DNA of 64,000 bases from contig NZ_JNYD01000004.1 in assembly GCF_000717175.1 (NCBI RefSeq), forward strand, positions 1 to 64,000, in the 5' to 3' direction. Origin of the DNA: Pseudonocardia autotrophica. GTDB lineage: Bacteria; Actinomycetota; Actinomycetes; Mycobacteriales; Pseudonocardiaceae. The position numbers were made by a program, and so were the translations under genes. The notes under the pieces were generated by a model. The model did not search any database. It was not told the origin of the DNA and saw only the letters and a program-made list of their open reading frames with translations. Shown here one piece after another: positions 1-64,000 of this stretch (positions are counted from its first letter, which is position 1; the number at the start of each line of letters is the position of its first letter).

Positions 1-60
1 GGAATGCTCTCCCCGGTCGACTTCGAAGCAGCCCACACCCCACCACACCCAGATCACTGA
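1..60 (+). CDS. 3' end of an IS3-family transposase (OrfB), partial
   Basis: The open frame entering the window ends in GMLSPVDFEAAH followed by a short His/Pro tail and TGA. The G-x-LSPV-x-(F/Y)E signature is the usual extreme C-terminus of IS3-family OrfB integrases, which lies just after the catalytic DDE core. Only about 19 residues are present, so the assignment rests on that motif alone. Nothing can be said about whether the upstream part of the element is intact. Confidence 0.55.
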   Translation, partial: GMLSPVDFEAAHTPPHPDH

Positions 61-432
61 CCCCACACCGTCAGTGTCCGGCGCTGGGGGCCAAGCTCAC
101 CTCGGCCTGTGGTTGGGCTGAGGAGCAGCGATCACACGAAGCGGAACCTGATGAGGCGCCGTGACGGGGACGCGTGCAGCGTGTCGCCGGCAAGGTCGAG
201 CTGATCACTTGTGCGGCTCGGGCAGGGGCGCAGCCAGCCCTCCGCCTCGCCGAGGAGCTCTTGGCGTTCACGGGGCTTCAGAGGGTGCAGGTGAGGACCA
301 GCGGTGAGGCTGTCACGGTCGGCCGGCCACGGTTTCTGAACTGCCCTTCAAGGGCTGGTCACACTACCGTTGGGGAGCGGTGTCTTCTCCTCCCTGTCTG
401 TGCGCGGCCATGCGGGCGGGAGGCCGCCCTCC
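61..432. other. Intergenic; probable right end of the IS3 element, otherwise nothing recognised
   Basis: The first 40 bases after the transposase stop contain a GTGTCCGG / GGGGGCCAAGCTCACC-like stretch that resembles IS3-type termini, but the other end is outside the window so the repeat cannot be confirmed. No supported gene or RNA was seen in the rest. The following SURF1 gene points toward this gap, and no convincing terminator hairpin was found. Confidence 0.35.
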
Positions 433-1233
433 TCAAGCTTCCGCGTCGACGTCGCGGCCGGCGAGGGCGTCGCGGAAGCTCGCCTTGGTCTTCTGCTTAC
501 CGCGCCGCTGTAGCATCTCCAGCCGGATGAAATAGCCGAGCGCTACGATTGCAATCGCTCCGAAGGTTAGCCACTGCAGGGCGTATGAGCCGTTGGTGAA
601 CGGCGCCACGTTCGTATCTGGGTTGATCGGGGTTGGTGTCAGGATTCCCGGCTGGTCCGCGGCGAGCTGTACGTACCCCTCGACCATGCCAGGAGTGCCG
701 GTGGCTGCGGCCAGTTGCCGGGAACTCATCGCATAGATCTGCAGGTGGCCGCCCTCGGTGGCCGGGGCGCGGCCGCTGGTGTCGGTCTCGTTGAGGCGCA
801 GCCGGCCGGTCAGTGTGACCGGTCCCGATGGTGCGGCGGCGAAGCCCGGGATCGCCTGGCCGTTATTCAGGGGGACCGAGCCGCGGTCGACGGCGATGAT
901 CCGTCCGTCGTCGAGCCGGAGAGGGGTGAGCACTTGAGAGGCGGGCTTGCCGTCGACGAATCGCAGGCGGACAAGCGCCTCCGCCTCCGGCAGGAAGGTG
1001 CCCGAGAGCGCGACCCGTGACCACTCGTCCTCGGCCCTCACGCTTAAGGCGGGAACGAGTGTGGCGAAGGAGACGGGCAAGGTGGATGCGGTGGCGTCGA
1101 TCGCCTGCTGCTGGGCTCGGCGCTGTGCCTCACGCCCGAATTGCCATGGAGCGAGCAGCGTGTAGCACGCCACGGCGAAGCCAACAACCATCGCCACGAA
1201 GGCGATCCAGCTTGGCCGCAGCAGGAAGCGCAT
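433..1233 (-). CDS. SURF1 family cytochrome oxidase assembly protein
   Basis: This 266-residue protein has the SURF1 layout: an N-terminal membrane segment (MRFLLRPSW, then a hydrophobic stretch to about residue 30), a large extracytoplasmic domain, and a C-terminal membrane helix (ALQWLTFGAIAIVALGYF) followed by a charged tail. The hallmark WQFGR and the W..L.P...DDGR..AVDRG segment are visible. SURF1 proteins help heme a insertion into cytochrome c oxidase. The open frame extends upstream, but the ATG at 1233 begins directly before the first membrane helix and gives the normal family length. It stands alone here, yet fits with the CtaG and CopC genes further right in serving copper/heme oxidase assembly. 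Confidence 0.88.
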   Translation of the reverse strand: MRFLLRPSWIAFVAMVVGFAVACYTLLAPWQFGREAQRRAQQQAIDATASTLPVSFATLVPALSVRAEDEWSRVALSGTFLPEAEALVRLRFVDGKPASQVLTPLRLDDGRIIAVDRGSVPLNNGQAIPGFAAAPSGPVTLTGRLRLNETDTSGRAPATEGGHLQIYAMSSRQLAAATGTPGMVEGYVQLAADQPGILTPTPINPDTNVAPFTNGSYALQWLTFGAIAIVALGYFIRLEMLQRRGKQKTKASFRDALAGRDVDAEA

Positions 1234-1717
1234 GCGCCTAGGGTATGCGGCCCTCGCGGAGCCGCTGTCACCTCTGCCTCGGTCGGGGCTCCGGCTACGG
1301 CACACCGACCTGAGGTCCAATCGGGTCGCGCGGAAGGCGCGGGCATCGTAGACGAGGACGGCGGCGTGCGGATGTCGAAGAACACAGCCCATCAGCTCGG
1401 CGGCAACGCCGAGCTCACGCGGCTCATCCAGCTGCATATTGTGACGTTTGCTCAGGGCCAGGCTGTCCCGCAGCGCGAACCCGACCTCGGCCCCCGTGCG
1501 GGCGGCCGGGTGGCCGGCCACCCGGCGTGGGAGCTCGGTCGCCGCTGCGCTGCGGCTGTCCGAGGAGGGGAATCTCGCACAACTTGCCGTTTGGTCATCC
1601 TGTGGGCCAATCCGCAGGCCTCCGCTGAGCGAACGGCCGCGCCCGCCGCGGCAGGCCAGCCGTAGGCACCTGCACCCAGGCGGTTGGCACACAACCTTGT
1701 CCGGAACAGGTGATGAC
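1234..1717. other. Non-coding stretch between SURF1 and the IS256 element
   Basis: No supported gene was found. The minus-strand frame upstream of SURF1 stays open and contains a short stretch with balanced composition (around SKRHNMQLDEPRELGVAAEL), which may be a remnant of a gene destroyed near the IS insertion, but it has no recognisable family or start. Confidence 0.3.
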
Positions 1718-1739
1718 GTCCCACGGCGTGGTGTAGATC
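1718..1739. repeat. Left inverted repeat of the IS256-family element
   Basis: Read on the opposite strand it gives GATCTACACCACGCCGTGGG followed by AC, matching the right repeat at 20 of 22 positions. It lies 11 bases beyond the transposase stop codon. Confidence 0.75.
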
Positions 1740-1750
1740 GTGCGCGGCGG

Positions 1751-2993
1751 TCAGCTTGATGGCGATGATGCCGCGGCGAGCTCGCCGGCCGCTACTGGTT
1801 GGTCCTCGGAAGCGGCTCGCAGGGCGGCCATGGAGCCCTCGGAGAGGTAGCGGCGATCCGAGACCTGCCACTCGTCGTGGGCCTCGACCAGGACCGCACC
1901 GGCCAGCCGCAGCAGCGCGGCCGGGTTCGGAAACACCCCGACCACATCCGTGCGGCGCTTGATCTCTTTGTTGAGCCGCTCCAGCGGGTTGGTCGACCAG
2001 ATCTTTTCCAGTGCCCGACCGGGAACGCGGCGAAGGCCAGCAGCTCCGGCTCGGCCTCACGCAGCATCGCCTCGACCACCGGGAGCTGCTGCCCGAGCAT
2101 GGTGGCGACGACCTCGAAGTGCTCGTGGACGTGTTCGGCGTCGGGCTGGGCGAAGATCGTTCGCACCGCCGCGGCGACCATCTCCGCCGACCCTTTCGGC
2201 ACCCGGGCCAGCACGTTGCGCAGGAAATGCACCCGGCAGCGCTGGACCGAGGCGCCGGCGAACACGGCCTGCACGGCATGCCGCAGCCCGAGGTGGGCAT
2301 CGGCGATGACCAACTGCACCCCGCCCAGCCCACGGGCCTTGAGGCTGCGCAGAAACTGGGTCCAGAACGCCCCGTCCTCGGAGTCGCCCACGGCGAACCC
2401 AAGCACCTCGCGGCGCCCGTCCGCGGCCACCCCGGTGCCGACCACCACCGCCTGAGACACCACGCGGCGGTTCACCCGCGCCTTGCAGTAGGTGGCGTCC
2501 AGGAACACATACGGGAACGCCTGGCCGGCCAGGGAGCGGTCGCGGAACGCGCCGACCTCTTCGTCGAGGTCGGCGCAGATCCGCGACACCTCGCTCTTGG
2601 AGATCCCGGTGTCCGCCCCGAGGGCGCGGACCAGGTCGTCGACCTTGCGGGTGGACACCCCGTGCAGGTAGGCCTCCATGACCACCGCGAACAGCGCCTG
2701 GTCGATCCGGCGGCGGCGCTCCAACAGGCTGGGGAAGAACGAGCCGGTGCGCAGCTTCGGGATCCGCAGCTCCAGGTCTCCGACCGTGCTGGTCAAGATG
2801 CGCGGGCGATGCCCGTTGCGCTGCGCGGTGCGGGACTCGGCCCGCTCATGGGGCGCGGCGCCGATCACCGAGGTCAGCTCGGCCTCGATCAACGCCTGAT
2901 AGATGGTTCCGCCGCCGAGCGGACGCGGTCTTCGACATGGGCGGCCTTGAGTGTCTCCAACACCTCGAGCAGGGCAGACTGGTCCAGGGTCAT
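1751..2993 (-). pseudogene. IS256-family transposase with two frameshifts
   Basis: Three frames together give a full-length Mutator-type transposase. The N-terminus MTLDQSALLEVLETLKAAHV starts at 2993 (ATG); the central part carries the conserved ELTSVIGAAPHER, RTAQRNGHR, YVFLDATYCKARV and VIADAHLGLRHAV segments with catalytic Asp residues; the C-terminus [19 protein letters not shown] ends at 1751. The breaks are near 2906 (GCGGCGGAACC, one A short) and near 2010 (TGGAAAAGATC, one A short). Each would be repaired by adding a single A in an A-run, so either the gene is dead or these are homopolymer read errors. Confidence 0.85.
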
Positions 2994-3091
2994 CGTGCGT
3001 CGTGTCCTTCCGCGAGCACCTTTGAGCCGGTCTCGCTGACCGTCGCACGATGGCCCCCTACAACGCGGTCACCCACGCCGTCCGGGCCGAG

Positions 3092-3113
3092 GACCTACAC
3101 CACGCCCTGGGAC
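3092..3113. repeat. Right inverted repeat of the IS256-family element
   Basis: GACCTACACCACGCCCTGGG plus AC, inverted copy of the repeat at 1718. It lies about 100 bases upstream of the transposase start, a usual spacing for this family. Confidence 0.75.
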
Positions 3114-3181
3114 ACAACTGAACAGGTCTGCAGGCTCCGCTCGCAGCGTGCCGTCGACCGATCATCGCGTGATATGTCCGT

Positions 3182-3300
3182 TTATCAGTGGCTCGGCAGC
3201 TACTGCTCTAATGTCGATCTCGTAACGGTAAAGGCACAGGTCCCCAGCTGTGCCGACGTCCCGGGGCTCCCCCCTCGCCCGCGGGCTTTACCGCTCCCCA
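3182..3300 (+). promoter_or_regulatory. Candidate promoter and structured 5' leader of the secreted protein gene
   Basis: A TCTAAT -10-like hexamer at 3207-3212 precedes a leader with nested pairing. CGGTAAAG (3226-3233) can pair with CTTTACCG (3286-3293). Inside, GGCACAG (3233-3239) pairs with CTGTGCC (3248-3254), and GGGG (3263-3266) can pair with CCCC (3271-3274). The closing stem ends about 10 bases before the AGGAGG at 3304. The folding was done by eye. It does not match a riboswitch class I can name. Confidence 0.4.
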
Positions 3301-3309
3301 TCCAGGAGG

Positions 3310-4128
3310 ATGACGTTGTCGAGGCATCGCCGTGCAGACACCTCCGCCGCACGACACCGTGCGCACCGGTCTCGGTCGGACCTCTCTGCTCCTGTTTTGA
3401 GCGGAGGTTCGCGGCGTAGCCGGCCTGCGGCACTTGTCGCCCTGACCTCGGCCCTTGCGGGAGGAGCCTTGATTGCGGGACACGGCGTGCTCAGCCGGGG
3501 CAGCCTTCACGTCGAAGATCTCGCACTGCAGGCGTTTACAGCATCGACCGCTGACAGCTTGGACGTGGAGGATCCATCACCTTCGGCCGTCCCCGTACAG
3601 GCGGATTCCTCCGATGCCGCCGGTACAGATGCCACCGCTGAGCTACGGACCGTGGACGTGGAGGCCGTCGTCAACGCGACCTCGAGCGCGGCCCGCGATG
3701 CTGCCGGCGCTTGGGCCAGGGCTGGGGCGGAGACTTCTGCCTCAAGCGCTCCGGGTTCGGCCGGCGGCGAGAACGGACCAGTAGCGCGCAATTGTGCCGC
3801 CGGAACGACGGGGTTCGGCGCGGTCGCTGCCGGCGTGGCCGAAGCCGGGGAGCAGCTCCGCTGCATGTTCGGCGTCGACACCGTGTACGGCGTCGCTGGT
3901 CGCTCCAACGCCTCGGATCACCCGGCTGGAAAGGCGCTCGACTTCATGGCTACGCGGGCGAGCGGTGACCGCCTCGCCGAGTACGCCACCGCGAACATGA
4001 AGCGGCTGGGAATCAGCTACGTGATCTACCGGCAGCGCATCAACACCGGGGGCGGATGGGAGAGCATGGAAGATCGAGGCGGGGCCACTGCCAACCACAT
4101 GGATCACGTGCACATCTCGTTCGAGTGA
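3310..4128 (+). CDS. Secreted protein with ARB_07466-like C-terminal domain
   Basis: An Arg/Ser-rich N-terminus is followed by a hydrophobic segment (PAALVALTSALAGGALIAG), then a low-complexity Ala/Ser/Asp region of about 110 residues. A compact C-terminal domain of about 100 residues follows, with NASDHPAGKALDFMA, ISYVIYRQRINTGGGWE and the terminal NHMDHVHISFE. That domain is typical of actinobacterial exported proteins annotated as ARB_07466-like; the His/Asp pattern (DHPAGKALD and HMDHVH) recalls metal-dependent peptidoglycan hydrolases of the VanY/D-Ala-D-Ala type, though this is inference. The ATG at 3310 sits directly against AGGAGG; TTG at 3316, six bases away from it, may be the true start. 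The gene follows the structured leader. Confidence 0.7.
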   Translation: MTLSRHRRADTSAARHRAHRSRSDLSAPVLSGGSRRSRPAALVALTSALAGGALIAGHGVLSRGSLHVEDLALQAFTASTADSLDVEDPSPSAVPVQADSSDAAGTDATAELRTVDVEAVVNATSSAARDAAGAWARAGAETSASSAPGSAGGENGPVARNCAAGTTGFGAVAAGVAEAGEQLRCMFGVDTVYGVAGRSNASDHPAGKALDFMATRASGDRLAEYATANMKRLGISYVIYRQRINTGGGWESMEDRGGATANHMDHVHISFE

Positions 4129-4350
4129 TCGAGCTCGTGCAGTCCGCGCAAGTGCACGTGCCGATCAGCCGCCGCACCTACCCCTATACGACGATCCGCA
4201 CCCCCTACTGTGCCGGATGGTCACCCACTGAAGACCACCCCAGCGGACCAGACCGACATGTTCTGCAGCGACGCCGGGCTCATGCAGAACCCAGCGCTTT
4301 TAGGGAACCTGCTGCGGTACCCGGCTCTTGACCTGCAAGGGGCGCCGACA
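4129..4350. other. Short intergenic region between convergent genes
   Basis: Nothing coding was recognised between the secreted protein gene and the terminator hairpin. Confidence 0.3.
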
Positions 4351-4386
4351 AGAAGACCCGTCACCCCACGGGGTGACGGGTCTTCT
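4351..4386 (-). terminator. Strong hairpin terminator downstream of the IniB-like gene
   Basis: AGAAGACCCGTCACCC (4351-4366) and GGGTGACGGGTCTTCT (4371-4386) form a perfect 16-bp stem with a four-base loop. It lies about 18 bases past the stop codon of the minus-strand gene ending at 4405. It could also serve the plus-strand gene ending at 4128. Confidence 0.8.
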
Positions 4387-4404
4387 CGGGCCGAGCGGGG
4401 AGGC

Positions 4405-5829
4405 TCAGGCGGTGACGATCGAGTCCTCGACCGACACGTCGTCGACGGAGACGTCGACGTTGCCGGAGTCGTTGACGCTGTCGTCGGTGGTCTGGTTGAA
4501 CGAGTCGTTCGTGCTCGCGTCGACGTCGACGTCCAGGTTGCCCGAGTCGGACACGCTGTTGTCGCTGTAGTCGTTGCCGGAGTCGTTGATGCTCGCGTCG
4601 ATCGTCTCGTTGAACGAGTCGTTGACGCTGTGGTCGCTGTTGTCGACGCCCGCGTTGCCGCCGGTGGCGAAGGCCGAGCCGTCGTCGACGGTGAGGTCGC
4701 CGCCCACGTTGGTGCTGGTGGCGCTGCCGTTGCCGAAGGCGGTGGTGTTGCCGTCGCCGTCCACGACCTGGTTGCCGTCGCCGACGATGTTGTCGTCGCC
4801 CGTGGTGATCGTAGAGTCGTCGATGTCGCCGCCGGCCGCCACGGCACCGTCACCGGACGCCGTCACCGCGTCGATGTCGATGTTCTGGCGGAAGTCGCCG
4901 CCGTCCGTGTCGATGACCTGGTTGATCGAGTTGTCGACGATGGTGTCGCGGTCGTCGACCCAGTTGTTGGTCACGTACGTGTTCAGGTACTTGACCGCGG
5001 CCTCGTGGTCCGACTCGTGCGGCTCCTTGTGCGGCGGGGGCGGCGGCGGGGTGTGGTGGTGGTTGCCGCCGGTGTCGTACTTCCGGTCGAAGTCCGAGTC
5101 GTCGTTGTCCTGGATGAGGAGCGCGGCGTCGTGTCGCCGGTCTCGACCGAGAAGTTGCCCGAGTCGTTCGTGCTGCTGTCGGTCGAGCTGTTGCCCGAGT
5201 CGTTCACGCTGTTGTCGAAGTCCAGGTCGGCGTTGAACGAGTCGTCGACGCTGTTGTCGCTCTCGTCGTTGAACGAGTCGTTGATCGACCGGTCCACGTT
5301 CGTGTTGCCCGAGTCGTTGATGCTGTTGTCGCTGTTGTCCGCCCACGATGTTGCCGTTGCCGGTGGTGACCGTGGAGTCCTCGATGTCGCCGCCGGCCGC
5401 AACCGCGCCGTCGCCGGAGGCCGTGACCGCGTCGATGTCGATGTCCTGACGGAAGTCGCCGCCGTCCGTGTCGATCTTCTGGTTCACCGAGTTGTCGACG
5501 ATGGTGTCGCGGTCGTCGACGTAGTTGTTCGTGACGTACTTGTTGATGTACTCGACCGCACCCTTGCCGCCCTCGGCGTCGCCCTCGCTGTGTCGAGGCG
5601 CCGCGGCCGCCGCGACCAGGTGGTTGCTGCCGGTGTCGTAGTTGCGGTCGAAGGAGGCGGTGTCGTTGTCCTGGATGAGGACCAGGGCGTCGTGCACGTC
5701 CTCGGCGGTCAGGTCCTCGAGGCCGGCGTCCTTGAGGGTGCCGTACGGGTCCTCGCGGAAGTTCTCCTGGAGCTCCAGGGACTCCTCGTCGTTGCCGATG
5801 AGCTTGAGGAGGAACTCGAGAAGCGTCAT
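4405..5829 (-). CDS. IniB-like protein with Asn/Asp/Ser-rich repeats; collapsed tandem duplication
   Basis: The N-terminal 55 residues (MTLLEFLLKLIGNDEESL to ALVLIQDND) match the IniB N-terminal domain, named after the isoniazid-induced iniB of mycobacteria. Two related blocks follow, each with YINKYVTNNYVDDRDTIVD or YLNTYVTNNWVDDRDTIVD, then DGGDFRQ(D/N)IDIDAVTASG, then DNSVNDSGN-type repeats. Between them, from about 5345 to 5140, the reading frame changes: the repeat DNSINDSGN is encoded one frame away, while the annotated frame gives a Gln/Arg-rich stretch, and a truncated second N-terminus (DAALLIQDND) follows. Net phase is restored, so the frame stays open. ATG 5829 is preceded by GGAG. 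No iniA/iniC neighbour is present. Confidence 0.7.
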   Translation of the reverse strand: MTLLEFLLKLIGNDEESLELQENFREDPYGTLKDAGLEDLTAEDVHDALVLIQDNDTASFDRNYDTGSNHLVAAAAAPRHSEGDAEGGKGAVEYINKYVTNNYVDDRDTIVDNSVNQKIDTDGGDFRQDIDIDAVTASGDGAVAAGGDIEDSTVTTGNGNIVGGQQRQQHQRLGQHERGPVDQRLVQRRERQQRRRLVQRRPGLRQQRERLGQQLDRQQHERLGQLLGRDRRHDAALLIQDNDDSDFDRKYDTGGNHHHTPPPPPPHKEPHESDHEAAVKYLNTYVTNNWVDDRDTIVDNSINQVIDTDGGDFRQNIDIDAVTASGDGAVAAGGDIDDSTITTGDDNIVGDGNQVVDGDGNTTAFGNGSATSTNVGGDLTVDDGSAFATGGNAGVDNSDHSVNDSFNETIDASINDSGNDYSDNSVSDSGNLDVDVDASTNDSFNQTTDDSVNDSGNVDVSVDDVSVEDSIVTA

Positions 5830-6330
5830 GGGGATCGTCTCCAGGTGTGGATCGCCCGTGGCCACGGTACTGACGCGGGCCATAGTGGCGATCGGTGTGG
5901 TCGCAGTGCTTACTTACCGTTGGAGCCGCAGCTCCCTACCGGCGACTCGCGCGCGGTCGTCATATCAAGTAGGTCACTGATTTACCGTCATCTGTGGGCG
6001 CCGGGGCTGCTCAAGAGCGAGCATCGGTACGGTTGTGCAGCCCGGAGTCGCCTTCTCCCTTAAGGATCACGATTTCGGACGCGCCCGGTGCCGTCTGCTG
6101 CTCCGGTGTCTCAGATTCCAGGTCGGGCGCGACGACGGGCCGCGACGCCCACTGTCCTTCCCGACCCTGTCCAGCCGGACTGTCGCCCCCGACCAACCGC
6201 AGCCTGCTGCGACGGCGATGAACCTCGCGTTCCTCGGGCAGCGGGCGACTCTTCCACACTTCAACCTCCACAAAGGTGCAAATTGGGCCGATGGGTCACT
6301 GCATCCGGCTTTCCCGACGCTTCGTGAGCG
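5830..6330. other. Intergenic; promoter region of the IniB-like gene
   Basis: About 500 bases separate two minus-strand genes. The right part lies downstream of the Pls/PosA-like gene and the left part must carry the IniB-like promoter. No clear terminator, operator or RNA was recognised. Confidence 0.3.
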
Positions 6331-9300
6331 CTATTGCCGCATGGCGAGCGCACCGGAGGATCGGACGGTCTCAGGGGCAGTGACGCGCTCCTCGGCCTGA
6401 GGTGGTTCCGTAACCGGCCTGTCCCCCGCACTGGGCGGTGGTTCGGCGAGCTCGTGGGCGGGATTGCCACCCCAGCGCGCGCCCGCCGGGATCTCCTCGC
6501 CCTTCATCACGAACGAGTCGGGAGCGATCTCGGCGGCGTCGCCGATGGTGACCCCGTAGTGCACGAAGGCACCGACCCCCAGGGTCACACCCGAGCCGAG
6601 GACGATGTGGTCGGACTTGAAGGCGCCGTCCTCCTGGGAGTGGCACTGGATGATGCTGCCGAAGTTGAGCGTGCAGTCGTCGCCGATCCTGGTGAGGGTG
6701 CGCTCGAGGACGGCGGCGCCGTCGTCGTAGACCCGCCGGCCGATCTTCACACCGAGCAGGCGCATGAGCAGGTTCTTGTACGGGGTGCCCGCCAGCATGC
6801 GGTCCAGCGGCGGCACCATCAGCTTCCAGTAGCGCTCGTGGCGCCAGAAGCGGACGTCGTAGATCGAGCACGAGCGCGGGCGCAGACGGCGGAAGCCCGT
6901 CGACGTCCGTTCCCAGAACACGAACCACAGGATCGTGAACAGGACGCTGGCGGCCGCCTGGATCGCGAACGCGGCGGGGCCCCAGTCGTGGTAGTGGTCC
7001 ACGGCGACGAGGCCCAGGAGCAGCAGGCCGAGGACGTGGCCCCAGCGGACGAACAGGAACAGGGCGATGGTGCGCAGGTTGTGCCCGTTCTTGCGGCGCA
7101 GCCGGGCCCGGCGCTGTGTGGCGTCGACCTCCAGCACACGGTCCCGCTGGACTGTGCGGGGGATTTCGAAGGCGGGTGAGCCGAGCAGGCCGACGCCGGT
7201 GCGGACCGGGCCGTCGATCGGGACGGCGACCTTGGTGGCGAGCAGGCAGTCGTCGCCGACGCGGCCGCCGATCGGGTAGGCGATGTTGTTGCCCAGGAAG
7301 TTGTTGCCGCCGATGCCGATCCGCGAGGTACGGAAGGAGGTGTTGGAGAAGTCGGCGTTGACCACCGACAGTCCGTCGGCGACGACGGTGCCGCGCCCCA
7401 CCGACGTCAGGAACGGCGTCTCTTGTGCGATGTTGGAGCCGAAGTTCGAGCCGGTCTGCTCGACCTTCCCGAGGTGATAGCCGAGCAGATAGAGGTAGCC
7501 GACGATGAACGAGCTGTCGCCGAACAGGTAGACGAACAGCCGGACGTTGGTCAGCCGCGTGATGGTGCGGTGCAGCGAGTAGCGCCAGCCGTGGACGGGG
7601 TAGACCCGGTCCGGCGGCACGAACGGGGCGAGGACCCGCGGCACGGTGAACACGACGAGCAGCCCGACGAGCAGGCCGCCGAAGACGATGACGGCGGACT
7701 CGGCGAGGGCGTTGAGGTAGAACTGCGGGCTGGTGTGCCCAGCTGCGCCGGGCTGAAGTAGCTCGGCCAGTCGGGGCACCTGGGTGAGCAGCAGGAACAG
7801 CCCGCCGAAGCCGAGTGGCAGGTAGATCGCGAACAGCTTCAGCAGCTGGCTGGTGACGTAGGCCGGCTTACGCAGGCGCCGTACCCGTAGCGGAGGCACC
7901 GCGCGGAAGTCGGTGGCGATGGGGACCGCGGGTGAGCCGTGCCAGGCCTGACCGGGCGGCACGGCCTGTCCGCGGTGCAGGGCGGAGGCGTGGCCGAGTT
8001 GGGCGCCGTCGCCCATCGCGGTGTCGATGTCGAGCACGCTCTTCTCGCCGACGACGACGTCGCGGCCCAGCGTGACCCGCCCGGTCTGGATCCGGCCGAA
8101 GTGGGCTCGATAGCCGAGCAGCACGGCGTCCTTGCGGATCACCGTGCCCGCGCCGATGGTGAGCAGGTCGGTCGCGACGGGCAGGTGCCGGGTCAGGATG
8201 ACGACGTTCCTGCCGATCCTGGCCCCGAGTGCGCGCAGGTAGAGCGTGTAGAGCGGCGACCCGACCATGACCAGGACCAGCGGGTTGGCCCGGGTAAGGA
8301 CCCTAACCAGCCAGAACCGGAAGTACCGCAGGCTCCAGACCGCGATCTCCTTCTCCTTCCACCGGCCGATCAGCAGCCACTTCGCCGCCACCGGCAGCAG
8401 GCACATGACCAGGAACGCAGCGCCGCCGGCGATGACCGAGCGGACGTAGATCTCGAGCGGCCCGACACTCGCGAGGATCCAGATGTAGGCACGGTCCAGC
8501 ACGTAACCCAGGCCCCCGGCATAGAGCAGGAAGGTCAGCAGCTGCAGGAACCCGGTCAGCAGGTATCCGACGGTGCTGTGCCGTATCGGGGTCATCTGCG
8601 TCGCTGTTGCACTCGCGCCGTCGGTGGCGGCTGGCGCTTGAGCCGGCGCGGCTGCGGCGGCCATGCTGGCGAGGGTTGGGTTGGCGTAGACGTCGCGGAT
8701 GGAGATCGACGGCAGGTCGTCGCGCTTGCGCAGGCGGGCGCAGAAGCGGGTCATCACCATCGAGTCTGCGCCCAGGTCGTCGAACACGTTGCGGTCGGTC
8801 GGGACGTGGTCGACCTCGAGGACCTCGGCGAGCACCTGGGCGAGCGCCTCGGCGACGGATCCGTGAGGTGTCGGCTGGGTGAGTGCCGGTAAGGAGTACG
8901 CGAAGGCCGCGGCGAGTTCGGCGATCGTCGGGTGGGCGTAGACGTCCTTGATCGAGACCGAGGGCAGGTCGTCGCGCTGACGCAGGCGGGCGCAGAAGCG
9001 GGTCATCACCATCGAGTCCGCGCCCAGGTCGTCGAACACGTTGCCGTCGACAGGCACGTGCTCGATCGTCAGCACCTCGGCGAGCACGCTCGCCAGGGCC
9101 GCGGCCAGCCCTGCAACCGACCCCGAGCCTACGGTGGCCGACGGGGACGCCGCAGGCACCACACCGGGAGTCGCGGGCACGAGCGGGATCGCTGTTGTCG
9201 GCGCGGGCGAGCGCGGATAGGGCGTCGGCCGCACAGATGCGCTCGCGCTCGATGAAGAGGACCATCGGCCTGGCGAGCGAGGGTAGGGCGTTGGCCGCCG

Positions 9301-11274
9301 ACCCGGCGCGCTTGGGGTGGTCGGTTTCTGCGCTGACGGTCGAGGCCAGGGCAACGGTCGCGACGACGGGCCCGGCGGGGCCGGTGCGGGTGTCGGAGGT
9401 GGCGAGGCCAGATCGAACGACGTGCTCCCGGGCTGTGCCTCCGAGGCCGGCGGAGCTGCGGGAGATCGATTGACGTCGTCGACCGTCAGACCTCGCGGCT
9501 CAGCGGTCTGGGCATGCACGGCTGATGGAGCTTCGAGACCGGCGTCGGCGGGAGCAGGGCGCAGCTCGTCCAACCGCTCCTGCAGCTGCGCGTTCTCAGT
9601 GCGTAAGTGGCACAGCCCAGCATCCGCGATGGCCCGCGACGACAACGCAGGGCGATCAATCTGGCCGTCGACGGTCAGCGGGAGAGTCTCGAGCTGTTGC
9701 AAGCGGGCCGGCAGATGGAGGGCGTCGAGCCGGTCGGTCAGCCACGCCCGTAAGAACTGCTCGTCAGGCGGAGGCCGGTCCACGCAGCAGGTGTAATAGC
9801 CGACGAGTTCGGCGAGCCCTGTCGAGCGGGGGACATCGACAACGGCCGACGCCACCCCGGGCGCAGCCAGCATCGCTGATTCCACTGCAGTGAGATCGAT
9901 GCGTTGTCCCTCGACGACCACCTGCAGGTCGGCGCGCCCGCGGTACTCGATCTCCCCGGCGTCGGTCACGCGGCCGAGGTCGCCGGTGCGGTAGATCTTC
10001 CCCGAGGGATTTCCCGGGATGCCGAGAAAGTCCTCGACGAACGCCTCCCCCGACGGATCCGGATACCCACACGCCAGACCCAAGCCGGCGAGGCCGATCT
10101 CCCCCGTCTGACCGTGGGGCAGCGCCAACGGGAGATCCGGGTCGAGCACGACAGCTGCGTAGGTCGGCAACGGCGCACCCACCATCACCGGCTCGTCCGG
10201 CTGCGTCTCGGCCCAGGCTGCGGCGACGGCCGCACCCCTTGGCACGTAGGCCGAGTAGAAGCGCCGACCCGGTCGGCGCCAGCGCGCGACGAGGCTCGGC
10301 GGGCACGGATCGCCCGACACCACCAGTACCTGCAATGCAGGCAGGTCCGCCTCAAGGGTCGACAGCAACGCCGGTGTGGTGCACACGGCACTGACGCGAC
10401 GGTCCACAAGCTGCGCGTGCAGCGCCGGGCCAAGCAGGTGTGGGCCCTCGGGTGCGGGGACGAGGGTGGCGCCCGACGCCCACGCCATCCAGGTCTCCTC
10501 GATACCTCCTCCCGAGGACAAGGCCTTGCCCTGGTAGAGACGGTGCCCGCGGATGCCAAAGGTTTCGGAGGAGATGCGCACAGCGTTGCAGATGCTGCGA
10601 TGGTCGATCGCCACGCCCTCCGACCGCCCCGAGGCATCGTTGAGGTGCACGATGTAGGCGGTCCGATCGATGAGTGCTCCTCGTTCGGCGGGTTGCAGCC
10701 GTTGTGAGCTCATCTCCCCGATCAGCCGCGCAGCCGCGTCCACGGCGATGACTTCCGCCGCAGTCCCCAGCAGGGCGTCGGTTGCGGCGACCCGGCCGGG
10801 CAGTTGCGCCCGGCTCAGGATGAGCCCGGCCGAGGTATCGGCGACGACAAAGGCGATGCGATCGACCGGAGCGGTCGGATCGAGCGGAACACACGACGCT
10901 CCGATCTTCAACACCGCCAGGGTCGCCACGTAAGCCTCGACGCGATCGTCGAACAGCAGCCCGATCCGGTCCCCCGCGGCGCTGCCGTGCAGGCGCAGGT
11001 ACCGGGCGAGCTGGTTGGCCCGGCCATCGAGTTCGTCGTAGGTCAGCGCGGTACTCCCGCCGTCGATGGCGAGTTGAGCAGCCCGCCCGTAGTCTCGGAT
11101 CCAGTCGCAGCGCTCCTCGAACACGAAGTCAAGCCGCTCGTGGCGGCGGACCCGCCAGCCCTGCGCCTCGTGCCGATCAACCACGACGAGGCCCGCGAGC
11201 GGGACGCCGGGTCGGTGCCCGAGGGACGACACCACCTTCTCGAACTCGGGATCAAAGGAAGGGGTCGATGGCAT
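6331..11274 (-). CDS. Pls/PosA-type NRPS-like protein: adenylation-like domain, two carrier domains, membrane acyltransferase-like region
   Basis: The 1647 residues show: an adenylation-like domain (about 45-545, with LTYDELDGRANQLAR, YRTGDLGR and GRADLQVVVEGQRID); a Pro/Ser-rich linker to about 715; two near-identical carrier domains each with FDDLGADSMVMTRFC, the Ser being the phosphopantetheine site (about 755 and 836); then from about 890 a multi-membrane region with left-handed-helix hexapeptide segments (IGRNVVILTRH, IGIGGNNFLGNN, VTLGVGAFVHYGV). This is the Pls/PosA terminal-domain architecture of membrane-bound poly-amino-acid synthetases. The adenylation core is degenerate: A3 reads LNDASGRSEGV rather than TSGSTGxPKGV, and A10 reads LTVDGQIDR with Gln where the catalytic Lys belongs. 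Activation of its own substrate is doubtful; loading in trans is a possibility. Confidence 0.85.
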   Translation of the reverse strand: MPSTPSFDPEFEKVVSSLGHRPGVPLAGLVVVDRHEAQGWRVRRHERLDFVFEERCDWIRDYGRAAQLAIDGGSTALTYDELDGRANQLARYLRLHGSAAGDRIGLLFDDRVEAYVATLAVLKIGASCVPLDPTAPVDRIAFVVADTSAGLILSRAQLPGRVAATDALLGTAAEVIAVDAAARLIGEMSSQRLQPAERGALIDRTAYIVHLNDASGRSEGVAIDHRSICNAVRISSETFGIRGHRLYQGKALSSGGGIEETWMAWASGATLVPAPEGPHLLGPALHAQLVDRRVSAVCTTPALLSTLEADLPALQVLVVSGDPCPPSLVARWRRPGRRFYSAYVPRGAAVAAAWAETQPDEPVMVGAPLPTYAAVVLDPDLPLALPHGQTGEIGLAGLGLACGYPDPSGEAFVEDFLGIPGNPSGKIYRTGDLGRVTDAGEIEYRGRADLQVVVEGQRIDLTAVESAMLAAPGVASAVVDVPRSTGLAELVGYYTCCVDRPPPDEQFLRAWLTDRLDALHLPARLQQLETLPLTVDGQIDRPALSSRAIADAGLCHLRTENAQLQERLDELRPAPADAGLEAPSAVHAQTAEPRGLTVDDVNRSPAAPPASEAQPGSTSFDLASPPPTPAPAPPGPSSRPLPWPRPSAQKPTTPSAPGRRPTPYPRSPGRWSSSSSASASVRPTPYPRSPAPTTAIPLVPATPGVVPAASPSATVGSGSVAGLAAALASVLAEVLTIEHVPVDGNVFDDLGADSMVMTRFCARLRQRDDLPSVSIKDVYAHPTIAELAAAFAYSLPALTQPTPHGSVAEALAQVLAEVLEVDHVPTDRNVFDDLGADSMVMTRFCARLRKRDDLPSISIRDVYANPTLASMAAAAAPAQAPAATDGASATATQMTPIRHSTVGYLLTGFLQLLTFLLYAGGLGYVLDRAYIWILASVGPLEIYVRSVIAGGAAFLVMCLLPVAAKWLLIGRWKEKEIAVWSLRYFRFWLVRVLTRANPLVLVMVGSPLYTLYLRALGARIGRNVVILTRHLPVATDLLTIGAGTVIRKDAVLLGYRAHFGRIQTGRVTLGRDVVVGEKSVLDIDTAMGDGAQLGHASALHRGQAVPPGQAWHGSPAVPIATDFRAVPPLRVRRLRKPAYVTSQLLKLFAIYLPLGFGGLFLLLTQVPRLAELLQPGAAGHTSPQFYLNALAESAVIVFGGLLVGLLVVFTVPRVLAPFVPPDRVYPVHGWRYSLHRTITRLTNVRLFVYLFGDSSFIVGYLYLLGYHLGKVEQTGSNFGSNIAQETPFLTSVGRGTVVADGLSVVNADFSNTSFRTSRIGIGGNNFLGNNIAYPIGGRVGDDCLLATKVAVPIDGPVRTGVGLLGSPAFEIPRTVQRDRVLEVDATQRRARLRRKNGHNLRTIALFLFVRWGHVLGLLLLGLVAVDHYHDWGPAAFAIQAAASVLFTILWFVFWERTSTGFRRLRPRSCSIYDVRFWRHERYWKLMVPPLDRMLAGTPYKNLLMRLLGVKIGRRVYDDGAAVLERTLTRIGDDCTLNFGSIIQCHSQEDGAFKSDHIVLGSGVTLGVGAFVHYGVTIGDAAEIAPDSFVMKGEEIPAGARWGGNPAHELAEPPPSAGDRPVTEPPQAEERVTAPETVRSSGALAMRQ

Positions 11275-11782
11275 CCTTCACCTCGCCTGCGTCCGGACAC
11301 GAGGCACGCCGACGAGCGGTGCACCAAGCGCGCCAGGTCGGGCGGCAACGCCGAGGTCGCACGAGCGTGCGCTCGCGGACCTCTTCCGTGCGGGCACGAT
11401 GACCATCGGCTCTCCGTCCAGCAGCCTTGCTGCACCCTCCAACGGACCACGGGTCGCGGCCCGGCTCCCCCGCCAAGGGTTGTCCGGGAGACCTCACCGG
11501 GCAATGGGGCAGATACCCGACATCGAAAACAGACTGCAACTTTTGCCATGGGTTAACACAAACCGGCGAGTCGGCCACCAGCAGGAGGCGACTCCCGAAC
11601 CGGGACGCCGCAGCGTCTGCGCCGCACGGGAAGCCCAAGAGTCGATCGGCTACCGACGACCACCCGTCGCGGTACGTGGCGACCACGTCTCGCATCTTCG
11701 TCCTCGGCCCTCCGGGCGATCACACAGCGTAGCCGGGGTGGTCTCAGCGTCCCTTCAACTCACCCGTTTACGCTTCGCAGTC
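11275..11782. other. Divergent intergenic region
   Basis: It lies between the minus-strand NRPS-like gene and the plus-strand small exported protein, and should contain both promoters. No operator, RNA or coding sequence was recognised. Several long open frames here are typical high-GC shadows. Confidence 0.3.
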
Positions 11783-12307
11783 GTGACTCAAGCGCGGGCG
11801 CAGCGGCGTTCGGGATTGCTCCCGCCGGGAGCAACGTCCGCCGCCCTGGCGACGTGCCGCCTTGCCGGACGACATCTGTCGATGTGCGGGCTCGCGCTCG
11901 CGGCCGCGGCGCTCGCCCTCGGTGGTCTGCTGATGGTGTGCTGTTACCTTGACACCCGCAGCCCGAACCGGGCAGAGGGCGCTCAGGCAACCGGCGCTGC
12001 CGGCAGCTGCGCACCTTCCGCGCAGATGATCGCAGGCAGGCATGGCCCCCGCCTAGCCGCCCGCCCGGTCGGAGCATCGACAGAGCTCCAGCGGGCCGAA
12101 CCAGCCGAAGGCTGCGACCCTCACCACCTGGACGTGGCGGCGAATGCCGTCGTGCCTGACCGCGGCCCCTCACTCAACGCTCTCGGATTGGCTTCGTCGC
12201 TGAGCGCCGACATTGCGGCCTCGGCTGGCCCGACTTCGGACGCGGCCATCCATGATGTCCCGCCATCCACACCATCGCCGTATCAACTCTGCGTGATGCG
12301 GACGTAG
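11783..12307 (+). CDS. Small exported protein ending in the LCVxRT motif (possible LpqS-like family), copy 1
   Basis: An Arg-rich N-terminus is followed by a hydrophobic helix (MCGLALAAAALALGGLLMVCC), an Ala-rich exported part, a central Cys-Asp-Pro-His-His (EGCDPHHLD), and the C-terminus YQLCVMRT. The end matches two other small proteins in this window, at 22912 (CTLLCVSRT) and 27595 (CTELCVSRR). From memory, the copper-inducible mycobacterial lipoprotein LpqS is similar in size and layout, but I could not verify this. GTG 11783 is the chosen start; ATG 11882, right at the hydrophobic helix, is possible. No ribosome site is convincing. It lies just upstream of a glycosyltransferase in the same direction. 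Confidence 0.5.
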   Translation: MTQARAQRRSGLLPPGATSAALATCRLAGRHLSMCGLALAAAALALGGLLMVCCYLDTRSPNRAEGAQATGAAGSCAPSAQMIAGRHGPRLAARPVGASTELQRAEPAEGCDPHHLDVAANAVVPDRGPSLNALGLASSLSADIAASAGPTSDAAIHDVPPSTPSPYQLCVMRT

Positions 12308-12360
12308 GCCTCCTCCGCTCTCTCCCGACCTCGCTACCCCTCCTCGGCGCCCTCAGCGCC

Positions 12361-12430
12361 CCCGGCATACGCCGGGTTGCCGCTGTGGTTGCCGCTGTGG
12401 TTGCCCCTTCCGGAGACGTTCGTCGTCTCC
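12361..12430 (+). terminator. Two small hairpins, possible termination region
   Basis: CCCGGC (12361-12366) pairs with GCCGGG (12371-12376), and GGAGACG (12412-12418) pairs with CGTCTCC (12424-12430). Between them lies a tandem GTTGCCGCTGTG repeat. They lie between the small exported protein and the glycosyltransferase. There is no T-run, so termination is only a suggestion. Confidence 0.25.
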
Positions 12431-12459
12431 GCCTTCTGGCTTGGCAAGGTGACTGAGCT

Positions 12460-14106
12460 GTGTCCTCCCCGCACCGTGTCCCATCACGCACGTCGAACCT
12501 CGACCTGCCCACTGAACGACTCGACTCGAGACTCGAGCAGTCGCCTAACGTCCGCCCTCTCCTGGTACCCCTGAGCTGGTGGGTCGTGGCCATCGGCGCG
12601 GTCGTCGTCGCGCTCTCGGTGATGCGGGCCCTCGCTCCGATGACGGCTTATCCAGGCGACATCTGGCGCCAGTCCGACACCGCGACGATCGCCCGCAACT
12701 TCGCCGCGAACGGGATGAACATCTTCTTCCCGCAGATCAACTGGGGCGGCGCCGGGCCCGGCTACGTGGAGACCGAGTTCCCACTCATGCCGTGGCTGAC
12801 CGCCGTGACCTACCTCGTCGTCGGCGAGCACGTCGCGCTCGGCCGGCTGATCTCGTTAGCGTTCATGCTGGTCGCGGCGGCCGCGTTCTGGGGCTTGGTG
12901 CGGCGGCTGCTACCCGCGACCGCGGCCCGGTGGGCGCTGGCGGCGTTCTTCCTGTCTCCGGCGTTCATGCGCTGGGGTACCGCGTTCATGCCCGAGGCCA
13001 CGGTGCTGGCGTTCTACCTGCTCGCGCTGCTCGGGTTCTGTCGCTGGCTGCAGGAGGACCGACCGGCCCTTCTCGGGTGGGCCGCGGCGGCCACCTCGGC
13101 GGCGGCCTTGGTCAAACCGACCTCGCTGCACGTCGGGCTGGTCGTCGGGCTGTGGGTGGTGTTCGCGGCCCGGGAGCGGCTGCGTCGCCCGTCGTTGTAC
13201 GTCGCTGGAGTCGCGGCGCTCGTGGCCCCGGCGCTGTGGCTGCGCCATGCCGCGGGGCTCTACGCCACCTACGGCAACACCTTTGGTGTGATCTCCGGCG
13301 GCGACAGCAAGTGGGGCAGCCTGTCGCTGTGGCTGAGCCCGGGCTTCTACCTGGGCAACCTCCGCACCGAGACGATCTTCATCTACGGCCTAGTCGGCCT
13401 CCCGTTCGCGGTGCTCGGCGCGGTGTGGCTCTGGCGCCGCCGCTCGGGCGCCCCGTCATCGAGCTTCTTGGCGCTGTCGCTGCTGGGAGCCGGTGCGGTC
13501 GCGTTGGCCGTGTACTACTTCGCGGCAGGCCGCTACACCAGCACCGACCTGGGGATTCAGTACCACGTCTACTCGCTCCCCTACGCCGCGATCGCGACCG
13601 GCAGCGGAATCGCGGCTGCCCTGAGCCAGGCCCGCATCGCAGTGACCCGCACGCGCGTCATCGCCGTCGGCGTGGCGGTGGCCGTCCTCCTGGGCGCGCA
13701 GGCCGTCAACGTGTTGGCCCAGTCGCTGCGCGACCGGGCCGGGGTGTTCGGCGCCTGCGCAATCGCCCTCGACGCTGTCTCCACACCGACCGACCTGGCC
13801 CTGGTCAGCACGACCAGCAGCACCGTCGAGGACGGGGTCACGAACAACTACCAGGAGCCGGTCGTGTTCTTCCTGGCCGACCGCACGGGCTGGAGCCTGC
13901 CCGCGGACCGGCACACCCCCGAGGAGGTCGCACGCCTGCGCGACGCCGGCGCCCGCTTCCTGGTCGTGGGCGAGCCGCAGCTCGTCCCGCTGGGCGGACC
14001 GCTGGCAGCCTGGCTGGCCGACAACGCCCGCCTGGAGCGAAGCATCGCGCGGGATGGCTGCGCGGTCTGGGACCTCGCCGCGCCCCCGTCGTCCGCGCAG
14101 GAATAG
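12460..14106 (+). CDS. GT-C type membrane glycosyltransferase (ArnT/PMT, family 39-like)
   Basis: This 548-residue integral membrane protein has about ten hydrophobic helices and a soluble C-terminal part from about residue 430. Family 39 features include an early luminal acidic motif (YPGDIWRQSDTATIARNFA, with Asp residues just after the first helix) and the ETEFPLMPWL segment. Such enzymes transfer sugars from polyprenyl-phosphate donors to lipids or proteins on the outer membrane face. The acceptor cannot be deduced. The GTG start at 12460 is preceded by AAGG. No polyprenyl-sugar synthesis gene is adjacent. Confidence 0.72.
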   Translation: MSSPHRVPSRTSNLDLPTERLDSRLEQSPNVRPLLVPLSWWVVAIGAVVVALSVMRALAPMTAYPGDIWRQSDTATIARNFAANGMNIFFPQINWGGAGPGYVETEFPLMPWLTAVTYLVVGEHVALGRLISLAFMLVAAAAFWGLVRRLLPATAARWALAAFFLSPAFMRWGTAFMPEATVLAFYLLALLGFCRWLQEDRPALLGWAAAATSAAALVKPTSLHVGLVVGLWVVFAARERLRRPSLYVAGVAALVAPALWLRHAAGLYATYGNTFGVISGGDSKWGSLSLWLSPGFYLGNLRTETIFIYGLVGLPFAVLGAVWLWRRRSGAPSSSFLALSLLGAGAVALAVYYFAAGRYTSTDLGIQYHVYSLPYAAIATGSGIAAALSQARIAVTRTRVIAVGVAVAVLLGAQAVNVLAQSLRDRAGVFGACAIALDAVSTPTDLALVSTTSSTVEDGVTNNYQEPVVFFLADRTGWSLPADRHTPEEVARLRDAGARFLVVGEPQLVPLGGPLAAWLADNARLERSIARDGCAVWDLAAPPSSAQE

Positions 14107-14244
14107 ACCAACATCGGATCTCCGGCGAGCAGCGTGGGAGCGCCCGCAAGCGAAGGCTCTTCCGTGAGCAGGGGCCTGGACGGGCCGGGCGATGCGCCTA
14201 TGACCTCGGCAAACCCCCTGACACGCTGGAGGAGGTGTGCACAG

Positions 14245-14958
14245 TTAAGGCTTCGGGGGTTCGAGTCGATAGCCGTGCCCGCGCAGCGTCCGGATGCGTG
14301 GTAGCCGCGTCACGTTCGGCGGTGTCGACAGCAGCTTCCGCAGCGACGCAACGTGAACATCAAGCGTCTTGCTGGACCCGCCCCACGGGTCGTTCCACAC
14401 ATCGGCCATCAGCGTCTGTCGGCTCAGCGCTTTCCCGGGCTCACGTGTGAACCGCTCCAACAGGTCGAATTCCTTGGGCCGCGTGTGGAGCTCGTGCCCC
14501 CTCACAAGGACGCGTCGCAGCTGCAGATCCAGCTCGAGATCACCGAGTCGCAGTGACTCGTCACTCGGCCCAGCCCGTCTCAAGTGAGCACGTACGCGCG
14601 CAAGCAGCTCCTCGCGGTGCACGGGCTTGATCAGGTAGTCGTCCGCGCCGGCGTCGAGACCGACGACGACGTCCATCTCGGCGCCGCGGGCGGTCAGGAT
14701 CACGACGACGGCCTTAGTTGACCGAGCGCGCAGTATCCGACAGACCCTGATCCCGTCCATGTCCGGGAGGCCGAGGTCGAGCAGGACCAGGTCGGTCTGC
14801 ACGTCGGTCTCGAGCGCTTCGCCGCCAGTACGGACCCAGGAGACTTGATGGCCCTGCTGGGACAGGCTCTCGACGAGGCTCTCCCCCAGGCCTGGATCGT
14901 CCTCGACGAGCAGGATGCGGGGATGTCCTGCGTCGTCCTCATCGGTCCGATCAACCAT
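14245..14958 (-). CDS. OmpR/PhoB-family response regulator, orphan
   Basis: The 237 residues contain a receiver domain (RILLVEDDPGLGESL with the acidic pocket; phospho-acceptor Asp in DLVLLDLGLPDMDG; the Thr of VVILTARG; the Lys of YLIKP) and a C-terminal winged-helix output domain (LRLGDLELDLQLRRVLVRG to VRTLRGHGYRL-type ending). No sensor kinase gene is adjacent on either side, so its signal is unknown. It is divergent from the metal transporter at 15307, which leaves regulation of the metal island as one possibility without direct evidence. Confidence 0.9.
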   Translation of the reverse strand: MVDRTDEDDAGHPRILLVEDDPGLGESLVESLSQQGHQVSWVRTGGEALETDVQTDLVLLDLGLPDMDGIRVCRILRARSTKAVVVILTARGAEMDVVVGLDAGADDYLIKPVHREELLARVRAHLRRAGPSDESLRLGDLELDLQLRRVLVRGHELHTRPKEFDLLERFTREPGKALSRQTLMADVWNDPWGGSSKTLDVHVASLRKLLSTPPNVTRLPRIRTLRGHGYRLEPPKP

Positions 14959-15270
14959 AGCGACGACCTCAACTCATGCTGAGCGCTGAGGCACCGCGGG
15001 CCTGGGGCAACCCAGGGGCCCGATGCTCGGGGAGGCGACAGAAGGAGCAATAAAGTACTTTCCAGACACTTCCACAGCATCACGGACCTGCGCCGCATCT
15101 GACCAGCGAGGTCGGTTAGATAACGGCAAAATCTGGGGACGGGTAGGTGGCAGCCTTGTCGACATCGGTGACAGGTACTCGGCCAGGGCTGAGGCGTTCT
15201 CCCGTGGCCTGGCAGGTCTGACCGTCGGGTCAACGTTTGCACCATGCGGTTGTGCGGCGACTCACCGCGC
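14959..15270. other. Divergent intergenic region upstream of the response regulator
   Basis: The region must hold the response regulator promoter. No gene, RNA or repeat was recognised apart from the operator that follows at 15271. Confidence 0.3.
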
Positions 15271-15306
15271 TGGCACGTATGCGCATGTGACTATAGATTG
15301 CTACCT
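15271..15306 (+). promoter_or_regulatory. Metal-type operator/promoter, site 1 (first CDF transporter)
   Basis: GCACGTATGCGCATGTGACT followed by ATAGATTG. The same pattern lies at 16738 and 24970 before two other genes. It has a central ATGCGCAT palindrome and a TATAGAT -10-like hexamer nine bases before the ATG at 15307, so the transcript would be essentially leaderless and a bound repressor would cover the -10. ArsR/SmtB-type repressors commonly bind such sites; the cognate regulator is not in the window. Confidence 0.6.
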
Positions 15307-16278
15307 ATGAGCACAGGCACTGACGGCCACGGCCACGGGCACGGGCACGGGGTGTCCGCGGAGGCGGATCGGCGGTGGTTGAGCATCGCCCTGGGGCTGA
15401 TCGTGGTGTTCATGGTGGGCGAGTTCGTCGTCGGCCTGATCGCCGGGTCCTTGGCGTTGATCTCGGACTCGGCGCACATGCTCACCGACGCGGCCTCGCT
15501 CGTCCTCGCCCTGGTCGCCATTCGGCTCGCTCAGCGACCGGCACGCGGCCGCTACACATACGGTTTACGCCGCGCCGAGATCCTCTCCGCCCAGGCCAAC
15601 GGGATCACCCTGTTGCTGCTGTCGGTCTGGTTCATCTACGAAGGCATCGACCGGTTGATCTCCCCGCCCGCGGTCGCGGGCGCCCTGGTACTGGTGACCG
15701 CCTTGGTGGGGATCGTGGTGAACATCGCTGCGAGCTGGTGTATCAGCCGAGCGAACCGGACCAGCCTCAACGTCGAGGGCGCCTTCCAGCACATCCTCAA
15801 CGACCTGTTCGCATTCATCGCCACCGCCGTGGCCGGCCTGGTCGTGATCCTGACTGGCTTCGAACGCGCCGACGCCATCGCCGCGCTGGTCGTGGCGGCC
15901 CTCATGGCCAAGGCGGGCTGGGGCCTGGTACGTGAGGCCGGCCGCATCTTCCTCGAGGCCGCTCCACGAGGCATGGATCCCGACGCCCTGGGCGCAGAAC
16001 TGGCCGCCGTCCCCGGCGTGTCAGAGGTCCACGACCTACACGTCTGGGAGATCACCTCTGGTCAGCCCGCACTGTCGGCACACGTCTTAGTCGACACGAC
16101 AGCGGACTGCCATGAGGTCCAGAGTGCCGTCGAACAGGTCCTGCGCAAGCGGCACCACCTTGAGCACACCACGCTGCAGGTTGATCACCACGCCGATCAC
16201 AGCCGCGACGCCGAACACTGCGCAGACGCGCACGGCCCGGTTCACACCGCCTCGAACCAACCCCGACCGTCGACTTGA
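15307..16278 (+). CDS. Cation diffusion facilitator (Zn/Cd/Co-type) transporter
   Basis: A His-rich N-terminus (GHGHGHGHG) is followed by six membrane helices and a cytoplasmic C-terminal domain ending in another His-rich tail (HHADHSRDAEHC). The two conserved metal sites are visible: HMLTD in helix 2 (SDSAHMLTDAASL) and HILND in helix 5. The tail domain holds the family motif HDLHVWEITSGQ. CDF proteins export divalent metals in exchange for protons. ATG 15307 follows the promoter so closely that no ribosome site is present, pointing to leaderless expression. It is transcribed away from the response regulator. Confidence 0.92.
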   Translation: MSTGTDGHGHGHGHGVSAEADRRWLSIALGLIVVFMVGEFVVGLIAGSLALISDSAHMLTDAASLVLALVAIRLAQRPARGRYTYGLRRAEILSAQANGITLLLLSVWFIYEGIDRLISPPAVAGALVLVTALVGIVVNIAASWCISRANRTSLNVEGAFQHILNDLFAFIATAVAGLVVILTGFERADAIAALVVAALMAKAGWGLVREAGRIFLEAAPRGMDPDALGAELAAVPGVSEVHDLHVWEITSGQPALSAHVLVDTTADCHEVQSAVEQVLRKRHHLEHTTLQVDHHADHSRDAEHCADAHGPVHTASNQPRPST

Positions 16279-16733
16279 TCGGCTGTCGCGACCTACTACC
16301 CCGCGCCTTGGCGGGAAGCGATAGCGAGACAAAGCGCCCGGCGGCGTACGCCGTACTCAGGCCGGAGGAGATCCGGACGCGGGACTCGGTCGGCTGCAGC
16401 ATCCACCTCGAGCTCGCCGGCGTCGAGGCGTGATTCAACGACCTGAGACCGCGGCCAGGAGCAGGTCGTGGACGCTTGCCAGGAGCAGGTGGGCCGATAG
16501 TCGTCCTGATCGACGCGCCGGACGGCACGTCCACACCCCCTCATCGAGAGGTGGGGCGCCCGCCGCGGCTGCTCGAACGACGGATGCCGCTGACGGTCAG
16601 TGTGCCCGGCTGGGTGGAAGCGGCGGCACAGCCGGTGGCGATCCTGCCTGAGCGAATCTGGCCCTGCGCGTGACCGCACGGGGGTAGTGCGCCCTCAGCT
16701 TCCCACTTGAGCCAGGACCAGAGTTCCACATCT
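16279..16733. other. Intergenic, possible gene debris
   Basis: No complete gene was recognised. Two short plus-strand stretches look protein-like (ending near 16432 and 16673, for example PIVVLIDAPDGTSTPP) but lack starts, family signatures and context. They may be remains of lost genes. Confidence 0.3.
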
Positions 16734-16769
16734 ATTGCATAGATGCGCATGCGACTATATGTTTGTCCG
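16734..16769 (+). promoter_or_regulatory. Metal-type operator/promoter, site 2 (methyltransferase-like gene)
   Basis: TTGCATAGATGCGCATGCGA followed by CTATATGTTTG. It aligns with sites 1 and 3 over about 28 bases, with ATGCGCATG at the centre and TATATG as the presumed -10 element. Confidence 0.6.
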
Positions 16770-16804
16770 GCACGTCCGGACAGACTGGGGTGATCGAGGT
16801 GGCG

Positions 16805-17434
16805 ATGGCAGGGCTGTCGTTGGCGCTGTACGGGGTTGGCGTGGTCGTGGCGTTCGGGCTGCGGACAGTGGTCCATCGCCGGGCCACGGGCGACAGCGGT
16901 CTCCGCCGACCGCAGGCGCGCCCCGGAGAAGCCGCGTGGTGGAGTCAGCTGCTCTTCGGCGTGGCCCTGGTAGGCGGTCTGGCCTCCCCGTTGACAGTAC
17001 TGATCGGCCTGGTGGCGCCGACCGTGGAACACCCGCTCCTGAACGGGGCCGGGATTGCGGTGGCGATGGCCGGCTTCGCCCTGGTGGTGGTGTCGCAGAC
17101 GCACATGGGCGCCTCATGGCGGATCGGGGTGGAGGCGAGCGAGCGCACCGAGCTGGTGACCTCGGGGGTGTTCGCACAGGCCCGCAATCCAATCTTCACC
17201 GGGATGGTTGCGGCGCTGTGGGGTCTGTGGGCGATCGCGCCGGCCTGGCCGGGGCTGGTCGCGGCAGTCGCGATGATGATCGCGGTACAGCTCCAGGTCC
17301 GACAGGTCGAGGAGCCATATCTCCTCGCCACGCACGGCGCGGCCTACCGCGCGTATGCGGCCAGGGTGGGTCGCTTCGTGCCGGGGCTCGGTCGGCTCCA
17401 GCCTCCTCCGGCGCGCTCGCAAGCTCAGTCGTAG
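16805..17434 (+). CDS. Isoprenylcysteine carboxylmethyltransferase (ICMT/PEMT) family membrane protein
   Basis: Four to five membrane helices are followed by the C-terminal signature of the ICMT/PEMT superfamily: a GVFAQARNPIFTGMVAALWG segment (the RNPxYxG-like AdoMet pocket motif) and the EEPYLLATHGAAYRAYAARV motif with its Glu-Glu and Tyr-x-x-Tyr. Bacterial members are usually of unknown substrate and are often found next to metal-efflux genes. ATG 16805 has GAGG seven bases before it; GTG 16790 or TTG 16763 in the same frame are alternatives. The upstream operator is shared with two CDF genes, suggesting co-induction by metal. Confidence 0.78.
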   Translation: MAGLSLALYGVGVVVAFGLRTVVHRRATGDSGLRRPQARPGEAAWWSQLLFGVALVGGLASPLTVLIGLVAPTVEHPLLNGAGIAVAMAGFALVVVSQTHMGASWRIGVEASERTELVTSGVFAQARNPIFTGMVAALWGLWAIAPAWPGLVAAVAMMIAVQLQVRQVEEPYLLATHGAAYRAYAARVGRFVPGLGRLQPPPARSQAQS

Positions 17435-17519
17435 CCGCGCCGGAGGTGAGCTCGCGGCGGGGTGTGTGCGGTGATTGTTGCCGCTACAGCAGGATGCACC
17501 GGTTAACGGCAGCCGGGGT

Positions 17520-17992
17520 TCAGTCGTGCGCCGGGAGCAGGCGTGGGACGAGCCGCACGTAGACGACCATGCCGATGATTTCGACCAGGGTCTGCGTGAC
17601 GATCACGATCGAGGCGACCGAGAAGGCGTCCGGCAGTGCGAGCGCAGCTGGGCACGACAAGGGAGTTGCGGGTCGGGTCGCGCCGGTGAACACGATTGCG
17701 CGTCCGTCGGGCGGTCCGAGGCGGAAAGCCGTGCGACTCCGGTGCCGAGCAGCGCGCGGAGGGATCGCAGCAGATCGCGGGCCGGGACCTGGAGGAAGGT
17801 CACGTAGAGCAGGAGGCCGAGGACGGGGTTGATCGCGACTTCCAGGCCGGGGCCAGCGCCGCGGGCGGCGAGCCCGACGAGGAGGCCGGCCGCGATGGCG
17901 CCGAGGTAGATCGGTACCTGGTGGCGTTCCGTCCACGCCACCACACTGGGGTCCGGAACGCTGTCGGCGGTGAAACCCCCGGTGTCGCTCAA
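17520..17992 (-). pseudogene. Arsenite-efflux (ACR3/ArsB-like, BASS fold) transporter with large internal deletion
   Basis: The N-terminal part (WTERHQVPIYLGAIAAGLL to INPVLGLLLYVTFLQVPARD) and the C-terminal part (FTGATR, then FSVASIVIVTQTLVEIIGMV, ending VRLVPRLLPAHD) match the two ends of ACR3-like arsenic resistance transporters. About two thirds of the middle, including most membrane helices and the conserved Cys, is missing, and the halves are in different frames. The start is TTG 17992 behind AGGAG and overlaps the preceding gene. It is non-functional as read. Confidence 0.75.
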
Positions 17993-18380
17993 CAGCTCCT
18001 GCTTCCTTGTCGCACACGAGTGGCGCTCATCGACGTTTCCTCAGGCAGCGCCGCCCGTCGAGTCCGCTCCCCCTCGCCACCGCGAGGACGTGCCGCTGGC
18101 GTCGAGCACGAGCAGGCGCCTCCCCCGCAGCTCAGGGCCGGGCCGCAGCGGACACCGCGCCTGCGGAGGTGCATCAGCCAGAGACCAGCAGCGAGGGCGA
18201 ACAGCATCCCGGCGGCGACGACCGGCCGGTCGTCGCCGCAGCCACCCCTCCCATGGTGAGCAGCCCGAAAGGCACCAGCAACGGCACCGCGCAACAACCC
18301 GCGCAAGCCAGGGCGGCAATGCCGGCGAGGACCTTGCTCCGCCTCGGCGGCCCCGGGTCCGTCCCGCCATCCACGCTCAC
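17989..18380 (-). pseudogene. Mercuric-transport (MerT)-like small membrane protein, frameshifted
   Basis: The first frame gives KVLAGIAALACAGCCAVPLL and LTMGGVAAATTG, with the adjacent Cys pair in the first helix that is characteristic of MerT-like proteins. A one-base shift near 18230 moves to VVAAGMLFALAAGLWLMHLR and a Cys-rich end (CGPALSCGGGACSC). GTG 18380 overlaps the stop of the MerR-like gene, so the pair was once translationally coupled. The uptake or efflux role and metal are uncertain. Confidence 0.65.
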
Positions 18381-18755
18381 CGCGAGCCCCCGACGAAGCC
18401 CGCGGTCGTGCCCGTGGCGGTGCGCGTCAACTCGGAAAGTTCGACGAAGGGTAGCGGGCAGTCCTGGCAAGTGCAGTGGGTAAGGCTGTCGCAGCGGGCA
18501 TCGATGACCTGCTGCAGCCCGTCCCGGATCAGCAGGAGGTCGTTGATGCGGTCCTGCACCTCGGCCAGCTTCTCCCGGGCTCGGGCCTGCAGGTCCCCGG
18601 TGTGGGATGACGACGACGGCCGGTGTCGAGGAGCTCGGCGACCTCGTCGAGGGTGAACCCGAGCCGCTGCGCCGACTTCACCACCCGCAGCAGCGCGACG
18701 GCGGTGTCGTCGTAGTCGCGGAACCCGCTGAGCCACTCTCGTGGTGAACTGTGGT
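18377..18755 (-). pseudogene. MerR-family metal regulator remnant: DNA-binding N-terminus missing, frameshifted
   Basis: What remains starts inside the MerR helix-turn-helix domain (SGFRDYDDTAVALLRVVKSA, then QRLGFTLDEVAELLDTG). After a one-base shift near 18615 it continues into the coiled-coil dimer helix (LQARAREKLAEVQDRINDLL) and a metal-binding end with Cys residues (DSLTHCTCQDCPLPFVEL). The recognition helices expected upstream are absent; the CopC stop codon lies only about 35 bases further up. It cannot bind DNA as read. Confidence 0.75.
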
Positions 18756-18788
18756 CACGAGCCGCCGCGGGCAGCGGAGAGACGAGAC

Positions 18789-19403
18789 TCAGCGGCCCAG
18801 CCTGCGAATGACGACGGTGGCGACGATCGCGACAACAGCCAGGGCGGCGATGAGCCAAGGCCAGATCGGCATGGCGGCCGCACCGCTCGCCTCCGGTTCG
18901 GCCGACGAGGGCGGCACATCTGATGCTGGTGCAGAGGTGGGTGCCGCGGGGGTGGCCGCGGTCGAGGTGGGCGAGTTGTCGGTGGTGACGCGGTAGGTGA
19001 CGCCGCCCGAGATGGGGTGACCGTCGTTGGAGGTCACCCGGTAGCCGACGGTGTAGCTGCCGGCCGGTACGGCCGTCTGCGCCGGAACAGTGACGACGCG
19101 CCCGTCGACCTGTGGCGGGCCGGCGTCCCAACGGCCGCCGTCCTGCCCCGTGACGGTGGTCGCGACGAAGGCCGGGTCGAGTTCGGCGCTGAACTCGAGC
19201 TGGATGCTTGCCGGGGGTTGCGCGAGAGTGGCGCCGTCTGCGGGGTTGGCGCCCACGAGCTCCTCATGGGCCAAGGCGGGTGTGGCCCCGACGATCATGG
19301 CCATCAGGCTGAGCAGGCACGCTGTGGCTATCGCCGCAAGCGTACGAAGTGTGGGATTCGGCATCAGGCGGCGGCGACCCGCTTCCTTCCGCGACGCGTT
19401 CAT
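18789..19403 (-). CDS. copC: CopC-domain periplasmic/extracellular copper protein with C-terminal anchor
   Basis: The 204 residues comprise a signal peptide (LAAIATACLLSLMAMIVGATPALA) and a mature protein starting HEELVGANPADGATL. The free N-terminal His is the classic Cu(II) ligand of CopC proteins; the SNDGHPISG segment supplies a second His. A Thr/Pro/Ala-rich linker and a membrane helix with an Arg-rich end (WPWLIAALAVVAIVATVVIRR) anchor it. ATG 19403 overlaps the stop of the CtaG-like gene by four bases. The role is binding copper outside the membrane for import or delivery, together with CtaG. Confidence 0.9.
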   Translation of the reverse strand: MNASRKEAGRRRLMPNPTLRTLAAIATACLLSLMAMIVGATPALAHEELVGANPADGATLAQPPASIQLEFSAELDPAFVATTVTGQDGGRWDAGPPQVDGRVVTVPAQTAVPAGSYTVGYRVTSNDGHPISGGVTYRVTTDNSPTSTAATPAAPTSAPASDVPPSSAEPEASGAAAMPIWPWLIAALAVVAIVATVVIRRLGR

Positions 19404-20572
19404 GAGTGGTGCTCCTCGGGTGAGATCGACGGCGTACTTGAAGTCAGGGACTGGTCGAGGAGCTCGGAGGACGCGGGAGCTGCGGGTGAGCTCTGCGGTC
19501 GCGCGGCTTCGCCCGCCGCAGGCCCGGACGCTCCGGAGTCGGCGACCGTCGTGTCGGCGGTTGGCGGGCCGGGGGTGGTGTCCTCGACGAAGTTCGGCAT
19601 GCTGCGCGGGGCTCGCGGGTCGTCGGTCAGCCACCACGGCGTCGTTGTGGCGGCAGCGCCGTAGCGGCGATCGAGGTGCCGGTCGACGCGGCGCTGCTCG
19701 CGCTTCTCGCTGCGGTTCCACTGCACGAACATCCCGGCGAGCAGGAACAACACGACGACGTCTCCGAAGATCCACAGCAGCCCGCCGCCGACCTTCTGAT
19801 CGGCCAGCGCGTCGGTTCCCCATGCAGCGGCGACCCGGGTGAAGTAGTCCGATGCGATCAAACTGTCCCGCAGCATGATCGGAATACCGAGAACGATGTG
19901 GGCCGGCCCGAGCCCGATGACCAGGAGCAGCCGCATCACCCACGGCATCGGGTTCGGCAACGGATCAACGCCCAGAAGGGGCCAGTACAACAAGGCGCCG
20001 ACGAGCACGAAGTGCAGGTGGACGAGCTCGTGCACCCAGTCGTTGGTGATGCTGAGCTGGAAGAGCGGGCTGTAGATCAGCACGAACGGGCTGATCACGA
20101 AGAAGAGGTACGCCACCAGCGGGTGGCTCACGACCCGGACGTAACGGCTGTGCACGACCCCGAGGAGGATCTTGCGCGGGCGGCCGGACATCGCGCGCAG
20201 GGCCAGGGTGACGGGAGCGGCGAGACCGAGCGGGGCCGGCGCGATCATCTGCAGCATCATGTGCTGCACCGCGCTCATGCTGAACAACGCGTTGTCGTAG
20301 ACGCCCACGACCGAACCGGTGGACAGCGCGATGGTGCCCAGCCCGACGAACCAGAGCACGGTGCGCCCCCGACGCCACTCGATACCCTTGCGCTTCAGAG
20401 CCCGGACGCCGGCGACGTAGGCCACTCCCGCCGCCAGGAGCGGGACGAGTACCCAAGGATCGACGGTCCAGCTACCGAACACCCGTGCCACTGTCAACGG
20501 CGGCGGGATGCTGTCGGGGCGGGGGAAGAAGACGCTCAGCGGCGTCGGAGAGATCTGCGGAAGCACGATCAT
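19400..20572 (-). CDS. ctaG: Cytochrome c oxidase assembly protein, CtaG (caa3) family
   Basis: This 390-residue membrane protein has about seven helices and conserved His/Met clusters of the CtaG_caa3 family (SAVQHMMLQMIAPAPL, HELVHLHFVLVGALLYWPLL, GPAHIVLGIP). A cytoplasmic tail of about 100 residues is rich in Thr, Ala and Pro. These proteins help deliver copper to cytochrome oxidase. The gene is coupled on both sides by ATGA overlaps with the membrane protein before it and CopC after it. A second CtaG domain is fused to CopD at 33050. Confidence 0.88.
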   Translation of the reverse strand: MIVLPQISPTPLSVFFPRPDSIPPPLTVARVFGSWTVDPWVLVPLLAAGVAYVAGVRALKRKGIEWRRGRTVLWFVGLGTIALSTGSVVGVYDNALFSMSAVQHMMLQMIAPAPLGLAAPVTLALRAMSGRPRKILLGVVHSRYVRVVSHPLVAYLFFVISPFVLIYSPLFQLSITNDWVHELVHLHFVLVGALLYWPLLGVDPLPNPMPWVMRLLLVIGLGPAHIVLGIPIMLRDSLIASDYFTRVAAAWGTDALADQKVGGGLLWIFGDVVVLFLLAGMFVQWNRSEKREQRRVDRHLDRRYGAAATTTPWWLTDDPRAPRSMPNFVEDTTPGPPTADTTVADSGASGPAAGEAARPQSSPAAPASSELLDQSLTSSTPSISPEEHHS

Positions 20573-21057
20573 CGGGAAGGGCTCCCTGGCTCCTCATCGA
20601 GCCGAGCGCCCTCTGGCGCCCCCTCCGTTCCCGCCTCTGTGGGTGCCGTCGCGGTGTCCGTCCCGGCGGCCGAACCGTCACCGGGGTCGGAGACCGCCGT
20701 GGGTTCCGCGGCGGCTGGTCCGGCGGAAGGTCTGCTGTCCTCGTTGTCCTGGCTCCGCTCCTCGGACTCGGCGGCTTGGGTCGGTTCCGGCGCTGCACGG
20801 CGAAAACGACGCTCCGGCGCGGTGGACTGGGCCCACGCGATCAGCAGACAAAGCACGATGACCGCGGCGATCACGCTGAGGATCGGCCAGGGCGACACGT
20901 CCACGGTTGGGTCTAACGCCGGGGCCGAGGCCGGCGTGGCGGGCACCGCCGGCGGCGCAGGTGGTGCCGGTGGTGCCGGTGGTGCCGGTGGTGCCGGTGG
21001 AGTCAGCAGGGCGGGACCCGAGAACGGGGTGGGTGTCATGAGCGGGGTCGGGCGCAT
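20569..21057 (-). CDS. Small single-helix membrane protein with Ala-Pro-Pro repeat
   Basis: The N-terminus carries an Ala-Pro-Pro tandem repeat encoded by five nine-base units around 20955-21000. One membrane helix follows (WPILSVIAAVIVLCLLIAWA), then an acidic Ser/Glu/Ala-rich tail of about 90 residues. No family was recognised. The stop overlaps the CtaG start by four bases, so it belongs to the copper operon. The start is uncertain: ATG 21057 was chosen, with TTG 21084 and ATG 21039 possible. Confidence 0.55.
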   Translation of the reverse strand: MRPTPLMTPTPFSGPALLTPPAPPAPPAPPAPPAPPAVPATPASAPALDPTVDVSPWPILSVIAAVIVLCLLIAWAQSTAPERRFRRAAPEPTQAAESEERSQDNEDSRPSAGPAAAEPTAVSDPGDGSAAGTDTATAPTEAGTEGAPEGARLDEEPGSPSR

Positions 21058-21219
21058 GAGGCTCGTTTCGATGCGGCGCGCCAACCCGGGCGAGCGATGA
21101 CGGCTGCCCGGGTCGGGAGGCGAAGTGCAGGGCTCCGCCAGGCAGGACAGGAGATCAGCGGTGAGGGATCGCTCGGTCGCGGAGCGGTGCTCACGGCGAC
21201 CTGCGGTGCCGATTCCGGA

Positions 21220-21615
21220 TCAGTTCCGGTTCACGCCGCCGGCGAGCAGGACTTCTCGTCCAGGGGTTGCTGGGGAGCGGTTGTTCGCAGCGCAACCGGC
21301 GGAAGCGGCTTGGGTGCGGTCCGTGGGGAGGTTGCCGGACACACCGGGCCCTGCGGCGAACGGCGGGTGGTCAGCTGGGCTGCGGTGCACCGCGGCGGCG
21401 GCCTCCGCCCCGGTGAAGGACTCGCAATGCACGTCGTGCACGACGTGGTGACCGCCGGGAGCAACGGGAGGAGCTGCACTCCCGGTTGCGGTGCCGAACG
21501 AGCCGGAGACGGCGAGCACGGCGGCGCACACAACACTCAGGCCGACGAGAAGGAGCGAGGTGGCGAGCGCGAGCACACGCCGATCTCGCGGTCGCGAAGC
21601 GGACGCTTGCGACAT
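21220..21615 (-). CDS. Small exported His/Cys-containing protein, unknown
   Basis: The 131 residues consist of a hydrophobic helix (VLALATSLLLVGLSVVCAAVL) and an exported part with a His cluster (GGHHVVHDVHCESF) and a second Cys near the end. ATG 21615 has AGGAGG nine bases upstream. It heads the copper operon (about 160 bases before the next gene), so a metal-binding role is plausible, but no family was recognised. Confidence 0.55.
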   Translation of the reverse strand: MSQASASRPRDRRVLALATSLLLVGLSVVCAAVLAVSGSFGTATGSAAPPVAPGGHHVVHDVHCESFTGAEAAAAVHRSPADHPPFAAGPGVSGNLPTDRTQAASAGCAANNRSPATPGREVLLAGGVNRN

Positions 21616-21753
21616 GGGGCCACACCTCCTCGCTGCCGACGCGCCGAGCGGAGATCGGCGAACTGGTTCACCGAGCAAAGGGCGTCTCAGAGCACGGTAA
21701 TCCGGACCGCCTCCTTGTCGACGCCCGGGGCACTCGTCCGGCGGTCACCTGGA

Positions 21754-22674
21754 TCACCGGACCGCGACCCCGCGGCGGGAGAGCCAGGCCTGCGGGTCAA
21801 CCTTCGCCCCCGAGGGAGACCAGATCTCCAGGTGGAGGTGTGGCCCTGTCGACTGGCCCCGGTTGCCCATTAGCGCGATGCGGTCACCGGCGCGCACCTG
21901 CTGACCGGCGCGGACCAGGCTGCGGTCGATGTGGCCGTAGACGCTGATCGTGCCGTCCGAGTGCCGGACTCGCACCCACAGCCCGAACCCGGACGCAGGG
22001 CCGGCCTCGACGACCGTGCCGTCGGCGACGGCGAAGATGGGGGTGCCGATTTGGTTGGCGATGTCCAGACCGTAGTGGGTCGCGCCCCACCGCGGGCCGG
22101 CGCCCGAGGTCAGCCGACCGACGGTCGGTGACACGTAGACCCGACCGTCGCGGCCGACGGAGGGGGCGGTGGCCCCGGCTGCCGTGGCCCGCGCCCGTGC
22201 GGCGGCAAGGCTCGCGATCTCGTCGGCGAGGCGCGCGGCCTTGTCGAGTGATCGCACGTCGTCCGGGTCGTGGGACTCGGCGCGCATGGCCACCGCAGGA
22301 TTCTCGACGCGCGGGACCGCCGAGGTCTGGGGAGTCGGCTCGTGCCGCTCGGATGCGACCGTCATCGCGACCGGCGACCAGGGGTTCGGGTCCGGAATGG
22401 CCGCGGTGGGCACGACCGGCATGATCGAGGGCACGGCCACTGCGACCGCGCCGGTCGTGACTGAGGCTAGGTGACGCCCGACGCCGCTGCTGCGCCGATG
22501 GCGTCCCACGAACCTCAGCCGCCTTGCCGCCGTCGACGACCGGGAGGGTCGTCGATTCGGCGAGTCGACGATCGATGCACGAGACGTCCTTTCGGGGGAG
22601 GGCCACGAGCGGCCGGCGGCGACCGCCCCGGGGAGCACGGCGGCCGTCGAGATCCGACATACCGCACGAAACAT
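21754..22674 (-). CDS. M23-family metallopeptidase, exported
   Basis: The C-terminal domain has the LytM/M23 zinc site: His and Asp in THYGLDIANQIGTPIFAV, and His-x-His in GPHLHLEIW, together with the GFGLWVRVRHSDG core. These are endopeptidases of peptidoglycan cross-bridges, or their regulators. The N-terminal 100 residues include an Arg-rich stretch and a hydrophobic segment (VTTGAVAVAVPSIMPVVP), suggesting membrane anchoring or secretion. ATG 22674 has GGAGGAG eight bases upstream; the frame is open further but lacks a better start. It is divergent from the small LCVxR protein at 22912. Confidence 0.85.
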   Translation of the reverse strand: MFRAVCRISTAAVLPGAVAAGRSWPSPERTSRASIVDSPNRRPSRSSTAARRLRFVGRHRRSSGVGRHLASVTTGAVAVAVPSIMPVVPTAAIPDPNPWSPVAMTVASERHEPTPQTSAVPRVENPAVAMRAESHDPDDVRSLDKAARLADEIASLAAARARATAAGATAPSVGRDGRVYVSPTVGRLTSGAGPRWGATHYGLDIANQIGTPIFAVADGTVVEAGPASGFGLWVRVRHSDGTISVYGHIDRSLVRAGQQVRAGDRIALMGNRGQSTGPHLHLEIWSPSGAKVDPQAWLSRRGVAVR

Positions 22675-22911
22675 GGGCCCGGCTCCTCCGCGGTCGGGAT
22701 CGGACGACCACCGGTCGTTCACGCTCTGTCAACGGCAGCTCCCGGCGGACGGGGACGCCTGCGATCGCCCGCTCAAGCGAGTGGCTTCGGATCAGGCGGG
22801 CAGAGACCAGTGAGCCGCGGGCGTCACAGCCTGGGTAGCCTGGCTCGCATACCGCGCCGGGCCTACCCGGGCCGACCGGGCTTCGCGGCTCGACGAGCGG
22901 GGGTGGACAGG

Positions 22912-23343
22912 ATGAGACAGGCGGTCGTTCGACGCCTGATCCTCTTGTTCCTGCTGGTCACTGGTCTCACCGCCCACGTTCTCGCCGAGGATCCGGCCCG
23001 CGGGATTGAGGCTTCCGCGACCACGGAGGCGGTGTCTGGCGCCGCGACCGCAACCCCGGCCGCACCACTCGTGGAGCTTGGGGCGATCGAGATCGGCACG
23101 GCGGCCGGCGACGGTCAACTGCCGGAGTGTCCGCGTCCGCATGCTCCGCTGCACGAGGCCGCAGCGCCCGACGCTTCACGGTCGGTGAGCGACGACCGCC
23201 TCCTCGGTGTTCTGCCCGACGCGCTGATCGATGGGCAGGCCTACGCCCAAGCTCTGCCCGCCGCGACGAGGACGACCAGCCACTGCGCTATCGACACCGG
23301 CGGCGCCCAGCGCTGCACTCTTCTTTGTGTGAGTCGGACCTGA
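22912..23343 (+). CDS. Small exported protein ending in the LCVxRT motif (possible LpqS-like family), copy 2
   Basis: The 143 residues comprise a signal sequence (RRLILLFLLVTGLTAHVLA), an Ala/Thr-rich part, a central ECPRPHAPLHEA motif with Cys and His residues, and the C-terminus QRCTLLCVSRT. The central and terminal motifs recur in the copy at 27595 (SCPDGGTPLHED and CTELCVSRR), and the end recurs at 12283. Cys/His pairs fit metal binding. ATG 22912 is preceded by GGGTGGACAGG. It lies divergent to the M23 peptidase and 190 bases before the membrane protein/carbonic anhydrase pair. Confidence 0.6.
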   Translation: MRQAVVRRLILLFLLVTGLTAHVLAEDPARGIEASATTEAVSGAATATPAAPLVELGAIEIGTAAGDGQLPECPRPHAPLHEAAAPDASRSVSDDRLLGVLPDALIDGQAYAQALPAATRTTSHCAIDTGGAQRCTLLCVSRT

Positions 23344-23535
23344 TCGCTTGCGGCGCCTTCGCCGCGGCGACCGCTCGCATCTGCCACCTGCGCCAGGACC
23401 GGCTCTTGCTGAGTCTCAGCTCACAGCCGGGTCATCGTCGGCCTGACACACGTGCATGCCGGCACTCAGGGGTCTCGCCGGCGCGGGCGCAGTGCTGCAC
23501 GTCGACCCACGATCCGACCTTCGCATGGAGCGCAC

Positions 23536-24078
23536 ATGAGCACCCGCACACTCACCGGCCGTTCGACCACCCCTGCCCACGGCGGCCCAGCAATCGGACG
23601 AATCGCGTCCGCTCTGCGCCGTGGCGACCTCGACAGCAGGTACTGGACCAGCGGTATCGCGCTAGTCGCGGTGTCGACCGTCGCGGTACACGCCGGCCTG
23701 GTCGCGACGATCCCTCCGCCGGCCTGGCTCGCCGCGGTCGGCGCGGCGGTGCTGCCCGGCCTCGTCGCGGCCGCCACGGTCTTCCTCCCCGGCGAAAGGA
23801 ACCGGCTCCTGCAGAGGGTCGTATCGACACGTGCGGCGACCGGGCTCGGTGTCTACGTGACCCTGGGCGGGGTGGCTCTGCTGCGCGAGGACATCGGGTT
23901 CTCCACGTGGGCTGGCCTGTGGGGCGTCGCCGCCACCGCCGCGGACCTGGTGCTAGGTCGCTGCACGGTGCTCGCCCTGACCCTCCCGGCCCGGGTCCGC
24001 CTGGCCGCCCCCTCCGCCGGTGACGTCGCTCTCGACGACTCCCCTTCGGCGACCCGACCGGTGGGGTGGTCCCGATGA
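23536..24078 (+). CDS. Membrane protein of unknown function, coupled to carbonic anhydrase
   Basis: The 180 residues include about four hydrophobic helices (YWTSGIALVAVSTVAVHAGLV; AWLAAVGAAVLPGLVAAATV; GLGVYVTLGGVALL; WGVAATAADLVLG). No family was recognised. ATG 23536 has GGAG seven bases upstream. Its last four bases overlap the start of the carbonic anhydrase gene, so the two are probably made together. A bicarbonate- or CO2-related membrane partner is speculation. Confidence 0.6.
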   Translation: MSTRTLTGRSTTPAHGGPAIGRIASALRRGDLDSRYWTSGIALVAVSTVAVHAGLVATIPPPAWLAAVGAAVLPGLVAAATVFLPGERNRLLQRVVSTRAATGLGVYVTLGGVALLREDIGFSTWAGLWGVAATAADLVLGRCTVLALTLPARVRLAAPSAGDVALDDSPSATRPVGWSR

Positions 24079-24749
24079 GCACACGTTTCGACGATCTCCG
24101 CAGTGCGGTCCGGCGGCGGTCGCGTCTGCTGGCGATGCCCGTCGATGCCGCGGCGCGGTCCGTGCGCCCCGTCGCCCTGTTCATCACCTGCTCGGACTCG
24201 CGCATCGTCCCCGGCGCGATCACCGCGACCACCCCTGGCGAACTCTGCGAGTTGCGGTCGATCGGCTGCCGCATCCCCACCTTCGACGCCACCTGCCCTT
24301 CAGCGGAGGCCGCCACCGTCGAGTACGCCATCCGCCACCTCGGCGTACGACACGTGATCGTGTGCGGACACTCCGACTGCGACGCCCTCGCCGGGAAAGT
24401 CCTGCCCGAGCTTCCCGCGACGGCGGACTGGCTCGCCGGCCAGGTGGCCGACGGCGTCCCGGAAGATGCCCTGGCCGCGACGATCGACCGTGCACCGCTG
24501 CCACTGCAGAGCGACTACGGCCCAGACGGCGTCCGCTTCGTCGGACCGCGCACCACCGTCCGCGGCGCCGGACGTCACCGCGCGGGCTACGGGCACGTTC
24601 TCCACCAACTCGGTGCGCTGCGCACCCACCCGGCGATCGCCGACGGCCTCGCCACTGGCCGGGTCGAGCTCCACGGCTGGTACTACGACCTCACCGAGGG
24701 CTCCGTGACCACCTACGACGCCGGCGTCGGCGCATTCGTTCCGCTGTGA
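24075..24749 (+). CDS. Beta-class carbonic anhydrase-like protein
   Basis: The 224 residues hold the beta-carbonic anhydrase zinc set: Cys in FITCSDSRIVPG, with the catalytic Asp-Arg pair in the same motif, and His and Cys in IVCGHSDCDALAG. The usual RNAGNxVP strand is replaced by RSIGCRIPTF, an unusual change beside the active site. Reaction: reversible hydration of CO2. ATG 24075 overlaps the upstream membrane protein stop (ATGA). Activity is probable since all zinc and catalytic residues are present. Confidence 0.8.
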   Translation: MSTRFDDLRSAVRRRSRLLAMPVDAAARSVRPVALFITCSDSRIVPGAITATTPGELCELRSIGCRIPTFDATCPSAEAATVEYAIRHLGVRHVIVCGHSDCDALAGKVLPELPATADWLAGQVADGVPEDALAATIDRAPLPLQSDYGPDGVRFVGPRTTVRGAGRHRAGYGHVLHQLGALRTHPAIADGLATGRVELHGWYYDLTEGSVTTYDAGVGAFVPL

Positions 24750-24967
24750 CCGCCGTCCGCGCGCCGGCAGGCGGTCGCCGCGTCGCCGTCACTGGAGGCA
24801 CTCGGCCGAGGTGTCGCCGGTGAGTGCGGCGCTCGGCCTCGCCTTCTTTGCCAACTGCGGCGTGGTGCTGGCCTACTGCCTTCGTATCGGGTGGCTCAGC
24901 CAGAGTTCATCACCGCGTCCACCTCCCGAGCACATCACCGCCACTCGCCCCAGACCCCGCCAACTAC

Positions 24968-25002
24968 TTGCATGTATGCGAATGTGTTTATATGTTGTCC
25001 GC
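24968..25002 (+). promoter_or_regulatory. Metal-type operator/promoter, site 3 (second CDF transporter)
   Basis: CTTGCATGTATGCGAATGTG followed by TTTATATGTTG. It aligns with sites 1 and 2. TATATG at 24990-24995 as -10 would put the transcript start at or next to the ATG at 25003, again leaderless. Confidence 0.6.
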
Positions 25003-25920
25003 ATGGGAGCGGGACATGGTCACGGAGTGCAGCCGCAGAGCAACTCGGGACGTTACGTGCGCCGGCTCGGGGTCGGACTCGGCGTTCTCGTCGTCGCGTT
25101 GACCGTCGAAGTGGCAGCCGGTCTCGCGAGCGGATCACTCGCCCTGCTGTCGGATGCCGGCCACGTGCTGACCGACGTGCTCGGGATGTCGATGGCGCTG
25201 GCCGCGATCCTGGCTGCCCGGCGAGAGGCCACCTCGCGGCGGTCACCGCAGCGGACGTTCGGGGTGTACCGGGCGGAAGTGCTCGCGGCGCTGGCCAATG
25301 CAGTGCTGCTGTTCGGGGTGGCCGGCTGGATCCTTGTCGAGGCGTTCGACCGGCTCGAGGAACCCCCGGAGGTCCCGGGCACGGTCATGCTGGCGGCCTC
25401 GCTGTTCGGCCTGGGCGCCAATCTGGTCGTGTTCCTGCTACTGCGACAGGGCGCCAAGGAGAGCTTGAACGTGCGTGCCGCCTATCTCGAGGTGCTGGCG
25501 GACACGTTGGGCTCCGTCGGGGTCCTGGTCGCCGGTGCTGTGACGGTGGCGTTCGGGTGGCGGTATGCCGACCCCGTGGTCGCGGTCGCCATCGGGCTGT
25601 TCGTGCTGCCGAGGACCTGGAAGCTCGGCCGCGACGCGTTGCGCATCCTGCTACAGGTCGCGCCGGCTCATATCGATGTCTCCGCCCTGCAGGGTGATCT
25701 CGCAGCCGTGCCGGGGGCGCGGGACATCCACGACGTGCACGTGTGGACGCTGACCAGCGGGATGGAGGTCGGCTCAGTCCACCTGCGGGCCGCACCGGGC
25801 GAGCGGGAGGCCGTTCTCGCCAGCAGCCGCGACGTGCTGCACCGCGGCTACGGCCTCGACCACGTCACCGTGCAGATCGAGGACGACCGCTCTGCCGCCA
25901 GTTGCGAGCGGCAGTGGTGA
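25003..25920 (+). CDS. Cation diffusion facilitator transporter, second copy
   Basis: This is a 305-residue CDF protein beginning MGAGHGHG. Helix 2 has SDAGHVLTDVLGM (HxxxD), but helix 5 has AYLEVLADTLGSVG, with Glu in place of the His usual for zinc exporters; this variant is common in actinobacterial members and may alter specificity. The cytoplasmic domain carries HDVHVWTLTSG. No ribosome site precedes the ATG, consistent with leaderless translation. It ends 15 bases from the convergent MntH gene. Confidence 0.92.
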   Translation: MGAGHGHGVQPQSNSGRYVRRLGVGLGVLVVALTVEVAAGLASGSLALLSDAGHVLTDVLGMSMALAAILAARREATSRRSPQRTFGVYRAEVLAALANAVLLFGVAGWILVEAFDRLEEPPEVPGTVMLAASLFGLGANLVVFLLLRQGAKESLNVRAAYLEVLADTLGSVGVLVAGAVTVAFGWRYADPVVAVAIGLFVLPRTWKLGRDALRILLQVAPAHIDVSALQGDLAAVPGARDIHDVHVWTLTSGMEVGSVHLRAAPGEREAVLASSRDVLHRGYGLDHVTVQIEDDRSAASCERQW

Positions 25921-25935
25921 ACAGTGCGTCGATCA

Positions 25936-27321
25936 TCAGCCGGGAACCAGAAGTTCGCCGAGCAGAAACACGTTGAGCCCGATGATCAGCGTGGCGGTCA
26001 GAACCGCCGCCGCCGTGGTGACGCGGTGGTTGACCAGGGGTCCCATAATGTCCCGTCGACGGGTGAACATCACGAGCGGCACCAGCGCGAACGGAATGCC
26101 GAAGGAGAGCACGACCTGGGACCACACCAGCGCCTGGGTCGGCTCGACCCCGACGGCGAGGACCACGAGGGCCGGCGCCAAGGTCAGCGCCCGTCGGAGG
26201 AGCAGGGGGATGCGTCGGTGGATGAAGCCCTGCATCACCACCTGACCTGCGTAGGTGCCGACGCCGGACGACGCGAATCCCGATGCCAGCAGCGCGATCG
26301 CGAACCCCAGGGCGGCCCACGGGCCGACTGCTGTACCGAGGCCCTCAAACACCCCGTCGAGCGTGTCGGTGCCCGACAGGGCGGAGCCGGCGAAAACAGC
26401 CGCGGCCACGAGCAACATCGACGCGTTGACCACCCCAGCCGTGCCCATTCCGAGCAGGACGTCGACCCGGGTGGCCCGGATGATGAACGCCTGCTCCCGC
26501 GGGCCCGCCGCCCTCAGCCGTCGCTGGGTCAACGCCGAGTGCAGGTAGATCACGTGCGGCATCACCGTCGCCCCAAGAATGCCCGTGGCGAGCAGGACGC
26601 TGTCGGTTCCTTCGAAGCCTGGCACGAGACCCTCCGCCGCACCCCCGGCCGACACATCCACCTGCCACAACGTGGCGAACAGCCCAGTGAGCACCACCAG
26701 GAACAGCCCGATCACGGCGCGTTCGAAGGGCCGGTGGCCGCGGGTCTGCAGCGCGAGCAACCCGAAAGCCACGATGCCCGTGATCACGCCACCGGTGAAC
26801 AGCGGGACGCCGAAGAGCAGTTGCAGCGCAATCGCCCCGCCCAGCACCTCCGCCAGGTCCGTCGCCACGGCGACGATCTCGGCCTGGACCCACATTCCCC
26901 AACTCACAGGGCGGGGGAACTGCGCCCGGCAGTGCTCCGCGAGATTGCGCCCACTGGCCAGACCCAGCTTCGCCGACAGCGACTGGATGAGCATGGCCAG
27001 CAGGTTCGCGGCGAAGATCACCCACAGCAGCAGGTAGCCGTACTGCGATCCGGCGGCGAAGTTCGTCGCGAAGTTGCCCGGATCGATGTACGCAATGGCG
27101 GCGACAAAGGCCGGACCCGCGACCAGTACACCGGCGCGCAGTCTCCCGGTCCGGGGCAGGGACAAGGATCCCGTCGCTGCGCCGTCGGCCGCTGGCATTC
27201 CCGATGCACCAGAGCTTGTCCGGCCGTCGTCGGTGCTCGATCCGGACGCGCGCCGGGAACTGGGCCCCCTCGACGCGTCCAGCGACTCCGTCGGCAGGTC
27301 GCCGCCCCCGGCATCATCCAT
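25936..27321 (-). CDS. mntH: Nramp-family Mn(2+)/Fe(2+) transporter (MntH)
   Basis: The 461-residue protein has eleven predicted helices with the Nramp signatures: DPGN in helix 1 (AIAYIDPGNFATNF) and MPH in helix 6 (GATVMPHVIYLHSAL), the metal-binding residues. A hydrophilic Ser/Asp-rich N-terminal extension of about 55 residues is longer than usual, and a later start is possible. It imports Mn(2+) or Fe(2+) by proton symport. It is a single gene, convergent with the CDF exporter, with a dyad in its upstream region. Confidence 0.93.
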   Translation of the reverse strand: MDDAGGGDLPTESLDASRGPSSRRASGSSTDDGRTSSGASGMPAADGAATGSLSLPRTGRLRAGVLVAGPAFVAAIAYIDPGNFATNFAAGSQYGYLLLWVIFAANLLAMLIQSLSAKLGLASGRNLAEHCRAQFPRPVSWGMWVQAEIVAVATDLAEVLGGAIALQLLFGVPLFTGGVITGIVAFGLLALQTRGHRPFERAVIGLFLVVLTGLFATLWQVDVSAGGAAEGLVPGFEGTDSVLLATGILGATVMPHVIYLHSALTQRRLRAAGPREQAFIIRATRVDVLLGMGTAGVVNASMLLVAAAVFAGSALSGTDTLDGVFEGLGTAVGPWAALGFAIALLASGFASSGVGTYAGQVVMQGFIHRRIPLLLRRALTLAPALVVLAVGVEPTQALVWSQVVLSFGIPFALVPLVMFTRRRDIMGPLVNHRVTTAAAVLTATLIIGLNVFLLGELLVPG

Positions 27322-27339
27322 AGCCCGCGACTGTAGACG

Positions 27340-27362
27340 CGGCTAATAGTTCTCGATAGCCG
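27340..27362 (-). promoter_or_regulatory. Dyad upstream of mntH, candidate operator
   Basis: CGGCTA (27340-27345) and TAGCCG (27357-27362) are inverted around an 11-base AT-rich centre, 19 bases upstream of the mntH start. The position suits a DtxR/MntR- or Fur-type site, but the sequence does not clearly match a known consensus. Confidence 0.35.
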
Positions 27363-27594
27363 ATGCTTCGAGATGTGACGCTCAGCGTTGCCGGTCAACG
27401 TCGGACCACGAGCAGTCAGCGCATCAAGCCCGTCTCCTACGCGGCGTTCGATCGTTACGTCGAGAGGTGCTGCCTTCTGCCGAGTCTGTGCCGATCGGGC
27501 AGTTCGGGGCGTTTCGGCCGCGATGAGTAGCCTGCAGGAGCAGCTGCTGGGGGTGCGCGGCACGCCCCGCGGCGCGTCGGAGAGGTGGAGGTAG

Positions 27595-28077
27595 GTGAGG
27601 ACGGTGGTCGGCCGCTGGCGGCATACTGTCCTCACCCTGGCCCTGATGCTCATCGCGCTCGTCGCGCACTGTGCTTCGGAGAATCACAGGTCGGACGAGG
27701 TCCTGGCGCCAGTCCTGGCAGTGTCGTCCACGGCGGCAGCCACGGGAGTGCCCACCGAGTACGCCGAGTCGTCGGACGCCTCTGCGACATTGGGCGAGAC
27801 CTCGAGGCTGGCGATCGGCCAGCCGGGCGTCGCGGACGAGCGGCGTCCGGAGGACCGGTCGTCCTGCCCGGATGGCGGCACGCCGCTGCACGAGGACTCT
27901 GCGACGCCTCCGCCACGCGTGATCGGCGGCATGGACGCGGTGATGCCCGCGACCGCCAACCCGTTCTGGTCTGATCCGCGGTCCCCCCGCTCCTGCGCCT
28001 CCTCCGCCGTTCCCATGGCGCCAGGGGCCGCCAGCGGGACCGCCTTGTGCACGGAGCTCTGCGTCAGTCGGCGCTGA
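27595..28077 (+). CDS. Small exported protein ending in the LCVxRR motif (possible LpqS-like family), copy 3
   Basis: The 160 residues comprise a signal-type N-terminus (RRHTVLTLALMLIALVAHC in outline: Arg residues then a hydrophobic helix ending in Cys), an Ala/Ser/Thr-rich body, a central SSCPDGGTPLHED motif and the C-terminus ALCTELCVSRR. Shared motifs tie it to the copies at 22912 and 11783. GTG 27595 has GGAGG just upstream. It precedes the L,D-transpeptidase/disulfide operon by 150 bases in the same direction. Confidence 0.6.
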   Translation: MRTVVGRWRHTVLTLALMLIALVAHCASENHRSDEVLAPVLAVSSTAAATGVPTEYAESSDASATLGETSRLAIGQPGVADERRPEDRSSCPDGGTPLHEDSATPPPRVIGGMDAVMPATANPFWSDPRSPRSCASSAVPMAPGAASGTALCTELCVSRR

Positions 28078-28224
28078 TCCGACCCACCGGTCCCGGCCGT
28101 CTCTCCCCTCGTAGCCGGGAGAAGTTCGCCAACGACCGGCGTCGTGTGCCGAGCTGCCCGGAACCGCCGCGGCAGCTGACGACCCCTCGGATCCTCGTTG
28201 ATCCTGGCCCAGGAAGAAGTGTCC

Positions 28225-28779
28225 ATGGCCCAGCACCGCTGGCAGCGCGAGCTCCCCCGTCCGTCCGGCCGTAGCGCCTTCCGCTCGGTCCGCCCACTCC
28301 GGGCCACCGTGGCCGTCGTCGCCGCCTCCGCGGCCGCGCTCGCCCTCGCGGCGGGCGCCGCCCTTGCGAACGTGCCAACCCGACCGACGCCCTATGTCGC
28401 CCCGACGGGCCCGACGCCGGCCAACATCGCCGCCGGCACCCCGTGCACGACCACCGCGCGCGCCTGCGTCGACCTCGCCACGCACAACGCCTGGTTGATC
28501 CGTGACGGGGCGGTGACCCGCACCGTGAAGTTCGTCGACGGCGACGAGAAGACCCCGACCCCGACCGGCACCTTCAAGGTCGAGTGGAAGGCCGAGCAAT
28601 ACACGAGCCGGGAATACAACACCCCGATGCCCTACTCGGTGTTCTTCGCACCGGGAGGGATCGCCTTCCACCAGGGCGGCCAGACCACCCCCTCGGGCGG
28701 CTGCGTGAAGCTGTCCCTGGAGGACGCCAAGGCGTTCTTCGCCGACCTGCAGGTCGGGGACGAGGTGCAGGTCAAGTGA
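28225..28779 (+). CDS. L,D-transpeptidase (YkuD domain), exported
   Basis: The 184 residues contain a signal peptide (VAVVAASAAALALAAGAALA), a short linker and one YkuD domain. The active site is visible as AFHQGGQTTPSGGCVKLS, with the nucleophilic Cys after the Gly-Gly pair and the upstream His. These enzymes make 3-3 cross-links in peptidoglycan or attach proteins to it. AGGAAG lies upstream of ATG 28225. The stop overlaps the DsbA-like start (GTGA), an unusual pairing of cell-wall and disulfide enzymes; the DsbA/TlpA proteins could keep the catalytic Cys in the needed redox state. Confidence 0.9.
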   Translation: MAQHRWQRELPRPSGRSAFRSVRPLRATVAVVAASAAALALAAGAALANVPTRPTPYVAPTGPTPANIAAGTPCTTTARACVDLATHNAWLIRDGAVTRTVKFVDGDEKTPTPTGTFKVEWKAEQYTSREYNTPMPYSVFFAPGGIAFHQGGQTTPSGGCVKLSLEDAKAFFADLQVGDEVQVK

Positions 28780-29441
28780 CGCGCAACGCGAAGATCTCCG
28801 GCGGCATCCTCGTCGTCGTCCTGCTGGCGATACTGACCTGGGTCCTCGCGCCCGAGGGCTTCTTGGGCAAAGGTTCCTCGCAGCCCGCGGAACAACCCGC
28901 GACGACCGCCGCCACAGCCGCTCGCCCGGACAGCCACCGACTCTCCGACGTGCCCGACGGCACGGTCACCTTCGTCGAGTTCCTCGACTTCGAGTGCGAG
29001 GCCTGCCGCTCGGTCTACCCGGTGATCGAGCAGCTGCGAGACCAGTACGGCGACCGGGTCAGCTTCGTGGTGCGCTACTTCCCGATCCCGAGCCACTTCA
29101 ACGCCGAGCGGGCCGCGCGAGCGGTCGAGGCCGCCGCGCAGCAGGGCCGATTCGAGCAGATGTACCAGCGCATGTACGACACCCAGGCCGAGTGGGGCGA
29201 ACAGCAGATCCCCATGGACGACCGCTTCCGCGGCTACGCCGCCGACCTCGGACTCGATCTCACCGAGTACGACCGGGTCTACGCCGACCCACAGACACTC
29301 GAGCGGATCCGCGCCGACGTCGCCGACGGCAAGGCCCTGGGCGTCCAGGCCACGCCGACCTTCTTCCTCAACGGTCAGCGGCTCCAGCCGAAGACCGTCA
29401 GCGACCTCACCGCGGCCCTGGACGCCGCCCTGAACCCATGA
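28776..29441 (+). CDS. DsbA/DsbG-like thioredoxin-fold disulfide oxidoreductase, membrane-anchored
   Basis: The 221 residues comprise an N-terminal helix (GGILVVVLLAILTWVLA) and a thioredoxin-fold domain with an inserted helical region. The redox motif is CEAC in FLDFECEACRSVYP, and the cis-Pro loop is QATPTFFLNGQRL. The GTG start at 28776 overlaps the preceding stop, and ATG 29438 of the VKOR gene overlaps its own stop. It should oxidise secreted proteins and be recharged by the VKOR protein encoded next. Confidence 0.9.
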   Translation: MTRNAKISGGILVVVLLAILTWVLAPEGFLGKGSSQPAEQPATTAATAARPDSHRLSDVPDGTVTFVEFLDFECEACRSVYPVIEQLRDQYGDRVSFVVRYFPIPSHFNAERAARAVEAAAQQGRFEQMYQRMYDTQAEWGEQQIPMDDRFRGYAADLGLDLTEYDRVYADPQTLERIRADVADGKALGVQATPTFFLNGQRLQPKTVSDLTAALDAALNP

Positions 29442-30073
29442 TCACCGTCGTAGCCCGTGGCCCGTCCACCAGCAGCGAGCAGACGTCGTCCGCTCCACTG
29501 CCGCGGGTGTTGCCGTGGCTACTGTTCGTCGGCGGTCTCATCGGGCTCACGGCGTCGTTCGTGCTGACCGTCGAACGCTTCGCGCTCGCCCAGGACCCCG
29601 ACTACACGCCGACCTGCAGCATCAACCCCGTGCTGAGCTGCGGTTCGGTGATGAGCACACCGCAGGCCGCGGTGTTCGGGTTCCCCAACCCGCTCCTCGG
29701 GATCGTCGGGTTCGCCGTCGTCACCGCGACAGGCGCGGCGCTACTCGCCGGCGGGCGACTGCGGGGCTGGTACTGGCTCGGCCTGCAGGGCGGGGCCACG
29801 TCCGGGGCAGTGTTCGTCCACTGGCTGATCGGGCAGAGCCTCTACCGCATCGGGGCCCTGTGCCCGTACTGCATGGTCGTGTGGGCCGTGACCGTGCCGA
29901 TCTTCTGGTACGTCACCCTGCGCAACCTGCACCGCCTCAAGCCGGCCGACCGTCGGCTCGCCGCTGTGACCCGATACCACTCCGTCCCCCTCGCCTGCTG
30001 GTTCACGGCGCTCGTCGCCCTCATCGCGGCGCGGTTTTGGCCGTACTGGTCGACCATCGGGATCGCCGGATGA
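29438..30073 (+). CDS. Vitamin K epoxide reductase (VKOR) family membrane protein
   Basis: This 211-residue protein has five hydrophobic helices. The loop Cys pair (TCSINPVLSCGSVMSTP) and the membrane-embedded CPYC in GALCPYCMVVWAV are the four functional Cys residues of the family. Bacterial VKOR homologs reoxidise DsbA-like proteins using quinone, replacing DsbB. Start and stop overlap both neighbours by four bases, so it is translated as one unit with DsbA and TlpA. Confidence 0.93.
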   Translation: MITVVARGPSTSSEQTSSAPLPRVLPWLLFVGGLIGLTASFVLTVERFALAQDPDYTPTCSINPVLSCGSVMSTPQAAVFGFPNPLLGIVGFAVVTATGAALLAGGRLRGWYWLGLQGGATSGAVFVHWLIGQSLYRIGALCPYCMVVWAVTVPIFWYVTLRNLHRLKPADRRLAAVTRYHSVPLACWFTALVALIAARFWPYWSTIGIAG

Positions 30074-30693
30074 GGAGAAAGGTCGTTCTCCTTCTGGCCG
30101 CCTGCGCCCTGCTCGCAGGCTGCTCGTTCCGCTCCCCCGATGGGAGCGCACCCAGCCAGGTCCGGGAGTTCACGTTCGTCGCGCCGGGCGGCGAGACCCG
30201 GTTGACCTACGACCCACCGCAGACGCGCGGCCGGGTGACGGGACTCTCGGGCGAGGACCTGATGAACCCGGACCGACGAATCGGCGTGGACGACTTCTCC
30301 GGGCAGATCGTCGTGCTCAACATCTGGGGTTCCTGGTGCGGGCCGTGCCGCGAGGAGATCCCGGACCTGCAGCAGACGTACGCGCAGACACGAGAGCGTG
30401 GCGCGGTCGTGCTGGGCATCGACGTCCGCGACGACCGCCAGGCCGCGCAGGACTTCCTGCGCGCCCGGGCGGTGGCGTACCCGTCGATCTTCGACCCGGC
30501 GGGACGCTCGCTCGTGGCCCTCGGAGGCTTCCCGCCCAACGTCGTGCCCTCGACGATCGTGCTCGACCGTCGCCATCGGGTCGCAGCGGTCTTCCTCGGC
30601 GCGGTACGCATCAGCGAGCTCCGCCCCGTCGTCGACCGGCTCCTCGCGGAGCCCGCGACCGAATCCCCTCCCGGCCCACCGGACAGGCCTTGA
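30070..30693 (+). CDS. TlpA/ResA-like thioredoxin-fold lipoprotein
   Basis: The 207 residues start with a lipoprotein signal (LLAACALLAGCSFRS; lipobox LAGC). The thioredoxin-like domain has WCGPC in NIWGSWCGPCREEIPDL, and the cis-Pro region is FPPNVVPSTIVLD. Such proteins reduce apocytochrome c or copper-site cysteines outside the membrane. It closes the transpeptidase-DsbA-VKOR-TlpA operon and lies just before the copper ATPase promoter, so copper-site maturation is the likely theme. Confidence 0.9.
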   Translation: MRRKVVLLLAACALLAGCSFRSPDGSAPSQVREFTFVAPGGETRLTYDPPQTRGRVTGLSGEDLMNPDRRIGVDDFSGQIVVLNIWGSWCGPCREEIPDLQQTYAQTRERGAVVLGIDVRDDRQAAQDFLRARAVAYPSIFDPAGRSLVALGGFPPNVVPSTIVLDRRHRVAAVFLGAVRISELRPVVDRLLAEPATESPPGPPDRP

Positions 30694-30720
30694 CCAACCG
30701 TATTCTACGGTTGGTAGAAC
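30690..30720 (+). promoter_or_regulatory. CueR/MerR-like promoter with operator between -35 and -10
   Basis: TTGACC (30690-30695) and TAGAAC (30715-30720) are separated by 19 bases. Overlapping the spacer is a perfect dyad: ACCAACCGTA (30693-30702) and TACGGTTGGT (30706-30715) with TTC between. The overlong spacer with a dyad inside, and the ACC...GGT ends, are the hallmark of MerR/CueR-activated copper promoters such as E. coli copA. The ATPase gene begins 42 bases downstream. Confidence 0.7.
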
Positions 30721-30761
30721 AAGCCGACCGGTGCACGTTTCGAGGCGAAGAGGCGAGGACG

Positions 30762-33053
30762 ATGCCAGGGACAGCGGCACCCGCGGGCGAGCCCGAGGTT
30801 GCACCCGTCGTGGGCACACGCCGCTACGACATCCAAGTCGGCGGGATGACCTGCGCGGCGTGCGCGAACCGTGTCGAGCGCAAGCTCAACAAGCTCGAGG
30901 GGGTTCGTGCCTCGGTCAACTACGCCACCGAGCGGGCGCGTGTCGAGTGCACGGACGCCGTCGACCCGCGCTCGTTGCTCGAGCAGGTCGAGCGGGCCGG
31001 CTACACCGCGCGGCGCATCGACGACATCCGCGCCGCGGATGGCGAGCCGACGGACCGCGTCCGTGATCTGCGCCGGCGGCTCGTGGTCGCCGCTGTCCTC
31101 GCCGTGCCGCTGGCCGATTTGTCACTCGCCCTGTCCCTGTTCCCGGAGCTGCGCTTCCCGGGCTGGGAGTGGGTGTGCCTGGCACTGGCCGCGCCCATGG
31201 TCGGCTGGTGCGCCTGGCCGTTCCACCGCGCGGCGTGGAACGGGCTGCGCCACCGCACCTCCTCGATGGACACCCTCGTGTCCCTCGGGGTCTTGGCCGC
31301 CACCGGCTGGTCGTTGTGGGTGATGCTCAGCGGCGGCCCGGTCGAGCCCGGGCTGGGCGCCGGGTGGGCCGCGCTAACCCGCACCCAGGACGCGCTCTAC
31401 CTGGATGTCGCCGCCGTGGTCATCACCTTCCTGTTGGCCGGGCGGTTCTTCGAGGCGCAGGCCAAGGCCCGCGCGGGCTCCGCCATGCGCGCCCTCCTCG
31501 CCTGGGGGGCAAAAGACGTCGAGGTCCTCCGCGACGGCGTCGCGGTCCGACTGCCGGTCACCGACCTGGTGGTCGACGACGTCTTCCTCGTCCGTCCCGG
31601 GGAGAAGATCGCCGCAGACGGCCGTGTGCTGGAGGGGCGCTCTGCAGTGGACACCAGCGTGGTCACCGGCGAGGCGGTACCCCGTGAGGTCGTGGCCGGG
31701 GACGACGTCGTCGGTGGCACGATCAACGCAGGCGGCCTGCTCACCGTGCAGGCCGCCCGGGTTGGCGCCGACACCCAGCTTGCCCGGATGGCCCGCCTGG
31801 TCGAGCAGGCGCAGGAGGGCAAGGCCGCCGTACAGCGACTGGCCGACCGCGTCTCGGCGGTCTTCGTACCCACCGTCGTCGTGCTCGCGACGGCGACGCT
31901 GACCGGATGGTTACTGGCCGACCAGCCGGCGGCGGCGGCCGTCACAGCGGCGATCGCCGTGCTGATCGTGGCCTGCCCGTGCGCCCTGGGACTGGCCACA
32001 CCGACCGCGATCCTGGTCGGCACCGGGCGCGGTGCGCAGCTCGGGGTCTTCCTCAAGGGACCGCAGGCGCTGGAGTCCACCCGGGCCGTGGACACCATCG
32101 TGTTCGACAAGACCGGCACGCTCACCGAGGGCCGCATGCACGTGGCCGGGGTCCATCCGGCTCCGGGCGTCGCCCCGGAGGAACTGCTGCGCTTCGCCGG
32201 AGCCGTGGAGCACGCGTCCGAGCACCCCATCGCGACCGCAATCGTCGAGGCGGCCCGCGACGCGTCCCCCGAGACGTCGCTGCCGCCCGTGACCGAGTTC
32301 GAAGCCCTTCCGGGATTGGGGGCATCCGGCCTGGTGGAGCACCGACAGGTACTGCTCGGCCGAGCGCGGTTGCTGCACGAGCACGGGGTCCCCACCCAGG
32401 TCGACCTCGACGCCCTTCGGACCCGACTCGAAGACGAGGGCGCGACCGTCGTCCTCGTGTCCTGGGACGGGCAGGTGCGCGGCGCGCTCGCCGTAACCGA
32501 CAAGGTCCGGACCAGCGCTGGGGCCGCCGTGGCCGCGCTGCGCCGACTTGGACTCGAGCCCGTCATGCTGACCGGCGACAACGCCCGTACGGCGGCAGTG
32601 GTCGCCGAGACCGTCGGCCTCGATGCCGATGTCGTGGTCGCCGAGGCGTTGCCGGAGGACAAGGTCGCTCACGTGCGCCGGCTGCAGGCGGACGGGCGAA
32701 CCGTCGCCGTCGTGGGCGACGGCATCAACGACGCCGCCGCGCTAGCCACCGCAGACCTCGGAATCGCCATCGGCCGAGGGACCGACGCCGCCATCGAAGC
32801 CGCCGACGTCGTACTCGGCCGGGACGACCTGCTCGTCGTGGCGGATGCCATCGAGCTCGCCCGCCGCACCCACCGCACCATCCGCTGGAACCTGGTGTGG
32901 GCTTTCGGCTACAACGTCGCTGCGCTCCCGCTGGCCGCCGCCGGCCTGCTGAGTCCGTTGATCGCCGGCGCCGCGATGGCCCTGTCCTCGGTGTTCGTGG
33001 TCTCCCACAGCCTGCAGCTGCGCCGCTTCACACCCGGGCGCGCCACCCCATGA
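30762..33053 (+). CDS. copA: Copper-transporting P1B-type ATPase
   Basis: The 763 residues contain one N-terminal heavy-metal domain (GGMTCAACANRVERK, CAAC at 31-34), eight predicted helices, the CPC metal site (IVACPCALGLATPT), the phosphorylation site DKTGT, the SEHP motif (HASEHPIA), TGDN and GDGINDAAAL. A GTINAGG-type actuator loop carries TGEAVP. This is the Cu(I) exporter class (P1B-1). ATG 30762 is preceded by GAGG. Its stop overlaps the start of the CopD-CtaG fusion gene. Expression probably depends on a MerR-type activator acting at 30690-30720. Confidence 0.95.
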   Translation: MPGTAAPAGEPEVAPVVGTRRYDIQVGGMTCAACANRVERKLNKLEGVRASVNYATERARVECTDAVDPRSLLEQVERAGYTARRIDDIRAADGEPTDRVRDLRRRLVVAAVLAVPLADLSLALSLFPELRFPGWEWVCLALAAPMVGWCAWPFHRAAWNGLRHRTSSMDTLVSLGVLAATGWSLWVMLSGGPVEPGLGAGWAALTRTQDALYLDVAAVVITFLLAGRFFEAQAKARAGSAMRALLAWGAKDVEVLRDGVAVRLPVTDLVVDDVFLVRPGEKIAADGRVLEGRSAVDTSVVTGEAVPREVVAGDDVVGGTINAGGLLTVQAARVGADTQLARMARLVEQAQEGKAAVQRLADRVSAVFVPTVVVLATATLTGWLLADQPAAAAVTAAIAVLIVACPCALGLATPTAILVGTGRGAQLGVFLKGPQALESTRAVDTIVFDKTGTLTEGRMHVAGVHPAPGVAPEELLRFAGAVEHASEHPIATAIVEAARDASPETSLPPVTEFEALPGLGASGLVEHRQVLLGRARLLHEHGVPTQVDLDALRTRLEDEGATVVLVSWDGQVRGALAVTDKVRTSAGAAVAALRRLGLEPVMLTGDNARTAAVVAETVGLDADVVVAEALPEDKVAHVRRLQADGRTVAVVGDGINDAAALATADLGIAIGRGTDAAIEAADVVLGRDDLLVVADAIELARRTHRTIRWNLVWAFGYNVAALPLAAAGLLSPLIAGAAMALSSVFVVSHSLQLRRFTPGRATP

Positions 33054-34903
33054 GGACGCGCATCTGGGCCGGGATCGGCGCCGTCGCGGTGGTCAGCGCG
33101 GTGCTGCTGGCGATTTGGGCGCCGAGCCTCGCCGAGGTCTACGGGTATGCCGACCTCGGGCCCGTGGTCAACGCCGGGCTGCCCCTCGCACAGCTGGTCG
33201 CCCTCGGCGCAGCGGCCGTCGCAATCGGGAATCTGCTCCTCGCGGCCGTTCTCGCTCCCGGCGATCCCCGAGGCAGCGTCTCACCTGCCGGCTACGCCGC
33301 CCTGCTCGCCATCCGACCCGCCGGCGCGCTGCTGGCCCTCGCGGGCTTCACAGTCGCCGTCCTGACCGCCTCCGAGACCGTCGGCGTCGACCCGGCCACC
33401 TACCTGACTCGGCCGGACCTCCTGGTCGCCGGGCTCGCCGCGGTCGAGCCCGCAGCCGGCTGGGCGATCCTCGCCGCCGTCGCCGTCCTCGTGGCAACGG
33501 CGTCCCGGACGGTGCTGTCCTGGCGTGGATCGGTCGGCCTGCTCCTTGTCCTGCTGCTCGGGCTGACGGTGGCTCCGATGACCTCGGTCGGCAACGCCGA
33601 GGAGGACCACGACTGGTCGGGCGACGCCGCCACGTTGCACAGCCTCGCCGCCCTGCTCTGGCTCGGAAGCACGATCGCGGTCGTGCTCTCGGCGTCCCGG
33701 GGGACGGCGACGACGACGCTGCTGCGACGACACCGCGCGATCGCCACCGGTGCCCTGCTCGTCGTGACCGGGTCGGCGATCGTCCCGGCCCTGCTCGCGC
33801 TTCGCTTTAACCAGGTCCTGTCCACCGGTTATGGGCTGCTGGTCGTGGCCAGCCTGATCGCCACCGCGCTCCTGGTGACCGCGGGGGTACTGATGCGCCG
33901 ACGCACAACCCGCGCTGCGCCACTCGCGATGGTCGAGCTGGTGCTCCTCGGGCTCGCCGCCGCGGCCGGGACGGCGATGAGCCGTCTGGTTCCGCCCGCG
34001 GACGATGGACAGGACGTCAGCCGCCTCGTCTACTTCCTGGGCTACGAGCTGCCCGACCACATGACCCTCGCGGACCTCGTCCTGCGGTGGCGGATCGACC
34101 TGATCTTCGCGCCGCTCTCACTGCTCGCCGCCGCGACCTATGTCCTCGCCGTCGCTCGCCTGCGACGCCAGGGCCGGCATTGGCCGTGGACCCGAACCGC
34201 TGCCTGGCTCGCCGGGTGCGCCGCCGTGCTGATCGCGACCTCCTCCGGCATCGGAACCTACGCGACCGGTGTGCTGAGCATCCACCTGCTGGCGCACACG
34301 CTGCTCGCGGCCGTCGCGCCGGTGTGCCTGGTACTCGGGCACGCACTGAGCCTGCTGCGCGAGGCCTCGCCGCAGCTCGGCGTCCGAGTCGACGCCCTGC
34401 TCGACAGCACCCCGGCCCGCACGGCCCGCCACCCCGCGATCGCCTGGTGTCTCGTGGCCGCTGCCCTGTTCGGCCTGTACGCCACCGGCCTGTTCGGGGC
34501 GATCGTGCTCGAGCACTGGTCCCATCCGGCCATGGACGCCACCACCCTCGCCACGGGGCTGCTGCTGTTCTGGATCCTGCTCGGGCACCAGCCCGGCAAC
34601 GCCGGGCTTCCTGGCCTCGGGCGGCTGGCCATGGCCTTCGCCATGATGCTGCTACACGCCGGCTTCGCGATCTGGCTGCTGAGTCGGTCGAGCCCGATCG
34701 CGCAGGGCTTCTACGGAGCGCTGCAACTGCCGTTCGTTCCGGACTTGATCGCGGACCAGCGGCGTGGGGCCGTCCTGTACTGGCTCATCGGAGAGCTCGC
34801 CATGGTCGGAGCGATCGCAATGCTTGCCCATCGGTGGAGCCGTGGATCCCGCCTCGACGGCCCGTCCCTTCTGCCGGCGAACCACGAGATGACGGCTACT
34901 TGA
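33050..34903 (+). CDS. CopD-CtaG fusion membrane protein
   Basis: This 617-residue protein has about 16 helices. The first half is CopD-like (DHDWSGDAATLHSLAALLWLG with conserved His). The second half is a CtaG_caa3 domain (GVLSIHLLAHTLLAAVAPVCLVLG, LEHWSHPAMD, WILLGHQPGN, AFAMMLLHAGFAIWLL). Such fusions occur widely in actinobacteria and are thought to move copper to cytochrome oxidase. It is translationally coupled to the copper ATPase, so the pair may balance export against delivery. It is the second CtaG in the window (see 19400). Confidence 0.9.
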   Translation: MRTRIWAGIGAVAVVSAVLLAIWAPSLAEVYGYADLGPVVNAGLPLAQLVALGAAAVAIGNLLLAAVLAPGDPRGSVSPAGYAALLAIRPAGALLALAGFTVAVLTASETVGVDPATYLTRPDLLVAGLAAVEPAAGWAILAAVAVLVATASRTVLSWRGSVGLLLVLLLGLTVAPMTSVGNAEEDHDWSGDAATLHSLAALLWLGSTIAVVLSASRGTATTTLLRRHRAIATGALLVVTGSAIVPALLALRFNQVLSTGYGLLVVASLIATALLVTAGVLMRRRTTRAAPLAMVELVLLGLAAAAGTAMSRLVPPADDGQDVSRLVYFLGYELPDHMTLADLVLRWRIDLIFAPLSLLAAATYVLAVARLRRQGRHWPWTRTAAWLAGCAAVLIATSSGIGTYATGVLSIHLLAHTLLAAVAPVCLVLGHALSLLREASPQLGVRVDALLDSTPARTARHPAIAWCLVAAALFGLYATGLFGAIVLEHWSHPAMDATTLATGLLLFWILLGHQPGNAGLPGLGRLAMAFAMMLLHAGFAIWLLSRSSPIAQGFYGALQLPFVPDLIADQRRGAVLYWLIGELAMVGAIAMLAHRWSRGSRLDGPSLLPANHEMTAT

Positions 34904-35111
34904 TCGACGAGCCTTGAAACCGCGGATCGTGCAACTCAAGGCGTGGCCCCTCGCCGCACAATCGCCTGGTCACAACGGCTAGACGTCGGGATCAGTGCGG
35001 CACCCGCCTCAACGGTGAGCTGAGCAAGCCGCCGGAGAAATCAATCGCGAAGCTCAGCCTGCCTTGCCTACCTTAGCCATCGACCGGCCGGCTTCTCGGA
35101 ATCGTCAGACG

Positions 35112-35629
35112 TCAATGGAGTAGCACCTTCAAGCCGACAACCACCCCACCCAGCGCCGCGCTGCACAGACTCCATCCCAGAGCCTGAAACCGGGTCGCGG
35201 CGGCTCGACGCGCTGCCGCATGACCAAAGGCGCCGAGCATGAGGATGGCTAGCCCGAGCGCGGAGAAGACCGCGAAAGCGACCCGCCCGGTCAGCAGCGC
35301 GAGTACGACCAGGAGGACGAGCGGGGTCAGCCCCGCCTCGACGACCGGCAGCCCACGCCCCAGAGCCGCCATCACCGCGCACGGCGGCCAGCCGAGTGAA
35401 CGGCAGCCGCAAGAAGCTCCGCGTACCGCTCAGCGGCCCAATAGACTGCCACGGTCACGACCACCGTGAGGACTATCTGACCAAGGTCGGCGGACGCGCT
35501 GCCGATAGCGATCGCGGCCGCGCCGATGACCGTGCCGTAGATCGACTGGGCGAGATCGTGCTCGGTCCGCCACCGGTGATGACTCAGCACAGTCCGACGC
35601 AGCAGCCTTCGTCCTGGGGAAGCCGTCAT
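35112..35629 (-). pseudogene. Small membrane protein of about 170 residues, split by a frameshift
   Basis: The first frame (35629 to 35372) has EHDLAQSIYGTVIGAAAIAI and VYWAAERYAELLAAAVH; the second (35375 to 35112) has RGLPVVEAGLTPLVLLVVLA, AFGHAAARRA and a terminal LGGVVVGLKVLLH. As I recall, actinobacterial relatives encode both parts in one protein of unknown function. Here the halves overlap as ATGA, so they could also be two coupled genes. The break is near 35374. Confidence 0.55.
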
Positions 35630-35683
35630 GCTCGGTTCCCGCCCGCCGCGGCGCTCATCCCGGCTACGTCCGATCCGCGGCAT

Positions 35684-36153
35684 GCACCATCGTCCTAGGC
35701 TGGCCCCTAGCTAGCAAAGGTACCGTCACCCCGCGCGGGTGAACTGCGGAACTATCGACCAGGGGACGAAGATCGTGGCGGAGACCGCCAAGATTTTCTG
35801 GTGTCGCAGGCCGCCATCAACATGGGTTCTGTGGTTTGGCTGCTGTCGGCCAACGAGCTGCAGCTTCTGCCGATTTTCCACCGCCGCCCACCGAAGCGCG
35901 GCTAGCGGCGGGCGGAGCTTGCCGAGTAGGGCATCACGCTGTTATTGGTTCAGGCCTCCCTCGAACGGTGCGGACGGACGTTGCCCGGGGGAACGGGCCA
36001 TGACCAGCGTCCGACGGCCGTGCCGCGGCCGGGGCTGCTCGAAGCCAGCCCGCACCGAGATCGTGCGGGTCCAGGGCCGATCGCGGTTCTCCTACCTCGG
36101 GTGCCCGTTTCCGATCGCCCAGCGAAGCAGAGCGCCCGGCGTGCGCGAATTTC
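35684..36153. other. Intergenic; left flank of the mobile element's core genes
   Basis: No gene was recognised. A copy of the tRNA-Thr 3' end was searched for here by eye, because an attachment site would be expected if the element ended here. None was found. Confidence 0.35.
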
Positions 36154-36227
36154 GTGCCGCAGAAGCCGCGGAAGCCGCGAAAGGGGTTAGTGGGGGACTT
36201 CTGCGGCTTCCGCGGCTTCTGCGGCAC
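36154..36227. repeat. 25-bp perfect inverted repeat overlapping the end of the DUF3987 gene
   Basis: GTGCCGCAGAAGCCGCGGAA plus GCCGC (36154-36178) is exactly inverted at 36203-36227, with a 24-base loop. Each arm is built from GAAGCCGC repeats, and the right arm encodes the AAEAAEAAE end of the protein. It could be a transcription terminator or a site used by the element. Confidence 0.7.
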
Positions 36228-37779
36228 GGGGATGGACCTGCCAGCGCGGCGAGCCGGGCCGCCCACCCGTGGGCCCGGCGGGGGTGTCGGGGCGGATGTA
36301 GCCGTGGTCTTCGAGTACCCGCAGCGCGGGGTCGAGGTCGCCGACCTTGCGGAACCGGGCCCGGGAGACCCCGGAGAACAGCTCGCGGCGGGTGAACCGC
36401 TCCGCTTCAGTGCGGGCAATCCAGTCGAGCAGGGCGCGGGCGTCGTCGAGGACCGGGTCGGCGCCCATCCGGTCGAACACGGCGAGGGCATGGGCGAGGA
36501 AGTAGTGGCCGAGCCGGGCGGCGGCATCGACGGCGCGGACGGGGACGGGTTGGGCCCATGCAGTCGGGAGGGTGTCGGCGAGGTACAACAGGCCGGCCAG
36601 GCGGGCGGTGGCGCCGGTGAGCTTGGACGCCCAGTCGACGATGTGGGCCAGTTCGGCGTGCGGGGCAAGTTTGGGTTCGAGCCGGCGTTCGAGGTCGAGG
36701 ACGCGGTGGTCGGCGGTGTCGTTGAGGCACAGTCGTAGCGGCTCGCCCTGGTCGGCGAGGGTGACCGCGAGCCGGACCAGGCGGGTGGCGTAGCTGCGGT
36801 CGACCGGGGCCGGGACCGGCGGGGCGCCGACGCGACGCCGGCCCACGGTGTTCTCCGGTATCGAGTACAGGATCCGGGCGAGCAGGCCACGGCCGCGGAA
36901 GCCCGGCATGCGCGCGATGTCGGTGAGCACGTCTGGTTGCAGGGCCAGCCCGAGGGTGAGCGCCGGCGATGCGACGTGTTCGGCCGGGCGTCCCTTGCGG
37001 TCGACCCGCAGCAGGTCGCCGGCGTGGCCCTTGAGGAAGACCTCGAGGTTGGGCACGCCGCCGGAGTAGCGCCCGGCCAGGGTGGCGAAGATGCCGCCCT
37101 CCGCCGACAGCACGGCCAGCCGGCCGCCCTGCTCGGCCAGCAGCGTCGCGGCGGCCTCGACGGTGATGTCATCGGCGATCAGCCGCGGCAGCGGGGGCAC
37201 CACGATCCCGTCGGCCTCGACGGCGGCCTCCGTTGCCGACGCGAGGGCCTCGTCTCGGGCCAGCCGCTCGTGAGCAGTAGTCGCGTGTTTCGCGCGGCGC
37301 TCGGCCTCGGCATGGGCGACCTTGCGGGCCAGCTCGGCCTCGGCGATGCGCGGGCGGGTCTGCTCGATGAGGTGGCGTTCCGCCTCGAGCAGGGGCGCGG
37401 TCATTGCGGCAAACACGGCGCTCTTGCGGGAGCCGGGGGGCATCGCGACGACGGTGTAGAGGTTGAGCGGCTCGTGCCAGCCCGGCCGCACCTCCATCTC
37501 CGCGCGCCCGCCGGCGGCGGTGGACAGCGCGGCCAGGGCCAGGCAGCCGGGCAGATCCAGCGGGGTTTGGGTGAACTCGGCGACCGCGAGCACCATCTCC
37601 GCCACCCATTCCGGCAGCGCGTCGACCGGGAACGGCGGCACGAGCCGATGCGGGGTCAGTGGGGTCGGGTCGGCGTCCCAGCCTTGCGCCGCGGTCTGGT
37701 CCTCGCCGTGCAGGACGGCGAGGCGGCGGTCGGCGTCGAGGCCGGCGAGGATGTCGCGGGCGCTGCGGCGCTGGGTCAC
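36187..37779 (-). CDS. DUF3987 (YfjI-like) helicase/primase-associated protein
   Basis: The 530 residues carry the DUF3987 core: GRAEMEVRPGWHEPLNLYTV, a P-loop-like VAMPPGSRKSAVFAAM, a Walker-B-like VLSAEGGIFATLAG and the ARILYSIPENTVGRR region. These proteins accompany prim-pol genes in actinomycete integrative elements and probably serve as replication helicases. GTG 37779 overlaps the stop of the prim-pol gene (GTGA). A degenerate Ala-Glu end is produced by the inverted repeat at 36203. Confidence 0.82.
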   Translation of the reverse strand: MTQRRSARDILAGLDADRRLAVLHGEDQTAAQGWDADPTPLTPHRLVPPFPVDALPEWVAEMVLAVAEFTQTPLDLPGCLALAALSTAAGGRAEMEVRPGWHEPLNLYTVVAMPPGSRKSAVFAAMTAPLLEAERHLIEQTRPRIAEAELARKVAHAEAERRAKHATTAHERLARDEALASATEAAVEADGIVVPPLPRLIADDITVEAAATLLAEQGGRLAVLSAEGGIFATLAGRYSGGVPNLEVFLKGHAGDLLRVDRKGRPAEHVASPALTLGLALQPDVLTDIARMPGFRGRGLLARILYSIPENTVGRRRVGAPPVPAPVDRSYATRLVRLAVTLADQGEPLRLCLNDTADHRVLDLERRLEPKLAPHAELAHIVDWASKLTGATARLAGLLYLADTLPTAWAQPVPVRAVDAAARLGHYFLAHALAVFDRMGADPVLDDARALLDWIARTEAERFTRRELFSGVSRARFRKVGDLDPALRVLEDHGYIRPDTPAGPTGGRPGSPRWQVHPRAAEAAEAAEVPH

Positions 37780-38684
37780 GGTGCACCACTCCCGTTCGGG
37801 GCTGGGCGGGGATGGCGGGCGCCGGCGGTCAGTCCGGAGCGGATGGTGCGGTCCGCTTCGCGGGCGGGCAGGCCGATCGCTGCCGAGGCTTCGGCCAGGG
37901 CGGCTCGGGCCAGCGGGTCGGGGAGCAGGCCGGCGGCGACGAGCTGGCCGAGGGCGAAGGCGGCCTTGTTCAGGGTGGTGTTGCGTTGATGGCTGCCCGC
38001 CCGGGCGGCGAGCACCGCCTCGATCTCCCCGCGCAGGGCCGCGGCCGCGTACTGAGATCGTCGACCAACGAGGTCGAGGAAAGCCCCGAGCTCCTGCCGT
38101 TCCTGCCCCGGGGCAGGGACGTCCGGGCTGGCCAGCAGCTCGGTGATCCAGTCCGGCAGCGGCGCCACGACGTCGTGGTCGTTGCTGCGATAGCGACGCC
38201 CGCGCACCACCGAGCCCGCGGCGACGACGTAGCCGCCCGCGGCACGCACGTCGATCAGCCACCCGAGACGCCCCGCCGAGTTCCGGATCCGCCGATTGGG
38301 CGGTGCGGTGAAGTACAGGTGCTCGCCACCGGAGGCGGTCTCGGTGGCGAGGGTCTCCAGTGGGGTGGTCTGACCGTGGTCAGCGGCCAGCGCGGCGAGC
38401 ACGTCGATGCCATCGCGCACCCCGGGCCGGTCCCAGGCGGCGGGACGGACGGTCCCGTGGTCGGGGGTGTCGAGGTCGATCACCACCAAGTTCGACGGGC
38501 CGCAGGCCAGCCCGATATTGAGCCTCGGGGCCTGTGCCCAAGCTCTGCGGATTCGCGCCGGGTCGGTGGTCGCCCGGGCCTCCCAGTCACGTATCGCCGG
38601 CCGCTTGTCACCGGGACGAAGCGGAAACACCCGCCAGCCCCGAGCGGCATGGCTCAGCGCGGCGCGAAGTAGCTGGTCAACCAT
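37776..38684 (-). CDS. Bifunctional DNA primase/polymerase (prim-pol) of the element
   Basis: The 302 residues show the prim-pol catalytic set: the metal-binding DLDTPD in NLVVIDLDTPDHGTV, the SGGEHLYFTAP motif, and the DVRAAGGYVVAAGS segment. A helical C-terminal domain follows (QRNTTLNKAAFALGQLVAAG). It would prime and possibly copy the excised element. ATG 38684 is preceded by GGAG. With DUF3987 it forms the replication module, in the position where RepSA sits in pSAM2-type elements. Confidence 0.88.
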   Translation of the reverse strand: MVDQLLRAALSHAARGWRVFPLRPGDKRPAIRDWEARATTDPARIRRAWAQAPRLNIGLACGPSNLVVIDLDTPDHGTVRPAAWDRPGVRDGIDVLAALAADHGQTTPLETLATETASGGEHLYFTAPPNRRIRNSAGRLGWLIDVRAAGGYVVAAGSVVRGRRYRSNDHDVVAPLPDWITELLASPDVPAPGQERQELGAFLDLVGRRSQYAAAALRGEIEAVLAARAGSHQRNTTLNKAAFALGQLVAAGLLPDPLARAALAEASAAIGLPAREADRTIRSGLTAGARHPRPAPNGSGAP

Positions 38685-38739
38685 GCCCGTCTCCTCGTGG
38701 CGGTGTCGAAAGGTCGGCGCGGCGTGCGACTCTGGAGAT

Positions 38740-39162
38740 GTGCGAGTGACCGGGCGCGACCTTGAGCGGATCCCGCCGGGCAACCTCTGGGTGCCTCGTG
38801 GGGAGTTCGGCGCGCTCTGGGTAGCCGCCGAGAAGCTCACCTCGGCCAACGGCGAGCGCGGGATCGCCGATTGGGTACCGGCCGGGGTGGCGCTGACCTG
38901 CCGGTGGGTCGCTCGCGCGGTGAGCGAGACCGCGAACGCACAGCGGCTCCCTGTGCGTGCGCCGGTCACTGGTCGTCGCGTCCTTGCGTTCGAGGAGGCG
39001 ATCGAAGCCGAGTACCTCGCAGCAGAGACGATGCTGGTCCGGGCGAGTCCGCCAGCGCTGGTTCGTAGCCAGCCGGGCTATGTCGAGGCGGTGTCGGCGA
39101 CCTTGCGGTGGGCGTGGCGCGCCACCGGGTCGGCGCCGGTCCTGGTGCCGGTGGCTGAGTGA
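38740..39162 (+). CDS. Hypothetical protein of the mobile element, opposite strand
   Basis: The 140 residues (start VTGRDLERIPPGNLWVPRG; end WAWRATGSAPVLVPVAE) are well balanced in composition and fill the gap between the prim-pol and relaxase genes on the other strand. No family was recognised. GTG 38740 is preceded by CTGGAG; GTG 38746 is also possible. Two Ala-rich helices in the middle (AFEEAIEAEYLAAETMLV) may form a small helical domain. Confidence 0.5.
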   Translation: MRVTGRDLERIPPGNLWVPRGEFGALWVAAEKLTSANGERGIADWVPAGVALTCRWVARAVSETANAQRLPVRAPVTGRRVLAFEEAIEAEYLAAETMLVRASPPALVRSQPGYVEAVSATLRWAWRATGSAPVLVPVAE

Positions 39163-39164
39163 GG

Positions 39165-42100
39165 TCACGTCCGCTCCCAGGCGTCCTCGTCGACCACGTC
39201 GTGCTCCTGGACCGGTGATCGCGCGGCCTCGGCCGCGAGCTCTTCGGCCTGGTGGCCGGCGTCGTAGACGTCGCGGGCGTGGATCTCGGCCAAGGCACGG
39301 TGGGCGCGGTCGATCGCGGCTGAGGTCTCGTCCGCACTCGGCACCCGCACCGTGTCCTCGTCGCGGATTCGCTCCTCACTCGCTGCGATCTCACGGATGT
39401 CCTGCGGCTCATCGACTCGCTCAGCTGAAGCGTGGTCGAGTTCGTAGTCCTCGACGATCTCGCGGTGCCGCTCGTCCTCCGCCTGGTCTGCGCGGTGGGC
39501 GGCGAGCCATTCCTCGGCGGTGACCTGCGGCTCGGGGTCGGTGGCATCGGCATGGCGCAGTGCGAGCTCGGCCTGCGCCCGCTCCCCGGCCGCCCGGGTT
39601 CCGGCGGTGTGTGCCAGCCAGCGGGACCGAACATCGTCGAGGTCCTGCAGCTGCGCTGCTCGTGCGTCGAGAGTCGCGGCGAGCGCGGCGGCGTCGCGGC
39701 CCTGTTGGGCGAGCTGGTCGCGATCGGGGCCGCCGCGGGCGGCTTCGGCCTGCAGCAGCGCCGCCTTCTGCCGCTGGGCGTCAGCGGCCTGGTAGGTGGC
39801 GGCGATTTCGTTGGCGACGTAACGGGGCCCCCAGGCCGCTTCCCGTTCGGCGGCGCGGATGCGCATACGGAGCTGCCCGTCGGACATCTCGACCTCCTCG
39901 CGGTCGATCTCCGGGCGGCCGAGCGCGCGCCAGGCGTCCCGGTAGGCGGCGAACGCCTCGACTTGGCCGGGTGCGGGAGCCGGGCCCAGGGCGTCGACGT
40001 CACCGTTGTGCCCGCGCAGCTCGCGGTAGGCCGCGACTGCGCCGACGTCGGCCTTCCAATCTTGCAGTGCGCCAAAGTCGGCCGGCGGCGCCCCGAACTC
40101 TCGCACCGCCCACGCCGGCGGCTCCGCCACAGCGGCGTCGGCGAGTTCCGAGGTCCGGTTGTCCGCGGCCTCGGCGAGCCGGTCGAGGTAGGCCTGCCAC
40201 TCGGCGTCGTCGATCCGGGGTATGCGTTCGACCCAACTTGTGGTGGTGGGGTCGAAACGGTGGCGCTCGGTGATGCGCGAGTAGATGACGTTGGTGGCGT
40301 TGCGGACCCCATCCAAGGGTCTGTGGGCGATGGCGTCGGTGAGGATCTGGCGGGGGTCGTGGCCGGCGAGCTCAGCACTGCGCAGGACCCGCGTCAGCGA
40401 GGCGGCGCCGTCCTCGGCCGCGAGCCGGGCCCGGTCGCGCAGGGTGAGGGTGCCGTCGGCGGCGAGGTCGTCGAGCCAGGTCGCGGTGCGGTGGGTCGCG
40501 GCGAGCTGGGCGGCGTCGGCGAGCAGCTCCGCCGGGGTCCGCACCGACCCAACCTCCTCGGTCGACCGGGTGGCGGTGGCGAGCGCGGAGCGCTGCTCGG
40601 TCCGCCCGTCCGGGTCGAGCACAGATGCGACGACGGCGACCGGGTCGCGCCGGACGGTCTGGTCCGGGCGGCCGTCGGCGGGGTCTTCGACGACGGTCTG
40701 GGTGGCGACGTGCGCGGTGTTGGCGTCCCGGCCGCGGGACATGCCCACGTAGAGGGCCGAGGGGGCGGTGCGTGGGGTGACCACGGTATGGCTGGTGTCG
40801 ACGGTGGCCCCTTGGGCGGAGTGCACGGTGGCGGCGTAGGCGAGCGCCAAGTGGTCGGCGACGTAATCGGCGGGCAGCACGATGGGCTGCCCGTCGCTGG
40901 TGACGACCTGCAGCCCGCCGTCGGCGCGCACGGCGGTGACCTGGTAGGTCTCGCGGTTGATCGGGCCGCGATGGTTGCCCTCGACCCCGACCAGGTGCCA
41001 GCCGTTCGCCCGCGCCTCGACCAGGTCCCCGACCCCGGCGTAGGTGCCCTGCCGCCCGAGCGGCACGCCGCGCTCGGCGACCCGGCCCAGCCGGACCAGC
41101 TCGGCCCGCAGCCGCGCGGAGAGTCGGGCGGCTTGGTCGTTGGTGTCGACCAGCAGCAGCGAGCGGCGTCTGGCGAGGGTGTCGGCCAGCCACGCCCGCG
41201 CCGCGGAGGCTTCGGCCTGGTCGGGGGTGCCGGCGTCGAGCAGCCGGCCGTGGCGGTGGTAGTCGCCCAGCACCCGCTCATCCCCCGCCCGGAGGCGCAG
41301 GGAGGCGGCGCGTTCCCAGTCCGCGGTGAACCGCCGGGCGTCGACCAGCTCGTAGCGCGCCCCGGCCCCGGCGAGCAGCTCCATGCCCCCGCCGGCGCCG
41401 ACGGCGGCGAGTTGCTTGTGATCGCCGACCAGCAACAGCTTCGCCCCCGCGTTGTCCACATGCCTGTGGATGGCGGCCAGCGCGGTGGTGTCGGTCATCG
41501 CGGATTCGTCGACCACCACCAGGTCCCCGGACCGCAGCCGCCACGCCCCGTCCTCGACGGACGCCCGGGCCTCGGCCGGTGCTGCGGTGAGTCGGTCTTG
41601 GGTGGCCAGCCAGCGGGCGACGTTGCGCGCGGTCAGCCCTTCGCCGGCGAGGACGTCGGTGGCGACCTGGGAGGTCGCCAACCCGAACACCCGCCGCTCT
41701 CCCGGCTCACCGTGGAGTGCGGGGTCGGTCCAGGCGCGGGCCAGGGTGCCGACCACGAACGACTTCCCCGTCCCGGCCGGACCGACCAGTGACTCCAGCC
41801 GGGCACCGGAGGTCAGCACGCCGCGGACCGCGGCGGCCTGGTCGACGCCGAGCTCGATCCCCGCCTCCCGCAACCCCTGCAGGAACCGCTGCACTTGATG
41901 CGGCGCCACCGCCGCCGCGTCCCGAGCGGCGGTCGCTGCGACCAGGATCCGCTCGGTGCGCAACTGGTCCGGTGTGGCGAACAGCCGCCCACCCGGGGCC
42001 TGATACGCGGACGCGCCGTTGGCCAGCCGCAGCTCCGGGGGCAGGACGGAGGCGCCGGGGCGTTCGGCGTCCAGGGCGACGGCGTAGCGCAGCCCCTCCT

Positions 42101-43460
42101 CGGCCAGCTCGTCGAGCAGCCTCGCGACATCGGCGCCGTCGGTGAGCCCGAGGTGATCAGGCAGGGCGGCGTTGATCGCCCGGGTCAGGTCCGAGCGGGT
42201 CCAGCCCGCCTTGCGTGACTGGACGTCGGCGAGGGCGGTCTCGAGCACCGCCTGCGGTGACCACGGCTGCGCCGGCGGCCCCGAACCGCGCGCGTCCAAC
42301 GCGGCGCGGGCGACCCCGGCCAGACCGTCGGCGACCTCCGCCCGCAGCGTGGCGTCGACGCGGTCGAGGACCTGGGCGCGGGTCTGGCCGTCGTGGGACT
42401 TCGCCCGCCGGGTCGCGAACGTGGCCTGCCGCGACAGCCGATCCCGCTCCAGCGCGTTGGGAGTACGCCCGAAGCGCTGCTCGAACCCGGAGATCAACTC
42501 CGCCGCCTTCGCCGTCACCGCCCGACGCCGCGAGGAGATCAGCGCCATCGCCTCGGGCGCCACGCCGACGACTTCGCGGGACCGGCCGTCGGGGCGGGTC
42601 GCGAACACCACCCCGAGCGCGTGGGTGAGCCGTTCCTCGGTGGTGCGCTCGGCGACCGCGCCGGCAGCGCCGCGCCAGCGATAGATCGACCGCCCGTCCA
42701 GGGTCCGCCACGCCCCGTCCGGGCCCTGCACGCGGTTGAGGATCGGGTTGTGGATGTGCAGCTGCGGATCGTGGTCGCGGGAGTCGTGCTGGAAGAACGA
42801 CGCCCCCACCCAGTCATGCGCGTCCACGTAACGGCCGGCGCCGCCGCCGTGATGCCCGACCCTCGAGTAGCCGGCCTTCTCCGCCAGGTAGTCCAGGGCG
42901 GCGTTGCTGCCCGCCCAGATCGCGTCCTCCACCACCGTACGGAACCGCCCCCACGCCTGCGCGGTCGCCGTGTCACCGGCTGTACGGGCCTTCTGTTCTT
43001 CGGCCTCGAACGCGGTGTGCAGCAGGGTCACCGACTTCTGAACGCTGAACGTCACGTCCAGAAAGGCCACGTTCTGCCGCACCTGCTTGCCCGCCTCCAC
43101 CCGCAGCTCGGCACGGCGTTCAGCCGACGCGTTCGGCTCCCGTTCAACGGCGGCGCTGTACAGCTCGTCCTCGGTCTTGAACTTGCGACCGGTGTGGCCG
43201 AGCGTGGCGACCTCGTCCCAGCGGTCGGGGTCGCGGAAGCCGTCCTCGCGCGGGTCGAGGAACCGCTCGAACACCGCCCGCATGTCCTGCGCATCCACCA
43301 ACCCGGTCAGGCCCAACTGCGCGGCGCCGCGGCCCCACCAGCGGCCCGGCGGCTCACCCTCGGTGACCGCGCCGGTGTAGTAGTTCTCCCGCCCGGTCGC
43401 GACTTCCTTGAGCAGGTACTCCGGGCTGTAACCCGATGACACCGTCAGCACCCCGACCAC
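39165..43460 (-). CDS. MobF-family relaxase with C-terminal RecD-like helicase (TraA/TrwC-type)
   Basis: The 1431 residues start with a TrwC relaxase domain: Tyr pair in GRENYYTGAVTEGE, the three-His metal site in FFQHDSRDHDPQLHIHN, and DVTFSVQKSVTLLH. A superfamily I helicase follows, with Walker A LVGPAGTGKSFVVGTL, Walker B LVVDESAMTDT and a UvrD-like end (AYAATVHSAQGATVD, ALYVGMSRGRDAN). The last 350 residues are Ala/Glu/Arg-rich coiled coil. It nicks the element at its origin, stays covalently bound and unwinds DNA for transfer. Several GTG starts lie at 43460, 43451 and 43442. Confidence 0.93.
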   Translation of the reverse strand: MVGVLTVSSGYSPEYLLKEVATGRENYYTGAVTEGEPPGRWWGRGAAQLGLTGLVDAQDMRAVFERFLDPREDGFRDPDRWDEVATLGHTGRKFKTEDELYSAAVEREPNASAERRAELRVEAGKQVRQNVAFLDVTFSVQKSVTLLHTAFEAEEQKARTAGDTATAQAWGRFRTVVEDAIWAGSNAALDYLAEKAGYSRVGHHGGGAGRYVDAHDWVGASFFQHDSRDHDPQLHIHNPILNRVQGPDGAWRTLDGRSIYRWRGAAGAVAERTTEERLTHALGVVFATRPDGRSREVVGVAPEAMALISSRRRAVTAKAAELISGFEQRFGRTPNALERDRLSRQATFATRRAKSHDGQTRAQVLDRVDATLRAEVADGLAGVARAALDARGSGPPAQPWSPQAVLETALADVQSRKAGWTRSDLTRAINAALPDHLGLTDGADVARLLDELAEEGLRYAVALDAERPGASVLPPELRLANGASAYQAPGGRLFATPDQLRTERILVAATAARDAAAVAPHQVQRFLQGLREAGIELGVDQAAAVRGVLTSGARLESLVGPAGTGKSFVVGTLARAWTDPALHGEPGERRVFGLATSQVATDVLAGEGLTARNVARWLATQDRLTAAPAEARASVEDGAWRLRSGDLVVVDESAMTDTTALAAIHRHVDNAGAKLLLVGDHKQLAAVGAGGGMELLAGAGARYELVDARRFTADWERAASLRLRAGDERVLGDYHRHGRLLDAGTPDQAEASAARAWLADTLARRRSLLLVDTNDQAARLSARLRAELVRLGRVAERGVPLGRQGTYAGVGDLVEARANGWHLVGVEGNHRGPINRETYQVTAVRADGGLQVVTSDGQPIVLPADYVADHLALAYAATVHSAQGATVDTSHTVVTPRTAPSALYVGMSRGRDANTAHVATQTVVEDPADGRPDQTVRRDPVAVVASVLDPDGRTEQRSALATATRSTEEVGSVRTPAELLADAAQLAATHRTATWLDDLAADGTLTLRDRARLAAEDGAASLTRVLRSAELAGHDPRQILTDAIAHRPLDGVRNATNVIYSRITERHRFDPTTTSWVERIPRIDDAEWQAYLDRLAEAADNRTSELADAAVAEPPAWAVREFGAPPADFGALQDWKADVGAVAAYRELRGHNGDVDALGPAPAPGQVEAFAAYRDAWRALGRPEIDREEVEMSDGQLRMRIRAAEREAAWGPRYVANEIAATYQAADAQRQKAALLQAEAARGGPDRDQLAQQGRDAAALAATLDARAAQLQDLDDVRSRWLAHTAGTRAAGERAQAELALRHADATDPEPQVTAEEWLAAHRADQAEDERHREIVEDYELDHASAERVDEPQDIREIAASEERIRDEDTVRVPSADETSAAIDRAHRALAEIHARDVYDAGHQAEELAAEAARSPVQEHDVVDEDAWERT

Positions 43461-43657
43461 CCCGAAACGATCGTCAACGGCGGGACTTGAAGATCAACTC
43501 TGGCAGCGGCGCAGTCGCTCGCACGCCCCCGGCGGCCTGAGGCCAGCCCGTCCCCTCGGATCGTGATGCATAGGTGTGAGTCCTTTGATCTTGGTCGTTG
43601 AGTGGCTCGTTCGGAGTAGTGGCTGTGGCTGTGGTCGTGGTTCTCGGTGGTGGTCAT
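43445..43657 (-). CDS. Possible small His-rich ORF before the relaxase gene
   Basis: This 70-codon frame begins MTTTENHDHSHSHYSERATQ. Its ATG overlaps the stop of the DUF2637 gene (ATGA), and its end overlaps the relaxase start, which is the gene-packing style of this operon. The rest has poor composition and no family. It may instead be the untranslated region before the relaxase. Confidence 0.3.
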   Translation of the reverse strand: MTTTENHDHSHSHYSERATQRPRSKDSHLCITIRGDGLASGRRGRASDCAAARVDLQVPPLTIVSGWSGC

Positions 43658-44472
43658 GGCGTGGTCTGCTGACTGGTGTCGGAGGTGTGCGAGTCGGTCG
43701 TGCTGGTGATCAGGTGCAGGGCGATGGGTGCGGTCTCGGGGTTGTGGTCGTCGTCGCGTAGCGCTCTGAGGGCTGCGGCGGCGGTGCCGCGGGAGACACC
43801 GGCGGTGTCCTGGAGCTCGGTCACGGTGGGCCAGGTGCGGTGACGGCGGAAGTGCGCGCGGGCCAGCTCCTGGGCCTTCTCGCGGGCCGGTGCGGGAGCC
43901 GGTGCCGACGGTTGCGGTGTGGGCAGGGCGGCCATGCGTTCAGCCGTGGGGTCTGTCCGGGTGTCGGTCTGTCCCGGCCCGGCCCCGGCCGGGCCGAGCA
44001 CCTGCGCGCCGCCGGGCTCGGCGACCGCCGGTACAGGCACGGGGTGAACGGGGTTTGGTGAACGCTGCACACCGTCGTTCGCTGTACGGCCGTGGTCGGC
44101 GAGCAGGTATAGCAGGTGGGCGACCACCGCGGCGGCGATCGCGGGCCAGGCACCGATCCCGAACCGCAGCCACGCCGGCGCGGTGAGCGCCCCGGCGTCA
44201 CCGGCGAGGAACACCGCCTGGGCGAGCCCGGACATACCGGCGGCGACGACCACCACGGTCCAGGCGTAGCGGGCCGCCGACCCCTGCAGCCGCGCGGTCG
44301 CGGTGTAAGCCACGAGCGCGAGCCCGTCGGTGATCAGCGGGTAGAGCCACGCGAGGGGCTGCGGGACGCGGGAGGCGACGGCGACCTCGTAGAGGCCGTG
44401 GGCGGTCGCGATCGCCGCGCCGACCGCGACGGCGAGGCCGGGCAGCCACACCACCGTCCGCTTCCAGCTCAT
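43654..44472 (-). CDS. DUF2637-type membrane protein with C-terminal helix-turn-helix
   Basis: The 272 residues carry four N-terminal helices in the DUF2637 pattern (WLPGLAVAVGAAIATAHGL, WLYPLITDGLALVAYTA, WTVVVVAAGMSGLAQAVFLA, AWPAIAAAVVAHLLYLLADH), a Pro/Ala-rich linker and a C-terminal segment TVTELQDTAGVSRGTAAAAL resembling a helix-turn-helix. DUF2637 proteins are typical of actinomycete integrative elements and plasmids, with proposed roles in transfer or spread. ATG 44472 overlaps the preceding stop by four bases. Confidence 0.8.
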   Translation of the reverse strand: MSWKRTVVWLPGLAVAVGAAIATAHGLYEVAVASRVPQPLAWLYPLITDGLALVAYTATARLQGSAARYAWTVVVVAAGMSGLAQAVFLAGDAGALTAPAWLRFGIGAWPAIAAAVVAHLLYLLADHGRTANDGVQRSPNPVHPVPVPAVAEPGGAQVLGPAGAGPGQTDTRTDPTAERMAALPTPQPSAPAPAPAREKAQELARAHFRRHRTWPTVTELQDTAGVSRGTAAAALRALRDDDHNPETAPIALHLITSTTDSHTSDTSQQTTP

Positions 44473-45128
44473 CGCGCACCTCCCCGCAGGACGGTGGAGA
44501 TCGGGCTGTCCGACGCCGGGGGCTCCGGCGCGGGCTCCTCGCGGGCATCGGCCCACCACCGGCTGATCCGGTCGAGGTCGGCCTCGGACGGGACGGTGGG
44601 GGCGCCGGTGATCTGGTCGGGCCAGCCGGGGCGGGTCTGGTGGTTCTCCCGCGAGCACACCCCCACCGTCGCCTTGATCCGCCGGACCACTCCGGGGCGC
44701 TGGCGGTCGTGCCAGTCCCCGGCCAACGCCACCGACGCCGCCGGGCCCTGGTAGGCGGCGGACCAGGCGTGCCCCAGCCAGAGCAGCTCCTCGACCACGT
44801 GCGGGTGCCAGCACCAGCAGTCCGGTAGCGACTCGACCGCGTCCGGGTAGCGCAGGTACACCTGCGCGAGCCAGCCTGCGAGCTCGTCGAGCAACCTGCT
44901 GGTCACCTCGACGTCGGTCGGGGCCATCAGCCAGGACGGCGCCGGGGTCGGCTGCTTGCGTGCGTTGAGCGCGGCGACGGCCTCCCCGAGCTCGGCGAGG
45001 AGCTCGGAGAGGACGTCCACCCGCGCCGGGAGCGGGGCCACCTGGCGGCGCAGGCCCTCGACCTCGCGCGCCAGCCCGGCCACCGCGGCGTCCGGCCCGG
45101 CGGGGTCGGCGGGGTTGGGCGGGATCAT
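44469..45128 (-). CDS. DUF4913-type protein of the transfer operon
   Basis: The 219 residues begin with a short coiled coil (VAGLAREVEGLRRQVAPLPA) and continue with the DUF4913 core, seen as LPDCWCWHPHVVEELLWLGH, AWSAAYQGPAASVALAGDW and HDRQRPGVVRRI. The function is unknown; the family belongs to actinomycete mobile elements. Start and stop overlap the neighbours (ATGA on both sides), so it is made with the coupling protein and the DUF2637 protein. Confidence 0.75.
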   Translation of the reverse strand: MIPPNPADPAGPDAAVAGLAREVEGLRRQVAPLPARVDVLSELLAELGEAVAALNARKQPTPAPSWLMAPTDVEVTSRLLDELAGWLAQVYLRYPDAVESLPDCWCWHPHVVEELLWLGHAWSAAYQGPAASVALAGDWHDRQRPGVVRRIKATVGVCSRENHQTRPGWPDQITGAPTVPSEADLDRISRWWADAREEPAPEPPASDSPISTVLRGGAR

Positions 45129-45541
45129 GCCGACCACCCGTCCTCGGCGCGGGCGGCCCACACCGCCGCCTGCTCGTCGCTGCGCGCGGCGTGACCCGGG
45201 CTGTGCTCGGGGTCGGCTGCGGCGGCGGTCGTCGCCCACCCGGCGGCGTTGACCGCGGCCCGGGCCCGGGCGTCGGCGGGGGTCTCGCCGCGTTCGTAGT
45301 CCCGCCACTCGTAGTCGCGGCGGATCTCGGCGACGTCGCCGGCGTCGAGGCCCCAGCGGTGCACGGAGAACCCGAGCCGGGCACTGGTGTCGTCGAGGTA
45401 GTCACCGACCATCGCCGCCGCGACCTGCGACGAGCGGCCGGTCTGCTCGACCAGCTGCTCGACGACCTCGGCGCGGGTTAGCGGCACCGACCCCGGGTCG
45501 GGCCCGGGCCAGTCGTTCATGGGAAAGGTGTTCTCGGACAT
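45125..45541 (-). CDS. Hypothetical protein of the transfer operon
   Basis: The 138-residue soluble, acidic protein is Ala-rich (LTRAEVVEQLVEQTGRSSQV, then GLDAGDVAEIRRDYEWRDYE). It lies two bases after the coupling protein and overlaps the DUF4913 gene. No family was recognised; its position suggests an accessory role in DNA transfer. Confidence 0.6.
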   Translation of the reverse strand: MSENTFPMNDWPGPDPGSVPLTRAEVVEQLVEQTGRSSQVAAAMVGDYLDDTSARLGFSVHRWGLDAGDVAEIRRDYEWRDYERGETPADARARAAVNAAGWATTAAAADPEHSPGHAARSDEQAAVWAARAEDGWSA

Positions 45542-45543
45542 GG

Positions 45544-47391
45544 CTACTGCTCCTCCCCCGTGGGGGGCGTGTGGATCGGGACGACCTCGCCGTCGACGAC
45601 GAGCGCGTCCCCGGGCAGTGCGGGCGATACCGCCCGCGTGAACTGCGGGCCCGGCCACCCGGGCACCCAGCGCCGCAGCACCGCGCGGGCCCCGGGCACC
45701 TTGTCGACGCCGCGCACGACCCGCCCGGCCAGCTGGGGGCGGCGGCGGGACAGCCGGGTCCAGCGCACGTCGCGGCGCCGCCACGCCATCTGCGCCCACC
45801 CAACGACCGGCGGCATCCCGCGGCGGATCACCAGGACCTTCCCAGCGGGCAGGTTCGCGATCTGCGCCGGGGACAGCACGGCGGTCTTGCGGGTGCCGCG
45901 GGTGACGGTGCTCCCGTGCGGGTCGAGGGTGTCGGCGGGCTCGTCCCGCTCCCCGGTGAGCGTCGACCAGAACTGCAGGTCGTCGCGGTCGCGGGTGCCC
46001 CCGAACACCATCACCGCGCCCGCGTTGTTCAGGATCGTCGCCGCGCCGTGCTCCCCATACCTGGCGAGGAGCTGGGCGCGGGACTGGACAACGACGAGGA
46101 TGGACACCCCGCGCCCGCCCATGTCCGCGGTCCACGACTCGAGCGGGACCGGGCAGATCAGCGCGGCCTCATCCAGCGCCAGCCGCAGCCCGGGGTCCAG
46201 GCGCCCGCCCGGCTTGGTGGCCGCGATCCGGCGCGCCTCGCGGGCGATGTAGCCGGTCAACGCGCACATCAGCGGCGCGGTCGGGGACTCCTCCCCGCCG
46301 AGCAGGAACACCGTCCCCCGCACGGCCAGCAGATCGGCGACATCCAGCGGGCGGGCACCCTCAGGCCCCAGCCCTGCGGCCGCTCGTGCGGGGGCGGAGG
46401 TCAACCAGCCCAGCGCGGGCATGACCGTCGAGGTGATCGAGGTCCGGGTGCGGTCGTTCGTGGTCACGAACTGCTCGAAGCTGACACCGAACCCCGGCTC
46501 GGACGAACGGCGCAGCAGCGCGGTCACCTCCTTGCGGGCGGCCTCGGGGTCGGCGGTCCAGTCCATGACCTCCCGCATCGACCTGTGCCCCAGCGCGGCG
46601 GCGTGCAGCAGCGCCTCCAGCACCCGGCGGCCCTGCAGCTCCCAGTACTCCCGGTCCCCACCACCGGACGACGACACCGCCGAGAGCAGGTCCGCCGCCC
46701 GCTCCGCCGCGGCCACCGGGTCCTCGCACCCGGTCAGCGGATCGAAGGTGACCGTCGAGGCGACCCCACCCAGTCCGGCCGGGTTGAACACCAGGACCGG
46801 GCCCTTGCGCTCCCGGTACGGGGTGCACAGCTCCCACAGGTCCAGCCGGGTGCTGGTCGCCAACACCGCGCCCGGGGCGTCGATGACCTGCCCGGCCAGC
46901 CACCCCGACTTCCCCGACCGCGGCCCGCCGACGGTGACCACGACGTCCTCGTTCGACGACCACACCCACTGCCCACCCGACCGGCACAGCCGCACCGCCA
47001 CCTCCGCGACCGGCAGGGTCATCAGTCCCCACCGCGACCGCGACTCCAGCGACGGGCGGACCGTGGTCGCGCGGCGCAGCATCGGCACCGACCCGCCGAA
47101 CCGCGCGATGTCCAGCGACGACGCCACCCCGGACTTGCGCCGCGACCGCGCACCCCACCGCGACACCACCGACGACGACCGCGACCACCGGTACCGCACC
47201 AGAACCAACAACCCGAGCACCGGCGCGAACAGCAGCGGCCACGGCAAGGCCCGCACGATCGTCAGCGCGGGCAGCAGCGCCAGCAGCCCCAGGCCCAGGG
47301 CGATACCGCGCGCCCGACGAACCCAGGCCAGCACGGCCGCGGCGGCCAGCCCGACCAGGACCAGCGGCGTCGGGCTCCACAGCACCTCCAT
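45544..47391 (-). CDS. VirD4/TraG-type type IV coupling protein
   Basis: The 615 residues have two N-terminal helices (SPTPLVLVGLAAAAVLAWV; IALGLGLLALLPALTIVRAL). An ATPase domain follows, with Walker A VTVGGPRSGKSGWLAG, Walker B LRLALDEAALICPV and the downstream SILVVVQSRAQL and MVFGGTRDRDDL segments of the TraG/TraD/TraM-recognition family. It would bring the relaxosome to a secretion channel. ATG 47391 shares a base with the preceding stop (TGATG) and has GGAGG upstream. No VirB-type channel genes are in the window. Confidence 0.9.
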   Translation of the reverse strand: MEVLWSPTPLVLVGLAAAAVLAWVRRARGIALGLGLLALLPALTIVRALPWPLLFAPVLGLLVLVRYRWSRSSSVVSRWGARSRRKSGVASSLDIARFGGSVPMLRRATTVRPSLESRSRWGLMTLPVAEVAVRLCRSGGQWVWSSNEDVVVTVGGPRSGKSGWLAGQVIDAPGAVLATSTRLDLWELCTPYRERKGPVLVFNPAGLGGVASTVTFDPLTGCEDPVAAAERAADLLSAVSSSGGGDREYWELQGRRVLEALLHAAALGHRSMREVMDWTADPEAARKEVTALLRRSSEPGFGVSFEQFVTTNDRTRTSITSTVMPALGWLTSAPARAAAGLGPEGARPLDVADLLAVRGTVFLLGGEESPTAPLMCALTGYIAREARRIAATKPGGRLDPGLRLALDEAALICPVPLESWTADMGGRGVSILVVVQSRAQLLARYGEHGAATILNNAGAVMVFGGTRDRDDLQFWSTLTGERDEPADTLDPHGSTVTRGTRKTAVLSPAQIANLPAGKVLVIRRGMPPVVGWAQMAWRRRDVRWTRLSRRRPQLAGRVVRGVDKVPGARAVLRRWVPGWPGPQFTRAVSPALPGDALVVDGEVVPIHTPPTGEEQ

Positions 47392-47894
47392 CACTCCTCC
47401 CATCCCGTGCGCTCGCGCCACGCCTGCACGTCGGCCAGATGACGGGTGCAGTCGGCGGCGTGGCCGGACTCGACGTCCGCCGGGTGGGACTCGAACGGCC
47501 CCTGATCGCGCACCAGCTCGCCGCACGCACCACACCGCCACGACGCCGAGGGCACCCGGAACATCTCCCGCGCCCGCTCCGGCTCGCGGCCCTCGACCAC
47601 CAGCGCGAACGCCACCTCCCCGACCGGCTCGTCGGTGTCCGGCAGGCCCAGGGCCTCGCCGACCTCGTCCCACGACCGGCCCGCTGCGCGGGCCGCCTCG
47701 ACCGCGTCGACCAGTACCCGCCGGGCAGCAGCCCGGAGCACCGCCGCGGCCCGCACCCCGGGGAGCGGGTCGACCAGCCGGCGGCGGGTCAGGATCTGGT
47801 AGCCCTCGATCGGCTCGACGACGACCTGGCCGTCGAACTGCTCGACTGCGACCTCCTCCAGCAGCGTCTGCAGCCGCCGCGATACCGCGCTCAC
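47391..47894 (-). CDS. Hypothetical protein with zinc-ribbon-like Cys/His pattern
   Basis: The 167 residues start with an Arg/Ala-rich helical part, including AGRSWDEVGEALGLPDTDEP, which resembles a helix-turn-helix. They end with WRCGACGELVRDQG, then ESHPADVESGHAADCTRH, a C-x2-C ... H ... C-x2-H arrangement that could bind zinc. The GTG start overlaps the WhiB-like gene stop, and the stop overlaps the coupling protein start. Comparable genes occur beside the coupling protein in related elements as far as I recall; no function is known. Confidence 0.6.
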   Translation of the reverse strand: MSAVSRRLQTLLEEVAVEQFDGQVVVEPIEGYQILTRRRLVDPLPGVRAAAVLRAAARRVLVDAVEAARAAGRSWDEVGEALGLPDTDEPVGEVAFALVVEGREPERAREMFRVPSASWRCGACGELVRDQGPFESHPADVESGHAADCTRHLADVQAWRERTGWEE

Positions 47895-48355
47895 CGCACA
47901 CCTCCACAGCGCACGTCCGCGGCCCAGCGGTCGACCGTTCGACGCGACACCCCGAACTCCACCGCCACCCGCGGCCGCGGGACCCCCGCCTCCAGCGCGC
48001 GCCGACCCGCGGCGATCACCTCACCCCGATTCCGCGACGACAGCTCGCGCGCACCCACCGGCACCACGACCATCGGCCGCGACGCCTCCGGCCGGGGCAC
48101 CTCGTGGCCGCGACGCAGCTCGGCGCGCTCCCGCTCGTCGAGCCCACCGGCCACGCCGTGCGGCAGCTCCACCAGCGCCCACGCCAGGCACGCCGCCCGC
48201 ACCGGGCACCCCACACAGACCGCCTTGGCCCGCGCCACCTCACCGTCACGAACCGGCCCGGCCTCGGCGACCGGGAAGAACAACTCCGGATCCACACCGC
48301 GGCACCGCGCGCGGGTCCGCCAGCCCCGCCCCTCGACTCCGTCTCGCTCTACCAT
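47891..48355 (-). CDS. WhiB-like iron-sulfur regulator fused to a helix-turn-helix tail
   Basis: The 154 residues carry the four Cys ligands for a [4Fe-4S] cluster (RCRGVDPELFFP; AKAVCVGCPVRAACLAWAL). The turn motif, normally G(V/I)WGG, reads GVAGGLDERERAELRR, so the Trp is replaced by Ala. Beyond the usual WhiB end an extra segment (RRALEAGVPRPRVAVEFG, VSRRTVDRWAADV) forms a helix-turn-helix. It could regulate the transfer operon in response to redox state. ATG 48355 is preceded by AGGAGAGG. Confidence 0.82.
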   Translation of the reverse strand: MVERDGVEGRGWRTRARCRGVDPELFFPVAEAGPVRDGEVARAKAVCVGCPVRAACLAWALVELPHGVAGGLDERERAELRRGHEVPRPEASRPMVVVPVGARELSSRNRGEVIAAGRRALEAGVPRPRVAVEFGVSRRTVDRWAADVRCGGVR

Positions 48356-48471
48356 CGGAACCTCTCCTGCCGTCTGCTGATGTGCGGTGAGAACGGCCCG
48401 GCGGCTGTGTCCCGCCAAGAACCCGTCGCCGGGCCGACCCACTCCTGGCTGCCTCGCCCCATCCGGCGGGC

Positions 48472-48705
48472 TCACTGACCGACCCCCGCCTCCTGGCCAC
48501 CTCCGTTGAGCGCTGGAGTCGAGGCGTTGTCGACCGCGGTCAGGAACGACCCGATCGCCTCGGGCAACCCCTGCCCGACGGGCGTCGCGATGAACAGCAC
48601 CATCGCCAGGAGCGAGAACGCCACCGCTCCCCCGGGCGCACGGACCTTGGCGCAGATGAACGCACCCAAGATGGCGACGAAGATCAGAACTCCGACCGCG
48701 CTCAC
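48472..48705 (-). CDS. Small membrane protein of the element
   Basis: The 77 residues consist of two hydrophobic helices (VGVLIFVAILGAFICAKV; AVAFSLLAMVLFIATPVG) and a Gly/Gln-rich tail. GTG 48705 overlaps the excisionase-like stop (GTGA). Such short membrane proteins occur in actinomycete integrative elements and may affect pore formation or spread. No closer assignment is possible. Confidence 0.6.
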   Translation of the reverse strand: MSAVGVLIFVAILGAFICAKVRAPGGAVAFSLLAMVLFIATPVGQGLPEAIGSFLTAVDNASTPALNGGGQEAGVGQ

Positions 48706-49061
48706 GCCACACCCCCGGGGAGCTCGACGTCCGCCGCCGTCAGCCGCGCGAGTGCGGCGACCTGGTCCTGGCGCCACTGGGTCGTCCACTCGCCGAGATC
48801 GACACACCGGCCCGTCGCCAGGACGTCCTCGACCAGGCGCTGGATCACCACGCCGGGGACGACGTAGCGGCCGCCAATCTTGAGCCCCGGGAACGAACCC
48901 CGGCGCAGATGCCGATAGAGCGTCGACTCGTCGAGCCGCAGGATCTCCGCTGTCTCGGCCGCCGTGTAGAAGGCGGGGCGTCCCGCCGAGCTCGGCCGGC
49001 TCTCGTCCGTCGGCGGCTTCCCGCCATCCCCTACCCCGTGCTTGCCGGTCATCCCTGTCAT
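48702..49061 (-). CDS. xis: Excisionase-like helix-turn-helix (HTH_17/MerR-type) protein
   Basis: The 119 residues contain FYTAAETAEILRLDESTLYR, then HLRRGSFPGLKIGGRYVVP, the classic winged-helix excisionase pattern. In integrative elements this type directs excision with the integrase, although here it sits 6 kb from the integrase and heads the transfer operon, so it may act as a regulator instead. A 23-bp palindrome lies 16 bases upstream of the start, shared with a divergent XRE-type regulator. Confidence 0.72.
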   Translation of the reverse strand: MTGMTGKHGVGDGGKPPTDESRPSSAGRPAFYTAAETAEILRLDESTLYRHLRRGSFPGLKIGGRYVVPGVVIQRLVEDVLATGRCVDLGEWTTQWRQDQVAALARLTAADVELPGGVA

Positions 49062-49076
49062 CCCTTCGTTACCAGT

Positions 49077-49099
49077 TTCACGCTCATTCTGAGCGTGAA
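49077..49099. promoter_or_regulatory. Perfect palindrome in the divergent promoter, probable XRE operator
   Basis: TTCACGCTCA (49077-49086) and TGAGCGTGAA (49090-49099) with TTC between form a perfect 10-bp dyad. It lies between the excisionase-like gene (minus) and the XRE-type regulator (plus), as expected for a lysogeny-type switch operator. Confidence 0.6.
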
Positions 49100-49188
49100 T
49101 TGATAGTTCGTCAACAGTGTTCCGCGCGTGGATCGCACTCGGATCGCGCTCTAGCTACGCTCGACAGGCACTCACCACAGGAGGCTGC

Positions 49189-49524
49189 GTGGAGCAGGAC
49201 TGGACCGCCGTGGGCAACGCGCTGCGTGAGCGGCTCGACGAGCTCGGCATGACCATGACCGACCTCGCGACCAAGTCCGGGGTGTCATTGACGACGGTCC
49301 GCGAACTGGTCCACGTGCTGAACACTCGTCGCCGACAGCCCCGCACGCTCGTCTCCTTGTCGACCGCCCTGGGGTGGCCGGGAGAGCACCTCGGGTCCGT
49401 CCTCCGGGGGCGACCGACCTCCGAGCCCACCGCACCCGGCGGTCTTTCCTCTGTCCACAGTGAGCTTCGAGACCTGCGGCAGCGGGTCGAGGCGCTCGAG
49501 CGCGTGGTGCGCGACCTCGGCTGA
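49189..49524 (+). CDS. XRE-type helix-turn-helix regulator
   Basis: The 111 residues begin with an HTH_3 domain (VGNALRERLDELGMTMTDLA, then TKSGVSLTTVRELVHVLNTR) and end in a short coiled coil (SELRDLRQRVEALERVVRDL), probably for dimerisation. GTG 49189 has AGGAGG upstream. Divergent to the transfer operon across a 23-bp palindrome, it is the likely repressor of that operon and of itself. Confidence 0.75.
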   Translation: MEQDWTAVGNALRERLDELGMTMTDLATKSGVSLTTVRELVHVLNTRRRQPRTLVSLSTALGWPGEHLGSVLRGRPTSEPTAPGGLSSVHSELRDLRQRVEALERVVRDLG

Positions 49525-49723
49525 GCCCACTCACCCTCGCGCTGGAACCAGCGTGGAGCTGCGGCAGCGGCCGCTCGCCAGGGCCCGCCCGGGCGCAGTT
49601 GCACGGGCGCAACCGCGTCGTCCTGGTCCCGTGAGTGGCAGCCGGTGGCGGCGCTGAACTTCATGGGTATGAGTGGACCGCGGAAACTCGGACGCCAAAA
49701 CCGCACCTCACAGGCCGTTCTAA

Positions 49724-49771
49724 GACGTCCTGGATGACCCCGGTTCGTCGAAAACGTCCCAGGAACGTCCC
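49724..49771 (+). promoter_or_regulatory. ACGTCC direct repeats before the DUF5919-type regulator gene
   Basis: AACGTCCC occurs at 49753-49760 and 49764-49771, 11 bases apart (one helical turn), with a third related copy GACGTCCT at 49724-49731. They end just before the ATG at 49775 and are a candidate autoregulatory site. Confidence 0.35.
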
Positions 49772-49774
49772 GAC

Positions 49775-50542
49775 ATGTGGATGATGAGTCTCGTGCCGAA
49801 CACCCGACTCCAGGCCGCGATGGACGCGGCCAGCCTGACGATCGAACAGATCGCCGCCCAGGTGGACGTCGACCCCAAGACCGTGGAGCGCTGGGTCAAC
49901 GCCAACGGCCGCACACCGCACCGCACAACCCGTCAACGCGTCGCCGCACTCCTGCGCGTCGAGGCGAACCATCTCTGGCCGACCAATGTCCGCCACAGCA
50001 TCGCGCCGGTCGACGACGTCGCCGAGCTCGTCCACCTCTACCCGTCCCGCTCGTCGGTCCCTTTCAACCTGTGGACCGAGCTCATCCACGGGGTGCGCGA
50101 GGCGATGGACGTCCTCGTGTTCTCGGGCCAGTTCCTCGTCGAGCAGCACAACATGCTGCCGGTCGTGCGAGCAAAGGCCGCTGAGGGCGTTCACTTCCGC
50201 TTCGTCGTCGGGAACCACACCTCGCCGGCGGTCATCCAACGAGCCGAGGAGGAAGGCACCACGGGCGGGTTGGAGGGCCGCATCCAAATGATGCGGCGCT
50301 ACCTGCAGGACGTCGCCGGACTACCCGGCGTCGAGGTCCGCACGCACGGCACGATCCTCTACAACTCGATCTACCGCTTCGACGACCAGGCGCTCATCAA
50401 CGGCCACACCTTTGGCTCGCTCGCGGGCCAGAACCCGATGCTCCACATCCGCCGCGTCGACGGCGGGTCGCTCTGGGAGCACTACATGCGCTCATTCGAG
50501 CGCGTGTGGGAGATCGCCGACCCCGAACCCGCCGGAAGGTAG
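49775..50542 (+). CDS. Helix-turn-helix protein with DUF5919-like C-terminal domain
   Basis: The 255 residues carry an N-terminal XRE-like domain (AMDAASLTIEQIAAQVDVDP, then KTVERWVNANG). A larger domain follows, beginning VHLYPSRSSVPFNLWTELIH, with GVREAMDVLVFSGQFLVEQH and ending in SLWEHYMRSFERVWEIA. The C-terminal fold resembles phospholipase-D-like or nucleotide-sensing domains of DUF5919, which is common in actinomycete elements beside Nudix and HD genes. ATG 49775 was chosen; ATG 49784 and GTG 49793 are possible. It is seven bases upstream of the Nudix gene. Confidence 0.7.
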   Translation: MWMMSLVPNTRLQAAMDAASLTIEQIAAQVDVDPKTVERWVNANGRTPHRTTRQRVAALLRVEANHLWPTNVRHSIAPVDDVAELVHLYPSRSSVPFNLWTELIHGVREAMDVLVFSGQFLVEQHNMLPVVRAKAAEGVHFRFVVGNHTSPAVIQRAEEEGTTGGLEGRIQMMRRYLQDVAGLPGVEVRTHGTILYNSIYRFDDQALINGHTFGSLAGQNPMLHIRRVDGGSLWEHYMRSFERVWEIADPEPAGR

Positions 50543-50549
50543 GGCACGC

Positions 50550-51032
50550 ATGGCCCGCATCGACTACTTCGACGACCCGGCCGCGCCGGCCATCAACAGC
50601 GTCGTCCCCTCGGTGACCGTCGCCGTGCGCAACAGTGCCGGGCAGATCCTGCTCATCCACAAGATCGACAACGACTTCTGGGCTCTCCCCGGCGGCGGGC
50701 ACGACCCCGGCGAGAGCATCACCGACACCGCGGTCCGCGAGGTGCGCGAGGAGACCGGCATCGACGTCCGGCTCACCGGACTCGTCGGCACCTACACCGA
50801 CCCCCGCCACGTCATGAAGTACGACGACGGCGAAGTCCGCCAACAGTTCTCGCTCTGCTTCCACGCCGTCCCCGTCGACGAGTCCGAGCAGCCCCGCGAG
50901 GACGGCACCGAGACCAAGGCCGCCAAGTGGGTCGAGCCCGCCGACGTGCCCGGCCTGAGCATCCACCAGTCCATGCGGATGCGGATCGAGCACGCGCTCG
51001 ACGGGAGCCGCACCGAACCGTACCTAGGCTGA
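50550..51032 (+). CDS. Nudix hydrolase (Pif-like position)
   Basis: The 160 residues contain an intact Nudix box, GGGHDPGESITDTAVREV followed by REETGI, with its metal-binding Glu residues. ATG 50550 is seven bases after the DUF5919 gene, so they are likely cotranscribed. In the element pSAM2 the Nudix protein Pif gives immunity against re-entry of the same element; a similar role here is inference from context. Its last nine bases overlap the convergent HD gene. Confidence 0.85.
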   Translation: MARIDYFDDPAAPAINSVVPSVTVAVRNSAGQILLIHKIDNDFWALPGGGHDPGESITDTAVREVREETGIDVRLTGLVGTYTDPRHVMKYDDGEVRQQFSLCFHAVPVDESEQPREDGTETKAAKWVEPADVPGLSIHQSMRMRIEHALDGSRTEPYLG

Positions 51033-51611
51033 CCCACCGGCGAGCCGGGCCTCGGCTCGCTGCACCGACTCGCGGAGCACCGGCTCCGCCTCGAGCCACG
51101 CCTGATGGACCGGATAGTCCGCCGGGTACCGGCGCAGGATCTCCGCGATCCGGTCGTCGTAGGTCAACGGTTCCCCCGACGGCCCGGTCGTCAGATCCGC
51201 AAGCGCGAGCGCATCCAGCAGCGGGCCATCCGGGAACGGAAACTCCCCGAGCTCGTCGACCAGGCCACGCTGCTTTGCCTCGAAGCGCGCTCCCGAGTGG
51301 TGGGCCACCAGGTTGACGACGATCTCCGGCCAACCCTCGTCTCGCAGGTAGCGGGCGCCGTCGAGAGGGTGGAAGCGGGTGTCGCCGATCTCAGGGGAGT
51401 AGCCGATGTCGTGGAGCCAGGCTGCTGCCACGAGGAACTCCGACTCCTCGAAGCGCCCACCTTGAGCAATCTCCGTGGCCCGCCACGCTACAGCCTCCAC
51501 ATGCAGCCAGCGGCGTCCCAGAGGCTGCACAAACTTCTCGGCAAGGCCCGCCGCGCCTGCCACGACAGCCATGGGCTGCGGTACCCCGTCGACCGGCCTC
51601 ACGCTTCCCAT
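51024..51611 (-). CDS. HD-domain phosphohydrolase
   Basis: The 195 residues contain the HD signature AAWLHDIGYSP, an upstream His (RRWLHVEAVAWRA) and downstream His pairs (LVAHHSGARFEA), forming the usual divalent metal site of HD nucleotidases or phosphodiesterases. A later Asp (LALADLTTGPSG) completes the set. The substrate is unknown. It is convergent with the Nudix gene; the two may both clean up or signal through nucleotides. ATG 51611 was chosen; TTG 51629 is possible. Confidence 0.8.
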   Translation of the reverse strand: MGSVRPVDGVPQPMAVVAGAAGLAEKFVQPLGRRWLHVEAVAWRATEIAQGGRFEESEFLVAAAWLHDIGYSPEIGDTRFHPLDGARYLRDEGWPEIVVNLVAHHSGARFEAKQRGLVDELGEFPFPDGPLLDALALADLTTGPSGEPLTYDDRIAEILRRYPADYPVHQAWLEAEPVLRESVQRAEARLAGGSA

Positions 51612-51697
51612 CTGCAGCACGCTACGCAAGCCGCTATGAACCTGCCACGGCGCGGGCGCCGACCACGCGGTCCACGCGCCCAGTCGCGTTCTGCGGC

Positions 51698-54142
51698 TCA
51701 GACTTCAGTCTCCACCTCGACATCAAGCAGCGCTGGTAGCTGCGCTCTTGCCTCCGCGTAAATCGGGGCGTGCTCGTCGTCGCGCTCTAACGTTATGACC
51801 AGTGCGTAATCCTGCTGAGCGCCTGGCGTGTCCCATCGGTTTATGTTGCGGACAGCCACGACAATTTCCTCCCCCTCACTTCGATCGTACCGAATCTTCC
51901 GTTCAAACCGACCGAAGTGATTCGTCCCACGGGAACGGGCTGTATCAGGAGGAAGAAGGGGTATACGATAGCTTGCTAGCGCTCGGGGAACGTCACCGTC
52001 CGCCTCCTCGTTCGAGCTTTCGACCGTCGGCGGGTTCTTGACGAACTCGGAGAGGACAAGGTCTTGAGACGCCCTGTAGAACAGGTTCACACTCATGCGA
52101 TTCGCCAGATAGTCCAGTCGCGTGGGCCGAACAGGCGGATCGTAGGCTAGCGCCATACAAATAGTCCGAACTCCACCCGACTCAAAGAAGGAACCTGGCA
52201 TCGCGACACTGTAGATGTGAACATCGTCCACCTTGATGGCGGACTCGCTTAGCATGACCACTCTATGAGACGTTGACGATACAGCCCGATCAACATCCAG
52301 CCGACCGTAACCTGTGAGCCTCCGTTGAGCCTCCAGGCTCTTGGCCATCTGACCAAGGTCGACCACGCGGTCAGATTCCGTCACCGAGGCAAGCAGGAGC
52401 GCACGAACCGCGTTTGCAGTAAGGCTCGGGTACCTCCCGAGCAACCGCAGTGCCGCATTCGCGACCAAAGGCGCCGCGAAGCTCGTACCGGAGGATGCGG
52501 CGAGTAGGCGATCAAAATTCTCGCCGCCTGCGCCGACGATCTGCACGCGACGGTCATTCGTTACTGGCCGATTCGCAAGAGTATCAATACTCAGGCTTCC
52601 TCCGGGCGCTGAGATCTCTGGCTTAACCATTCTTGCGACCCCGGGACCGACCCGCGTATAAGGGCTTGGCATGCCCTCTGCACCTACGGGCACCCGATTA
52701 ACATCTGGCCGGCGCTCCGTCGCGCCTTGAACCGTGTCCGAGCACAGCGCACCTACGGTAAGAGCTAACGCAGCCGAAGCTGGATCCGCGAGGCCCGCAT
52801 CATCATTGACAAGAAGGCTCGTGGGATAGTCGCCATCTACAAGCGCGTCCACCTCACGCATAATCTCGACGTAGTTTCCTGAACTGATGACTACAACGAT
52901 TTTTCTAGCTCGCACAAATTGATCAATTAGGGCCGCAAGCGGAGTCGGGCGAGGTGGAAGGTACGGGTTTCGAGCATCACCAACCGAAAGGTTGATCACC
53001 CTCGCGCCAGCGTCCGCGGCTATATTCAACGCGTCGTTTACCTGCTCCTCCCAGACTCGATCAGAGGGAAACAAGTTGTTGGCGTCTAAGACCCTGACGC
53101 TGACCAGCCGGCCAGCTGGCTGGACGGAGGAACCTGCCGACAAGCTATCTTCCAGAGAACCATAAAGCGCAAGGCTAGCAACGAGTGTTCCATGGCCATT
53201 CTCGTCTGCGCCGTTACCGAGCGAGGCATCGACAAACTCAACTCCAAGCACGGCGGGCGCAAGAAGCGGATGAGCGCTTCGCAGCCCAGAATCAACTACT
53301 CCGATAATCGGGGAATTCCGTGCTGGCGGCGTCACCACGGGCAAGTCCTCAGGTCGAGCACCAAAAAACTCCGCAAACGCCAACATTGGCTGCGGGAGAG
53401 TATCGATCCTCCTGACACGATCAGTCTGTGCGAGGGCGATTACGGCCCCGGCCTTGACGTCAGCACACAGAACTGAGATACCTGCGAGAACTCTGAACAT
53501 TGCATCGTGAACCGTGCCGCCAGACGCCCTAATCGCTGCGGCCACCTCGTCGTGCCGCCTGCGGGCGTCAACTTCATCCTCGGGACACCAGCACTGAACA
53601 TCCAACCGAATTAGATCGTCGGGGCCAGATTCTTCTATCCGCTTCTTGACACGATCAGAGACAACGTCCTCCGCCACAAGCGAGCGAACTACCTCCAAGG
53701 CATCAAACAGGCCTTGATGAGCCGCAGCCCTTTCGTTTCCGGCTTCAGTCAGTCCGGGAGATCCTGCCGCATATTCAGCATTCTGTTCAAAGAATGTGGT
53801 CATTTCGACATCAGAGGAGAATGCAACTAGGGTGCTGTTACCTCTGATTTCGAGCACCTTCAGTCCGACGCCCTCAACATCCGACGGATCGATATTGCGA
53901 TTAGCTTCAAGGACGACGACCAGCTGCGGATCTACACCTAGCGTGCTCGGCCGCCTCTTGAAGTCGTCGATAACCGCGACCGTTAGCTGCCGGACCTCTC
54001 GTGCGTGCTGCGCGCGATCGGCGTACCGAACCTTACCGCCAAAGCCCCGTCGGCCCTGCCTCTGACCAGGCGACACAACCTGCGCAAGACGCAAATGTGA
54101 GTAGCCACGCCCGTGGAAAGGCAATGCGCCATCCGAAGTCAT
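51698..54142 (-). CDS. Cytosolic subtilisin-like (S8) serine protease paired with an AAA+ ATPase
   Basis: The 814 residues have no signal peptide, so the enzyme acts inside the cell. Residues 1-270 are a non-catalytic N-terminal region. The S8 domain has all catalytic residues: Asp284 (IIGVVDSGLRSAH), His317 (ENGHGTLVAS), oxyanion Asn423 (VVISSGNYV) and Ser554 (SGTSFAAPLVANAAL). About 200 C-terminal residues form a beta-rich domain (IKVDDVHIYSVAMPGSFFES) that may recognise a target. Base composition is visibly AT-richer than the neighbours, as in the ATPase 34 bases upstream. The pair is likely one operon acquired as cargo; a regulated suicide or defense protease is inference. Confidence 0.88.
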   Translation of the reverse strand: MTSDGALPFHGRGYSHLRLAQVVSPGQRQGRRGFGGKVRYADRAQHAREVRQLTVAVIDDFKRRPSTLGVDPQLVVVLEANRNIDPSDVEGVGLKVLEIRGNSTLVAFSSDVEMTTFFEQNAEYAAGSPGLTEAGNERAAAHQGLFDALEVVRSLVAEDVVSDRVKKRIEESGPDDLIRLDVQCWCPEDEVDARRRHDEVAAAIRASGGTVHDAMFRVLAGISVLCADVKAGAVIALAQTDRVRRIDTLPQPMLAFAEFFGARPEDLPVVTPPARNSPIIGVVDSGLRSAHPLLAPAVLGVEFVDASLGNGADENGHGTLVASLALYGSLEDSLSAGSSVQPAGRLVSVRVLDANNLFPSDRVWEEQVNDALNIAADAGARVINLSVGDARNPYLPPRPTPLAALIDQFVRARKIVVVISSGNYVEIMREVDALVDGDYPTSLLVNDDAGLADPASAALALTVGALCSDTVQGATERRPDVNRVPVGAEGMPSPYTRVGPGVARMVKPEISAPGGSLSIDTLANRPVTNDRRVQIVGAGGENFDRLLAASSGTSFAAPLVANAALRLLGRYPSLTANAVRALLLASVTESDRVVDLGQMAKSLEAQRRLTGYGRLDVDRAVSSTSHRVVMLSESAIKVDDVHIYSVAMPGSFFESGGVRTICMALAYDPPVRPTRLDYLANRMSVNLFYRASQDLVLSEFVKNPPTVESSNEEADGDVPRALASYRIPLLPPDTARSRGTNHFGRFERKIRYDRSEGEEIVVAVRNINRWDTPGAQQDYALVITLERDDEHAPIYAEARAQLPALLDVEVETEV

Positions 54143-54176
54143 GCAGACAACCCTATAACAGGCCGCGCGTCAGACG

Positions 54177-55211
54177 CTAACCCTCTTCGCCAAGAGATCG
54201 GGACTCGTCGTCAAGCTGCATATCTTCTACAACTCGTCGAAGTGTCTGCTGTCGCTGTTCGACGCGCAGGAGCGAACGCTCGAAGACGGTATCATCTAGT
54301 CTTGCTATTCCCTCGACAACGCACTGCCTAAGTGCGTCGAGGCATACAAGCTCGATCTCAGCGGGAGAGAACCTTAGTAGTTCCAACGCCCATTGCGAAT
54401 AAGAAATTCGCGATGGGAAGGCTCGACATTTCAGCATGATCAGACGCTGCACGCCCTCTACATCAAGGCGCCCGAAGCCAATGACTTCGTCGAACCGCCT
54501 CCATAGCGCCGTATCGAGCATATCTGCATGGTTCGACGTGGCAACCACGAGGGACTCGCCCTGCATCTCTTCGAGAACCTGCAGTATTGTGGCGACAACC
54601 CGATTAAGCTCCGCGTGGTCATTTGCCTGATGCCGGTGACCAGCAATAGCGTCAAATTCATCGAGAAGGAGTACGCACGGAGTCGTCTCGGCGAACCTAA
54701 CCACACTTTCGAGGTTCTTCGCTGTCTCGCCGAGGTAGGACGAAACGAGTGCTGGCAACGATACCGACGCGACTGGCAAACTCAGGCTTGCTGCCAGCGC
54801 CTGAGCCGCGGCAGTCTTCCCAGTCCCCGACTCCCCAATGAAGAGGAGCCGCTGACGTGGCCTCAACTTGAAGCTGGACAGAACATGCCGAGACCGATTT
54901 TCCTCGACGAGCTCCAGCAACGGGCGAAACACGCTATCCATGAGGACCAGGTCATCGAATTCGATCCGAGGCTTCGACAGCCTCAGCAGCGGCCGATCGT
55001 CCCTGCTCTTAGGAATCGGAAGCATTGCTGGCATCGACCGAATGCCAGGACGCTCGTCTCGATTAAGCGCTTGCTCCAATTCATCAGCAAGCAAGTTGTG
55101 GCGCTTCCGACGTTCATCAGCAATTATGGAGGCTGCAGCGTCCCTGAAGGCACTATCGTCGCCCCGTGAATAAGCAGCCAGGAGGGCACGCAGGTGGTCG
55201 CTTCTAGCCAT
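54177..55211 (-). CDS. AAA+ ATPase, partner of the S8 protease
   Basis: The 344 residues carry an N-terminal helical region (1-85) and one AAA module with Walker A GESGTGKT (126-133), Walker B CVLLLDEFD (179-187), sensor 1 VVATSNHADM and an arginine-finger-like ALWRRFD (236-240). A C-terminal lid (SPAEIELVCLDALRQCVVEG) follows. It resembles the FtsH/ClpX-like classical AAA group but has no protease domain, so it may remodel or gate the S8 enzyme encoded directly downstream. Low GC and codon use match the protease rather than the surrounding element. Confidence 0.88.
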   Translation of the reverse strand: MARSDHLRALLAAYSRGDDSAFRDAAASIIADERRKRHNLLADELEQALNRDERPGIRSMPAMLPIPKSRDDRPLLRLSKPRIEFDDLVLMDSVFRPLLELVEENRSRHVLSSFKLRPRQRLLFIGESGTGKTAAAQALAASLSLPVASVSLPALVSSYLGETAKNLESVVRFAETTPCVLLLDEFDAIAGHRHQANDHAELNRVVATILQVLEEMQGESLVVATSNHADMLDTALWRRFDEVIGFGRLDVEGVQRLIMLKCRAFPSRISYSQWALELLRFSPAEIELVCLDALRQCVVEGIARLDDTVFERSLLRVEQRQQTLRRVVEDMQLDDESRSLGEEG

Positions 55212-55328
55212 CCCTGCCTCCCCTCGGCCGCATCTGATCCAGTCTTATGGTAGAGGAATCACCATCATGGCGATGCCAGCGGCCAAGGGTGTGTTCTCGG
55301 ACACGACAGAGCCCACGTTCGACGGTCG

Positions 55329-56666
55329 TCAAGGAGTTCCTTGCCTGCGAGGGCGACGTGCTGCAAGGGCGGCTGCGGCTCGTTGATCTGCTTCGAGGAC
55401 GAAAGCAGTGTAGGTCCGAAGGGTCGTCGAGCCCCCACCTGAGTGTCCAAGCCGGCCCGCGACCGTGCGAATGTCAACGCCCGCGGCGATCAGCTCGGTC
55501 GCCGAGTAGTGGCGGAGGTTGTGAATGTGGGTGTCGATGCCGAGGCGGGCGGCCAGTCGGCCGTATCGCTGGGTCACGGTGTCCGGGTTGATCCATGTCG
55601 AGCAGTCCGGCGCCCTGGAGAAGACGAAGCCGTCCCGGCGGATCTTCACGCCTAGCAGCTCGGCGCGCTGCTCGTAGCGCGTGCGGAGCTCCCGCAGGAC
55701 CTCGACCATCTCCTCGTCGAGGGTGACTCGGCGGTGCTGGTGGGTCTTGGTGTCGCCCTCCCACCGCTCTCCGCCGATCTGGCTGACGCTGCCCTTGAAG
55801 ATGACCACCCCGGCGTCGAGGCTGATGTCGGTCCAGCGCAAAGCGCAGATCTCGCCGCGGCGGGCGCCCGTGGTCATCGCGAACAGGATGAACGTGCTCC
55901 AGCTCGGGTCAGACGCAGCCGCCTCGAGGATCGCGGCGGCCTCCTCGGGGGTCGGCGGCTGGGGGTTCGGCTTCGGCACCGACGGCGCCTCCGCCTGCTC
56001 CGCCGGGCTGACTGAGATCCAGCCCCACCGCACCGCACGGGCGAACGAGCCGCTCAGGATCGCGTGAATGACCCGGATGCTCCCGGCACCGAGCGGGACG
56101 CACTGGTGCGGCTTGCAGGTCCGGTCGCACCACCTGCACGGCGCTGAGGAATCGTTCGCAATCTCCTTGGCGCACTTGCGCCGCGCCGTGTGCTCGTCGC
56201 ACACGTGCTCACCACTGCTGCGGTGGCGAATCTCCTTGCGCCCCTTGCAGTGGTCACGGCAGCGACGGAGCTTGGCGTAGAGCGTCTCAATCGTGTCGAC
56301 CCGGACCTTGCCCACCGGCAGCTTCCCCAGCTCCGGGCGGATGTGCTTCTCGATTTTGCTGACGTAGCCGGCCCGGGTCTTGCGCTCGACGTCGATGACG
56401 TCGAGCCACTTGTCCAGCAGCTCGTTGACCGTCGCACCCGTGCGCGGGTTCCGCTGCTCGTCGACCTGGTTGAGCAGCTTCGTCAGGACCTTCTCGGCCT
56501 CGCGCTCCGTCTCGCGCTTGGTGCCCAGTGCTTTCACCGTCTGCCGGAGCCACAGCTTCTCGCCGGTCAGCTGGTCGACCCCGGCGTAGACCTTGACCCG
56601 CGCCGAGCCGCTCGGCAGCCACGAGATCGTCCCGCGCTGACGCTTCTCGGTGGAGGCCACGAGCAC
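55329..56666 (-). CDS. int: Tyrosine-recombinase integrase of the element
   Basis: The 445 residues have an N-terminal arm domain, a core-binding domain and a catalytic domain with Arg (TTGARRGEICALRW), HxLRH (HIHNLRHYSATEL), GHSGG and Tyr (TTLRTYTAF). The core-binding domain holds a Cys-rich insert of about 55 residues (CRDHCKGRKE, HVCDEHTARRKC, CRWCDRTCKPHQC). Shorter versions are known in actinomycete integrases; here it could bind zinc. The GTG start at 56666 is 89 bases from the tRNA-Thr gene, marking that tRNA as the attachment site. It carries out integration and, with an excisionase, excision. Confidence 0.93.
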   Translation of the reverse strand: MLVASTEKRQRGTISWLPSGSARVKVYAGVDQLTGEKLWLRQTVKALGTKRETEREAEKVLTKLLNQVDEQRNPRTGATVNELLDKWLDVIDVERKTRAGYVSKIEKHIRPELGKLPVGKVRVDTIETLYAKLRRCRDHCKGRKEIRHRSSGEHVCDEHTARRKCAKEIANDSSAPCRWCDRTCKPHQCVPLGAGSIRVIHAILSGSFARAVRWGWISVSPAEQAEAPSVPKPNPQPPTPEEAAAILEAAASDPSWSTFILFAMTTGARRGEICALRWTDISLDAGVVIFKGSVSQIGGERWEGDTKTHQHRRVTLDEEMVEVLRELRTRYEQRAELLGVKIRRDGFVFSRAPDCSTWINPDTVTQRYGRLAARLGIDTHIHNLRHYSATELIAAGVDIRTVAGRLGHSGGGSTTLRTYTAFVLEADQRAAAALAARRPRRQGTP

Positions 56667-56724
56667 AGAGTAGGCGGGGTGGAGGCCACGAAGGAGGCCA
56701 CGAAACGTGCTCCGGAACGACCAA

Positions 56725-56743
56725 AGGCCCCTCGTAGGGGCCT
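56725..56743 (-). terminator. Terminator of the tRNA-Thr gene
   Basis: AGGCCCC (56725-56731) pairs with GGGGCCT (56737-56743) around a five-base loop, and on the minus strand it is followed by TTT. It lies 12 bases past the tRNA 3' end and separates it from the integrase gene. Confidence 0.75.
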
Positions 56744-56754
56744 CTGACCTGCGG

Positions 56755-56828
56755 AGCCGCCTTGGGGAGTCGAACCCCAGACCTACGCATTACGAGTGCG
56801 TCGCTCTAACCGACTGAGCTAAGGCGGC
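56755..56828 (-). tRNA. tRNA-Thr, anticodon CGT
   Basis: On the minus strand the acceptor GCCGCCT pairs with AGGCGGC. The D-arm (AGCTCAGTCGGTTAGAGC), the anticodon stem-loop with CTCGTAA (anticodon CGT) and the T-arm GGTTCGACTCC are all present. No CCA is encoded; the base after the acceptor is T, usual for Thr. The gene is intact and next to the integrase, so the element inserted at its 3' end and preserved it. Confidence 0.95.
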
Positions 56829-56952
56829 GTGGTGCGACGTCAGTCTACCCACCGCCCCCGGACCGGCGACCCGGCCCCCACCCCGTCACTCGGTCGGGTC
56901 GTCTTCGCACGTCAGGAATGTCGCGCGTCATCGCTCCCACGATGCTCGGATC

Positions 56953-57716
56953 ATGACGACGGTCGGCACGGACATGCGGATCGGGGACGTGCTGGTCGCC
57001 GAGGGGCGGATCAGCGCGGAGCAGCGGGACTGGGCGGTCGAGGTGTCCGCCCGCGACGGGGCGCGGATCGGGGCGGTGCTGGTCGCCGCGGGGCTGGTGA
57101 AGCGGACCGAGCTGTACCGGCTGCTGGCGCGGACGTGGGAGTGCGGGTACGTCGACCTCGCCGACACCGGCATCGACCACGATCTTCTCGACGGCCTCGA
57201 CCCGCAGGAGCTCGGCGCCGAGGGATGGTTCCCGGTCCGGCGCGAGGCGGCGGCCAGGCACGGCAGGGAGACCGTGCTCGTCGCGACGTCCGAGCGGCCC
57301 ACGGAGGAGCGGCGCCGGCAGATCGAGCAGCGATTGAACGCGCCGGTCGTCCTGGCCGTGACCACGGACTGGGACATCGTCCAGGCGCTGCACGCGGGGT
57401 ATCGGGAGACGGTGACGATGTTGGCCTCGCGTCGTTGCTGCTGCCGCCCGTCCCAGCCGCCGACACCGACGCGGGCTGCTACGCGGTGTCGGTGCTGGCG
57501 TCGATCCTGGCGGTGTGGGTCGGGCTGCGGTACACCCCGGTCACCGCGTACGTGCTGTTCACGCTGGTCGCGCTCATGTCGATCCCGCGGGACAGCGGGC
57601 CGAGGACGAGCCGCACGCTCGCCGTCACCGTGCTCGCGCAGCTGGCCCTGGCCTGGCTCTGGCCGCCCACCAGCCCCGGGTTCGAGCAGTGGCTGACGGC
57701 GATCCTGCCCGGCTGA
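56953..57716 (+). pseudogene. MshEN (GspE N-terminal)-domain protein, frameshifted and internally deleted
   Basis: The first frame gives an MshEN-type domain (MRIGDVLVAEGRISAEQRDW, IGAVLVAAGLVKRTELYRLL, WDIVQALHAGYRE). Near 57420 the sequence changes frame to LASLLLPPVPAADTD and two membrane helices (CYAVSVLASILAVWVGLRYT; LAVTVLAQLALAWLWPP), ending at 57716. Related proteins usually carry a glycosyltransferase domain between these parts; its absence with a frame change suggests a deletion. A simple one-base error in a short natural protein is the alternative. Confidence 0.55.
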
Positions 57717-57798
57717 TCAGTGCTGATCACGCCAGGAGCAGAAGGTCGCGGAGATCGAGGTCGACGGCGTGCGGAAGGGTCAGGCTGCAGCCCGTGCG

Positions 57799-58197
57799 CT
57801 AACGGCTGCCGGCCGGGACGTCGACGAATGCGGCGGTGTCGTAGTACGTACGCAGGCTGGTGATCTTGTCGCCGTCGAAGGTCACGAAGGTCGAGCCCTC
57901 GTAGCGGAAGTCGTGGCCGTTCGGCCGGGTGCCGGTGCTCTGCCACTCCAGCGCGGCCTCGTCGTCGCTCTCGACGACGTTGGTGAACTGGGTCCGGACC
58001 TCGCCGAACTGGGCACGGTACTGCTCCCAGAACGTGCGCGCCTCGCCGCGGCGCGGACCCCCGCCGTCGAGCCGGAAGAGCTCGGCGTCGTCGGCGAAGA
58101 GGGCTGTGAGGTCGTCGACGTCGTTGTCCTGCTCCGACTTGCGCAGGGCGGCGACGAACTGCCGGGTCAGGTCGTGGCGGATGTGGTTGTCCTCCAT
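57799..58197 (-). CDS. SnoaL-like / NTF2-fold protein
   Basis: The 132 residues show the SnoaL_2-type pattern: FVAALRKSEQDNDVDDLTAL followed by FADDAELFRLD, then EYWEQYRAQFGE-like (TFWEQYRAQFGEVRTQFTNV) and a final STFVTFDGDKITSLRTYYD. These small alpha+beta barrels are isomerases, hydrolases or of unknown role; no cofactor motif allows a choice. It lies ten bases upstream of nothing it clearly cooperates with; the next minus-strand gene (LLM oxidoreductase) ends at 58207, so they may be cotranscribed. Confidence 0.8.
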   Translation of the reverse strand: MEDNHIRHDLTRQFVAALRKSEQDNDVDDLTALFADDAELFRLDGGGPRRGEARTFWEQYRAQFGEVRTQFTNVVESDDEAALEWQSTGTRPNGHDFRYEGSTFVTFDGDKITSLRTYYDTAAFVDVPAGSR

Positions 58198-58206
58198 GCC
58201 CCCCGG

Positions 58207-59205
58207 CTACCCGCGCGGCCCCGCCCCAATCAGCGGGCTCGTCGACTCCAGGATCAGGTCCAGCTCGTCGAGCGGCCGGCCGGGCGGGAGGACGATCGTG
58301 GGCTCGTCGACGCCGGCCTCGTACCACTGCGCGAGCAGGGCCCGGGCCGCCGCCGGCTCGCCCCACAACACCAGCTCGTCGAGCAGCGCGCCGGCCGAGT
58401 CGGGGACGACGGTCGTGCCGGGGGCCGGGTTCGCGGCCAGGACGTCGTCGACGAGTCCGCCGAGGCCGAGCCGGCGCAGCGTGGACGCGTACAGCGGGCC
58501 CATCGAGGTCAGGTAGAAGCCGACCCACCAGGCGGCGATTTCGTGGGCGTGGGCCGGGTCGTCCGAGATCGCCGCCGGGAGGCCGGGGTTCACGGCCGGG
58601 CGCAGGCGTCCCGACACGGCGGCGCCCTCCTCGAGCGGCGCGGCAGCCGCCTTGAGACCCGAGCGCGGCACGAGGAACGGCGACCAGGCGTCGCCGAGCT
58701 CCCCGGCCAGCCGGGTCGACGCCGTACCCAGGGCGGCGACGTCGATCGGGACCCGGTGCGGTGGGCGGGTCGCCAGGCGCAGGCCGCGGGCCCCGGGCAA
58801 CGGCTGGGCCCGCTCGCCGTCGAGCAACCGGCGGACCTCACGGACGGTGCGGCCGAGCACCGCCGCCGGTTCCCGGAAGGGGCGGCCGTGCAGGCCCTCG
58901 GCCAGCGCCGGGCTGCCCGCACCGAGGCCGAGGCGGAACCGGCCGCCGCTCACCTCGTCGAGGGTCGCGGCGGCCATCGCGAGCTGGGCGGGCGAGCGGC
59001 CGAGGACGTTGACGACGCCGGTGGCCAGGCCGATGCGCGAGGTTCGCAGGGCCATCTCGGTGAGCAGCACGAACGCGTCGTGGCCCCAGCCCTCGGCGAG
59101 CGAGACCCGCGAGAAGCCCAGCTCCTCGGCGCGGGTCGCCACGTGCAGCAGCACCTCGCGACGGGTCTCCAACGGCGTCATGCCGACGGCGAGCGGTCGG
59201 TCCAC
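58207..59205 (-). CDS. LLM-class flavin/F420-dependent oxidoreductase
   Basis: The 332 residues follow the luciferase-like monooxygenase fold: RAEELGFSRVSLAEGWGHDA, TSRIGLATGVVNVLGRSPAQ, LDEVSGGRFRLGLGAGSPAL and the C-terminal YEAGVDEPTIVLPPG. The GVVNVLGR(S/T)P and GGRF-LGLG segments are the cofactor-binding parts. In actinobacteria such proteins usually use F420. The substrate is unknown. GTG 59205 is preceded by GGAGGAGGAG. Confidence 0.87.
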   Translation of the reverse strand: MDRPLAVGMTPLETRREVLLHVATRAEELGFSRVSLAEGWGHDAFVLLTEMALRTSRIGLATGVVNVLGRSPAQLAMAAATLDEVSGGRFRLGLGAGSPALAEGLHGRPFREPAAVLGRTVREVRRLLDGERAQPLPGARGLRLATRPPHRVPIDVAALGTASTRLAGELGDAWSPFLVPRSGLKAAAAPLEEGAAVSGRLRPAVNPGLPAAISDDPAHAHEIAAWWVGFYLTSMGPLYASTLRRLGLGGLVDDVLAANPAPGTTVVPDSAGALLDELVLWGEPAAARALLAQWYEAGVDEPTIVLPPGRPLDELDLILESTSPLIGAGPRG

Positions 59206-59264
59206 GGCTCCTCCTCCGATCCGGAGGGGCAGAGCAGCCGGGGAGGGCGGGTGATACGCCCGGC

Positions 59265-60422
59265 TCAGCCCTGTTGGAGCGCGGTCATCATCGCCTCGAC
59301 GGCGATCCGCGGCTTCACGTTGAGCTCCAGGGCCTCGCGGCAGGCGAGCACGGCCTCCAGCCGGCGCAGCGTCGACTCGGGGCTCCACTCGCGGGCGGCC
59401 TGGCGGATGTCCGCCTCGCGGTCCGGATTGCCGAGCGCGACGGCCGCCGCCGTGCCGGCGACCAGCACGTCCCGGTAGAAGCCGGCCAGGTCGACGAGCG
59501 CGCGATCCAGTGCGTCCCGCTGGGTGCGGGTGTTGCGAGACTTCTGCCGGCGCTCCAGCTCGCGCTCGGCGGCCTTGGCGCCGCGGGCGGCGGCGGCCAC
59601 GCCCTTGCCGGTGCCGCCGGCGCCCATCGCGACGGCGAGCTCCTCGCGCTCGGCCGCGTCCCGGGCGCCGCTCATGTCCGCCGCCTCGGACTCGGCGGAG
59701 CGGACGAGCGCGTCGGCGAAGGCGAACGCGTCCCCCAGGTGCCGCAGCCGCAGCGGGACGCCGAGGATCCGCTCGCGCCGCTCCCGCGCCTCCGCGTCCC
59801 GGGCGAGCCGCCGGGCCCGGCCGACGTGCCCACCGGAGACCGACGCGGCCCACCGCGCCTGCTCGGGCTCGATCCCGTCCCGCTCCACGAGCACCTCGGC
59901 GATCGCCTCCGGCACCGGTGTCCGCAGTGCGACGACGCGGCACCGGGAGCGGATCGTGATCGGCACGTCCTCGGGGTGGTCCGACGGTGCGCAGAGCAGG
60001 AACACGGTCTGGGGCGCGGGCTCCTCCACGGCCTTGAGCAGGGCGTTCGCCGCGCCCTCGGTGAGCCGGTCCGCATCCGTGATGATCAGGATCTGCCAGG
60101 CGCCGGTGGACGGGCGGCGGGCGGCGAGCTGCACGAGGTTGCGCATCTCCGCGACCGAGATCGACAGCCCCTCGGGGACGACCTCCCGGACGTCCGCATG
60201 GGTCGCCGCCAGCACGGTGTGGCAGGCCTGGCACTCGCCGCAGCCGCCCGTGGGGCACTGCAGCGCGGCGGCGAAGGCACGCGCGGCGTTGGAGCGGCCG
60301 GAGCCGGGCGGGCCGGTGAACAGCCAGGCGTGGGTCATCGCCGACGGCGTGGACGCGGCGGTGCTCAGCTCCTCGACCGCGGCGGGCTGCCCGACGACGT
60401 CCCGCCAGACCCGCGAGCTCAC
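59265..60422 (-). CDS. holB: DNA polymerase III subunit delta'
   Basis: The 385 residues have the clamp-loader delta' layout: a P-loop with Lys replaced by Arg (FTGPPGSGRSNAARAFA), a four-Cys zinc module (CPTGGCGECQACHTV), the NALLKAVEEPAPQTVFLL segment and SRC in TIRSRCRVV. Delta' is the stator of the clamp loader and does not need ATP hydrolysis, so the altered P-loop is normal. GTG 60422 overlaps the stop of the thymidylate kinase gene, the usual actinobacterial order tmk-holB. Confidence 0.93.
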   Translation of the reverse strand: MSSRVWRDVVGQPAAVEELSTAASTPSAMTHAWLFTGPPGSGRSNAARAFAAALQCPTGGCGECQACHTVLAATHADVREVVPEGLSISVAEMRNLVQLAARRPSTGAWQILIITDADRLTEGAANALLKAVEEPAPQTVFLLCAPSDHPEDVPITIRSRCRVVALRTPVPEAIAEVLVERDGIEPEQARWAASVSGGHVGRARRLARDAEARERRERILGVPLRLRHLGDAFAFADALVRSAESEAADMSGARDAAEREELAVAMGAGGTGKGVAAAARGAKAAERELERRQKSRNTRTQRDALDRALVDLAGFYRDVLVAGTAAAVALGNPDREADIRQAAREWSPESTLRRLEAVLACREALELNVKPRIAVEAMMTALQQG

Positions 60423-62392
60423 GGCTCGACCGCGGGCCGGGGGATGTCTTCGGGCTGCTCGGGGGCCTCCGGCAGCGAGGGGCCGACGCCGGTCAGGATC
60501 CGCTCGGCGACCTCGTCCGGCGCCCCGTCGGCGTCGACCACGACGTACCGCTGGGGCTCGGCCGCGACCAGCCCGGCCAGCAGCCGTTGCACGCGGACGT
60601 GCTCCTCGCCCGCGACCCCGCCGGACTCGGCGCTCGCGCCCTCGCGGTCGAGCAGCACGGTGATGTCCGGCCGGAGCCGGCCGGTGGCCCAGGCGGCGAG
60701 GCGCTCCAGCTCGCCGCGCTCGAGCTCGGCGTCCATCCGGTCCGCCGCGACGCCGAAGTGCGCGATCGGGCTGGCCATGAACCGGTCCATGACGACGACC
60801 GCGCCCTCGTCGAGCGCCGGGCGGATCACCCGTTCGACCAGGTCGGCCCGGATCGCGGCCGCGGCGAGGGCCTTCGCCCGCGCCCCGGACAGGTGGGCCT
60901 CGCGGGTGGCGGCGGCCCAGCGCAGCTCGTCCCGCTCCCCGTCGTCCGGCTCCACGACGACGTGGCCCCGTTCGCGCAGCGCCCGCGCCAACCGTTCGGC
61001 CTGGTCGGCGGCCTCCCCGGGCGTGGCGCCCTCGACCGCGACCAGCGTGCCGGAGCCGCGGCGGACCTCGCCCTGCCGCAGCGCCGAGACGAGATCACCC
61101 AGCAGCGGCTCGAGCCGGCGCTCGTCCATCTGCCGGTAGGCCAGGGTGCCGACGACCGCGGCGACCAGACCGCCGCCGGCCAGCACGAACCGTGTGCCGT
61201 CGACCGTGAAGTGCGCGCCGAAGAGGTCGACCGACTGCGTGCTGACCAGCCCGACCAGGACCGGGACCAGCGACATCGAGCCGAGCAGCACCAGGCGGAC
61301 CAGGGACTGGACGAACGCGACGATCCGGCCGCGGATGTCGTCCGACACCTGGGAGCCGATGATCGTGAGCCCGGTGAGGAAGGCGATGCCCGCGAACCCG
61401 CCGACGAGCGCGACGGCCAGAATCGCCATGAACAGGTGCCCGGACACCGCGACCACGATCAGTGCGACGCCCGCGCCCACGATCGCCGTGCCGAACAGCC
61501 GGTTGTGCGGGAGCCGGTGCGCGAGCCGCGGCGCCACCGCCATGCCGAGCGCCAGGCCGACGAACACTGCGGTGAACAGGACCGAGTACGCCGCGTCGCC
61601 ACCGCCGAGGCTGGCCGCGTAGAGCTTGGCCGACGCGATGACCGCGCCGCCGGCCGCGAAGGCGCCGATGATGCCGAGCACGAGGCCGCGGATCAGCGGG
61701 GTGGTGGCGACGTAGGCGAAGCCCTCGCGGAGGAGGGCCATCAAGCCCGGCTGCTCCTCGCCCTCCCGCGGCCCGGAGCGGCCGGAGATCTCCTTGATCC
61801 CGAACCACACGACGGTGGCGGAGAGCAGGAACGCACACCCGTCGAGCACCAGGGCGATGTAGACCGTGGTCAGCCCGTCCTGGCCCGGGAGCAGGTGCCC
61901 GATGCTGGAGATCACGGTGAACAGGCCGGACGCGATCAGCACCGAGATGCCGTAGGTGAGGACGAGGCCAAGCTGGTTCGCCGTCTCCACCTGGTCCTTG
62001 CGGCGGAGCAGGTTCGGGACCGACGCGTCCTTCGCCGGGATCCAGAACATCGCGCACAGCTCGATCAGGAAGGTGGCCGCGAACAGCCACCACAGCGAGC
62101 CGACGATCGGGATCGAGACGAACAGACAGAACCGCAGCACGTCGCACGTGACCATCACGCGGCGCCGGTCGAAGCGGTCCGCCAGGGCGCCGGCGATCGG
62201 GCCGAGCAGCAGCGCGGGCAGCAGCTTCGTGGCGACCACCCCGCCGAGCGCGAAGCTCTGCGCCGCGTAGCCGCTGGTCAGTTGGGTGGCCAGGGACGTC
62301 AACGCCAGCAGGCTCAACCACTCGCCGGTGGCGGTGAAGGCCGTGACGGTCCAGAGCCTGCGGAACGCGGGGATGGCCAGGACGCTGCGCAC
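60419..62392 (-). CDS. tmk: MFS transporter-thymidylate kinase fusion
   Basis: Residues 1-430 form a 12-helix MFS transporter (VVATKLLPALLLGPIAGALADRFDRRRV in outline, with the ADRFDRR loop). Residues from about 445 form a thymidylate kinase-like domain with VVMDRFMASPIAHFG (the DR(Y/F) motif) and a C-terminal VDADGAPDEVAERI. The kinase P-loop is degenerate: VAVEGATPGEAADQAERLA instead of EGxDGxGKSTQ. Such fusions are known in actinobacteria. Whether this one can still make dTDP is uncertain. The start is GTG 62392; a start further upstream was not evident. Confidence 0.85.
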   Translation of the reverse strand: MRSVLAIPAFRRLWTVTAFTATGEWLSLLALTSLATQLTSGYAAQSFALGGVVATKLLPALLLGPIAGALADRFDRRRVMVTCDVLRFCLFVSIPIVGSLWWLFAATFLIELCAMFWIPAKDASVPNLLRRKDQVETANQLGLVLTYGISVLIASGLFTVISSIGHLLPGQDGLTTVYIALVLDGCAFLLSATVVWFGIKEISGRSGPREGEEQPGLMALLREGFAYVATTPLIRGLVLGIIGAFAAGGAVIASAKLYAASLGGGDAAYSVLFTAVFVGLALGMAVAPRLAHRLPHNRLFGTAIVGAGVALIVVAVSGHLFMAILAVALVGGFAGIAFLTGLTIIGSQVSDDIRGRIVAFVQSLVRLVLLGSMSLVPVLVGLVSTQSVDLFGAHFTVDGTRFVLAGGGLVAAVVGTLAYRQMDERRLEPLLGDLVSALRQGEVRRGSGTLVAVEGATPGEAADQAERLARALRERGHVVVEPDDGERDELRWAAATREAHLSGARAKALAAAAIRADLVERVIRPALDEGAVVVMDRFMASPIAHFGVAADRMDAELERGELERLAAWATGRLRPDITVLLDREGASAESGGVAGEEHVRVQRLLAGLVAAEPQRYVVVDADGAPDEVAERILTGVGPSLPEAPEQPEDIPRPAVEP

Positions 62393-62612
62393 GCGGTGCG
62401 CCGTGGGCGCCGGGTTGGCCGTACCCGTCAGACCGCCGGGAACGCTCTCCGAGCCGATCGCGGGTCACCTCCCTCGCGTGCGACGCCGACCGATCCCTGC
62501 TCGACCGGGCATGGTCGACGGCGGGCCGCGCGCGAGCCGGGCCGGCCCCTGTCGTCGCCCTCAGGGTAGACGGGCGCACCGACAGGACGGCGCGGGCTCC
62601 GCGCAGCCGGTC

Positions 62613-63287
62613 TCAGGAGTTCATCAGCGCGACGATCAACTGGACCAGGATGAGCAGGTAGATACCCACGAAGACGAGGGCGAAAGCGCGGGATCCGACG
62701 CGCCCGCGCAACCGCCGCGACAGCCCGACGATCTGCGGGTCGGGGCGGACGGGCGGGCGGTGCTCGATCCCGTCGATCACGGCGCCGCGGCGGCGGTCGC
62801 GTGGTGGGGCGGGTGGGGCCGTCGGGGAGCGGGCGAACGCGCGGAACAGGAGCGGGTCGACCAGCGGCACCGGCTCGGGGTCCGGGGTGGCCCGACCCAG
62901 GTCGAGGGCGTGGGCCTCGGCCGGGACGGGAGGTGGGCCGGGGACGGGGAGGCGGAGCGGGGGTGGTTGCTGCTCGGCGCGCGCAGGGGGTTCGGGCTGA
63001 TCGGGGTGCTCGACGGGCTCGGACTCGTCGACGGCCGCGTCGGGCTCGGCCCGGTCGGCCGGCGTCAGGGGCTCGGCGGGCTCGACGGCTGTGGCCGGCT
63101 CGGACCGCTCACCGGCCTCGGGCTCATCGACGACCGCGTCGGCGGCGGCCGTGCGGGTGGGGCGGCGGCGGCCCGTCTGCCAGGGCGTCTCCGGCGCCGG
63201 GCGCTGGTCGGGCGCGGCCGGCCCGCGGAGGAAAGGGAGCAGGCCGACCCACCGGACGAGCACGTCGGCGCGGTGGACGTCGGCCAT
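62613..63287 (-). CDS. Tail-anchored hypothetical protein, Pro/Glu-rich
   Basis: The 224 residues start MADVHRADVLVRWVGLLPFL, continue with a long Pro/Ala/Glu-rich disordered region and end with an Arg-rich segment and one C-terminal membrane helix (AFALVFVGIYLLILVQLIVA). No family was recognised. It lies between the thymidylate kinase and penicillin-binding protein genes. ATG 63287 begins the first well-composed stretch; the frame is open further upstream. Confidence 0.55.
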   Translation of the reverse strand: MADVHRADVLVRWVGLLPFLRGPAAPDQRPAPETPWQTGRRRPTRTAAADAVVDEPEAGERSEPATAVEPAEPLTPADRAEPDAAVDESEPVEHPDQPEPPARAEQQPPPLRLPVPGPPPVPAEAHALDLGRATPDPEPVPLVDPLLFRAFARSPTAPPAPPRDRRRGAVIDGIEHRPPVRPDPQIVGLSRRLRGRVGSRAFALVFVGIYLLILVQLIVALMNS

Positions 63288-63399
63288 GGGCGCCGATCGT
63301 AGAGCCGAACACGCGATCACACCCGCTGCCGCGACGGCGCGTCCCCACGCACTGGGGAACCACGATGCGGATCTCGAGGGCCTGACAACGCATGATGGT

Positions 63400-63439
63400 T
63401 CCACAACGCGCATTCAGCCTGCCTGGCGCGCGTTGTGGA
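63400..63439 (-). terminator. Terminator of the penicillin-binding protein gene
   Basis: TCCACAACGCGC (63400-63411) and GCGCGTTGTGGA (63428-63439) form a perfect 12-bp stem with a 16-base loop, 12 bases past the stop codon on the minus strand. Confidence 0.7.
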
Positions 63440-63451
63440 TCCCTCCTGCGG

Positions 63452-64000
63452 CTATCCGCCGTCGCCGCCGTTGTCCCCGCCGTCGTCGGGCCGGTCGCCC
63501 TCCTGCGGCGGCTGCCCCTCCTGGCCCGGCGGCCCGGGCTGACCCGGAGCCTGGCTCTCGGGCGCGGGCGGCGGGGCCGGCACGGTCCCGCTGCTGACCT
63601 GCAGCGTGATCTGCTCACCCGGCAGCGCGGTGCCGCGCGGACTCTGCCCGACGACCGTGCCCCGGGTGGCGAGGTTGTCGACGGTCCGCGTGGTGACCGT
63701 CCAGCCCGCCCGCTCGAGGATCGCGCGCGCGTCGTTCTGGCCGCGGCCCACGACGTCGGGCACCCGGCTCTCCGCGCCGCCGGTCAGGTACCGGTCGTCC
63801 GTGGGCGGCAGCGGGATCACCGGCGTGCCGTCGACCATCGGCTTGACCGCGCCGAACCAGGTCTCCGCCGGCGTCTTGCCGCCGAAGATGTTGCCGCTGC
63901 GGCAGGCGAAGGGGGAGCCGGCGCCGTCGCACAGCGGCCGGGGCGCGTTCGAGTTGTCGAAGGTGATCACCGCGCCGGACAGGTTGGGCAGGACCCCGAC
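63452..64000 (-). CDS. PASTA-domain penicillin-binding protein, 3' part only
   Basis: The frame runs off the right edge. The visible C-terminal 182 codons include the end of a transpeptidase domain (CRSGNIFGGKTPAETWFGAV), one PASTA domain (RVPDVVGRGQNDARAILERA to EQITLQVSSG) and a Pro/Gly/Asp-rich tail (PPGQEGQPPQEGDRPDDGG). This is the layout of class A bifunctional penicillin-binding proteins of the PonA2 type. It should build peptidoglycan on the outer membrane face; the PASTA domain binds muropeptides or beta-lactams. Confidence 0.85.
   Translation of the reverse strand, partial: VGVLPNLSGAVITFDNSNAPRPLCDGAGSPFACRSGNIFGGKTPAETWFGAVKPMVDGTPVIPLPPTDDRYLTGGAESRVPDVVGRGQNDARAILERAGWTVTTRTVDNLATRGTVVGQSPRGTALPGEQITLQVSSGTVPAPPPAPESQAPGQPGPPGQEGQPPQEGDRPDDGGDNGGDGG

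Follow-up and report, generated by a model that had tools for sequence, protein, structure and literature searches.

An IetAS-type ATPase/protease pair as probable toxin-antitoxin cargo beside the integrase of an integrated element in Pseudonocardia autotrophica

The window, i.e., the whole stretch of 64,000 nucleotides from Pseudonocardia autotrophica that was analysed, carries two adjacent genes that probably represent an IetAS module of an actinobacterial branch, of the toxin-antitoxin, anti-phage type, in which the protease IetS would be restrained by IetA and which resides in Pseudonocardia as exchangeable cargo. The identity of the pair is already known, given that it is the named IetAS pair, and what is new are a few anatomical details of actinobacterial IetS. 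A sequence-only reading of this DNA had described an intact AAA module and an 814-residue S8 protease with four catalytic residues, and this was confirmed, with both open reading frames exactly at the coordinates that it had given and ietA lying upstream of ietS on the same strand, across a gap of 34 bases:

54177-55211, (-) strand: ietA, AAA+ ATPase of 344 aa with a PAN/FtsH/p97-type fold
51698-54142, (-) strand: ietS, cytosolic S8 (subtilisin-like) protease of 814 aa (PADLOC IetS, Pfam Peptidase_S8, structure model)

The assignment rests on matches of nearly full length to both proteins, together with the ATPase-first order, the adjacency of the genes and the intact catalytic and ATPase residues. 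The PADLOC IetS model PDLC02198 matches with 305.7 bits (residues 14-803 on profile positions 4-780 of 795) and the IetA model PDLC04232 with 238.1 bits (residues 1-323 on 1-322 of 330). NCBIfam also has models for the pair, IteS and IteA, which are named anti-phage. The sequence-only reading, which knew of no named, characterised system with exactly this pair, is not supported on this point, since both collections model it. The equivalog cut-offs of NCBIfam are missed, with 87.4 of 900 bits for IteS and 189.1 of 510 for IteA, and the NCBIfam mycosin model reaches 97.4 bits. Sequence searches of the PDB returned general subtilases for IetS (40 matches) and AAA proteins for IetA (best 60 of 265), none of them labelled IetS or IetA, respectively. 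When the fold of IetS was searched against a viral library, the matches were general subtilases along with weak, unrelated entries, and phage records contained two partial IetS matches, which start from the catalytic domain.

The pairing of the two genes is seen well beyond the window. Twelve loci with full-length IetS were compared (L004-L015, L004 being from the window's own species), and in 11 of them ietA immediately precedes ietS in the same orientation, the twelfth being cut by a contig end, while none of 37 loci with generic S8 genes has IetA beside it. This supports a fixed two-gene unit of ATPase and protease, as had been proposed from the sequence. At a single locus, L007, ietA is in three pieces and ietS is cut as well. 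The same adjacent pair occurs on plasmids, two rhizobial and one of Rhodococcus; one of the rhizobial plasmids is typed as conjugative and the other as non-mobilizable.

The surroundings of the pair in the window are those of an integrative element:

39165-43460, (-) strand: TrwC-type relaxase of the element
45544-47907, (-) strand: TraG/VirD4-type coupling protein of the element
50412-51032, (+) strand: Nudix hydrolase (Pfam)
51024-51629, (-) strand: HD-domain protein, the gene adjoining the pair (Pfam)
55329-56666, (-) strand: tyrosine integrase (Pfam; 7 orthologs)
56753-56828, (-) strand: tRNA-Thr (CGT), the integration site
56753-56796, (+) strand: 44-base att core, 3' part of tRNA-Thr

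Pfam matches in the region comprise S8 (128 bits), AAA (107.9 bits), HD, NUDIX and phage integrase. An integrase by a tRNA gene, transfer genes and a second copy of the att core were all found. This second copy lies on contig C21 (92274-92317) without the remainder of the tRNA; no second copy was found within the window, either as same-strand exact words of at least 14 bases or when both strands were scanned allowing as many as 16 mismatches in the 44 bases. The distal end of the element lies on another contig. Seven orthologous integrases occupy the same tRNA-Thr in other Pseudonocardia, and IetAS was not found at those elements in the DNA examined there. Because these related elements carry no IetAS, ietAS is exchangeable cargo of the integrated element, next to the integrase. 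The tRNA-Thr is a hot spot in Pseudonocardia, at which related elements differ in the genes beside the integrase. The GC content of the pair is 0.58/0.565 and its GC3 0.584/0.603, i.e., approximately 0.6 versus 0.822-0.902 for the HD, Nudix, HTH and integrase neighbours. The proposal of mobile cargo of lower GC beside the integrase is borne out. The HD gene was considered as a part of the unit and rejected, with relatives in 35 of 60 genomes of the genus at 1e-30; it was left out of the unit because it is far commoner there than IetS.

Enrichment near defence genes, a check called for by the sequence-only reading, was evaluated with the genes surrounding 10 IetAS loci. Their 103 neighbours match 207 PADLOC models (1e-8), a number inflated by two L008 open reading frames of a second IetAS-like pair, versus 10 models matched at the same threshold by 127 neighbours of 10 generic S8 loci, which were hand-picked from the 37 for actinobacterial origin and length. 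The 103 are what was scanned of 110 open reading frames; those dropped were three of L012 (same genes as L011), a piece of ietA (L007:7714-8079), one antisense to ietA (L013:8213-9595) and two overlapping frames (L009:16132-16539 and L015:1772-2185). Individual scans of 20 neighbours placed named defence genes near three of the 10 IetAS loci, and by gene size and order the BREX models (PglW, PglX, BrxC) probably come from L007. Among the best 25 of 123 Pfam families of the 103 neighbours, most are metabolic and tyrosine integrase is absent. The excess over the control supports a link of IetAS with defence.

The ATPase retains the elements of an intact AAA+ module:

54813-54836, (-) strand: Walker A GESGTGKT, residues 126-133 (K132)
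54729-54737, (-) strand: presumed pore loop 1, residues 159-161 (Y-L-G)
54657-54674, (-) strand: Walker B VLLLDE, residues 180-185
54495-54500, (-) strand: arginine pair R238-R239, arginine finger by position (74/74)

The alignment of IetA contains the window's own protein and 73 others, mostly full-length, hand-picked among the best 120 of 543 homologs. K132, D184, E185, R238 and R239 are invariant in all 74. Residues 159-161 are taken to be pore loop 1 from their position and motif; the first position is Y or F in 71 of the 74, and L160 and G161 are present in all. Residues 2-50 form a three-helix stretch, and the aligned ranges in the PDB fold lists hardly reach these helices or the N-terminal lobe of IetS.

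IetS, for which the structure model has a pLDDT of 88.6, is organised as follows:

53681-53920, (-) strand: lobe N1, residues 75-154, alpha/beta (model secondary structure)
53399-53614, (-) strand: lobe N2, residues 177-248, beta-alpha-beta-beta-alpha-beta (model)
53585-53593, (-) strand: C-W-C motif, residues 184-186 (77/77)
52268-53347, (-) strand: S8 catalytic domain, residues 266-625 (D284, H317, N423, S554)
51782-52264, (-) strand: C-terminal beta domain, residues 627-787, KP-43/Tk-SP type (model, fold search)
51701-51742, (-) strand: C-terminal alternating hydrophobic/acidic tail, residues 801-814

The four catalytic residues are invariant in 77 of 77 aligned IetS (own and 76 hand-picked, mostly full-length, among the best 120 of 272 homologs). 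No signal peptide is seen, given that mean hydropathy over 15-residue stretches of the first 45 residues peaks at -0.08; across the 77 proteins the same measure has a median of -0.01 and a highest value of 1.27. The reading frame continues for nine codons upstream of the ATG before a stop, so the claim that the protease has no export signal stands with its start also checked. For N2, a propeptide-like fold is a candidate suggested by the order of its modelled elements, which is that of S8 propeptides. Its identification as an I9 propeptide by sequence was rejected: the I9 profile gave no match for eight segments of the N2 region (177-248) at E up to 10 with filters on, and a profile of those segments gave no sequence match in the PDB. 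A Foldseek match to ProN-Tk-SP with an rmsd of 21.6 suggests that the modelled N-terminal lobe does not adopt the pose of a propeptide in its bound state. N1 and N2 as a duplicated domain were likewise rejected, their profile comparison being without similarity. Of the C-W-C motif, the two rhizobial and one Rhodococcus IetS retain W alone. The alternating pattern of the tail, modelled with confidence below 50 from residue 807, is found in 43 of the 77 tails versus a shuffle mean of 8.1 and is missed by the other 34; the acidic tail is absent in both rhizobial IetS. This tail is a candidate handle for IetA.

The anti-phage claim for IetAS reportedly goes back to a 2020 screen in Science, and the present copy may have such an activity. 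In published pairs from several bacteria, as described in excerpts of three papers (PMC8562856, PMC5006074, PMC6755753), the protease is by itself toxic, an effect that the ATPase neutralises, and in a minimal mycoplasma the loss of the ATPase gene alone is lethal (PMC6755753). This polarity is the opposite of the earlier proposal that the ATPase switches the protease on and, because of it, IetA is by analogy at least a restraint on IetS. Passages of two papers call the IetAS mechanism unknown (PMC9958689, PMC11878078), those of the review PMC10952713 do not mention ietAS, and among the titles listed by literature searches none concerns the mechanism. By analogy, the activity of free IetS, a cytosolic subtilase, would harm the cell. 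IetA, of the PAN/FtsH type with an unfoldase-like pore loop, would bind IetS and use ATP to keep it off, probably through contact with the C-terminal tail and/or the propeptide-like N-terminal region. Upon phage infection or loss of the element, IetA may be overwhelmed or lost, and the freed IetS would cleave proteins, presumably leading to a growth stop before phage release or to the death of element-free cells.

That IetS is an ordinary protease, housekeeping or secreted, which lies beside the ATPase gene by chance is hardly credible. S8 proteases are common in actinobacteria, and the IetS model matches 129 of 199 relatives at 1e-3, most of the matches listed spanning the catalytic domain only; against this, IetS matches above 200 bits occur in only four of the 199 genomes, the own included, and the three others have an adjacent IetA. 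The missing signal peptide, the fixed IetA partner, the low GC and the mobile context also contradict it. The concern that the pair might occur mostly outside mobile elements with a housekeeping partner is thereby answered in part, given that the partner is not a housekeeping one and the pair is sporadic among the 199 relatives. A two-part AAA+ protease, in which IetA activates IetS by unfolding proteins, possibly of phages, and feeding them to it, would suit the PAN/FtsH-type fold, the aromatic pore loop and the upstream position of IetA in 11 of 12 loci. Subtilases, however, have an open active site and no sealed chamber. The toxicity of the relatives' proteases alone, with neutralisation by the ATPase (excerpts of PMC8562856 and PMC5006074), and the lethality of deleting only the ATPase gene (excerpts of PMC6755753) make this mode of action quite improbable, although the neutralisation data are compatible with activation of IetS upon infection.

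A pure element-stability (addiction) module, by which loss of the element kills through IetS and which has no anti-phage role, appears rather unlikely. The pair lies on an integrative element and the rhizobial pairs on plasmids, the founding pair is described as plasmid-stabilising in a title cited in PMC5006074, and SgiAT, according to excerpts of the same paper, promotes the maintenance of an integrative island. Defence models are nonetheless found near chromosomal relatives, and addiction and defence are compatible with each other. Within the preferred reading, that of an IetAS module restrained by IetA, we tentatively consider, with rather low probability, that the tail serves as a handle, as a beta-strand or in the pore, and is continuously gripped by the IetA unfoldase, which would hold the propeptide-like lobe inhibitory until phage infection breaks the grip. 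If true, IetAS would parallel the toxin-antitoxin defence that is under chaperone control, but would act by proteolysis and have a motor protein for its antitoxin. A branch with well-scoring models, the C-W-C motif, a propeptide-like lobe and the tail lends itself to simple experiments on how a subtilase is held back or set off by an AAA+ protein.

The founding IetAS pair is that of pTiC58. As there, a gene for an AAA+ ATPase immediately precedes one for a large cytosolic S8 protease in the present pair, and the PADLOC models fit the present pair nearly over their full length; it differs in falling below the NCBIfam cut-offs and in the C-W-C motif and the acidic alternating tail. Tk-SP (3afg) and KP-43 (1wmd), which are secreted proteases, share the C-terminal beta domain with IetS, whereas IetS lacks a signal peptide, possesses an additional lobe at its N-terminus and is partnered by an ATPase. 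SgiAT of Salmonella genomic island 1, likened by its description in excerpts of PMC5006074, also combines a protease toxin with an AAA antitoxin in the maintenance of an integrative element, but in another host and element and with another integrase. Mycoplasma TA132/3 (JCVI-syn 0132/0133), likewise likened by description, has an AAA-ATPase antitoxin upstream of an S8 toxin, of 353 and 757 aa, for which excerpts of PMC8562856 and PMC6755753 report that toxicity and neutralisation were demonstrated.

The two genes beside the integrase encode a pair that already has a name, since the best PADLOC models for both proteins are IetS and IetA, matched over nearly their full length, and the named anti-phage models that they match in NCBIfam are IteS and IteA, with scores under the equivalog cut-offs. 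In NCBIfam, the protease also matches the mycosin model with 97.4 bits, slightly above the 87.4 bits of IteS. The remark of the sequence-only reading that it knew of no named, characterized system with exactly this pair is, therefore, not supported; its placement of the ATPase and S8 protease genes agrees exactly with ours in coordinates and arrangement:

50412-51032, plus strand: Nudix gene
51024-51629, minus strand: HD gene
51698-54142, minus strand: ietS, S8 protease of 814 residues
54177-55211, minus strand: ietA, AAA+ ATPase of 344 residues
55329-56666, minus strand: integrase
56753-56828, minus strand: tRNA-Thr(CGT)

The catalytic residues of IetS and the residues for ATP use in IetA are intact, being invariant in 77 of 77 and 74 of 74 aligned sequences, respectively, counting the window's own; the rest were chosen among 120 listed homologs per protein. 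In most of the listed IetS homologs the recent Pfam family PF27160, and in some PF27210, is given ahead of the S8 domain; the Pfam release searched with the window's IetS showed neither. The pair is indeed lower in GC than its neighbors, as had been noticed, with GC3 values of 0.584 and 0.603 versus 0.822-0.902 for the surrounding integrase, HD, Nudix, and HTH genes. Weak PADLOC matches were obtained for two of these neighbors, the Nudix protein (candidate PDC-S07, 9.9e-9) and the HTH protein at 49775-50542 (short mad1 model, 9.4e-6).

The two genes form a fixed unit. When the genome collection was scanned, 49 loci emerged, of which 12 hold a full-length IetS (L004-L015) and 37 hold generic S8 genes. 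IetA lies directly upstream of IetS in 11 of the 12, and in the remaining one the contig ends 222 bases upstream of the match; at the generic loci IetA was found in none of the 37, within the DNA examined around each. Locus L004, of Pseudonocardia halophobica, is 100% identical to the window's, which assigns the window to this species. In Amycolatopsis azurea (L007, 7714-12271) the match to ietA is split into three segments around an ORF (8277-9179) that by eye is transposase-like, and the frame of the downstream ietS is cut too; such joint damage is what a toxin-antitoxin pair predicts, here in a single case. A locus of an Acidimicrobiaceae MAG (L008, 3313-5438 and 8880-12400) carries a full pair and, in addition, a divergent IetA-like gene; behind the latter comes an ORF of 378 residues that by eye resembles the start of an IetS. 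Genes for a helicase and for type I restriction lie nearby. Adjacent pairs are also borne by plasmids of Mesorhizobium, Bradyrhizobium, and Rhodococcus, where PADLOC assigns three of three proteases to IetS and both ATPases tested to IetA.

Among 199 relatives, the IetS model finds matches at 1e-3 in 129, most of those listed covering the catalytic domain alone. Only four genomes exceed 200 bits (the window's own, G096, G098, and G103), all with IetA adjoining; among the same-genus genomes of this set the window's is the only one, and G012 has a more distant match (113 bits), again with IetA adjoining. The window's pair is a further member of the known IetAS kind, in an actinobacterial branch.

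The integrase adjoins tRNA-Thr(CGT), and the 44-base 3' part of this tRNA (56753-56796) recurs once elsewhere in the genome, where the remainder of the tRNA is absent:

contig C21, 92274-92317: second copy of the 44-base core, 8.9 kb from the contig end

This places the far end of the element outside the window. Of 60 Pseudonocardia genomes, including the window's and one of the same species, at least 30 have one or more extra partial copies (at least 90% identical) in addition to a longer match to the tRNA, by a manual count of the matches listed. This tRNA is, therefore, an integration hot spot in the genus; some genomes have several copies on one contig. Seven orthologous integrases from other Pseudonocardia species (66-73% identical, two split between frames) all lie at the same tRNA. 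A coupling protein and relaxase like those of the window's element accompany four of them (L129, L130, L131, and L133); L127 and L128 offer DNA too short to judge, and L132 has neither within 19.6 kb. At 1e-8, no IetA, IetS, HD, or Nudix gene was found at any of these seven loci within the DNA examined, and in L130 (1609-3950) and L131 (1472-5446) the slot on the integrase side is occupied by other genes. IetAS is, therefore, exchangeable cargo of the element, in line with the cargo role first proposed. By eye, the genes in these two slots are a putative phosphotransferase-like kinase and HTH regulator. Elsewhere, the window holds a metal-related cluster (24811-34903: cation efflux protein, Nramp, VKOR, HMA-domain P-type ATPase, and CtaG) and a gene for a Prim-Pol type primase/polymerase (37776-38969).

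Matches to defense models are far more numerous around IetAS loci than around generic S8 genes. The 103 neighbors of 10 IetAS loci, including two ORFs of the second IetAS-like pair of L008, match 207 PADLOC models at 1e-8, versus 10 models for 127 neighbors of 10 generic S8 loci, these being counts of models and not of genes, given that one protein often matches many. Type I restriction, BREX, and UvrD/NERD helicase are among the 25 models listed. Named defense genes are near three of the 10 loci when 20 long neighbors are scanned singly; five match PADLOC and the remaining 15 do not:

L005: UvrD/GajB-like helicase
L008 and L011: type I restriction
L008: helicase
L009: TniQ

The 25 of 123 Pfam families listed for the 103 neighbors are mostly metabolic families and helicases, with no tyrosine integrase among them.

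Surveys class IetAS as anti-phage, with a mechanism described there as not known (PMC9958689; PMC11878078). The report on a mycoplasma pair describes a protease that lowers E. coli counts by five logs in one test and three in another, and that is neutralized when the ATPase is co-expressed (PMC8562856); in the minimal cell, according to PMC6755753, loss of the ATPase gene alone is lethal and loss of both genes is not. Toxicity of the protease and its neutralization by the ATPase have been established by others in relatives. The opposite polarity, with the ATPase switching the protease on as the sequence-only reading had it, appears improbable. Under the preferred reading, IetA would be a motor-type restraint from which IetS would be released by infection or by loss of the element; we infer the contact points between the proteins, the trigger, the targets, and phage protection by the window's copy. 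The C-terminal tail of IetS (alternating hydrophobic and acidic residues 801-814) and its N-terminal lobe, propeptide-like in its N2 part by the structure model, may offer handles on this mechanism. SgiAT of SGI1 is described as a protease toxin with an AAA antitoxin, and is compared there to IetS/IetA of pTiC58 (PMC5006074); SgiAT, the pTiC58 pair, and the mycoplasma pair each join a protease to an AAA/ATPase partner, as does the pair of the window.
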